A stretch of DNA of 31,222 nucleotides from assembly GCA_003486645.1 (NCBI GenBank), contig DNGI01000519.1:9818-41039 (forward strand), given 5' to 3'. Of the stretch, positions 1 to 31,222 are shown in pieces. This DNA is from Cyanobacteria bacterium UBA11370. Lineage in GTDB: Bacteria; Cyanobacteriota; Cyanobacteriia; Cyanobacteriales; Coleofasciculaceae. The notes beneath the pieces were generated by a model, which saw only the letters and a list, made by a program, of their open reading frames with translations, was not told where the DNA came from and did no database searches. Position numbers and translations under genes: made by a program. Positions within the stretch are counted from its first letter, which is position 1, and each line of letters opens with the position of its first letter.

Positions 1-16
1 AGTTTTGTTGAATAAG

Positions 17-32
17 AGCCTATTGTTAGGCT
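17..32. terminator. Small perfect hairpin downstream of cas6
   Basis: AGCCTA-TTGT-TAGGCT is a perfect 6-bp stem with a 4-nt loop, about 110 nt past the cas6 stop. Read on the minus strand it is followed by CTTATT, so it could be a weak terminator for the cas transcript. The T-run is poor. Nothing else is recognisable in bases 1-141 apart from three short copies of ATCCGTT at about 93-118. Confidence 0.25.
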
Positions 33-141
33 TAGGTATGGCTTATTTTCTAGTCTTTTAATTCCCACAAAATTCAAATTCACCTAAACTCATCCGTTAC
101 ATCCGTTACCAAATCCGTTGCCAAAAGAGTTGTTATAGTCG

Positions 142-966
142 TTATGATAATCGCCTAATCATGCCCATTCCCATCGGTGTTTTGCGCCCCACACCGCAAT
201 AGAGAGCAAAATCTGCTAAGGCATTAATCTGCTTAATCTTGAGTGCATCAACATCCCCCAGAATGCGATAGCTAATTTCTCCTACACAACCAATAAATTT
301 ACTGCGAGAATCGGCTACTACTTCGGTACGAATATTGAAAAAACTGGGAAAGATTGAGTCAATTGAAATATCTGATAACTCAATTCCACTGTATTTATTC
401 CAGCGATTGAGGAGACTATTGAACACACAATCTCTAGTTGGGAGGGCAGTATCATAGTGTCCTTGGCGAAAAGCGGTTGGGGTGGCAAAGGTAAAGGAAA
501 AGTGGCGATCGCTCTCTGATGCGTCTTGATACAATTGAGCATAGCTAGAAGCATTTGCCCAAGGGTGGGTAGATTGAGGAGTACCGAGAATGCTGGTAAT
601 GTGCAAATCCGCAGAACCAAGATGCCAGGGATGATCGGGATTAAGATTGAGCCAGAGTTGGGTTAGTTTGCCGAATAAGGTATCATCTAAAAGGGAGATG
701 CGCCACCAGCAAGGAGTACCCGTAGGAATGGTTTCTTTGTGTTCCCACTGCAACGTGTAGTTTCGGTTTTTGGGTTTTTTTGTATTAATTTGTAATGGGC
801 TAATAGTGAAGGCTTTTTCGGTTTTTTCATTGTGAAGATAGGTTCCTAATTGGCGATCGACGTGGCTAACTAGGGTGAAAAATAGAGCGTGGAGGTGTCG
901 CCCCGTGAGAAACTGAGGGTAGATGGGGGAGGTGGGAGTGAGATTGAGGATGAGACTATAGGGCAT
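142..966 (-). CDS. cas6: Cas6 crRNA-processing endoribonuclease (type I-D)
   Basis: A 274-aa protein that should cut the CRISPR precursor RNA within each repeat to give crRNAs with an 8-nt 5' handle. Seen: a RAMP-like N-terminus (residues 1-35) with candidate catalytic histidines at H24 and H26, and a C-terminal glycine-rich loop GVGRKTPMGMGM at about 258-269, the usual Cas6 signature. Length is normal for the family. The start is ATG at 966. It shares strand and locus with csc1/csc2/cas10d but is separated from csc1 by an opposite-strand gene (1012-1428), so it may have its own promoter. The family is clear; the catalytic residues are inferred. Confidence 0.9.
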   Translation of the reverse strand: MPYSLILNLTPTSPIYPQFLTGRHLHALFFTLVSHVDRQLGTYLHNEKTEKAFTISPLQINTKKPKNRNYTLQWEHKETIPTGTPCWWRISLLDDTLFGKLTQLWLNLNPDHPWHLGSADLHITSILGTPQSTHPWANASSYAQLYQDASESDRHFSFTFATPTAFRQGHYDTALPTRDCVFNSLLNRWNKYSGIELSDISIDSIFPSFFNIRTEVVADSRSKFIGCVGEISYRILGDVDALKIKQINALADFALYCGVGRKTPMGMGMIRRLS

Positions 967-1011
967 GGAAATTCTTTAGAATTCAGATAGGGTTTGCAAC
1001 AGGAAGAAGTT

Positions 1012-1428
1012 ATGCAAATTGATAATTATGCGGAAGCGATCGCGCTGACAGAAAAACTAGAAGCTACTTTACCCTTCAAGGTTCGTGCTGGTAAACCTTT
1101 ACTAAAAACCATGAGGGAGAGAGGAGAAATAGTTACACCGGATCAGGAATTTACAGTTGATCTAGTAAAATATTCTGGAGATATCGGAGGCATAAACTGT
1201 GGCTTGGTTAGCGATCGGAATAACAAGGAACGTTATGTCGTCTCGATTACCCATCTTAAAATAGATCCTAATCATCCTTTAGCGGCAGAGGTAAAAGCGT
1301 ATCAGCAAAGGCGAATTCGGATGCTGAAATTACAGGAACAAAAGGGTTTTGCCGCCGAGATATTGGCTAGTCAATTAGGGAGAAAAACGAAAAAACGTAG
1401 TCATGGATTTGGGAGGGAGAGGGAATAA
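1012..1428 (+). CDS. Uncharacterised 138-aa protein between csc1 and cas6
   Basis: I do not recognise this protein. It is read opposite to the cas genes around it. ATG 1012 is preferred over the upstream TTG 994 because AGGAAG (1001-1006) lies 5 nt before it. The protein is soluble-looking, with no signal peptide or membrane segment. The N-terminal half is mixed helical and acidic; a central stretch (about 50-85) looks beta-rich (VDLVKYSGDIGG, RYVVSITHLKI). The C-terminus is very basic (GRKTKKRSHGFGRERE) and might bind nucleic acid. It is divergent from cas6 with a 45-bp gap and convergent with csc1. Possible roles include a cas accessory protein, an anti-CRISPR-like cargo gene or an unrelated passenger; the sequence does not decide. 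Confidence 0.7.
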   Translation: MQIDNYAEAIALTEKLEATLPFKVRAGKPLLKTMRERGEIVTPDQEFTVDLVKYSGDIGGINCGLVSDRNNKERYVVSITHLKIDPNHPLAAEVKAYQQRRIRMLKLQEQKGFAAEILASQLGRKTKKRSHGFGRERE

Positions 1429-1431
1429 GGA

Positions 1432-1477
1432 CTCATTTAGAGTGTTTAAGACATAATTGGTTTATTCTCTAAATGAG
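1432..1477. terminator. Bidirectional terminator candidate between convergent genes
   Basis: CTCATTTAGAG (1432-1442) and CTCTAAATGAG (1467-1477) are perfect 11-bp inverted arms around a 24-nt AT-rich loop. They sit exactly between the convergent stops of the 138-aa gene (1428) and csc1 (1503). There is no strong T-run on either side, so termination is inferred mainly from position. Confidence 0.45.
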
Positions 1478-1502
1478 CTTGAAGATAAGACAGTGGAATT
1501 TT

Positions 1503-2213
1503 TCAATTACCCCGAAAGCAATATTGCATTTGTGCGGGAATGTGTAATTGATTAAAGTGATAGAATTGTCCCCCACGCATCCTGATATTACGAATCAAGC
1601 TAACTGGTGGCATATTAATCGTGTCGTAACTCATGACTTGATAGGAAAACATGATATCAAGCGGATTGAGAGGATGGGGAAAGATCACTGAATCTTGAGG
1701 GGTTAATGGTTTCACCTCCTGAGTTTCGGCAATTGTGACTTCGGCTTTACTCATCCACTTCCCTAAGCGAATCCATTTGGGTAATTTCAGAGATTTGGCA
1801 GAGATTAAAAAGAATTCAAATTGACTTTCCGGGGCAATTTCTTTAGTTCTGCCAAAACTAGGGATATTCTTTTGGGTTTTTTCCATCTCAACATGATAGT
1901 TATTATTGGCATATTTCCAGGTATTGAGAATGGAAGAATGGGATAGCGATCTCGCTGGTGTTACATAAATTCCCTGTTGGTTAAGTGGGGTTAGGTGTTC
2001 CTCATATTTAGGAACTTGTTCGCCGCAAAAGTAGCGATAGGAATGTTCTTCGGGAACGGTAGTAGAATAGGTTTCGCTATCCACTAATCCTAGGGCATAA
2101 CAGAGGGCGTAATTGTGAATGATGGGTTCTGTTTCATACAATCGCCCGATTTCACGAGTTGCGTAATAAATGCTATCGTGTAACTCTATTTGACAACGAT
2201 AGATAATTGTCAT
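1503..2213 (-). CDS. csc1: Csc1, Cas5-type subunit of type I-D Cascade
   Basis: A 236-aa Cas5-group RAMP that should cap the 5' handle of the crRNA in the type I-D effector complex with Cas10d, Csc2 and Cas11d. Seen: the typical Csc1 N-terminal block YYATREIGRLYETEPIIHNY (residues 16-35) and a RAMP-like fold with several short beta segments. Its ATG overlaps the csc2 stop by 4 nt (ATGA), so the two are translationally coupled and probably made together. It ends 74 bp before the convergent 138-aa gene, with a stem-loop between them. Confidence 0.9.
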   Translation of the reverse strand: MTIIYRCQIELHDSIYYATREIGRLYETEPIIHNYALCYALGLVDSETYSTTVPEEHSYRYFCGEQVPKYEEHLTPLNQQGIYVTPARSLSHSSILNTWKYANNNYHVEMEKTQKNIPSFGRTKEIAPESQFEFFLISAKSLKLPKWIRLGKWMSKAEVTIAETQEVKPLTPQDSVIFPHPLNPLDIMFSYQVMSYDTINMPPVSLIRNIRMRGGQFYHFNQLHIPAQMQYCFRGN

Positions 2214-3253
2214 TTTTGTACCCCTGCTTTACTAGCTTTCCCGGCTTTTGCCTTATCTCCTTCAGGCTTTTGTTTAATGTGCTTGTGATTGTAAGCTTTG
2301 GCTTCAGTATCTGCTTGCTGTAAAATGGCTTTAATTCCAGCTTCACTTCCCGTTAAAGACTTCACCTCATTTAACAGAGAAGTAAAACGCTCACCAATAA
2401 AATCGGTATGCACAATAAACTCCTCAGACAGTAATGTTTCAATAGCACTTGTCGCAGCTGCGATCGCATCATCTTCATTCAGTGGATCGTGAGAATTGAG
2501 TTTATTTTCGGCTTGTAATTTGTCGTAAATTGCCTGTGTCCATCGCAAGTTACTCGTAATTTCTCCGTCGGCAAAGATTACCCCAATTAATTCATTACGA
2601 ACTCGTCCGGTGCGGGTGGTTTGAGCGCCGTAGTGTCGGGTTCTGAGAATATTGTTGAAGACATATAAAAAGCCTGCCTCAGTCGGATCTTTTAAGGTGA
2701 CAATACTAGGAAAAAAGATTTGAGGCTTAATATGATCCTGCTGGTTAATTCGACTGGTAACTTCTCCAGGTTTAGAACCATCCTCTCCTTTTGATGCCAT
2801 CGTGCCATTTTCAAAGGGAGCATTGAGAGTAAATGTCTCGTGAGATTCATCAAAGGCGGTGATTGAAAATGCAGTATCTACCACGACTTTTGATTTTTCT
2901 GAACCAGAGTCACCAATGGCAAATCCGTAAATAATACAGTCGGGATTGTCCATGGCAAATTTGACATTATATTCGCAATCTTCCGCTGTCATTAATCCAT
3001 AGTTTCGCAGTAATTCCCGTCCAACTAAACGTTCTGGAGTCGATTGCTTACGCTTAAACATCGTCAGACGGCTAATAGGTGTAGGGTTATGAATTCCAGC
3101 TCTTACCCGCGCTTTATTTAATTCTCCATCAGTTTGAAATAAAGGATAAGATTCAGTAAGTCTCACAGTAAGAAAGTGAGCATATTTCCCCATGGGTTTG
3201 TAGGGAATTTCAGTGTGAAATAATTTTTGATCAACTGATTTGAGCAATGTCAT
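2210..3253 (-). CDS. csc2: Csc2, Cas7-type backbone subunit of type I-D Cascade
   Basis: A 347-aa Cas7-group protein that should polymerise along the crRNA spacer. Seen: the Csc2-type N-terminus (HTEIPYKPMGKYAHFLTVRL, residues 13-32) and the conserved centre ILRTRHYGAQTTRTGRVRN. The last 30 or so residues are a lysine/alanine-rich tail, probably disordered and RNA-binding. The start is ATG 3253 with AGGAGA 8 nt upstream. It follows the PD-(D/E)XK-like gene by 33 bp and overlaps csc1 by 4 nt, so it belongs to the cas10d operon. Confidence 0.93.
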   Translation of the reverse strand: MTLLKSVDQKLFHTEIPYKPMGKYAHFLTVRLTESYPLFQTDGELNKARVRAGIHNPTPISRLTMFKRKQSTPERLVGRELLRNYGLMTAEDCEYNVKFAMDNPDCIIYGFAIGDSGSEKSKVVVDTAFSITAFDESHETFTLNAPFENGTMASKGEDGSKPGEVTSRINQQDHIKPQIFFPSIVTLKDPTEAGFLYVFNNILRTRHYGAQTTRTGRVRNELIGVIFADGEITSNLRWTQAIYDKLQAENKLNSHDPLNEDDAIAAATSAIETLLSEEFIVHTDFIGERFTSLLNEVKSLTGSEAGIKAILQQADTEAKAYNHKHIKQKPEGDKAKAGKASKAGVQK

Positions 3254-3286
3254 GATTAATTCTCCTAAAAATGATCAGTTCAAAAA

Positions 3287-3898
3287 CTAGGCAACAAGAG
3301 ACTGAACGAGAATTCGCGTCAGTGGCTCTAAGTCATCAGGAACTCGATAACTATCCAAACCTTGTTCAATGTGTTTTGCTGCTCGATTGAGCCGCCCAAA
3401 CTGCCAGATACTTCCAGTTGTAACAGCACCGATTAGAGTAGATTGTGGTGGAGTTTTTTCCCACTGATCAAGGGCAATCAATTCGGCTGCAAGTTGGGTA
3501 AAACCATAAGTCAAATCTTCTCGCTTTGCCTCAATTACTAAAATCTCTGTTTGAGTTCTCAAAAGATAATCTAAGTAACCTTGTAGTTGCTCTGTAACTT
3601 TTAAAGGATACTCAATTCTTAGTTGAGCTTTGGTATAGTGAACTAAATCCAAAACTACTTGCGAGATCAAAACTTCTCGTCGAGAGGTTTCACTGGTAAG
3701 GCTGACATAAGGCAGAACTTCTTCAATACGCGATCGCCGTTCTTCTAAGCGATCTAATTCCCCAGGATACTGAGGTAGGTTGAGTCGATTTCGTTCCAGT
3801 GTATAGCCAAATTCAGTAACCAGATCATCAGGCTCGATCTGGAGTTCAAAAATTTTACTGAACGTATAAGGTTGATTGGGGTTTAGTAGTTTCGACAT
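3287..3898 (-). CDS. PD-(D/E)XK nuclease-like protein embedded in the cas operon
   Basis: A 203-aa protein between cas10d (75-bp gap) and csc2 (33-bp gap), same strand, with AGGAG 9 nt before ATG 3898. The residues suggest a restriction-endonuclease-like fold: D110 in QGYLDYLL, then E123-A-K125 in VIEAKRED after a beta-strand, then Q135 in FTQLAAEL on the next helix. That is the D...ExK plus Q order of PD-(D/E)XK enzymes. It has no helicase or DNA-recognition domain. Such proteins are common in cyanobacteria as unknowns. It is not a standard type I-D component; position suggests co-expression with the effector. Cas4 is also PD-(D/E)XK, but the cysteine cluster of Cas4 is absent here. Confidence 0.75.
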   Translation of the reverse strand: MSKLLNPNQPYTFSKIFELQIEPDDLVTEFGYTLERNRLNLPQYPGELDRLEERRSRIEEVLPYVSLTSETSRREVLISQVVLDLVHYTKAQLRIEYPLKVTEQLQGYLDYLLRTQTEILVIEAKREDLTYGFTQLAAELIALDQWEKTPPQSTLIGAVTTGSIWQFGRLNRAAKHIEQGLDSYRVPDDLEPLTRILVQSLVA

Positions 3899-3973
3899 GG
3901 CGAATACTCCTGATGAATCATCGTTTAAAAGTCTTTTATTCCCTTAAGTGCTAAACGGGAAATTGCCGACAAT

Positions 3974-4465
3974 TCAAAAGTTATTTTCCTTACTTATTAA
4001 GTTGTTTTCTTCAGAACTTTCTTCCTCTTGTTCTTTATTAGCACGATTTTCTTTGTCATCTTCTAAGCGATACAAAAACTCACAGGTATCGCGGATTAGG
4101 TTAATTTGTCGCCCTGCTAAACGAGCGCGATCGCAGGCAAAAGATTTCTCAAATACTTCCACCACAAAGTAGCGAGCAAATTCCAAGATAGCTTCCCGCT
4201 CTTCTTCTCGATTTTTAAATATCCAACGTCCCTCTGCGGTAGAGGCATGAACTCGATCCATAAGCTTAAATACTTCAGCAGCAACAGCCATGAATAACGC
4301 TTCTCCCTGAAAGCTTGGATCGGCTTCTAGGATTGTTTTCGCAGCAATATCAATCGGCTTCAATACAGCATTTGCTTTGGGATTATATCGCCTATTAGCT
4401 CGGTAAAACTTGCGATACAATTCTGTTAATTGTTTAGGATGATTTAAGTTGGATTCTTCTTGCAC
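3974..4465 (-). CDS. cas11d: Cas11d small subunit from an internal start in cas10d
   Basis: Inside cas10d and in frame, GTG 4465 is preceded by GGAGGA (4473-4478) with a 7-nt gap, an almost ideal Shine-Dalgarno. Initiation here gives a 163-aa, largely helical protein starting MQEESNLNHPKQ (V read as M), about the size of a Cascade small subunit. It is known for type I-D that the small subunit Cas11d is translated from within the 3' end of cas10d; this site fits that rule. The acidic tail (EQEEESSEENN) is shared with Cas10d. The start is inferred from sequence only. Confidence 0.65.
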   Translation of the reverse strand: MQEESNLNHPKQLTELYRKFYRANRRYNPKANAVLKPIDIAAKTILEADPSFQGEALFMAVAAEVFKLMDRVHASTAEGRWIFKNREEEREAILEFARYFVVEVFEKSFACDRARLAGRQINLIRDTCEFLYRLEDDKENRANKEQEEESSEENNLISKENNF

Positions 4466-7411
4466 AATTAATTCCTCCAAATTAGGATTGTATTTAGCAT
4501 AAGGATCAAAGCAGGGGTAAAATTGATAAGCATAAAGCTTAATTTTATTCAAGCTAGGAGCCTCGATTTTTTGTTTTCGTACCCACTCATTCAGGTAAGC
4601 AAACACATAAAGAGAACTGGTTTCAAAATCTTTAGCGAGTTCAGTAAATTTACCCCAGTTAGAGTCATAACCCGATTTCCCTTGTCTGGCATTAACATCA
4701 AGATGAATCGCATAAGCAGCGGTTAAAACATTGAGCGGTGCAGGATAAGATTTACCATTTTCTTGCCAACCTTCAAGGATATAGTCGAGACGGAAGCGAT
4801 CGCGCTTTGTCAACACCCGAAATGCTTGCGGCGCACTATCAAGAAATACACTTTCCTCAAACTCTGCGCCATCATTAAATGGGGGAATTGGTGACTCCGA
4901 AACCACCGTTTTCACATCCAAAATCATCGGGAAAGTAAACGCTAACCAGCTAGGCATTACCCAAGATTCTGTATCCGTCCCATCTCGCCCAGGGGGAAGC
5001 GCCATGAAGTAAAATGTTAAAGGCTGGTCTTCTGGATAAGAAAGTTTGAAGGTTCTGTCTTTTCCTGGCTCAATGTTTTCATCAATTAGGAAAGCATCGA
5101 CACTTTGATAACGCTCTCGTTCTAAGTTCGCCTGCAAATCCTTACTGATAAAGTGATTGCGAATACTGGTATCAAAGCGAGTTTGAGCAATACCCGTATA
5201 AGCCTTTTGCAAAAACTTATTCGTTTCTGGCGTAAAGTAATACGTGGGATAAAAATAGAGATAGCGATACTTACCATCCTCAAACTTCTTACCTACTGCT
5301 TGCGTCTGATTCATCAAAATTTGTCTCAGCATCATTTCAATCCCTGCAATACTGGAAATATTACGCTTGGCATTAGAACCGCCTAACATTTGTTTATTGG
5401 TATAAACCTGGGGCGTGAATAAAACTGCTGATTCCATCTGTTCAGTTACACTATAAGGAGAATGGGAAATAGAACATATTAATTGTCGTCCTCGCCCGGA
5501 TTTTTTAGCCAACTGATAGCCTGATAATTCTTGTAGGAAGACTTCAGCAGATGCCGTTTCAAATGTGGCTTTTTGAGGTAACATAATAACTCGCCTTACC
5601 CACAGCCGCAAATCATCCCAACCATCAGGTAATTGGTACTGTTCAACAATCGGTTTAATTAGTTGGGAAATATGCGCGATCGCATCTTCACAAATTTGAC
5701 GAACATCTTCCACATCAGGGTGACTTTGTAGATACTTCGCTGCTAAGTAATACCATTCATAGGGAACGCCACCCGTGTTACCTTTAAGTTTATGCTCCTT
5801 CAAGCTTTCATTAATCCGCTGAATTTCTCGAATTTGGGGTAGGTACTCTGAGAGGTTCCAAAACTTGGCAATCTCATCAACAATATCCAGATGAGGTAAT
5901 CCTGGAAGCTTTTTATCTTTCTTGCGTTCAGCTTCAATTTGATTAACCCGTTCTCCCCAAATTTTGCGACTGATTAAATCTCCAAATTCGGCAATCTGAT
6001 CAATCCGAATATCATCCTTAAAACTAAAGTCATAGTCAGCAGATAAAATTCCCTGTTGCTGAAACTTGATTAAATTATCACTACGGCTTTTAGCAACAGA
6101 ACTTTTGGTAGGACTTAGAATTCTTAGTGTAGCACTAAGAGCGACTTGCATTAAACCAATATCATCAAAGAAAAGATTATAATACTCTGCATACTTCATT
6201 CCCTTACCATCTCTACCAAAACCTGTTTGTCGTAGCCGTAATTGACTAGCACAGAGTTTTTTAATTTTGTTAACAAGCCGCTCTGGTATTTCTTCCACTT
6301 GGATAGAAGGTGCATCACGTCGAGCCAAATAAATTACACCTGTTGGCAGATACAGTAAAGGTTCATAGTAATTAAAATCCTCTGTATTAAGGCTAAGATG
6401 AGCCTCCATCAAAGCATTATTTACAACATTAGTAAGTACTCCTCGGTTCTCTGAGATGCTGTGATATGTAAATTTCAGTTGTCCATCACTAAGGCTATGA
6501 ATTAACTCATTGAGCCTGGTATTTTCTCCATCTTGAGGATGTTTAATAATAGATGCTAACGAATCAGCTAAACAGGTTAAATCAGAGAGACAACCCAGAG
6601 TGCGATCGCGCAATTGTGGATTGAGTCCAAATTCTGAGAAATTCCAATTCGTATCCCATCTTCGTTGAGCGTTATAAGCAACACAAAGCAAGTCATCAAT
6701 GTACTCTTTATATGTCTCTGGATTATCCGGATTAAGAAAACGATCAATTCCTAGCTCAACAGCGATAATCTCAATAATTTCTCTGTGTTCTAGCAAAGAT
6801 AATCCCCGAATCTTGGTATCTTCATCTTTTCCTATATCTTTGTATTTTTGCGGTAATTTGGCAAAGCTGCTGTAGTTAAACTTTTCAAAGTCATGTAAAA
6901 CAAACCCAGCAATAACAATTCGTCGTTCTCGTTCTCGTACCACTCGCTGTAAAGTAGTATTCAGTTTTTCCAACCGTTGCTCAATTAAGTTAGCAGGAAA
7001 TAGTCCATTGAGTAAATGAGTATTCAGAGATTGATCGGCTGCATTGTCCCGCCGTACTTTTGCTTTTCCTTCCGCTTCTCTTTGTTGATCAATTTCATCA
7101 AAAAACTTACCCCCTTTAGCCGTAACACCAATAGCAACTCTGAGCAGATTTGGTAATACATATTCAGCGAAATCATCTATTACCTTATCGCCTGGATTTT
7201 GAGCCTGAATTGCTTCTCGCAATAGCTTGAGCGTGAGTAACTCACGGGATTGAGGTTCGATAGTACGATAACTCGGTTCAAAATCAAACTCTAAATCTTC
7301 ATCTTGCAACCAATCATCATCAGAATCTATCGACAGTTCCCCATCCATATTTTCGACATCAAATAAAGATAGCTGGTTATTTTCTTGAGACTTTTGATTT
7401 TTTTTAGCCAT
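3974..7411 (-). CDS. cas10d: Cas10d (Csc3), large subunit with HD nuclease domain
   Basis: 1145 aa from ATG 7411. A TTG 12 nt upstream (7423) is also open, but GAGG lies at the right distance before the ATG. Cas10d is the hallmark of type I-D and carries the HD nuclease that other type I systems have in Cas3. Seen: a very acidic N-terminus (about 27-46), then an HD-type region with H132 (NTHLL) and H173-D174 in VLHDFEKF. No GGDD palm motif was seen, as expected for Cas10d. The helical C-terminal 163 residues can also be made alone as Cas11d. The upstream nuclease gene ends 16 bp before it, so the two are probably co-transcribed. Confidence 0.93.
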   Translation of the reverse strand: MAKKNQKSQENNQLSLFDVENMDGELSIDSDDDWLQDEDLEFDFEPSYRTIEPQSRELLTLKLLREAIQAQNPGDKVIDDFAEYVLPNLLRVAIGVTAKGGKFFDEIDQQREAEGKAKVRRDNAADQSLNTHLLNGLFPANLIEQRLEKLNTTLQRVVRERERRIVIAGFVLHDFEKFNYSSFAKLPQKYKDIGKDEDTKIRGLSLLEHREIIEIIAVELGIDRFLNPDNPETYKEYIDDLLCVAYNAQRRWDTNWNFSEFGLNPQLRDRTLGCLSDLTCLADSLASIIKHPQDGENTRLNELIHSLSDGQLKFTYHSISENRGVLTNVVNNALMEAHLSLNTEDFNYYEPLLYLPTGVIYLARRDAPSIQVEEIPERLVNKIKKLCASQLRLRQTGFGRDGKGMKYAEYYNLFFDDIGLMQVALSATLRILSPTKSSVAKSRSDNLIKFQQQGILSADYDFSFKDDIRIDQIAEFGDLISRKIWGERVNQIEAERKKDKKLPGLPHLDIVDEIAKFWNLSEYLPQIREIQRINESLKEHKLKGNTGGVPYEWYYLAAKYLQSHPDVEDVRQICEDAIAHISQLIKPIVEQYQLPDGWDDLRLWVRRVIMLPQKATFETASAEVFLQELSGYQLAKKSGRGRQLICSISHSPYSVTEQMESAVLFTPQVYTNKQMLGGSNAKRNISSIAGIEMMLRQILMNQTQAVGKKFEDGKYRYLYFYPTYYFTPETNKFLQKAYTGIAQTRFDTSIRNHFISKDLQANLERERYQSVDAFLIDENIEPGKDRTFKLSYPEDQPLTFYFMALPPGRDGTDTESWVMPSWLAFTFPMILDVKTVVSESPIPPFNDGAEFEESVFLDSAPQAFRVLTKRDRFRLDYILEGWQENGKSYPAPLNVLTAAYAIHLDVNARQGKSGYDSNWGKFTELAKDFETSSLYVFAYLNEWVRKQKIEAPSLNKIKLYAYQFYPCFDPYAKYNPNLEELIVQEESNLNHPKQLTELYRKFYRANRRYNPKANAVLKPIDIAAKTILEADPSFQGEALFMAVAAEVFKLMDRVHASTAEGRWIFKNREEEREAILEFARYFVVEVFEKSFACDRARLAGRQINLIRDTCEFLYRLEDDKENRANKEQEEESSEENNLISKENNF
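4473..4478 (-). promoter_or_regulatory. Internal ribosome binding site for Cas11d
   Basis: GGAGGA on the minus strand, 7 nt before an in-frame GTG. The reading frame here encodes Leu-Glu-Glu, so the site sits inside ordinary coding sequence. It is the best SD-plus-start pair I found in the last third of cas10d. Confidence 0.6.
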
Positions 7412-7427
7412 TGGATACCTCAACTTT

Positions 7428-8435
7428 TTACTCGATTCCTTCTAAAAGCTTGGCTACCTGCTGCGGTGCTGGCAGTTGATTTTTGAGTTCTTGAGGAACT
7501 GTTGAAACTACTTTATAAGTACCTACACCGATAGGTTTATTCGATTCTCTCAGTGCATACTCAACAATTGTTTTCTTTTTAGATTTACACAGAATAATCC
7601 CAATCGCTGGATTTTCATCAGGTAACTTGACTTGTTCATCCAAAGCTGCAAGATAAAACTGCATCTTGCCAACATACTCAGGTAAAAACTTACCAATTTT
7701 TAGTTCTACAGCCACTAAACACTTTAAACGGCGGTGATAGAGTAGAATATCTATAAAATATTCTTCATCCTCAATTTTCAGGCTAAATTGACTCCCCACA
7801 AACGTAAACATTCCACCCATTTCTCTTAAGAAAGGTTCAACCCTTCCCAAAATTGCCTGTTCTAGCTGTCGTTCGTCGTGTTCATCACCTAATTCTAAAA
7901 AGTCAAATGTATATTCATCTTTGACGGCTAGTTTTGCCTGGTTGCGGATTTCTTCTGAGACAGTCTGCTCAAAGTTAGTCTGGTTCAGTAAAGTTTTTTC
8001 ATAAGTTTGATTTTCAATCTGATGAATTAAGACGTTCTTTGTCCAACCAAACTTGCGAGTCATACGGATATAAAACTCTCGTTCTAGGTCATCTTTACAC
8101 TTTTCCAAAATGACCAAATTGTGAGTCCAACCAATTTCTCGCACCAATGGTGCGAGTTTTTGATTTTCAGCATAAGTTTCGTAAAAAAGCCTCATCCGCC
8201 AAAGGTTAGCAGACGAAAATCCACTAATTCCAGGAAACTCAGCCTGTAAATCTTTTGCCAGTTGTTCTACCACCGATTTCCCCCAACTATTTCCCTCCTG
8301 TCGTGTAACAATCATCTTGCCAATGTCCCAATAGAGAGCAATGAGTTCTTTATTGACAGCTTTTAATGCTTCATATTGAGCGGAACGAATGCGCTGTTTT
8401 ACTTCTACTAATAGATGTTTATAATCGTCATTCAT
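7428..8435 (-). CDS. DUF1016 / YhcG-type PD-(D/E)XK nuclease
   Basis: 335 aa from ATG 8435, whose ATGA overlaps the stop of the upstream nucleotidyltransferase gene. A GTG at 8447 is open but less likely. The N-terminal half (about 1-160) is the DUF1016 helical domain (LYWDIGKMIV, FSSANLWRMRLFYETY, IGWTHNLVIL). The C-terminal half is a nuclease domain with D229 (FIDILLYH), E244-L-K246 (VAVELKIG) and Q259. The family is widespread and often near restriction, toxin or defence genes; its biochemical role is poorly known. Here it is 16 bp upstream of cas10d, so it is probably in the cas transcript. All nuclease residues are present, so it should be active. Confidence 0.85.
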   Translation of the reverse strand: MNDDYKHLLVEVKQRIRSAQYEALKAVNKELIALYWDIGKMIVTRQEGNSWGKSVVEQLAKDLQAEFPGISGFSSANLWRMRLFYETYAENQKLAPLVREIGWTHNLVILEKCKDDLEREFYIRMTRKFGWTKNVLIHQIENQTYEKTLLNQTNFEQTVSEEIRNQAKLAVKDEYTFDFLELGDEHDERQLEQAILGRVEPFLREMGGMFTFVGSQFSLKIEDEEYFIDILLYHRRLKCLVAVELKIGKFLPEYVGKMQFYLAALDEQVKLPDENPAIGIILCKSKKKTIVEYALRESNKPIGVGTYKVVSTVPQELKNQLPAPQQVAKLLEGIE

Positions 8436-8884
8436 ACCAAACCCCACTCTTTGAGAAACTTATTAATATTCTGGCGAAGGTTATGCTCTAGATCTTGTAT
8501 TTCCATATCGCTCATCAGAGCTTGCTGCTTAAATTTATCAAACTCACCTGGTTCTTTTTCATAAATAAGCTTGCCATCACGAGCAACAAAGTGAGCAATA
8601 AGAGGTGAAGATCGATTGAGATCGACAACATCAATATTGTCGCTGTTGATGCTAAAAACTTCCTCGATAATTCCAGGCACTTCAAACCATCCAAAACCAC
8701 TATTTTTACAAAATTCTTCTCTAATTTTTTGATCGTAGAGTGCGGCAAAATCCCAGTCACTATTAGCATGGGTATCGCCTCTAGCACGAGAACCAAATAG
8801 AACTAGCATTTTGAGATAAGGTATTTTCTTAGGTAGTTTGGCAGAAAGTACCTTGAGTTCTTCTAATGTGGGTGTTTTAATCAT
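8432..8884 (-). CDS. MNT-domain nucleotidyltransferase, MntA-like
   Basis: A 150-aa protein of the minimal nucleotidyltransferase superfamily. Seen: VLFGSRARGDTHANSDWDF at residues 28-46, with GS (31-32) and the metal-binding D43 and D45; a third acidic residue is likely in NIDVVDL. In HEPN-MNT toxin-antitoxin pairs, MntA modifies and silences the HEPN RNase. No HEPN gene is next to it; its overlapping partner is the DUF1016 nuclease instead. The ATGA overlap implies tight co-translation. It might therefore control that nuclease, or be an orphan antitoxin. There is no clear Shine-Dalgarno before ATG 8884. Confidence 0.85.
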   Translation of the reverse strand: MIKTPTLEELKVLSAKLPKKIPYLKMLVLFGSRARGDTHANSDWDFAALYDQKIREEFCKNSGFGWFEVPGIIEEVFSINSDNIDVVDLNRSSPLIAHFVARDGKLIYEKEPGEFDKFKQQALMSDMEIQDLEHNLRQNINKFLKEWGLV

Positions 8885-9154
8885 TGTTTGAGCATTTGTT
8901 AAGGTTCATCTGATATGTATATGTTTTTGATGGGAGAAAAGGAGAGGGAAGCTTTAATAAGACTAGTGGCTTGAGGTGTGTTCTTGTATTGGCGACTTAA
9001 CCAGCCATTGGCTATCAAGTTTTGATTCATACCAGATGGGGGTAAAGACGATCTACGTTTGAGCTTAACGCCGCAAGCTGCCAAATAAGTTTCCCTCCCT
9101 TGTCACAGACTCTCTGGTTATCCAGAGAAATTCCCGCAGGAGTGGTGAGATGCG
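8885..9154. other. Gap without a supported gene
   Basis: 270 bp between the winged-helix gene and the MNT gene. A 61-codon frame (8899-9084, TTG start) begins LAACGVKLKRR, faintly like the end of a TnpB-type transposase, but it has no ribosome site and an in-frame stop just upstream. I do not call it. A short stem-loop lies at 9111-9128. Confidence 0.4.
9111..9128 (-). terminator. Stem-loop just after the winged-helix gene
   Basis: TCTCTGG-TTAT-CCAGAGA is a perfect 7-bp stem with a 4-nt loop, 27 nt beyond the stop of the 65-aa gene. No T-run follows, so it is more likely a partial attenuator or RNA-stability element between this gene and the nuclease/cas10d genes than a full terminator. Confidence 0.3.
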
Positions 9155-9352
9155 TTATGCTGTCAGCATCCGGTACTCAAATTGGTTGCGAGCAAGTTGC
9201 CGCGTTTCAATTGAGTAGCCTTTCTTGCGAGCTTTAAACACCGTATCTCCGAAGCGAAAGCTAACCTTGCTGGCTAACTCATCGCTTGAATGCCACCGAC
9301 CGTCTTTGAGAACCGCAATCAACCGTTCAAGGTTTGTCGATTTGACAAGCAT
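9155..9352 (-). CDS. 65-aa winged-helix DNA-binding protein
   Basis: A whole-protein winged helix-turn-helix: helix 1 LERLIAVLKDG (8-18), recognition region HSSDELASKVSFRFGDTVFKARKKG (21-45), and wing SIETRQLARNQFEYRML (47-63). ATG 9352 has AGGAG 11 nt upstream. It is a small regulator or DNA-recognition protein with no effector domain. It is the first gene after the divergent-looking control region at 9353-9570, upstream of the MNT, nuclease and cas10d genes on the same strand, so it may be the leader gene of that operon and its regulator. It could equally be a phage-type small HTH carried along. Confidence 0.8.
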   Translation of the reverse strand: MLVKSTNLERLIAVLKDGRWHSSDELASKVSFRFGDTVFKARKKGYSIETRQLARNQFEYRMLTA

Positions 9353-9446
9353 GGTTATTTATACTCCTGTATGTGGAAAATTTTTCAAACAAATCCCTCA
9401 GCCCAAATGCTTATCAATTCTGGGCTTCATTGATTTGCTTAATTTG

Positions 9447-9475
9447 AAACTACTGAATGCGATAGCTCGTGTCAA
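9447..9475 (-). promoter_or_regulatory. Promoter for the winged-helix gene / cas10d group
   Basis: On the minus strand, TTGACA (9475-9470), a 17-nt spacer, then TAGTTT (9452-9447). The -35 box is a perfect consensus. It would start transcription about 90 nt before the 65-aa gene. The -35 box lies inside the protospacer-like match at 9469-9501. Confidence 0.55.
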
Positions 9476-9504
9476 GCAGTTTTATAAGCTCAGATTTATT
9501 CAAC
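9469..9504 (-). promoter_or_regulatory. Protospacer-like site T1 for the mini-array guide
   Basis: Minus strand: GTT (9504-9502, fits the I-D PAM GTN), then GAATAAATCTGAGCTTAT from 9501. Against the first 18 nt of the mini-array spacer it matches 16, with mismatches at positions 7 and 12. A full 33-nt protospacer would run to 9469 and cover the TTGACA box of the leftward promoter. Confidence 0.6.
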
Positions 9505-9530
9505 TAGTTATAAGCGTTGACTTATTCTAC
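9495..9530 (-). promoter_or_regulatory. Protospacer-like site T2 for the mini-array guide
   Basis: Minus strand: GTA (9530-9528, I-D PAM), then GAATAAGTCAACGCTTAT from 9527. It matches spacer positions 1-9 and 13-18 (15 of 18). It covers the TTGACT -35 box of the rightward promoter (9517-9522). T1 and T2 are 26 nt apart in the same orientation. Confidence 0.58.
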
Positions 9531-9545
9531 CCCTTGTGGCATCAT
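9517..9545 (+). promoter_or_regulatory. Candidate promoter for the mini-CRISPR
   Basis: TTGACT (9517-9522), 17 nt, then CATCAT (9540-9545). The -10 box is weak. The expected start near 9552 would place the first repeat about 20 nt into the transcript, with an AT-rich leader-like sequence upstream. Confidence 0.4.
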
Positions 9546-9570
9546 TGTCACAGAGCATCCTAATTGATGC

Positions 9571-9677
9571 TTGGCAGGGATCTCAAATCCCTTTCAGGGA
9601 TTGAAACGAATAAGTCTGGGCTTATTGCCGTAAGCTTCCCTGCAAAATCCACAAAAATCCCTTTCAGGGATAGAAAC
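9571..9677 (+). CRISPR. Degenerate two-repeat mini-CRISPR with one spacer
   Basis: Two repeat units 70 bp apart. The 3' parts are AATCCCTTTCAGGGATTGAAAC (first copy ending 9607) and the same with one change, ...GATAGAAAC (ending 9677). Each holds a 5-bp stem ATCCC-TTTCA-GGGAT and an AUUGAAAC-type 8-nt handle typical of cyanobacterial repeats. If repeats are 37 nt, the spacer is 33 nt (9608-9640). The 5' halves of the two repeats have diverged strongly. The second repeat overlaps the cas3' stop codon by one base. It sits inside the cas locus rather than next to cas1-cas2, which is unusual for an ordinary array. Confidence 0.75.
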
Positions 9678-11860
9678 TAGCCAGCAATCCATATTTCACC
9701 TCCTTGACTCTTCAACGAATAAGCAAGCGTATCTAACAGCAACGCCGACTGACTGAACGCAATAGAATAAGGTGCAACTGCATCATGAAAACTATAGGAG
9801 TCACTAATCGGATAAATTTGAAAGTGCATCGGAAGTCGCAAGCGAGATCGCACCTCCCCCACGGAACGCCGAATTACATAGCAAACTAACGCTTCTTTCT
9901 TCAACCGCTTATTAATCTCACCAATCCAATAATTATCAGGTTGCCAAATCCCAATCCCAGTTAAAACTTGAACCTTCCAAGCATCTGCAATAAAATCCAA
10001 TTTCCCAGCGTAAGTAAACCGCCAATTCAGCCGTTCCTCACGATAATTCCGTAACTGCATAAACGCCAGACAACGCTTAAATCTTCCCTTAGCAATGGGT
10101 TGTCCCATCCGATCAGCAGTTTCCTTGAGAAGTCGCATAAACGCCGCTTCTGTCATCACCTCAATCTCCAAATTACTCAAAATTCCTGGTAAATCGTAAG
10201 TTTTAAATCTATCTACTTCATTAGCTTCCGTTAAATCATAAATCCCAGATTGCAAAGGACTAAACCCTCGGAAACTAGCCGCATCTTCTAAAATAGGATT
10301 CCCCTTATCCTTCCCTGAGAGTTCTTGCCATTCTCCTTCCCATCTCTTAGTAAGACCAAATACCTTTTTCAAGTTAGTATTAAACACGTCTTCGCAAGCA
10401 GCCTTAAATGCCTTTTGACTCCCTTCATACTGCTGTTTAATTGTCTTATGTCCTAACTTCCAACACAGTACCAGCGACTGTACCGCACCCCAGCGAGAAT
10501 AATATCCTGAGAAATCATTAATTCTGCGGTAATTTTCTCGAATTTGCTGGTGAAAAAACGAGCGCTCCCAAACACTATTTTCTTTTAAAGGCGGAGACTC
10601 AACTAAAAACAACCGCCCTACTAAAAAATCTGGTACTAAAGCATAAGCCGTAAAACATTTAAAACTAATATTCTCTCCATTCCGTTCATAACCATCATGT
10701 CGTCCCAGCCTTCCCAACCGCTGAATAAAACTCCCTGCATCCGCTGATTCAAAAATCAGAAAATTAATCTTAAAGTCCACCCCCACATCAATTGTGCTAG
10801 TCCCAATCACTAAATCAGCAAGTAGCGACTGCTCTTTCTCCTGCTTCCCAGATAAACCCGTATTCTCTCCAACTATTAAACCCAATGGCGTTAACAATTC
10901 TCGAAAAAACGGAACCAAACACTTCACCGCCGCAATTGAATTAAGAATAATTGCCCCTTTACTACCTGGATACTCCTGAAAGTGATTCAAAATTAAATCA
11001 CTCGATTCTTTCAGCCATGTTTCTGATGCTTTAGGAGAAGATTCTAAGGAAATGAAATTCAGACTAATTTCCCGTGATACCTGTCGCCATCCTTGTGCTG
11101 CAAGTTGAGAGCATTCATCAGCCGTATCAGGAAATCGATATTTATTCTCCTCAAGTGGGTTAATCTCCTGACACCGAAATCCAGCTATTTTTAATCGCTC
11201 AATTAATTGTTGATTTGGTGTGGCTGATAGAAACAGAAATTTCTTCCGGCGATTAGTTGTTTTAATTAACAGCATGGTGTTAATCACGCTGGCAATTTGC
11301 GGAGCCTGAAAAACATGGAATTCATCAAAAATGAATAAATCGAAATCCTTGTCAATTCGGTTCCACAACTTATCAGGACTATCGCTATGAGTTAAATACT
11401 TTCCCTGATGCAAATAGTGGAAAATGTCTGGATTAGTTAACAGAATTTCTGCTTGACCTGTGCGAGTTGCGATCGCCGCCGCTTTCCCCAAATCCTCATT
11501 TTCCGCATAAATCTCTAATTCTTGCCCGCTGAGTCGCACCACACGCGGCTTAATATCAAGCTTAAATTGTTCAATATATCCCTGAATTTGTATTTCTTGA
11601 TCCCGCGCCAGTTCATTCGTTGGATACAATCCAATCGCACAAAAATCTGTCAATAATGTCTCTAAATAAGCTGCCAAACTTTTGCCATCACCCGTCATGG
11701 CTGTATTAAAAATAACGTCAATATTCGGGTTGCGGATTGCCTCCAATGTTGCTCCTTGATGCCAGGAAAGCGACCAGTTTTTGGGTAATTTTACACCTTT
11801 GGGTATCTCTGTCGCTGGACAGGAGTAAACAGGCTTGAGCGTAATTGTATAATCGGACAT
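9677..11860 (-). CDS. cas3: Cas3' helicase of type I-D (no HD domain)
   Basis: 727 aa from ATG 11860. The frame is open 40 codons further upstream, but that part is unlike Cas3 and overlaps the divergent regulator. It should be recruited after Cascade binds DNA and unwind the target while the HD of Cas10d cuts. Seen: Walker A T56-GDGKS, DEFH 179-182 in FIFDEFHVF, SAT 212-214, and motif VI QRLGRLGRHDG. No HD nuclease domain is present, as expected for type I-D. It is separated from cas10d by the mini-array and three extra genes, and is divergently placed from the WYL regulator. Confidence 0.92.
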   Translation of the reverse strand: MSDYTITLKPVYSCPATEIPKGVKLPKNWSLSWHQGATLEAIRNPNIDVIFNTAMTGDGKSLAAYLETLLTDFCAIGLYPTNELARDQEIQIQGYIEQFKLDIKPRVVRLSGQELEIYAENEDLGKAAAIATRTGQAEILLTNPDIFHYLHQGKYLTHSDSPDKLWNRIDKDFDLFIFDEFHVFQAPQIASVINTMLLIKTTNRRKKFLFLSATPNQQLIERLKIAGFRCQEINPLEENKYRFPDTADECSQLAAQGWRQVSREISLNFISLESSPKASETWLKESSDLILNHFQEYPGSKGAIILNSIAAVKCLVPFFRELLTPLGLIVGENTGLSGKQEKEQSLLADLVIGTSTIDVGVDFKINFLIFESADAGSFIQRLGRLGRHDGYERNGENISFKCFTAYALVPDFLVGRLFLVESPPLKENSVWERSFFHQQIRENYRRINDFSGYYSRWGAVQSLVLCWKLGHKTIKQQYEGSQKAFKAACEDVFNTNLKKVFGLTKRWEGEWQELSGKDKGNPILEDAASFRGFSPLQSGIYDLTEANEVDRFKTYDLPGILSNLEIEVMTEAAFMRLLKETADRMGQPIAKGRFKRCLAFMQLRNYREERLNWRFTYAGKLDFIADAWKVQVLTGIGIWQPDNYWIGEINKRLKKEALVCYVIRRSVGEVRSRLRLPMHFQIYPISDSYSFHDAVAPYSIAFSQSALLLDTLAYSLKSQGGEIWIAG

Positions 11861-11951
11861 ATCCTTAAACAGTGTCCGTAAGTTGTTGTTGATTCCTATA
11901 ATGACACCCAAAATAGAGATTGCCAAGAGATGTACAGATAAAGTGTCCGTA
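11854..11951. promoter_or_regulatory. Operator-like TGTCCG repeats between cas3 and the WYL gene
   Basis: AGTGTCCGTA occurs twice in direct orientation (11871-11880 and 11942-11951), and the inverse CGGACAT lies at 11854-11860, overlapping the cas3 start codon. The first pair forms an inverted repeat CGGACA...TGTCCG. The three copies flank the cas3 promoter and the WYL gene start, which suits an autoregulator binding site. Confidence 0.5.
11898..11926 (-). promoter_or_regulatory. Candidate cas3 promoter
   Basis: On the minus strand, TTGGCA (11926-11921), 17 nt, then CATTAT (11903-11898). The start would be about 30 nt before the cas3 ATG, and an AGTGTCCGTA copy lies between them. On the plus strand TATAAT (11897-11902) is present but has no good -35 partner. 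Confidence 0.4.
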
Positions 11952-11958
11952 TAAATTA

Positions 11959-12825
11959 ATGAGTCGCAAAGGTCAGTCAATTACCCTATCCATCTCAGAA
12001 CGGGACAAAGCCCAACTCGAAGCGATCGCCCTGGAACTGGGTATGATGTGGGGAGAGCGTCCCAACATCTCCAAATTGGTAGAAGCGATCGCCCGTCGTA
12101 AACTTCTAGTCTTTCCTAATAACGACTGGTCAGAAACACGCATCAGGGCGCTAGAACGCTCTATCCGTGCTTTAACTGACATAGGACAGATTGAACAAGC
12201 TAAAATTATTGCCGAGTTGCTTTTAGAACGTAGCGAACTCTCATTGCCCTTACGTGCAGAAATTGAACGCTTTTTAGAAAATCTGCCGCCACCTTGGCGC
12301 TTGCAAATTGACCGCTACATCTTACGTAACCAACCCTTTCAGCTTTCCTATCAAGATGCCGCAGAACGCCTATTCAATTTCACAGTACGCTATGCTAAAG
12401 TTAGACCTCACGATAAACGCCAGTATCTTGATTGTTGGTGCGAGGAAACAGAGGGAAACTCAGACATACCTGAGTTGCAACATAACTGGTGTTTGCGTTT
12501 AGATCACATTCAAGATGCAGCGATAGCACCTATTGCGGGTCGCTGGCTTCCCAATTTGACTCAAATCGAGGTCGAAATGCACCTATTGAGAGGTTTAGCA
12601 TTTGGATACCAAGCGAAACCCGAAGATAGTGCTAATGATTGGCTAGTTGATCAACCACCAGTGCGGCGAGTTGTGCGAAAAGTATCAAGTACTTTCTGGT
12701 TTTTCCGAGAAATTGCACCCTACTGGGAAGATTGTGTAATTATTTCACCGGAAAACGTGCGCGATCGCTTCAAACAAAAACTAATCTCCCTGTGCCAAAA
12801 CTACGATCTCAAAATCCGGGACTAA
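11959..12825 (+). CDS. WYL-domain regulator of the type I-D locus
   Basis: 288 aa from ATG 11959; a TTG at 11920 is open but would overlap the cas3 control region. The N-terminus (SITLSISERDKAQLEAIALE) looks like a ribbon-helix-helix DNA-binding segment. The region from about 140 on is a WYL-type ligand domain (RQYLDCWCEE). A WYL protein next to type I-D cas genes is known from Synechocystis (sll7009), where it lowers crRNA levels. By analogy this is a repressor of the locus, perhaps binding the TGTCCG repeats. Its stop is 3 bp from the stop of the convergent 1541-aa gene. Confidence 0.85.
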   Translation: MSRKGQSITLSISERDKAQLEAIALELGMMWGERPNISKLVEAIARRKLLVFPNNDWSETRIRALERSIRALTDIGQIEQAKIIAELLLERSELSLPLRAEIERFLENLPPPWRLQIDRYILRNQPFQLSYQDAAERLFNFTVRYAKVRPHDKRQYLDCWCEETEGNSDIPELQHNWCLRLDHIQDAAIAPIAGRWLPNLTQIEVEMHLLRGLAFGYQAKPEDSANDWLVDQPPVRRVVRKVSSTFWFFREIAPYWEDCVIISPENVRDRFKQKLISLCQNYDLKIRD

Positions 12826-12828
12826 ACC

Positions 12829-15800
12829 CTACTTCACCCTCGCGCGGAACCGAATAAACCCATAAGAATTCGTGGGTGTACCCGAAGCAGTTGCACGCGG
12901 TAACGTGTTTGGTTTCGTAACCACAGTTATAACGACAGCCCCGTTGCTATTCGTCCCTGAACAAGCAACGGGTGGTTCTTGCCCAGCAGCAAAGAATTCT
13001 CCCCTATCGGCATCAGCCACATTACTCAAATACAGCGTAGGAGTAGTAGGCAAACTAGTAGAATTAAGAGCAAGTCCTATCCCCAAATCTGCTCCCGGTA
13101 AACTCCCATCTGTAGGAGTTGAACGATTAAAAGCGGTGGGAATAAACGTCGTATTTTCGGGGACTAAATCGCAAATACTAACATTCGTAGCATTTCCATC
13201 TCCATTGGAGAGAAAATAGATCGTATATTCTAATTCATCCCCTGGTTGAACAACCCCACCATCAATTACACCCCGCAAGTATGTATTAGCCGGAGTTGGC
13301 CATTTAGAATTATTATCATTTGTAGTATTAGGGTCATCCACAAACTGATTAAAGGGAACTCCATTAATAGCCGTAATGCGTTTAACTAACAACAAATTCG
13401 GGTTAGAAGCAATTGGGATAGTATTCGATCCAATAAAGCTGAGACGTTCAGCATCGCCATTTCCTGTATCATCATCGTCACCCACAATCACCAACACTTG
13501 TTTAATCCGAGGGCTAGCATTATTATCAATAAATCCTACCCAGCGACTGGTCTGGTTGCCACAGCCTAACTGGGAGGTAGCGCTGGTACTACAGTTGGCT
13601 TGATTAAGGGGTTGGGGATTGGGAGTACTGCTAGTACCGTTATCCAGCGTTTGCGGAGTAATGGCAATATCTTGTCCAATTCGATTCCCGCTAGCATCCA
13701 ACAAGCGCAAATAAGCAGGTGCGCCGCCACCTTGGGTTCGGGTTTCTAAATCGCCAAACCATGCCCCAAAGGATTTTACAGGTTGGGCAAAGGTGAATCG
13801 CACAGCGTTGCGTCTACTATCGCTATTTCCTCCGGTGTGATTCCAGAAGCCGGGTTGATCGGCACTATTGTAGAGACTGCTAGGGCGAGGAGAACTATCT
13901 TGCAAGGAATTATTGAAGGCTAGGGCAAAGCCTGAAGCTGTGGCATTCCCTCCATTACAGGTAGTTGGGGTGGTGAAGGGGACTTGCACAGATTCTACAG
14001 TGGTAGTAATTGCTGTATTACTGTTAGGTTCTCTGTAGGTAAAATTGGTGGTACTACCGGGTGCAGAATTAGCACCGAACCAAGGTTCCACAGTTCCTGT
14101 AGTGGAACCCCCCGCAGCGGTACGCCAAGTGTCATCGAGTTGATCAGTAAGCGATCGCAGATTAGTAGGAATAGAACCTGAAACAGACGTATTGCCAACT
14201 TCTGTACTGATGAAAGGTTGAATTGTGGGATCGTTTGTACCTCCCCCCAGATTACAAAAACCAGCAGCAACATCAAACCCAAAATTTTGACCTGTTACCG
14301 AACTCCCAGAAACAGTAATAGCTAAATTATTGGGTGTGCCTAATGTAAATCCCGTCGGAATATCGGTATCGGTACTATCAACTTGGATTTTATAATTACC
14401 GTTAGTAATACCTGTAAAGGTATATTGACCGCTAGCATTGGTAGTCGTGGTTTGAATAACAGTTGTACCCGTACTATCTAATAATTTGAGAGTAATATTT
14501 GCAGGTAGTGTCGGTTCTGTAGCATCCAAATCATCACCACCGTCGCTATCTTGATAAAGAGTACCGGAGATACTGAAACTGGTGCAGGCTGGCACAATTT
14601 GACTCACACCTTTTGGATCGGCGGCGATCGCTGCAAAACTACCGGAGTAGTATTGTACGTCCAAAGTGCTTTGATTTTTCAGAAATAGCCGTATTGCCTT
14701 GCTTGTATCGTCCCCTCCGGTGACATTATTGTTATAAATACCACCAAATTGCACGTCATATCCCGCCGGAGGTGAGGCAATTTGTTCGATCCAAGTAGGA
14801 TTGTGGACTTCATAGGCAGAAACTTGGCTATTTTTCCAAGCTATGCGTTCTGCTCCTGCGTTAGTAGCTGCTGCTGGTGAGCCAAGAGTAGTACCCATAC
14901 CATCAATGTCTGCAAATTGCATAACATAATTACCCGATATGGGTGTTGTCGTGCCTGATTGATAAAACTTGAATTGGAAGTCTGTGCTTGAAGCCGCAGG
15001 GGGTCTCAGATTGACGCTACCCGTTGCTGGTGGTTGAGCATTCAAATCAGCACGGTCGAAATTGGTGTTTTGAGAGGCAGTCACGATGACATCAAGGAGT
15101 GTCCCATCTGGTAAAGTACCAGCGCGTAAAATTTTGTGATTTCTTTGATCGATCCTCTCAAACCACCGCAAATTTAAAGCCGTAAAAACTTCAGTCGGAT
15201 TTGCCGAACAAGCTGTGGGTAAAGCACGCTTGTGAACAAGTAGGCGATAGTCCTCTACTTCCCCATTGGGTGCTAGACCGATGGCACTGTTGGCTTGACC
15301 CGTTTGGCTTGTAAAGCGAAAGCGAGCGTAGGTAGCACCCGCGATCACAGTCTTAGGAACTGTAAACGTTAAGGTATTATCACCACCAGAGACAGCGCGA
15401 TCGCTAACGATTTGTTCACCAGCACCGAAACTTCCATCTTGGTTAAAGTCAATCCAAGCATTCAGATAACCCCCTGTTGAAGCTTTGACAGTAATAGTGT
15501 TGGTTTGATCGACTGCTGTATCCCCTTGAAGTAGATTCGCTATTCCCAGGGAGGGGTTGAAGGTGACACCATCGTTGTCGCTGGTAGTGATGGCATTACC
15601 GAAGGTGACGGGTTGACCATCTGCATCGGCAGTGACGCTATTACCAAGATAAACACCATTGACAATAGTATGTCTTGCGCCATCCTCAGCTAACGTAGTT
15701 TTGTAGGAGTTAGTTGTAGTATTTGCTGGAACTGAGTTAGGAGCTTCACCAAAGTCTGTAACGGTCGAATCAAAGCCAAAGTTTTGATTTGTAATTGGAC

Positions 15801-17454
15801 TACCGGAAACAGTAATGGCTAAATTATTTGGCGTACCTAATATAAATCCCGTCGGAATATCGGTATCGCTGCTATCAACTTGAATTTTATAATTACCATT
15901 GGCAACACCTGTAAAGGTATATTGACCGCTAGCATTGGTAGTCGTGGTTTGAATAAGAGTTGTACTCGTACTATCTAATAATTTGACAGTAATATTGGCA
16001 GGTAGGGTAGTTTCACCAAGATTGAAAGTATCGTTATTATTAGTATCTTGATAGAGAGTACCGGAGATACTAGTGGTATTTGTAGCAGTTACGGTAACAC
16101 TTGCTTGGTCATCTTCTGTGGATATATTGTTATTTATTTGAGAATCTGGATCTCTCAGCGAACTACCTGTAACTTCAGCTATATTAGTAATATTTCCTGT
16201 GTTATTGACTTGAGCTGTAATTTGTAAAGATTTAGTTTGACCATTAGTTAATGTGCCGACATTCCAAATACCTGTTGTTGGGTTATAACTTCCTCCTCCT
16301 GTATTAGAAATATGGCTTATCTCAGTAGGTAATAAGTCTTTAACAGTAACATTGTTTGTTGTATCTGGACCTTCATTAGTTACATTGACTGTAAAGGTGA
16401 TAGTCTGTCCAACACTAGAGGTGGCATTATCAACCGTCTTTTCAAGCTTGAGATCAGCAACTTGAGTAGTTGCTGCGATAATTACGTTATTTAAGAAAAC
16501 ATAATCTTGTCCGGTTTGTACAGTACCCGTAAGTTGAGTAACTCCAGCCTGAGTTAAAGTCGATACATTGTAGGTATCTGCATCAAAACCATAGGTATTG
16601 TTGCTACCTAAAGCTGTGCTATTGCTATCGAATGGACCATTCGCCAAAGTACTGATACCCAAACCTCCATCGTATCGGAGTGCTTCATTATTGCTTAAAT
16701 CCGAGTCTCCCTCCCAAATTGTGGTCGTCATTGATGCAATAGGATTATTTGTAACAGCCAGCTTATCGAGAGTGAAATTAAAGGAAGTATTTTGACCATC
16801 AACAAAGCCATCATAAAGATTTACTGCTGTATTAGGTAGTGAATTATCTTGATAAATAACAATTAGTTCCCAACCTGCTAACACAGTCTTAACGCTACAG
16901 TGGGGAGTTCCTGTATTAACGGTTAAATCTGAAAAACTATAAGTACCACTCCCTTTATTTTGAACTATTGAAGTCACATCAACACGACCATTGAAATATC
17001 CTTCTGTGGTGTCACTGGCATAATTTAAGTAGTAACGACGATTAACTGGCGCTGAAATAGATTGTCCTTCAAATGTGACATTCCAGTCTGAATTCGCTTG
17101 CAAATTGGTTGAACCAGTCCAGTAAAGAAAAGCTTTAACTACTGTTACACCCGTTGGTAAAGACAGTGATGCAGTATTACTGGTGGTAGGTGATAAAACA
17201 CTACAAGCGTTAACTGTGTTGGATTGGGTACGCCGAGTTGCGCCTGTTACTTTATAGCCATATTTTCCGACGAAAGTTTGGTCGAGAGTTAACTGTACAG
17301 GTGCTGCGATCGCAATACTCGCACCCATTGTCTGAACTGCTGTCAGCAAACCAAGTAACGCGATCTTTTTAGACTGAAAAGAGTCACCGGGGTTGATTTG
17401 ATTGGCTTGCTTTGCGGTTCTTGTTGATTGAAAATGCTTCAATAAAAATTTCAT
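12829..17454 (-). CDS. Large secreted multidomain surface protein (DUF11, SdrD/Cna-B, GEVEDY)
   Basis: 1541 aa. It has a long-type signal peptide (h-region IALLGLLTAVQTMGASIAIAA, cleavage near residue 51). From the N-terminus: a secreted beta domain (about 52-335, with GWELIVIYQDNS), a DUF11 repeat (about 338-455), a first SdrD/Cna-B-like domain (about 461-561), a region ending in GEVEDYRLLV (about 640-745), an unassigned beta region, a second SdrD/Cna-B domain (about 960-1061), an unassigned region and a DUF11-like end. There is no LPXTG and no C-terminal membrane helix; how it is anchored is unclear. The start is ATG with AGGAAG upstream. The two Cna-B domains come from a recent duplication. 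Confidence 0.8.
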   Translation of the reverse strand: MKFLLKHFQSTRTAKQANQINPGDSFQSKKIALLGLLTAVQTMGASIAIAAPVQLTLDQTFVGKYGYKVTGATRRTQSNTVNACSVLSPTTSNTASLSLPTGVTVVKAFLYWTGSTNLQANSDWNVTFEGQSISAPVNRRYYLNYASDTTEGYFNGRVDVTSIVQNKGSGTYSFSDLTVNTGTPHCSVKTVLAGWELIVIYQDNSLPNTAVNLYDGFVDGQNTSFNFTLDKLAVTNNPIASMTTTIWEGDSDLSNNEALRYDGGLGISTLANGPFDSNSTALGSNNTYGFDADTYNVSTLTQAGVTQLTGTVQTGQDYVFLNNVIIAATTQVADLKLEKTVDNATSSVGQTITFTVNVTNEGPDTTNNVTVKDLLPTEISHISNTGGGSYNPTTGIWNVGTLTNGQTKSLQITAQVNNTGNITNIAEVTGSSLRDPDSQINNNISTEDDQASVTVTATNTTSISGTLYQDTNNNDTFNLGETTLPANITVKLLDSTSTTLIQTTTTNASGQYTFTGVANGNYKIQVDSSDTDIPTGFILGTPNNLAITVSGSPITNQNFGFDSTVTDFGEAPNSVPANTTTNSYKTTLAEDGARHTIVNGVYLGNSVTADADGQPVTFGNAITTSDNDGVTFNPSLGIANLLQGDTAVDQTNTITVKASTGGYLNAWIDFNQDGSFGAGEQIVSDRAVSGGDNTLTFTVPKTVIAGATYARFRFTSQTGQANSAIGLAPNGEVEDYRLLVHKRALPTACSANPTEVFTALNLRWFERIDQRNHKILRAGTLPDGTLLDVIVTASQNTNFDRADLNAQPPATGSVNLRPPAASSTDFQFKFYQSGTTTPISGNYVMQFADIDGMGTTLGSPAAATNAGAERIAWKNSQVSAYEVHNPTWIEQIASPPAGYDVQFGGIYNNNVTGGDDTSKAIRLFLKNQSTLDVQYYSGSFAAIAADPKGVSQIVPACTSFSISGTLYQDSDGGDDLDATEPTLPANITLKLLDSTGTTVIQTTTTNASGQYTFTGITNGNYKIQVDSTDTDIPTGFTLGTPNNLAITVSGSSVTGQNFGFDVAAGFCNLGGGTNDPTIQPFISTEVGNTSVSGSIPTNLRSLTDQLDDTWRTAAGGSTTGTVEPWFGANSAPGSTTNFTYREPNSNTAITTTVESVQVPFTTPTTCNGGNATASGFALAFNNSLQDSSPRPSSLYNSADQPGFWNHTGGNSDSRRNAVRFTFAQPVKSFGAWFGDLETRTQGGGAPAYLRLLDASGNRIGQDIAITPQTLDNGTSSTPNPQPLNQANCSTSATSQLGCGNQTSRWVGFIDNNASPRIKQVLVIVGDDDDTGNGDAERLSFIGSNTIPIASNPNLLLVKRITAINGVPFNQFVDDPNTTNDNNSKWPTPANTYLRGVIDGGVVQPGDELEYTIYFLSNGDGNATNVSICDLVPENTTFIPTAFNRSTPTDGSLPGADLGIGLALNSTSLPTTPTLYLSNVADADRGEFFAAGQEPPVACSGTNSNGAVVITVVTKPNTLPRATASGTPTNSYGFIRFRARVK
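14275..14515. repeat. Intragenic direct repeat, copy A (encodes Cna-B domain 2)
   Basis: About 240 bp, highly similar to 15772-16012. The offset is 1497 bp, exactly 499 codons, so both copies are read in the same frame. Long blocks are identical, for example the stretch encoding NASGQYTFTG. Confidence 0.8.
15772..16012. repeat. Intragenic direct repeat, copy B (encodes Cna-B domain 1)
   Basis: Partner of 14275-14515. The encoded domains share LPANIT-KLLDST, NASGQYTFTG, GNYKIQVDS and LGTPNNLAITVSGS. DNA similarity nearly as high as protein similarity points to a recent duplication or gene conversion. Confidence 0.8.
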
Positions 17455-17495
17455 TAATTACTTCCTAAACAGTACAAATAAAATACGTAACAGCA

Positions 17496-17512
17496 TTGAC
17501 AATTAATGTCAA
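17496..17512. promoter_or_regulatory. Promoter/operator palindrome before the 1541-aa gene
   Basis: TTGACA-ATTAA-TGTCAA is a perfect 6-bp inverted repeat 42 nt before the start codon. Each arm is also a consensus -35 box. On the minus strand a weak -10 (TACGTA) follows at 17 nt. A regulator binding here would compete with the polymerase. The rest of 17455-17664 shows nothing clear. Confidence 0.4.
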
Positions 17513-17664
17513 AACGTTATAAGTGACGAGTAATAGTGATCGCCCTCTATGTCTATGCAATCCCAAGACTGCACTGCCTTATAATTCCCTGTGATGAAAG
17601 AATAATATCTAGGTGCGATCGCGCAATTTATTAATCTTGCTGCTGGTAATCTGCGTAATTTCCC

Positions 17665-17695
17665 TGTAGAGACGTTGCATTGCAACGTCTCTACA
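17665..17695. repeat. REP palindrome 1
   Basis: A perfect 15-bp inverted repeat TGTAGAGACGTTGCA with one central base. It overlaps the 3' end of the RAYT gene and provides that gene's TAG stop codon. Confidence 0.9.
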
Positions 17696-18278
17696 TCCAT
17701 AAATTGGTGGGATTGTGTCTATCTAATTCCCATTTGGTTGGATTGTTGGCAATGTAGTCTCGAATTCGGTTCAAAGAACCATCTGCACGAATAATGTGTT
17801 CATAAAATCGGGGTTGCCACGCAAAATGGTCATAACCGTTTTGGTGACACCAATAGCTAACCGCAGATTTATATGAACGCATGATCGTCCCCAACGATCC
17901 TGCCTGTGGCGATATATTAGACATGAATTGATTTCGTGTAGAGACGTTGCATTGCAACGTCTCTACATTGGGTGGGCGATCGCGGTTAACCTGATGGGGG
18001 CGATCAATAACAATAATGCCGTGTACATGATTTGGCATAATTACATAGCCATTGATGTAGGTATGTTCAAAATGGTTTAGAATATCGATCCAAAACCACT
18101 GGGCAATTTCCCCAATAGCTGAAAGCTGCACCTGCCCTTCAACAATATTCCCGAAAAAATGGGTGCGATCACGGGTACAAATAGTGACGAAATACCAACC
18201 GTTAGTGGCATAATCTTGATTCGGTAAACGGGTGGATTCAACCCGGTACTTACCCTTAAATTTAGGTTGTGTCATCAT
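17691..18278 (-). CDS. rayt: RAYT (REP-associated tyrosine transposase)
   Basis: 195 aa, of the Y1/HUH transposase group related to IS200 TnpA, thought to move REP palindromes as single strands. Seen: N-terminal GWYFVTICTRDR (27-38), the HUH motif H84-V-H86 in MPNHVHGIIVI, and C-terminal QPRFYEHIIRADGSLNRIRDYIANNPTKW with candidate catalytic tyrosines Y159 and Y175. Residues 105-114 (VETLQCNVST) are encoded by a complete REP palindrome lying in frame between the HUH and C-terminal parts. The TAG stop also comes from a REP. ATG 18278 has AGGA 5 nt upstream. It sits between two surface-protein genes on the same strand. Confidence 0.9.
   Translation of the reverse strand: MMTQPKFKGKYRVESTRLPNQDYATNGWYFVTICTRDRTHFFGNIVEGQVQLSAIGEIAQWFWIDILNHFEHTYINGYVIMPNHVHGIIVIDRPHQVNRDRPPNVETLQCNVSTRNQFMSNISPQAGSLGTIMRSYKSAVSYWCHQNGYDHFAWQPRFYEHIIRADGSLNRIRDYIANNPTKWELDRHNPTNLWM
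17937..17967. repeat. REP palindrome 2, inside the RAYT gene
   Basis: The same 31-bp palindrome as REP 1. It lies wholly within the RAYT coding sequence and is translated as VETLQCNVST without stop or frameshift. Confidence 0.9.
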
Positions 18279-18306
18279 TACAATCCTTATTCTCAGGAAT
18301 CATCAT

Positions 18307-18336
18307 TGTAGAGACGTTGCAATGCAACGTCTCTAC
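18307..18336. repeat. REP palindrome 3
   Basis: TGTAGAGACGTTGCA and its inverse, lacking the last A. It lies 29 bp upstream of the RAYT start and contains the TAG stop codon of the 1259-aa barrel gene. Confidence 0.9.
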
Positions 18337-21300
18337 GGGGTGGGTGGTGTAACATCTTGCCGTCCAAACCCACCAAACGCTCCTAATAAATCATTCAATT
18401 TAACCGTTAACCCCGCATAAAAACCGCCAGCAGAACGAGAACCACTCAAATCATCATCATCAATTTGACCAAAAGAATATCCACCAGCAAGACGTAAACT
18501 GGGAGTAAGATAATAACCCGCTTCTATTAGAAACGCAGTCTCGTTATAGTCAGCAGAAGGTTGGGAAATCCACCGCGCCTCACCAACTAAATCAAAGTTG
18601 TAACCTAGGCGATAAGTAGCCCTTAATTGAGCCAAAGAAACTGTACTTTTCCCAACTAAATCATTAGCTAAATAAGAGGTACTGTGACGCAGGGCATATT
18701 TACCGTAGAATTCCCATCGCCAATTCGGGGCATAAATCGCTTCAGCAGAAAATACATGGACTTGAGAACCCGTCCCACTTCCAAATAAAATCGTATCGGG
18801 AATTGTGGCAGGATTTTTCCGATATTCATATCGTAATAAAGCATTAAAGCGATCATCATTCGGGTCACGATACGCTAACCCTACTCTCAAATTAATCGTA
18901 TCCCCTAAATCGGTAATTTTTTGATTAGCAGAATTGGCTTGATTATAGCTAACTAAAGCGGTTAAAGCTGGCGATATTTTACCGAGAGCAGAAGCAGAAA
19001 TTACAGTATTACTACCTTCCGAAGAACTGCGATGCTCAAAGCGGGCGCTTGCCTTAAAATTGGGATCATTTGTATAAGATATGCCAACACTGTAACTATC
19101 ACCAGAACTAAATCCTAAAGCAGATGCGCCTTGACCATAAGCATAAGGTTGAGGGAATTGTTGACCCGTTGCCGTATTACCAAAGAAGTCGCCGAAGACG
19201 TGTTCGTAGGAAAAGTCTACGTTTAAACCAGGAGAAATTGTCCAGAGGTGCTTCAACCCAACTGCACCCGCACCCGTCATCCCATTCGCGCCTCCTAATA
19301 TTGAAAAACGTCCAGTAAGAGTCGTATTAGAAGCAAGATTATAATCGCCTTTAACATCTAAACTGGTAATTGATTGACCCGAAAATTGTCCGCTAGTAAA
19401 CCACTGTTGTGCTAAACTTACTTGCACTCCGGGCATAATATCCCAGTCCACTCCTAATAGAGTCCGATCTGGATAAATTGCATCTGCTTCTGAAGAGAGA
19501 GTTAATTCATTTTGCGCCCGGAATGTGAGATTGTTAGTTATTGGTAAAGTAAAGCGCGATCGCAACTGACTCGATGTACCACTTAAGTCACTTTCTCTAT
19601 CTTCCCTATCCCGATAAATCCAATCTACACCCAGCGTTGCCTTGCCAATTTGTTGTTCAATACCTGCTGAAATAGTTGTGAGAGAATTATCAACGTTACT
19701 ACCCGGAATGGGATCAATTTTCGGTTCAAATAAATCTCCAAATTCGGTAAAAACTTGAGGCGCTATCCCGTTATTATCTTCATGGTCATATTGCACCCGT
19801 AAACTAGTATTATCTGAAATACGTGCCTGTAATTGTGCGCCATAACGAGTTTGACCCGGAACGAAACTTACGGTAGCATTATTAGCAAATCCAGTATCAG
19901 CAGAACGATAATAAGCACGACCATCAATTCCTGGAGTAATTTGCCCTTGCAATTCCACACGATAAGCAGAACCAGTCACAAATCCTAATTCCGCAGAGTT
20001 ATTGCTAGAATGAGCGTACTCGGCAATAAGTTGACCATTATTTCCCAAAGAAATTAGCGCATCTGCACCATAAAGTTCAAAATCGCGATCGCCCTTATCT
20101 TCCCACAAATAAGTTGCCCCAATCCAACTTTCTCGATTCAGTTCTCGTGATAAATGGTAGCGGACTCTCCCGCCATAAATATTGGTATTTTCCCCTTGAC
20201 TTTCAAACTGATAGGTAGCTACAATTCGTCGTACTAAAACATTGCCATCATCATCTACATCAGTCCGCAATAATGGCTCTCGAAATAATAAGGTTCCTCG
20301 GTCATAATCAATTTCATAATCAGGTCCACGAGTCAAACGTTCTCGTTGGAGAACTGTCCCTGGTCGATTTAATTCTTCTAATTCAATAAAAACATCTTCA
20401 CTACCGGGAACCACTAACCGCCGGGATAGGAAATAATAACCACTAGTCCCATCGGGAGCAATTGTATCCCGTTGGAAGCCTTCCACATTATTACCATAAA
20501 AGGCACTCAGTTGTAGGTTTCCTAAGTTATAATTACCTTTAAAACCGTGGAGTTGGCGAGTGATAGAGGTAAATTCTTGCGATCGCGTGGCGAATTCTTC
20601 TGTATTATAATCTCCCCACATCGCATAGTCGGGAGAAGCATTAGGGATGGGGGAAGAACGTTCTAAACGTAAATAAAGTTGGTCAGTAGAAGGAGTGATG
20701 ACTTCCGTCTTAGAACTATCTCCATAAACCGGATAATTTTGTTCAGACGCTTGATAACTACGAAACAACCGATTATCGCAATTACAATCTAAATTTAGGG
20801 GGCGATCGCTATTGTATGCACCCGTAAATAACCATTCACCAATTGCCCCAGTTGCAAATACTGCGCCATTAATATCCAGCTTGGTATCATTATCTTCATC
20901 AGTCGGTAAGAAATCTTTAAAACTACTGAAATAATCCGTACCTCTCGCCCCCAAACGCACATTAATTACCCCCGTTATCAAACTAGGGCGCAACGCCGTT
21001 TCAAATTGAATTTGAGTAAACGCTTCTAAATCTAAACTTGTGGCTCGAATTCTGCTAATTTGAGCTTGCAGAACTGAACGCAAAGTAGCTGTAAATTCAC
21101 CTTGTTTTGCCTGTACCTGAAATCCTGGTTGATCCGGATCGTAATCTGCGCCGTCAAACTCTCCCGCACTTGCTGTTAAGGTAACAATTCCATCTCGGTT
21201 AGAACGGTTGCCATTTTCATCTAATAATTGACCCCGAACTGTCGCTGTAGAACGTCCATCTGCGGGAATACGAGTTTCAACCGTTTCTATAGTTAATTGT

Positions 21301-22112
21301 TTTGGTGCGCCTCGTACTTGTGTTTTTACAGAAGCAATAGTATTTGATGAACCTACAATAGCAGCAGAAATTGTATTTTCACCTTCTTGAAGAGAGACAC
21401 CATACCAACTTTGAGTAACTAAATTTGTCTTATCATCCGTCTCCGTGCGACCAATTAAAGAGGAGTCTACAGCTTCACCATTGACTCGTAATTCTACCTG
21501 TACTCCAACAGGATATTGCAGAACAATAGTGGCAGCCGGAACATCTAATACGCTATCCACTGTTGGTGAAATAATTTTTACTTGTGGAGATTCATTGCTT
21601 TGGCTTATAGGGAGTTCTTGCTCAGAGCTATTATCTGATTGCTCACCTGCTTGTGGGGATTCATTAGTTTTGTTTGTCGGTAATTTTTGCTCAGAACTAT
21701 CATCTGTTTGCTCACCAGCCAGGGAACCAATTCCCTGGCTAACAGTTAAAGTCTTTTTCAGGGGATTAACCTCTGATTCTACGAGAGTTTCAGTCCATTT
21801 TAATGGACTTGAGCTATTAGCCGTGGAATTAATTCCACGGCGAGAGTCTGAGGATGATGCCAGATATACTTTTTGCTCAGATTGCAGGTTGTCTTGTTGA
21901 CTTCGATTGTCTAACTCTCCTGAATCTTCAACCTTCAATCTATCAACCTGTAAGTTTGAAATAGAGAGGTTTTGTTCAGGGGTAGAAAGTGGTGCATTAA
22001 TAGAGGATTCCGCTTTAACTACGGCAGGATAAACAACCATACTTACACTGCCAGCAATAGCCCCTACCAATCTCACTCTAAAAGCTAATTTATCTTGTTT
22101 GATCCGTTTCAT
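18333..22112 (-). CDS. Outer-membrane beta-barrel protein with Ig-like N-terminal domains
   Basis: 1259 aa from ATG 22112. The frame is open from TTG 22145, but MKRIKQDKLAF begins a good signal peptide (cleavage near VVKA|ES). Residues about 35-165 are low-complexity and include a 23-aa tandem repeat. Then come two Ig-like segments, the second of invasin/Big_1 type (IPADGRSTATVRGQLLDENG). From about 375 to the end, alternating hydrophobic strands with many aromatic ends and a final GGFYAGLTVKL strand indicate a large outer-membrane barrel. No TonB box or plug was recognised. The start overlaps the upstream gene by 23 bp. The REP at the 3' end supplies the stop, so the natural C-terminus may have been changed slightly. 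Confidence 0.78.
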   Translation of the reverse strand: MKRIKQDKLAFRVRLVGAIAGSVSMVVYPAVVKAESSINAPLSTPEQNLSISNLQVDRLKVEDSGELDNRSQQDNLQSEQKVYLASSSDSRRGINSTANSSSPLKWTETLVESEVNPLKKTLTVSQGIGSLAGEQTDDSSEQKLPTNKTNESPQAGEQSDNSSEQELPISQSNESPQVKIISPTVDSVLDVPAATIVLQYPVGVQVELRVNGEAVDSSLIGRTETDDKTNLVTQSWYGVSLQEGENTISAAIVGSSNTIASVKTQVRGAPKQLTIETVETRIPADGRSTATVRGQLLDENGNRSNRDGIVTLTASAGEFDGADYDPDQPGFQVQAKQGEFTATLRSVLQAQISRIRATSLDLEAFTQIQFETALRPSLITGVINVRLGARGTDYFSSFKDFLPTDEDNDTKLDINGAVFATGAIGEWLFTGAYNSDRPLNLDCNCDNRLFRSYQASEQNYPVYGDSSKTEVITPSTDQLYLRLERSSPIPNASPDYAMWGDYNTEEFATRSQEFTSITRQLHGFKGNYNLGNLQLSAFYGNNVEGFQRDTIAPDGTSGYYFLSRRLVVPGSEDVFIELEELNRPGTVLQRERLTRGPDYEIDYDRGTLLFREPLLRTDVDDDGNVLVRRIVATYQFESQGENTNIYGGRVRYHLSRELNRESWIGATYLWEDKGDRDFELYGADALISLGNNGQLIAEYAHSSNNSAELGFVTGSAYRVELQGQITPGIDGRAYYRSADTGFANNATVSFVPGQTRYGAQLQARISDNTSLRVQYDHEDNNGIAPQVFTEFGDLFEPKIDPIPGSNVDNSLTTISAGIEQQIGKATLGVDWIYRDREDRESDLSGTSSQLRSRFTLPITNNLTFRAQNELTLSSEADAIYPDRTLLGVDWDIMPGVQVSLAQQWFTSGQFSGQSITSLDVKGDYNLASNTTLTGRFSILGGANGMTGAGAVGLKHLWTISPGLNVDFSYEHVFGDFFGNTATGQQFPQPYAYGQGASALGFSSGDSYSVGISYTNDPNFKASARFEHRSSSEGSNTVISASALGKISPALTALVSYNQANSANQKITDLGDTINLRVGLAYRDPNDDRFNALLRYEYRKNPATIPDTILFGSGTGSQVHVFSAEAIYAPNWRWEFYGKYALRHSTSYLANDLVGKSTVSLAQLRATYRLGYNFDLVGEARWISQPSADYNETAFLIEAGYYLTPSLRLAGGYSFGQIDDDDLSGSRSAGGFYAGLTVKLNDLLGAFGGFGRQDVTPPTP
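21581..21718. repeat. Two 69-bp tandem repeats in the barrel gene
   Basis: Offset exactly 69 bp (23 codons). They encode two copies of AGEQ-D-SSEQ-LP---NESPQ in the linker after the signal peptide. In-frame length change would alter only linker length. Confidence 0.75.
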
Positions 22113-23637
22113 TATTCTGCTCTTGAGACGTAGGGGTAACTGCAAAATTCATGCGTGCCATACCACCTGGTTCTAAACGCACCAGTCTGGATTTACTATT
22201 CCGTTCACTGAAGTAATGATTGGGAGCTAATGTATAACCAGGAACGCTACTGAGATCCAGGACACCCGTATGATTTCCTGGCAAAACATTGGCAACAGAA
22301 AATAGGCCATTTGGATCAGTTGTAATCCGGTTCCCATCCTCCATAAAAATCACCGCATTAGGAACTCCCGGTTCACCGGGTTGTTGTTCGCCATCAAAGT
22401 TTTTATCAACAAAAACTCGACCAATTAAAGTGCCACAATCGGAAACAATTCCGGGTTCAATTTTGAGTTGATAAGTCGCTGGACCATCCTTAACACGGAA
22501 CCCATTATCGGCTCGTTGACCATTAACAATAGCTGAGTTTATACCGGAACCACGCACTGCATCTGGGGTAAGTTGTGCGGCGTAAGCAATATTAAGAACG
22601 TCTCCCGGTGGGATAGCTGCATCTGTCTGAAATGTTACCGTTCGACTACTATTTTCAGCGGCAATAGTGACGGACTTACCCTTAAGTTCACCTCGGATTG
22701 AATCATCTACAAATTTAAAGCCTAGCGGTAAGGTATCACTGACAACTAAACCGTTTAAATTAGCATCACCTGTATTTTTTAATGTAAGGCGATAGATTAC
22801 CGTGTCTCCTGGTTCAGCAACAACGCGATCGCCTGTTTTAACAATTTGAATCTGATTCGGTTCGCACATCAAGGTGCTAAACTCAAAGGCGAATAAATCT
22901 AGCCCTACTGTTTCTGCATTCGGAACAAAAACTACCGTACTTTCAACCGAGGTTTTGCCTGTGCTACTAATGGGTTCGCCATCTAAAGATGTTGCAATAT
23001 AGCGGATAACACTGTTGTTGATTTGACCCGTACTTTCTAATATTTGAATCTTGATTCGCCGCTGCTCGTAACTTGAATTTTGCGGTGGATTAATGACTAA
23101 AATGTAAATTCTGCCCGGATCGGTCTGACCTTTATTGGGATCGAGCAAAAAACTGTAAGTTCCCTTATCAGCATTTGTTAGTGGAAAGGGGTTAATATTG
23201 CTATCATTTGGCTCTATACCACGAGCAATTTTGTTATTAAGAATATCAGGCAGTTCTGTTGAAGTTAGAGAAACTAATTTGCCCAGTTCTGTTCCAGTTG
23301 GATCGCTAGGATTCGGTTCATATAAACCCATTGAAAATCCGGTATAATCAGATAAAGGTTTTCCATTACAACCTAATACTTGCCCGAAGGGGTCAATTAA
23401 TCGAACGGGTTTAACAGATACCTTCCGAGTCGTGCCTTCAAAGGTATAGTTTCCTCTCCCAACAGGCATGGTGTAACTATAGCTAGCTTGGTTAGTAATT
23501 TCAGACGATTTCCCCTCTTGAACCTGAGCCAGAGCAACTGTAGATTGGGGTAAAATACTGCTAACTAAAAAGACTGCTGTCAGGCGTTGGAACCATTTAT
23601 GAGGCGAATAATTTGAGTTTTGTTTGTTAAGAATCAC
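22090..23637 (-). CDS. Secreted DUF11 + SdrD-like protein
   Basis: 515 aa from GTG 23637, chosen because AGGAGA lies about 10 nt upstream. A longer frame starts at GTG 23670 (526 aa). Signal peptide with h-region LTAVFLVSSILP, cleavage near ALA|QVQ. The middle is a beta-rich region. A DUF11 domain follows (about 260-380, KTGDRVVAEPGDTVIYRLTLKN), then an SdrD/Cna-B-like domain (about 395-490, LIGRVFVDKNFDGEQQPGEPGVPNA, split GxVFxDxNxDG motif). The stop is 23 bp inside the barrel gene, so the two are translationally coupled. In my recollection of related proteins these parts can occur in one long polypeptide; that is not checked here. Confidence 0.78.
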   Translation of the reverse strand: MILNKQNSNYSPHKWFQRLTAVFLVSSILPQSTVALAQVQEGKSSEITNQASYSYTMPVGRGNYTFEGTTRKVSVKPVRLIDPFGQVLGCNGKPLSDYTGFSMGLYEPNPSDPTGTELGKLVSLTSTELPDILNNKIARGIEPNDSNINPFPLTNADKGTYSFLLDPNKGQTDPGRIYILVINPPQNSSYEQRRIKIQILESTGQINNSVIRYIATSLDGEPISSTGKTSVESTVVFVPNAETVGLDLFAFEFSTLMCEPNQIQIVKTGDRVVAEPGDTVIYRLTLKNTGDANLNGLVVSDTLPLGFKFVDDSIRGELKGKSVTIAAENSSRTVTFQTDAAIPPGDVLNIAYAAQLTPDAVRGSGINSAIVNGQRADNGFRVKDGPATYQLKIEPGIVSDCGTLIGRVFVDKNFDGEQQPGEPGVPNAVIFMEDGNRITTDPNGLFSVANVLPGNHTGVLDLSSVPGYTLAPNHYFSERNSKSRLVRLEPGGMARMNFAVTPTSQEQNNETDQTR

Positions 23638-23753
23638 GCTTACTTTTCTCCTGGGTTTCTCTAAACGCACAGCAAAACCCCTCGGTCAGTGCTAACGATA
23701 GGCCTGACAGCTAGTTGTGTGTATTAGTAAAAATTTGAATGCTATTTGAAGAA

Positions 23754-23871
23754 GGGGCGATCGCTATTAAATTGTTGTGTCGTTAAATCGTTTATTACAG
23801 TCCATCTGTTGAGTCATTAGTCTAACAAACAACCAACAACAAACAACTAACAACTAATAGTCAATCGCCCC
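23754..23871. repeat. MITE-like inverted-repeat element
   Basis: GGGGCGATCGCTATTA (23754-23769) faces TAATAGTCAATCGCCCC (23855-23871), about 15 of 17 positions complementary. The interior right half is made of AACAAC/AACTAAC short repeats. It fills most of the gap between the 186-aa and 515-aa genes and may fold as a long hairpin in the transcript. Confidence 0.5.
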
Positions 23872-23881
23872 AAACTTTACC

Positions 23882-24442
23882 CTAACGAACCTTCACTTCA
23901 TAAGCCGCTTTCACACCTGCCGCAGGGTCAACCGATTTATCAAAACTCCAGCGAACATGAGTATAAGCTTCAGCGGGTGCAGGTCGAGTTTCAACCTTAC
24001 CATCCGGTAGAGTAATTTGAATGGTAGGATTGTCTACAAAGCTCTGACCTTTATCAATACTGAAGGTCATCTTTGCACCATTTGTATTAGTCGCAGATCC
24101 TAAAATATAGGTCATTTGCTGAGGAATCGGTTGAGTAACGACTAGGTTTTTAGCGGGAACATCGCCAGCATTTTCACTACTAACGGTGTAACGCAGAACA
24201 TCGCCAGGTTGAACAATCGCATTCCCTTCTAAGGCTTGCCAAGTGATTTTCTCTTGACCCGTTTGGTCTTGTCCAATCACCTGTTTTTCAGCGCCTAAAT
24301 TCAACTTAACTTGAGGACGATTGAGACTTTTTACAATCGCTTCTCCCGCTTGTTGTAAGCTAGCTAAAACAGGTGTGCCACCAATTAAAGGGACTGCGGC
24401 AATGAGTGCGATCGCGCCTAATGTAATAGACAAACGTTTCAT
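23882..24442 (-). CDS. Small secreted DUF11-like protein
   Basis: 186 aa. Signal peptide MKRLSITLGAIALIAAVPLI..., cleavage near residue 27. The rest is a single DUF11-like beta domain (about 70-186: VQPGDVLRYTVSSENAGDVPAKNL then PIPQQMTYILGSAT). ATG 24442 with AGAGG about 10 nt upstream. It is the second gene of the surface cluster. It could be a soluble periplasmic partner or a small pilin-like subunit for the larger proteins; nothing in the sequence decides. Confidence 0.8.
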   Translation of the reverse strand: MKRLSITLGAIALIAAVPLIGGTPVLASLQQAGEAIVKSLNRPQVKLNLGAEKQVIGQDQTGQEKITWQALEGNAIVQPGDVLRYTVSSENAGDVPAKNLVVTQPIPQQMTYILGSATNTNGAKMTFSIDKGQSFVDNPTIQITLPDGKVETRPAPAEAYTHVRWSFDKSVDPAAGVKAAYEVKVR

Positions 24443-24496
24443 TTCAATTAACCTCTTTAAAGTTCTAGAATTGTTGATTGGAAAATAATAAATGGG

Positions 24497-24534
24497 AAGG
24501 GGAAATTATTCGTTTTACCTTTAACTTTCCCCTT
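24497..24534 (-). terminator. Stem-loop between the 862-aa and 186-aa genes
   Basis: AAGGGGAAA-TTA pairs with TAA-C-TTTCCCCTT (one bulge), loop about 12 nt. On the minus strand it is followed by CCCATTTATTATTTTC. It could terminate part of the transcription after the 862-aa gene, so that the first gene is made in excess. Confidence 0.45.
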
Positions 24535-24547
24535 TAACCCTCACCGT

Positions 24548-27136
24548 TTACGGTGCATTATTCGCTTGACCCGTTGGTCTTGCAGCTTCAACTTGGCGTT
24601 GGAATGAGAACCAGCGTTCCTCACCAGGCGCAACTTGACCAATGACAGTATTCACGTACTTAGTAACATCGGTGTCAACGGTAGTACCTGTTTGGTCTAC
24701 AGCAGTCTTCGTAGCCGGATTTCCACTAAAGAAGGTGATAGTTGAAGCACCCGAATCTTTCGCTGTACCCACAATATTGCTGGTATCAATTGCACCGTTA
24801 CCATCGTTATCGAGTGCCCAGTTATTGCCATTTTGGGTACCATCATCAGAGATAATTACATCATTAGCCTGTAAGATGACGTTACCAGTTCCGGCTTGAG
24901 GGGTAGAGATGTTGGTGTACTTAATGCGATACTCAATAATGTTGCCCGGTGCAGGAGTTTTGTCACTACCGCTGAATTCACCCTGACCTGACTGTACGGC
25001 TGGGCCAGTTCCTGGTAAGATTCGAGATTGTTTGAGTAGCTTCAAGAAGCCTGTGTAAACTCGGTTAATTGTGGTATTAGTCGCATCGGGTGTACCATTA
25101 TTACCACTATCTTTAATACCGTCACTATTTGAGTCAGTGGTGTATAGGTCAATTGAGGCTTCAATGGGTACTGGGAATCCTTTATCTGCACGAGTCAAAT
25201 TGGTAGATAGAGGTGTACCATCAGGTAGGTTAACTTCAACACCGTAGTTTAGGACTTCATCCGGATCGAAGTTAGGAATGGTAATCGGTGTATCGCCAGC
25301 TTTGATGGTAAACGTACCCGAACCATCGTAGGTGTATGTTGCTGAATTACTACCGTAAGTAATCGTAACGGTGGTATTAGCAGGTAAGTCGGTGGGAGTT
25401 GCAGGTGCTTTGGGTTGTAGTGTTACCAAACCTGCATCTGTACCGTTATTCTTGATCGTATTCGTAAACGCTACACCCGCCGGATCAATCGTTGCAGTGG
25501 GCGGAGTCCCTGCGGGAACAAGGGAAGACTTATTAGTAAAGTCATCATTATTGTTGGTTGGACCGATCGCATCCGGCGCACCATCGGGACCATTCTGTAT
25601 AGAGGAAGCAACGGGTTGTTCAATAGTAAACACGTTGGCTTCACCCCCAGGACCAGAACCCGTATTATTATTGCCAGGGTCACTCCCAATGTTTCCTAAG
25701 TCAGTTGGGTTGTCAACATAACCATCAGTAACCGGGGGATTGGTATCGGGAATACCATCATTATTGCTATCTGTTCCGGGAGGCGTTGAACCGTTAAAGT
25801 TACTGGGATTTTGGTCGCCGGATTCGTCGTAAATTAAGTTATCAGGAATGTCATCGTTGTTCGTATCTGTGGCTGGAACTCCGGAGGTTTGACCGAACAA
25901 TTGAGCAATGTTTGCAACCTCTAAAGATGTTGTCGCCACACTGGATTTAACCTTGACTTGCACGGAGAAACCACTAACTGTTTCACCAGGAGCAACCGCC
26001 TTGACAATGCTACCATCGTTGATGAAACCAACCCGTTTAACGGTCGAAAGGTCTACAGGTGCGGTTGTTGTCCAGTCAGCATCCAGTGCGTTGTTAACAT
26101 CGTCAGTGGTGTAAACGGTTCGCCAACCCGGAGGCGGTGTCGGTGCTGCTGCTAATTCTGTATCATTGGGAATGGCATCCGATACTAAGATGCGATTGAC
26201 ATCGTTACCATCTACACTAATAGATGTACCGACCAAAGGTGCAGGGGTTAAATTATTCCCCGTTGGGTCATTGGAGGCGACCTTTAAACTCAAACTATAG
26301 GTCAGTTGATCATCGGTAATCGCACCCGTCCCGCCATTGTCGTAGTTGCTACGAGTCTTAAAGATACTTGCCAACGCATAGGTTTTGAGTGACGCGGATA
26401 CTGTTGCTTTCTGCGTGACGCTAGCTTCGCGGACACCATTCACCGGATCGCCTGCAATATCACCATTTTGCGTACCCGTGTTATCCACCGTGTAAACGTC
26501 ACCCCCATTCGGGTTGCGTAGCTGGTTCTGAGCATCACCGGGAGTATCACCCAGAGTAACCGTAATGATATCGTTATCTTTGGCTCCACTGGTGACTTTA
26601 ACCGGAACCCGCACCATCACAGAACCGCCGGATGGTACCGAGTCAGTAATCTTTTCAGCGTCGGTGATACTTGTCCAGCTTGTACCGCCATTGGTGCTAA
26701 TTTGTAAATTACCATTCACCGTAGCAGGTCCAGTGACTTCGGCTAGGTTGGGAATGCGGAACTTGGTCGGGTCGTTACCAACGTTGGTAATGGTGTAAAC
26801 GTAGTTTAGGGTATCGCCAACACTAATCTTATTATTCGAGTCGCCATCTGTACCAATGGAAACACCAGATGCTGTTACCGTAATACCTGCTACTTCAGCT
26901 ACAGTCACAGTGACGGTGTTAGAGGTTGCATTAATCGGGACATTGGGACTATTGGGATCTTCATAAGTCGCCGTTGCGGTGTTGCTAATCGATTGACCCG
27001 CCGCCGTCCCAAGCGCTAATACAGGTGCTACAATTTGAAAAGCACTTGTGGTTGCTAAAGCTGCTGCCAGTAAAGGCCGATAAGAATTTCGTCGTAGTTT
27101 CTTAGCTAATTTTTTTGCAACTAATTTTTTTGCCAT
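24548..27136 (-). CDS. Large secreted DUF11-type surface protein, first gene of the cluster
   Basis: 862 aa. The N-terminus is strikingly repetitive and basic (MAKKLVAKKLAKKLRR), followed by a hydrophobic stretch and cleavage near residue 41-46. The mature part is beta-rich with DUF11-like segments (ISVGDTLNYVYTITNVGNDPTKF, about 104-126; APGNIIEYRIKYTN near 740). Aspartate-rich motifs DTNNDDIPD, DSNNDGIPD and DSNSDGIKD resemble thrombospondin type-3 calcium loops. There is no C-terminal anchor. It has a long 5' leader and a stem-loop after its stop. It is probably the major exported product of the cluster. The gene is poor in HIP1 sites compared with its neighbours. Confidence 0.78.
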   Translation of the reverse strand: MAKKLVAKKLAKKLRRNSYRPLLAAALATTSAFQIVAPVLALGTAAGQSISNTATATYEDPNSPNVPINATSNTVTVTVAEVAGITVTASGVSIGTDGDSNNKISVGDTLNYVYTITNVGNDPTKFRIPNLAEVTGPATVNGNLQISTNGGTSWTSITDAEKITDSVPSGGSVMVRVPVKVTSGAKDNDIITVTLGDTPGDAQNQLRNPNGGDVYTVDNTGTQNGDIAGDPVNGVREASVTQKATVSASLKTYALASIFKTRSNYDNGGTGAITDDQLTYSLSLKVASNDPTGNNLTPAPLVGTSISVDGNDVNRILVSDAIPNDTELAAAPTPPPGWRTVYTTDDVNNALDADWTTTAPVDLSTVKRVGFINDGSIVKAVAPGETVSGFSVQVKVKSSVATTSLEVANIAQLFGQTSGVPATDTNNDDIPDNLIYDESGDQNPSNFNGSTPPGTDSNNDGIPDTNPPVTDGYVDNPTDLGNIGSDPGNNNTGSGPGGEANVFTIEQPVASSIQNGPDGAPDAIGPTNNNDDFTNKSSLVPAGTPPTATIDPAGVAFTNTIKNNGTDAGLVTLQPKAPATPTDLPANTTVTITYGSNSATYTYDGSGTFTIKAGDTPITIPNFDPDEVLNYGVEVNLPDGTPLSTNLTRADKGFPVPIEASIDLYTTDSNSDGIKDSGNNGTPDATNTTINRVYTGFLKLLKQSRILPGTGPAVQSGQGEFSGSDKTPAPGNIIEYRIKYTNISTPQAGTGNVILQANDVIISDDGTQNGNNWALDNDGNGAIDTSNIVGTAKDSGASTITFFSGNPATKTAVDQTGTTVDTDVTKYVNTVIGQVAPGEERWFSFQRQVEAARPTGQANNAP

Positions 27137-27640
27137 GTGTACTTCTCACCCTTGAAAAAAAGACATAAGTTTACCTAGAGGGGTTCAGTAGTCTGCTGAC
27201 CCCTTAACTTTTGATTGGCCAATTGCTGTTGCCTTAGTTTGGCCTTCCTTATCTAGGAAACTCTAGACCAGCAGTTATGGACATGGGAGGTTCTACGGAT
27301 TTTTCTCTCTGAGAAGAATTACGCAATCACGGGTGAACTGTTGATCAAAAACGGGTCAGATTACACCTTAAACTGTGCGTCTAGTGAGTGATTAACGCTG
27401 CTTTGGGTGGGTAAGTGCTTTTCTCTATTGAAGGAATATTAATAGTTTCAGCCAACTGGAAAGGGAACTATGACCACCAAAATTGTGATGAAGGGTTGTT
27501 AAAGTCATTCATTCCGCAATCATCCGTAGTACGGATCTTATACGGACATGAGTACGGAGAACAAAAATCCTATAGAGACGTTCCATGGAACGTCTCTACA
27601 TTTAAAGGGATTGGATATATCACCCCATCCCCCCATCTCC
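27137..27640. promoter_or_regulatory. Long upstream region with hairpins; no gene
   Basis: 504 bp between the 862-aa gene and fdhD. Near the gene is a hairpin (27179-27204: AGGGGTTCAGTAG against CTGCTGACCCCT, one bulge and one G-T pair), then GGCCAA...TTGGCC arms around 27217-27244. They would lie in the mRNA leader. I could not match a known riboswitch. A REP palindrome lies at 27571-27600, and a C-rich run (CCCCATCCCCCCATC type) at about 27621-27650 reaches the end of fdhD. The plus-strand frame 27415-27678 is not credible. Confidence 0.4.
27571..27600. repeat. REP palindrome 4 (variant)
   Basis: TATAGAGACGTTCCA with its inverse TGGAACGTCTCTACA. It has the same outer arms as REP 1-3 but a compensated change in the centre (TTCCATGGAA instead of TTGCATGCAA), so pairing is kept. 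Confidence 0.85.
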
Positions 27641-28468
27641 TCATCCCCCTATCCTCTCTCTCCCTGCGTACAGATTGAATCGTTCTCCTCGCAGAAACCC
27701 GATTAGAGTAATACCAAACTCCTGGGCTAACGCTACTGCTAAACTACTGGGTGCGGACACAGCACAAACAATTGGCACTCCTGCCATCAAACATTTCTGT
27801 AAAATCTCAAAGCTAGAGCGTCCACTTACCAATACAATATGATTATTTAGGGGTAGTTGCTCACTGAGAAAAGCGGAACCGACTAATTTATCCAAGGCAT
27901 TATGACGACCGACATCTTCTCTTATAGAAAGTAGTTGACCTTGGGTATTGAATAGTGCTGCTGCATGTAATCCGCCAGTGGTTGAAAAGATTCGCTGTGC
28001 AGAATTTAGTTGTTCTGGGAGACTGTAAATTACCTCTGGAGTTACTTTTAGGTCATTTTGGATAATTGGACATCCCCGCAAGCGTAATGCTTCCAAACTA
28101 GCTTTCCCACAGATACCACAAGCGCTGGTGGTGAAGAAGTGGCGTTCTAAAGGTTGCAAATTGAACGTTAATCCTTCCCTTAGTTCTACATTCACAATGT
28201 TGTAGCGTTGTTCGCCATCGACATCTGGATCAATACAATAACTAATGCGTTGGATATCATTGCGACTGTTAACGATACCCTCACTGTAAAGGAAACCCGC
28301 CGCTAATTCAAAATCAGCCCCTGGTGTTCGCATGGTAATCGCTAGTGTTCGCTGAGGAGATACAAGGCGAATTTCCAAGGGTTCTTCTGTGGCTAAGTAA
28401 TCGGAATGCGATCGCACTTTGCCCTTCTCTACAATCCAAACCTTAGTTTTAGTCTTACTATTAAACAA
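27641..28468 (-). CDS. fdhD: FdhD, sulfur carrier for formate dehydrogenase maturation
   Basis: 275 aa. FdhD passes sulfur from a cysteine desulfurase to the molybdenum cofactor of formate dehydrogenase-type enzymes. Seen: C117-GI-C120 in TTSACGICGKAS, GGLHAAALF, REDVGRHNALDKLVG, and SGRSSFEILQK. The start is TTG 28468, with AGGGA 6 nt upstream; no ATG fits the conserved N-terminus. Its last residues (GRERIGG) are encoded by a C/T-rich simple repeat, so the C-terminus is variable DNA. No formate dehydrogenase gene is in the window; the client enzyme must be elsewhere. Confidence 0.95.
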   Translation of the reverse strand: MFNSKTKTKVWIVEKGKVRSHSDYLATEEPLEIRLVSPQRTLAITMRTPGADFELAAGFLYSEGIVNSRNDIQRISYCIDPDVDGEQRYNIVNVELREGLTFNLQPLERHFFTTSACGICGKASLEALRLRGCPIIQNDLKVTPEVIYSLPEQLNSAQRIFSTTGGLHAAALFNTQGQLLSIREDVGRHNALDKLVGSAFLSEQLPLNNHIVLVSGRSSFEILQKCLMAGVPIVCAVSAPSSLAVALAQEFGITLIGFLRGERFNLYAGRERIGG

Positions 28469-28907
28469 GTAATTTCCCTGTGCTTACCTCTTTTATTCTA
28501 ATAACCAGCCAAATATAGACCCCAGGCTTAAATCTAATGAAACATCCTCACACAAGAGAGTTAGAGCGATTTAGTCTTAATTTTAAGAAATAAGTAAGTA
28601 TGTGTAACGTTATTGTACAGAATAAAACAGTAAAATTTTCTTTGAGTATAGGAGCGATCGCCTGATTGGGCTATTCCTTGAGCGATCGCCAAGTTATTAT
28701 ACATTTACAGCAGTTTTCATTTGGATGAGGTACATTTATCCCTGATTGAGACTCTTGAGGACAAGGGGGACAAGGAGGACAAGGGGGATTCTTGGTGTAC
28801 CTCTTTCGAGCGCAAACTGCTATAAGTTACATTCTGTCAATTGCAAAAACGCTGTCAATTATTGAGTTTCATCATTTTGAATTTTGAATGCGTGAATTTT
28901 GAATTTT
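28469..28907. other. Intergenic region between fdhD and nth
   Basis: 439 bp, divergent promoters expected. It contains two HIP1 sites (GCGATCGC at about 28654 and 28682), a MITE-like element (28705-28825) with a G-rich tandem tract, and three short copies of GAATTTTGA just before nth. No RNA gene was recognised. Confidence 0.5.
28705..28825. repeat. MITE-like element A
   Basis: 121 bp with 30-bp terminal inverted repeats matching at about 23 of 30 positions (left TTACAGCAGTTT...GAGGTACA; right its inverse). The interior holds GGACAAGGGGGACAAGGAGG-type tandem repeats (28757-28787), able in principle to form a G-quadruplex. The arms are close relatives of those at 30422-30531. Confidence 0.65.
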
Positions 28908-29561
28908 ATGAGCATTACCCGTAAATGGTCAGCAAAGCAGCAACGAACCCTAGAAATATTAATTCGCCTCAAGCGACTTTATCCTGACGCTAAATGTACC
29001 CTTAACTACGAAACCCCAGTACAGTTATTAGTAGCCACAATTCTCTCAGCTCAATGTACTGATGAACGGGTGAATCAAGTAACGCCAGAATTATTCCGCC
29101 AATTTCCCGATGCACCTGCGCTTGCGAATGCTGATTTAGAAGTATTGGAAAACCTAGTACGTTCTACAGGATTTTATCGCAATAAGGCGAAAAATATTCA
29201 AGCGGCTTGCCAAATGATTGTGACAGAATTTGGGGGTCAGATACCCAAACAGATGGAACTCCTTCTAAAATTACCTGGAGTAGCCCGCAAAACGGCAAAT
29301 GTGGTGTTAGCTCATGCTTATGGTATCTACCAAGGGGTGACGGTGGATACTCATGTGAAACGGTTAAGTCAGCGTTTGGGGTTGACGGAACATACCGATC
29401 CAATCCGGATTGAGCGAGATTTAATCCGCTTATTGCCCCAGGAAGATTGGGAAAACTGGTCAATTCGACTAATTTATCACGGACGGGCGGTTTGTCAGGC
29501 GAGGAAGCCAATGTGTGATGTTTGTGTATTGGCTGATTTATGTCCGAGTTCGCAGGAGTGA
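28908..29561 (+). CDS. nth: Endonuclease III (DNA glycosylase/AP lyase)
   Basis: 217 aa from ATG 28908 (an upstream TTG at 28899 is open but less likely). It removes oxidised pyrimidines and cleaves the abasic site in base-excision repair. Seen: helix-hairpin-helix LPGVARKTANVV with catalytic K128, catalytic D147 in VDTHVKRL, and an iron-sulfur cluster C196-x6-C203-x2-C206-x5-C212. Length is normal. It stands alone, 56 bp before rpsN on the same strand, so read-through into rpsN is possible. Confidence 0.96.
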   Translation: MSITRKWSAKQQRTLEILIRLKRLYPDAKCTLNYETPVQLLVATILSAQCTDERVNQVTPELFRQFPDAPALANADLEVLENLVRSTGFYRNKAKNIQAACQMIVTEFGGQIPKQMELLLKLPGVARKTANVVLAHAYGIYQGVTVDTHVKRLSQRLGLTEHTDPIRIERDLIRLLPQEDWENWSIRLIYHGRAVCQARKPMCDVCVLADLCPSSQE

Positions 29562-29617
29562 GGGGGTGAGATAAGATAAGGAATGGTGTCTTTGATTTAG
29601 GAAAACTCCAAGAATTC

Positions 29618-29920
29618 ATGGCTAAAAAAGGGATCATTGAGCGCGAAAAAAATCGCCAGCGGCTTGTAGAGAAGTATGCTGCCAAGCGAGAAGCGCTGAA
29701 GGAACAGTTTGATAGTGCCGCGTCTCCAGCCGAGAAGTTAGAGATTCATCGCAAGATTCAACAGTTACCACGCAATAGTGCGCCGAACCGTTTGCGAAAT
29801 CGTTGTTGGGTTACAGGTCGTCCTCGCGGATATTACCGGGATTTTGGTCTATCTCGCCATGTACTGCGGGAGTGGGCACACAAGGGTTTACTACCTGGAG
29901 TGGTAAAGTCAAGTTGGTAG
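29618..29920 (+). CDS. rpsN: 30S ribosomal protein S14
   Basis: 100 aa, the longer zinc-free form of S14 (no CxxC pairs). Typical features: N-terminal [16 protein letters not shown], central [21 protein letters not shown], and end LPGVVKSSW. It acts in the head of the small subunit near the A site. As in cyanobacteria generally it lies outside the main ribosomal operon. It is convergent with the next gene, with a repeat-rich gap between. Confidence 0.97.
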
Positions 29921-30050
29921 TTGTTTGTTGTTTGTCGTTTGTTGTTTGTCGTTTGTTGTTTGTTCTTTGTAAGAATCAAGAATGAATAACGAATTACGAA
30001 CAACCAATAACGAATAACTAACAACTAACAACCAACAACCAACAACCAAT
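29921..30050. repeat. Short tandem repeats forming a long imperfect hairpin
   Basis: Left arm (29921-29969) is about 2.7 copies of GTTTGTTGTTTGTC. Right arm (about 30000-30050) is AACTAAC and AACAACC units. The arms are broadly complementary, so the transcript can fold back. It lies exactly between convergent stops and may act as a two-way terminator. Similar AACAAC repeats occur at 23826-23854. Confidence 0.6.
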
Positions 30051-30052
30051 CC

Positions 30053-30382
30053 CTAATTCCCACAGCATCGGTCAATGCCGAGACTTTCTAATAGTAAGTC
30101 ACTGACGGCATTAGCGATCGCAAATTCGCTGTAGAAACTTTCTCGGAAGTCAAACGCCTGCATTTCGGTGACAATGGCAATCACAAGTGAACCGAGATCG
30201 TTTTCGCCTTCCATCCTTTGCCGGACGAAGATTTGGGAGGCGCGATCGGCGATTTTTTGGTTCACGGGTTCTGGCAGAAATTCGTGATCAAGCCATTTGA
30301 CTAGGGTGTCTCGCAACCATTGGCCCTCCTGCTGGGGGTTAGAGGCAGGTGGTAGGGTGATTGGGGGAATTGGTTCAGCCAT
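30053..30382 (-). CDS. Uncharacterised 109-aa acidic protein
   Basis: I do not recognise a named family. ATG 30382 (MAEPIPPITLPPASNPQQEG) is preferred to the TTG at 30400. After a proline-rich N-terminus the rest looks all-helical (LRDTLVKWLDHEFLPEP, IADRASQIFVRQRM, NAVSDLLLESLGI), ending in CCGN. No signal peptide or membrane helix. Codon use and composition look like a real gene; coding potential is not contradicted on the other strand. Confidence 0.65.
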   Translation of the reverse strand: MAEPIPPITLPPASNPQQEGQWLRDTLVKWLDHEFLPEPVNQKIADRASQIFVRQRMEGENDLGSLVIAIVTEMQAFDFRESFYSEFAIANAVSDLLLESLGIDRCCGN

Positions 30383-30421
30383 AGAGCGAATGAAGAGCAA
30401 AATGTTATGAATTGATTAGGA

Positions 30422-30531
30422 TATACCCTTTCTCAAATCAGTGAGGTACATTGGATTTTCTTCCCTACTTCTCACTCCCCACTCCCTAAAACCCAAGAGA
30501 AAATTACCTCATCCAATTGAGAACTGCTATA
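30422..30531. repeat. MITE-like element B
   Basis: 110 bp, arms TATA----TTCTCAA-T---TGAGGTA matching at about 20 of 27 positions. The right arm (inverse TATAGCAGTTCTCAATTGG...) is nearly the same as the left arm of element A. The interior is a C/T-rich CACTCCCCACTCCC tract. It occupies the gap before aat (30401-30582). Confidence 0.65.
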
Positions 30532-30582
30532 AGCGTAACTGTCACTAATATACAGGATGGACTCTGATGCGAACTCTGTATC

Positions 30583-31170
30583 ATGGAACTTGATATTCCT
30601 GCGGTGATTCAAGGGTATGCTCAAGGCTACTTTTTGATGGCAAATGAAAGTGGCTCTTTAGGTTGGTATTCTAGCCGTCAACGGGCAATTATTCCTCTGG
30701 ATGAGCAGTTTTGCTATCCTAAATCCCTGCGTCGCGTTTTGAATCAGGGACGTTTTACCACGGCGATTAATCGAGATTTTAAAGCGGTGGTGGCGGGTTG
30801 TGCTAATCGCAAAACAACTTGGATTTCTTCAGAACTTCAAGAGATTTATTGGGCACTTTATGCGGCGGGTTGGGCGTATAGTTTTGAAACATGGCAAGGG
30901 GATGAGTTAGCAGGGGGAATTTTAGGAATTGTGATTGGGGGAGCATTTATTGGGGAATCAATGTTTTACCGAATTCCTGAAGGTTCAAAAGTAGCAATGG
31001 TGAAGTTGGTTGAACGGTTGCGATCGCGTGGGTTTCTGTTGTTTGATGCTCAAATGAATAATCCTCATTTGGAACGCTTTGGTGCTTATATGATTGAGGA
31101 ACAGGAGTATCAGGTTTTGTTACGACAGGCATTGCGGCGTAGGTGTTATTTTGATCGTATTAATCCCTAA
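30583..31170 (+). CDS. aat: Leucyl/phenylalanyl-tRNA--protein transferase
   Basis: 195 aa. Adds Leu or Phe from aminoacyl-tRNA to N-terminal Arg or Lys of proteins, marking them for ClpS/ClpAP-type degradation. Seen: [34 protein letters not shown] and [14 protein letters not shown], the core motifs of the GNAT-like transferase domain. It is shorter than the E. coli enzyme (234 aa), as is usual in cyanobacteria, where the N-terminal part is reduced. The MITE-like element lies upstream and may carry or disturb its promoter. Confidence 0.94.
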
Positions 31171-31178
31171 TAAAACTT

Positions 31179-31222
31179 CTCTCCCCTCTCCCCCTCTCCC
31201 TCTCTCCCCCTCTCCCTCTCTC
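31179..31222. repeat. C/T simple repeat at the window edge
   Basis: Runs of CTCTCCCCCTCTCCCTCT type up to the end of the window. Similar tracts occur inside MITE B and at the end of fdhD. On the other strand it is a G/A-rich, possibly structured sequence. Confidence 0.8.

Follow-up and report, generated by a model that had tools for sequence, protein, structure and literature searches.

A conserved degenerate mini-array in cyanobacterial type I-D CRISPR loci carries a candidate regulatory guide for a neighbouring small gene

Beside the cas3' gene of a cyanobacterial type I-D CRISPR locus lies a degenerate mini-array (9586-9677) with a conserved guide. Its matches are PAM-flanked sites in the region of the predicted promoters of a divergent small gene and of the array and, in addition, a PAM-less site opposite the predicted transcript of the small gene. 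From these matches we consider it highly probable that the guide directs the type I-D Cascade to repress both the small gene and the guide's own promoter. The position of the array, the guide, its GT-flanked targets, the mismatches spaced at six nucleotides, the covariation of guide and target and the linkage of guide and gene are read directly from the loci compared. We further think it rather probable, with less assurance, that one natural I-D guide serves on two nucleic acids, such that a PAM with a match of 16-17 nt would shut a promoter without cutting it and a PAM-less match of nearly full length would read the mRNA made from it, the whole forming an exchangeable cassette.

Loci and searches

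The window, by which we mean the whole stretch of 31,222 nucleotides that was analysed, was compared with relatives found through cas3' in overlapping samples of 147, 388 and 388 genomes and in 26 named loci. The 226 loci fetched consist of 166 with a cas3' end and then a further 60, of which 58 have this end; the 224 loci with an end correspond to 216 distinct ones. Exact duplicates (spacer plus 120 nt) were dropped and near relatives were retained, and related genomes are non-independent observations. Arrays were detected with the single fixed pattern GGGA[T/C]TGAAAN, allowing one substitution, between -180 and -40 from the cas3' end, and the loci that fail this pattern (56/166, then 18/58) were excluded from the target counts.

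In the best-match test, the best 16-nt match of each spacer was taken from the 250 nt upstream irrespective of PAM, with swapped spacers as the control. Both hold-out tests were written down before their loci were fetched, and the second hold-out set comes mostly from other cyanobacterial orders. Position-wise identities were computed over distinct GT pairs, numbering 35 in the discovery set, 39 in hold-out 1 and 35 in hold-out 2.

The locus and its mini-array

Profile searches and reading of the open reading frames identify the window as a cyanobacterial type I-D locus, in which cas10d/csc3, csc2, csc1, a separate cas3' and cas6 are all present. The gene order is cas6, csc1, csc2, a 203-aa gene, cas10d, a DUF1016/YhcG nuclease, an MntA-like nucleotidyltransferase, a 65-aa gene and the two-repeat mini-array (Table 1), and ORFs resembling cas4, cas1 and cas2 were recognised left of the window by inspection rather than by profile search. 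The genome assembly measures 7.1 Mb and is about 89% complete. Its regular immune arrays, with 32 and 31 copies of the full 37-nt repeat (e.g. GTTGAAATCAGCTAAAATCCCTATCAGGGATTGAAAC), lie on two other contigs. The mini-array differs from an ordinary immune array in having one spacer, degenerate repeats and a conserved position, and in its layout, a one-spacer degenerate array beside a presumed target gene, it corresponds to the CreA type. An Rfam scan of the window returned no family at gathering scores, and a DNA similarity search of a plasmid collection with 8400-9720 recovered the nucleotidyltransferase gene alone, in two records.

Table 1. Features of the locus, in coordinates of the window
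Feature	Position	Strand	Remarks
cas10d	3974-7423	-	downstream of the small gene; the block with nuclease and nucleotidyltransferase spans 3974..8884
DUF1016/YhcG nuclease	7428-8447	-	downstream of the small gene
MntA-like nucleotidyltransferase	8432-8884	-	downstream of the small gene
Conserved element around the mRNA-type target	8944..9097	.	closed by GAGGGAAGCT (8944-8953) and AGTTTCCCTC (9088-9097)
mRNA-type target	9051..9082	-	predicted leftward transcript complementary to the guide, 22/32; ACG before the plus-strand copy, no GT PAM
Divergent small gene, 65 aa, family F2	9155..9352	-	winged-helix fold predicted; presumed guide-controlled cargo
Predicted promoter of the 65-aa gene	9447..9475	-	TTGACA (9475-9470), 17 nt, TAGTTT (9452-9447)
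T1	9484..9504	-	PAM GTT (9504-9502), protospacer 9501-9484; just upstream of the TTGACA of the leftward promoter
T2	9510..9530	-	PAM GTA (9530-9528), protospacer 9527-9510; over the TTGACT of the array's own predicted promoter
Predicted mini-array promoter	9517..9545	+	TTGACT-17-CATCAT; 9/12 matches
Closing stem around repeat 1 and guide	9574..9643	+	GCAGGGA (9574-9580) / TCCCTGC (9637-9643)
Degenerate repeat 1	9586..9607	+	Cas6-type hairpin ATCCCTTTCAGGGAT and 5' handle ATTGAAAC; 3' part only of the genome's 37-nt repeat
Spacer / guide region	9608..9654	+	begins GAATAAGTCTGGGCTTAT
Degenerate repeat 2	9655..9677	+	last base shared with the cas3' stop codon; same position in many relatives
cas3' helicase	9677..11980	-	TIGR03158, E 6.6e-117; convergent with the mini-array; anchor for finding relatives

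Repeat 1 ends in ...AGGGATTGAAAC, its final base being 9607. Positions 1 to about 17 of the guide that follows match the DNA targets, and positions 4-29 match the mRNA-type site. Of the 216 distinct cyanobacterial I-D loci, 143 have the mini-array at the stop codon of cas3'; in the other 73, all with a located cas3' end, repeat 1 was absent by the fixed pattern, and several loci that fail the pattern hold repeat 2 only, or remnants. Repeat 1 stands at a fixed distance in 110 of 166 loci with a cas3' C-terminus and in 40 of 58 in the further set. The spacers vary widely and belong to many different sequence classes. Additional copies of repeat 1 to the left of the main array are not a general feature (2 candidates in 103).

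The arms of the closing stem covary, with a locus's own arms scoring 18.4 versus 14.2 for swapped ones; 41 of 103 loci reach the 5% level or better, and the median locus stands at 12%. The fold of the window RNA includes this stem (z -2.3; 3 of 200 shuffles equally good). By inspection, a distant cas3' group has lost repeat 2, and the repeat, the guide and the stem are what is left.

Two DNA targets in the window

Two minus-strand sites upstream of the array match the beginning of the guide. On re-reading the sequence we find them as an earlier note, made from the letters of the window, had described them: T1 lies behind GTT and matches from 9501 at 16 of 18 positions, and T2 lies behind GTA and matches from 9527 at 15 of 18, positions 1-9 included. 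The mismatches are at guide positions 7 and 12 in T1 and at 10, 11 and 12 in T2. The flank preceding the array's own copy of the spacer is AAC, again as that note had it. Across the assembly, T1, T2 and the array itself are the only sites within two mismatches of GTNGAATANGTCTGNGCTTAT, and three other matches have 3 mismatches; the reversed pattern of the same search gave 7 matches versus 6 real ones.

T1 had also been placed over the TTGACA box of the small gene's promoter. The 18-nt match in fact stops 8 nt before this box (9475-9470), which would be covered only by the footprint of a full-length Cascade. The placement of T2 over the TTGACT box (9517-9522) of the array's predicted promoter holds; T2 further overlaps a TAGAAT in leftward orientation (9529-9524). 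The TTGACA box of the 65-aa gene (TGTCAA on the plus strand) was missed by a generic promoter scan and is present in 10 of 10 aligned relatives; consensus calls for the window's class give TTGACA and, some 17 nt further on, -10 boxes mostly of the TAG type, the whole oriented towards the small gene. The region holds three promoter-like sites against 1.5 expected, and the predicted array promoter is thus weak if taken alone. In 10 aligned relatives of the window's class a second GT-flanked site lies 25-32 nt from the first. Across loci the PAM at the best sites is GTT or GTC, plus one GTA in hold-out 2, and the GTA of T2 in the window is unusual.

Guide and DNA target change together across loci

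The earlier note had proposed that spacer and T1/T2 sites be followed through related genomes, where they should change together while the PAM is kept, and this is what we observe. In the discovery set, 39 of the 52 arrays have their best match behind GT; among 2214 swapped combinations the share is 5.9%. The proportions are 41/51 in hold-out 1 (swapped, 280/4539 or 6.2%) and 35/40 in hold-out 2 (swapped, 396/4711 or 8.4%), and over all distinct arrays the best upstream match is behind GT in 115 of 143, with swapped spacers at about 6-8%. GT is missing at the best site in 28 of these 143; four of the five misses in hold-out 2 had the mRNA-type site as the best match in the interval searched. 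When a GT-flanked seed site is sought within 300 nt, it is found in 90 of 103 arrays, representing 38 seed classes, versus 239 of 9044 swapped combinations; 36 of the 103 have two or more such sites and 13 have none.

Position-wise comparison of guide and target reveals two weakly matched positions. Identity in the discovery, hold-out 1 and hold-out 2 sets, respectively, is.37,.21 and.31 at position 6 and.26,.26 and.34 at position 12, while over the three sets it ranges from.91 to 1.0 at positions 1-5, from.86 to 1.0 at 7-9 and from.69 to.92 at 13-16, and fades past 17. The mismatches thus gather at 6 and 12, which is where Cascade pairing predicts them. A PAM-flanked partial target in a neighbouring predicted promoter, with positions 6 and 12 free, is characteristic of the CreA type.

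Individual loci illustrate the range. On the plasmid of Picosynechococcus PCC 7117, a cultured strain with an F2 cassette and the same genome as our discovery locus L082, both sites fit, and the plasmid locus of Dolichospermum UHCC 0315A, which is outside the sets, has a 16/16 DNA target behind GTC and no RNA-type site. The plasmid locus of Anabaena sp. 90, also outside the sets, has the array, and a clear target was not found; Stanieria PCC 7437 (L075) has neither site, and in Pseudanabaena galeata the array was not found.

The small gene and its cassette

The AlphaFold2 model of the 65-aa protein (pLDDT 85) has the order H-H-H-E-E. Its best Foldseek matches are mostly winged-helix regulators, together with some ribosomal and other proteins, a resemblance at the level of the fold, and no match in the PDB was found at E 0.001 or below. 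Reading leftward, the first ORF assignable to a recurrent family is, in 88 of 103 loci, a small gene from one of six families (F2, F5, F7, F9, F10, F14) that are unlinked by blastp, and in the other 15 of the 103 the first recognised leftward gene lies outside these six. F2 is winged-helix, F5 coiled-coil-like, and F9 contains a RAMA domain (E 4e-9). The proteins of F7 (about 63 aa) carry QL.LF in 16/16 cases and QL.L.L[FGY] in 15/16, QL.LF being present in 31 of 435 other ORFs; we take both motifs to be sliding-clamp binders. KilA-N is absent from the Pfam matches of the six family representatives, one for each family. Toxin-antitoxin-like genes (MNT, HepT-like, DUF433/DUF5615, YhcG) occupy the space between the small gene and cas10d across loci, in varying combinations.

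We observed that the guide tracks the divergent small gene, not cas3'. At similar cas3' relatedness, guide identity is.63-.85 between loci with the same small-gene family and.28-.38 between loci with different ones; the partial correlation of guide with small-gene family is.63, a value reached by 0 of 500 permutations; and loci whose cas3' ends are 98-99% identical carry different small genes and different guides. Among 160 loci, 96 have both the array and a small gene, 43 have neither, 14 have the array only and 7 the gene only. As cas3' remains in place and the guide, its targets and the small gene move as a group, we would most aptly describe the unit as a CRISPR-repressed cassette that can be exchanged within the I-D locus.

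A PAM-less site opposite the predicted transcript

A near-copy of the spacer (at least 21/32) occurs elsewhere in 57 of 103 loci, compared with 6 of 433 for swapped spacers. In five of these 57 loci the matches are on the opposite strand and are T1-type targets. The plus-strand near-copies lie opposite the small gene's predicted leftward transcript, and 0 of 54 stand behind GT. Relative to the coding region the site is downstream in 28/28 F2 loci and upstream in 11/14 F7 and 3/3 F10 loci. The count of 54 of 103 and the breakdown by family used a phase-weighted selection; the phase test itself rests on sets chosen by plain identity (48; 23).

In the window, the mRNA-type site mismatches the guide at positions 1, 2, 3, 6, 9, 12, 18, 19, 24 and 30. 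Over the near-copies identity is.32,.34,.16,.28 and.12 at positions 6, 12, 18, 24 and 30, respectively, and positions 1-3 (.36-.52), 8 (.48) and 21 (.56) are also relaxed. The 48 distinct pairs selected by plain identity show an identity of.24 at multiples of six versus.76-.96 in the other phases, and of their 333 mismatches at positions 4-30, 182 are at multiples of six, compared with 62 under uniform placement and a maximum of 85 in 2000 draws. In the phase-weighted set the six-nucleotide pattern is present in each family. As predicted before its loci were fetched, hold-out 2 has the site in 16/17 F2 and 6/6 F7 loci, and its 23 mRNA-type sites, of which 0 stand behind GT, have an identity of.26 at multiples of six versus.90 at other positions.

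The site is not universal, since it is absent from F9 (present in 0/11 loci and then in 0/3 of hold-out 2), from most of F5 (2/21 by plain identity and 0/2 in hold-out 2) and from most loci without an assigned family (4/15, then 1/12 in hold-out 2). Where it is present, the simplest reading is that Cascade would pair its guide with the RNA of the small gene at this PAM-less site, because neutral decay of a duplicated spacer would leave no six-base pattern and a shared short promoter target would leave positions 19-29 unconstrained. According to the accessible text of PMC9123187, type I-D Cascade has an affinity of about 11 nM for ssRNA, whichever of the tested flanks is present, whereas on dsDNA it requires a PAM, and dsDNA binding behind AAC was undetectable. 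The choice of substrate by I-D Cascade is called open in the portions available to us of the same paper and of a review (PMC10212523).

Proposed mechanism and alternatives

We hypothesize that the mini-array is transcribed and cut by Cas6 to yield a crRNA-like RNA, which would begin with AUUGAAAC-GAAUAAG; at the boundary, the cut RNA would have a handle ending in GAAAU and then AAAUACGUCUG. Loaded with this guide, Cascade would use the PAM and some 16 guide positions to bind at T1 and T2 and block the promoters, the match presumably being too short for destruction. Because of its matches to the neighbouring small gene, in the promoter region and in the predicted transcript, the guide would likely lead the complex to silence this gene rather than attack a virus. 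The same complex would bind the mRNA of the small gene through guide positions 4-29 at the PAM-less site, which would itself escape dsDNA binding because Cascade needs GTN on dsDNA and no set flank on ssRNA. Most likely, this step would form a second layer of silencing that mops up leaked transcript. Loss of Cascade, its inhibition or its full occupation by immune crRNAs would remove both layers and allow production of the small protein.

The earlier note had weighed a regulatory guide of the CreA/CreR kind against a protein operator, and the joint change of spacer and target together with the mismatches at positions 6 and 12 supports the former. An operator reading would make T1, T2 and the spacer copies of a protein-binding dyad (AATAAG-N6-CTTAT), recognised for instance by the 65-aa winged-helix protein or a WYL-type protein; the dyad is indeed present in the window and some relatives, 7 of 10 aligned relatives have GCGATAGCT in the stretch that separates the -35 box from the -10 box, and the 65-aa protein has the predicted winged-helix fold. 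At a threshold of 5/6 or better at the AATAAG-N6-CTTATT spacing, however, the dyad that the note had described in the window recurs in only 9 of 90 arrays with a target and 5 of 38 seed classes, and an operator predicts neither the joint change over 38 seed classes with GT kept nor the mismatches at 6 and 12. We therefore hold this explanation to be very improbable: the covariation refutes an operator as the cause of the spacer match, although one could lie elsewhere in the promoter. That the main output is instead autoregulation of cas genes, with T1 in control of one operon comprising the small gene, the accessory genes and cas10d, and the small gene being a bystander or a cas regulator, seems unlikely to us. 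The small gene does head a co-directional series whose end is cas10d-csc2-csc1-cas6, and CreR guides of other types are described as repressors of cas promoters in the accessible text of PMC12737573. Against this, it is the small gene that the guide follows, not cas3', the 43 of 160 loci without array and small gene keep cas3', with cas10d usually visible where the flank is long enough, and the gap that follows the F2 gene mostly measures 180-330 nt in 33 relatives of the window's class (270 nt in the window, with a conserved element of its own inside). More plausible, if still short of an even chance, is that the cassette serves addiction or acts as an anti-CRISPR alarm in the manner of CreTA or CrePA, with a small toxic protein that would be freed upon loss or inhibition of Cascade. 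The divergent layout and the pairing at 1-5 and 7-11 are as in CreTA, several different small proteins occupy the same slot, and the QL.LF motifs of F7, if they bind the sliding clamp as we assume, offer a plausible route to toxicity; yet the model of the F2 protein resembles a DNA-binding regulator, not a known toxin, and in 7 of 160 loci a small gene is present and no array was recognised, so that loss of the guide is not always lethal.

The PAM-less site invites two further readings. Rather than an mRNA target it could be a plus-strand transcription unit, either a paralogous guide gene in decay or a decoy, as its handle-like flank and its closing stem, which resemble the main guide RNA in the same orientation, might suggest; the G-U pairs of the outer stem of the element (10 on the minus strand versus 5 on the plus strand) are too few to settle the strand. 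A paralogous guide should, however, be constrained to about position 17 only, and the six-nucleotide pattern runs to position 30, with the seed positions 1-3 relaxed. Moreover, of the 150 differences at constrained positions, 48 fit wobble pairing between guide and mRNA, 23 are transitions of the opposite kind and the remainder are transversions. When the second conserved element was treated as an independent guide in 11 registers over 22 loci, GT-flanked targets appeared in at most four loci at any register, and in those four the sites were the main guide's own targets. We thus judge the paralogous guide or decoy to be quite improbable. It is also doubtful, though less so, that the site acts as a sponge, whereby an expressed transcript would titrate the guide complex and keep the promoter open as a bistable switch. 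The location of the site either before or after the coding region would suit a sponge, which has no need to block translation, but titrating Cascade would presumably demand a high output of transcript. Silencing is also conceivable, given that Cas7d of the type I-D Cascade cleaves ssDNA according to the accessible text of PMC9123187 and that cleavage of single-stranded targets belongs to a published model as given in the available part of PMC10212523. A second layer of silencing is the reading that we retain for this site.

Relation to known systems

In the literature we searched, which was largely non-subscription and partly accessible, and which left uncovered the 2023 survey of crRNA-like elements that may list I-D arrays, we found no I-D mini-array guide, no RNA target of a regulatory type I guide, no mRNA-type site and no swapping of guide-gene cassettes. 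Two-repeat mini-arrays partly complementary to cas and cargo promoters were reportedly surveyed by Shmakov et al. in 2023 in many type I systems, and we know of no mRNA site from that survey. The word 'mini' does not occur in the available text of the I-D review PMC10212523, and a term search of PMC9458426 gave no match. The non-immune guides CreA, CreR and CrePA are known from other CRISPR types (PMC12737573, accessible text), and type I-D is reported to be the commonest cyanobacterial type I system, with 63.2% of genomes in one survey (PMC11903412, accessible text).

If our proposal is true, the mRNA-type site would be the first RNA that a type I Cascade targets natively, ssRNA binding by this complex would acquire a role, and non-immune guide regulation, known from other types, would extend to I-D with small proteins as cargos. 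A PAM-dependent DNA site and a PAM-less RNA-type site within one cassette would make substrate choice by Cascade testable in cultured strains, and the cargos (a winged-helix protein, a RAMA-domain protein and proteins with clamp-like motifs) could be tested as toxins or regulators.

The pSYSA plasmid of Synechocystis PCC 6803 likewise has a type I-D effector and a WYL gene beside cas3'; its cas3' and cas10d, in contrast, are 13 nt apart and therefore leave no space for a cassette, which may be why this model system never showed one. The likeness to CreR (types I and V-A) is that a crRNA-like RNA and the effector act as a repressor within a cas locus (PMC12737573, accessible text). CreR acts on cas promoters, whereas the targets described here are at the predicted promoters of the small gene and of the guide itself, the small gene lying upstream of cas10d on the same strand. 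T1 might in addition control the nuclease and cas10d genes that follow the small gene. CrePA shares a protein gene repressed by Cascade with a crRNA-like guide, an arrangement that in our case is predicted from sequence; its protein toxin is repressed by the crRNA-like antitoxin and released by anti-CRISPRs (PMC12737573), and CreP typically has KilA-N, unlike our six family representatives. The closest likeness in layout and pairing is to CreA/CreTA, with a degenerate mini-array, a PAM-flanked partial match at a neighbouring promoter and positions 6 and 12 free; pairing of Haloarcula CreA at 1-5 and 7-11 was shown experimentally (PMC8501985, accessible text). In contrast to CreA/CreTA, the cyanobacterial loci have a type I-D effector, a GTN PAM and pairing that usually extends to position 16-17, their cargo is a small protein gene from one of several families where CreT is an RNA toxin, and they possess an extra PAM-less site of nearly full length opposite the predicted transcript.

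Conserved elements around the mini-array

In the predicted promoter of the small gene, which diverges from the one-spacer mini-array, we observed that GCGATAGCT lies between the -35 and -10 boxes and is identical in seven of the ten aligned relatives; it is possibly a protein operator. The mRNA-type site, a PAM-less near-copy of the guide opposite the predicted small-gene transcript, is present at 54 of 103 loci, and at 44 of these 54 sites the three bases preceding the plus-strand copy are ANT; this flank is conserved on the RNA side and may be related to the handle. Three related type I-D loci that lack the first repeat of the mini-array (L087, L029 and L102) carry apparent recombinants between the main spacer and the mRNA-type site, and the small gene is absent; their sequences look like natural deletions of the cassette by such recombination.

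Features of the window
Feature	Position	Strand	Remark
Interval with GCGATAGCT	9453-9475	+
Toxin-antitoxin-like genes	7428-8884		small gene-cas10d interval
203-aa gene	3287-3898	-	between cas10d and csc2
246-nt direct repeat (88%)	14272-14517, 15769-16014		both copies within 1541-aa gene
37-nt palindromic repeat, GTAGAGACGTTGCATTGCAACGTCTCTAC core	17660-17696, 17932-17968, 18302-18338		three copies

Neighbouring genes and repeats

The palindromic repeats surround a 195-aa gene with a weak match to IS200-like transposases. The 1541-aa gene, which has DUF11, SdrD-B and GEVED domains, likely encodes a surface protein. In the window and in relatives, the interval from the small gene to cas10d holds inserted toxin-antitoxin-like genes (MNT/HepT-like, DUF433/DUF5615, YhcG nuclease), whose combination varies by locus. 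For the 203-aa gene, a search of NCBIfam gave no match and the only hit in Pfam, the N-terminal domain of HsdR, was below threshold; in Pseudanabaena galeata an annotated HsdR-N gene adjoins cas10d. Within the small proteins of family F7 (L010, L016, L051 and other F7 loci), the motifs QL.LF and QLEL[DN]LF recur, QL.LF being found in 16 of 16 F7 proteins versus 31 of 435 other ORFs; we take these to be bacterial sliding-clamp binding motifs.
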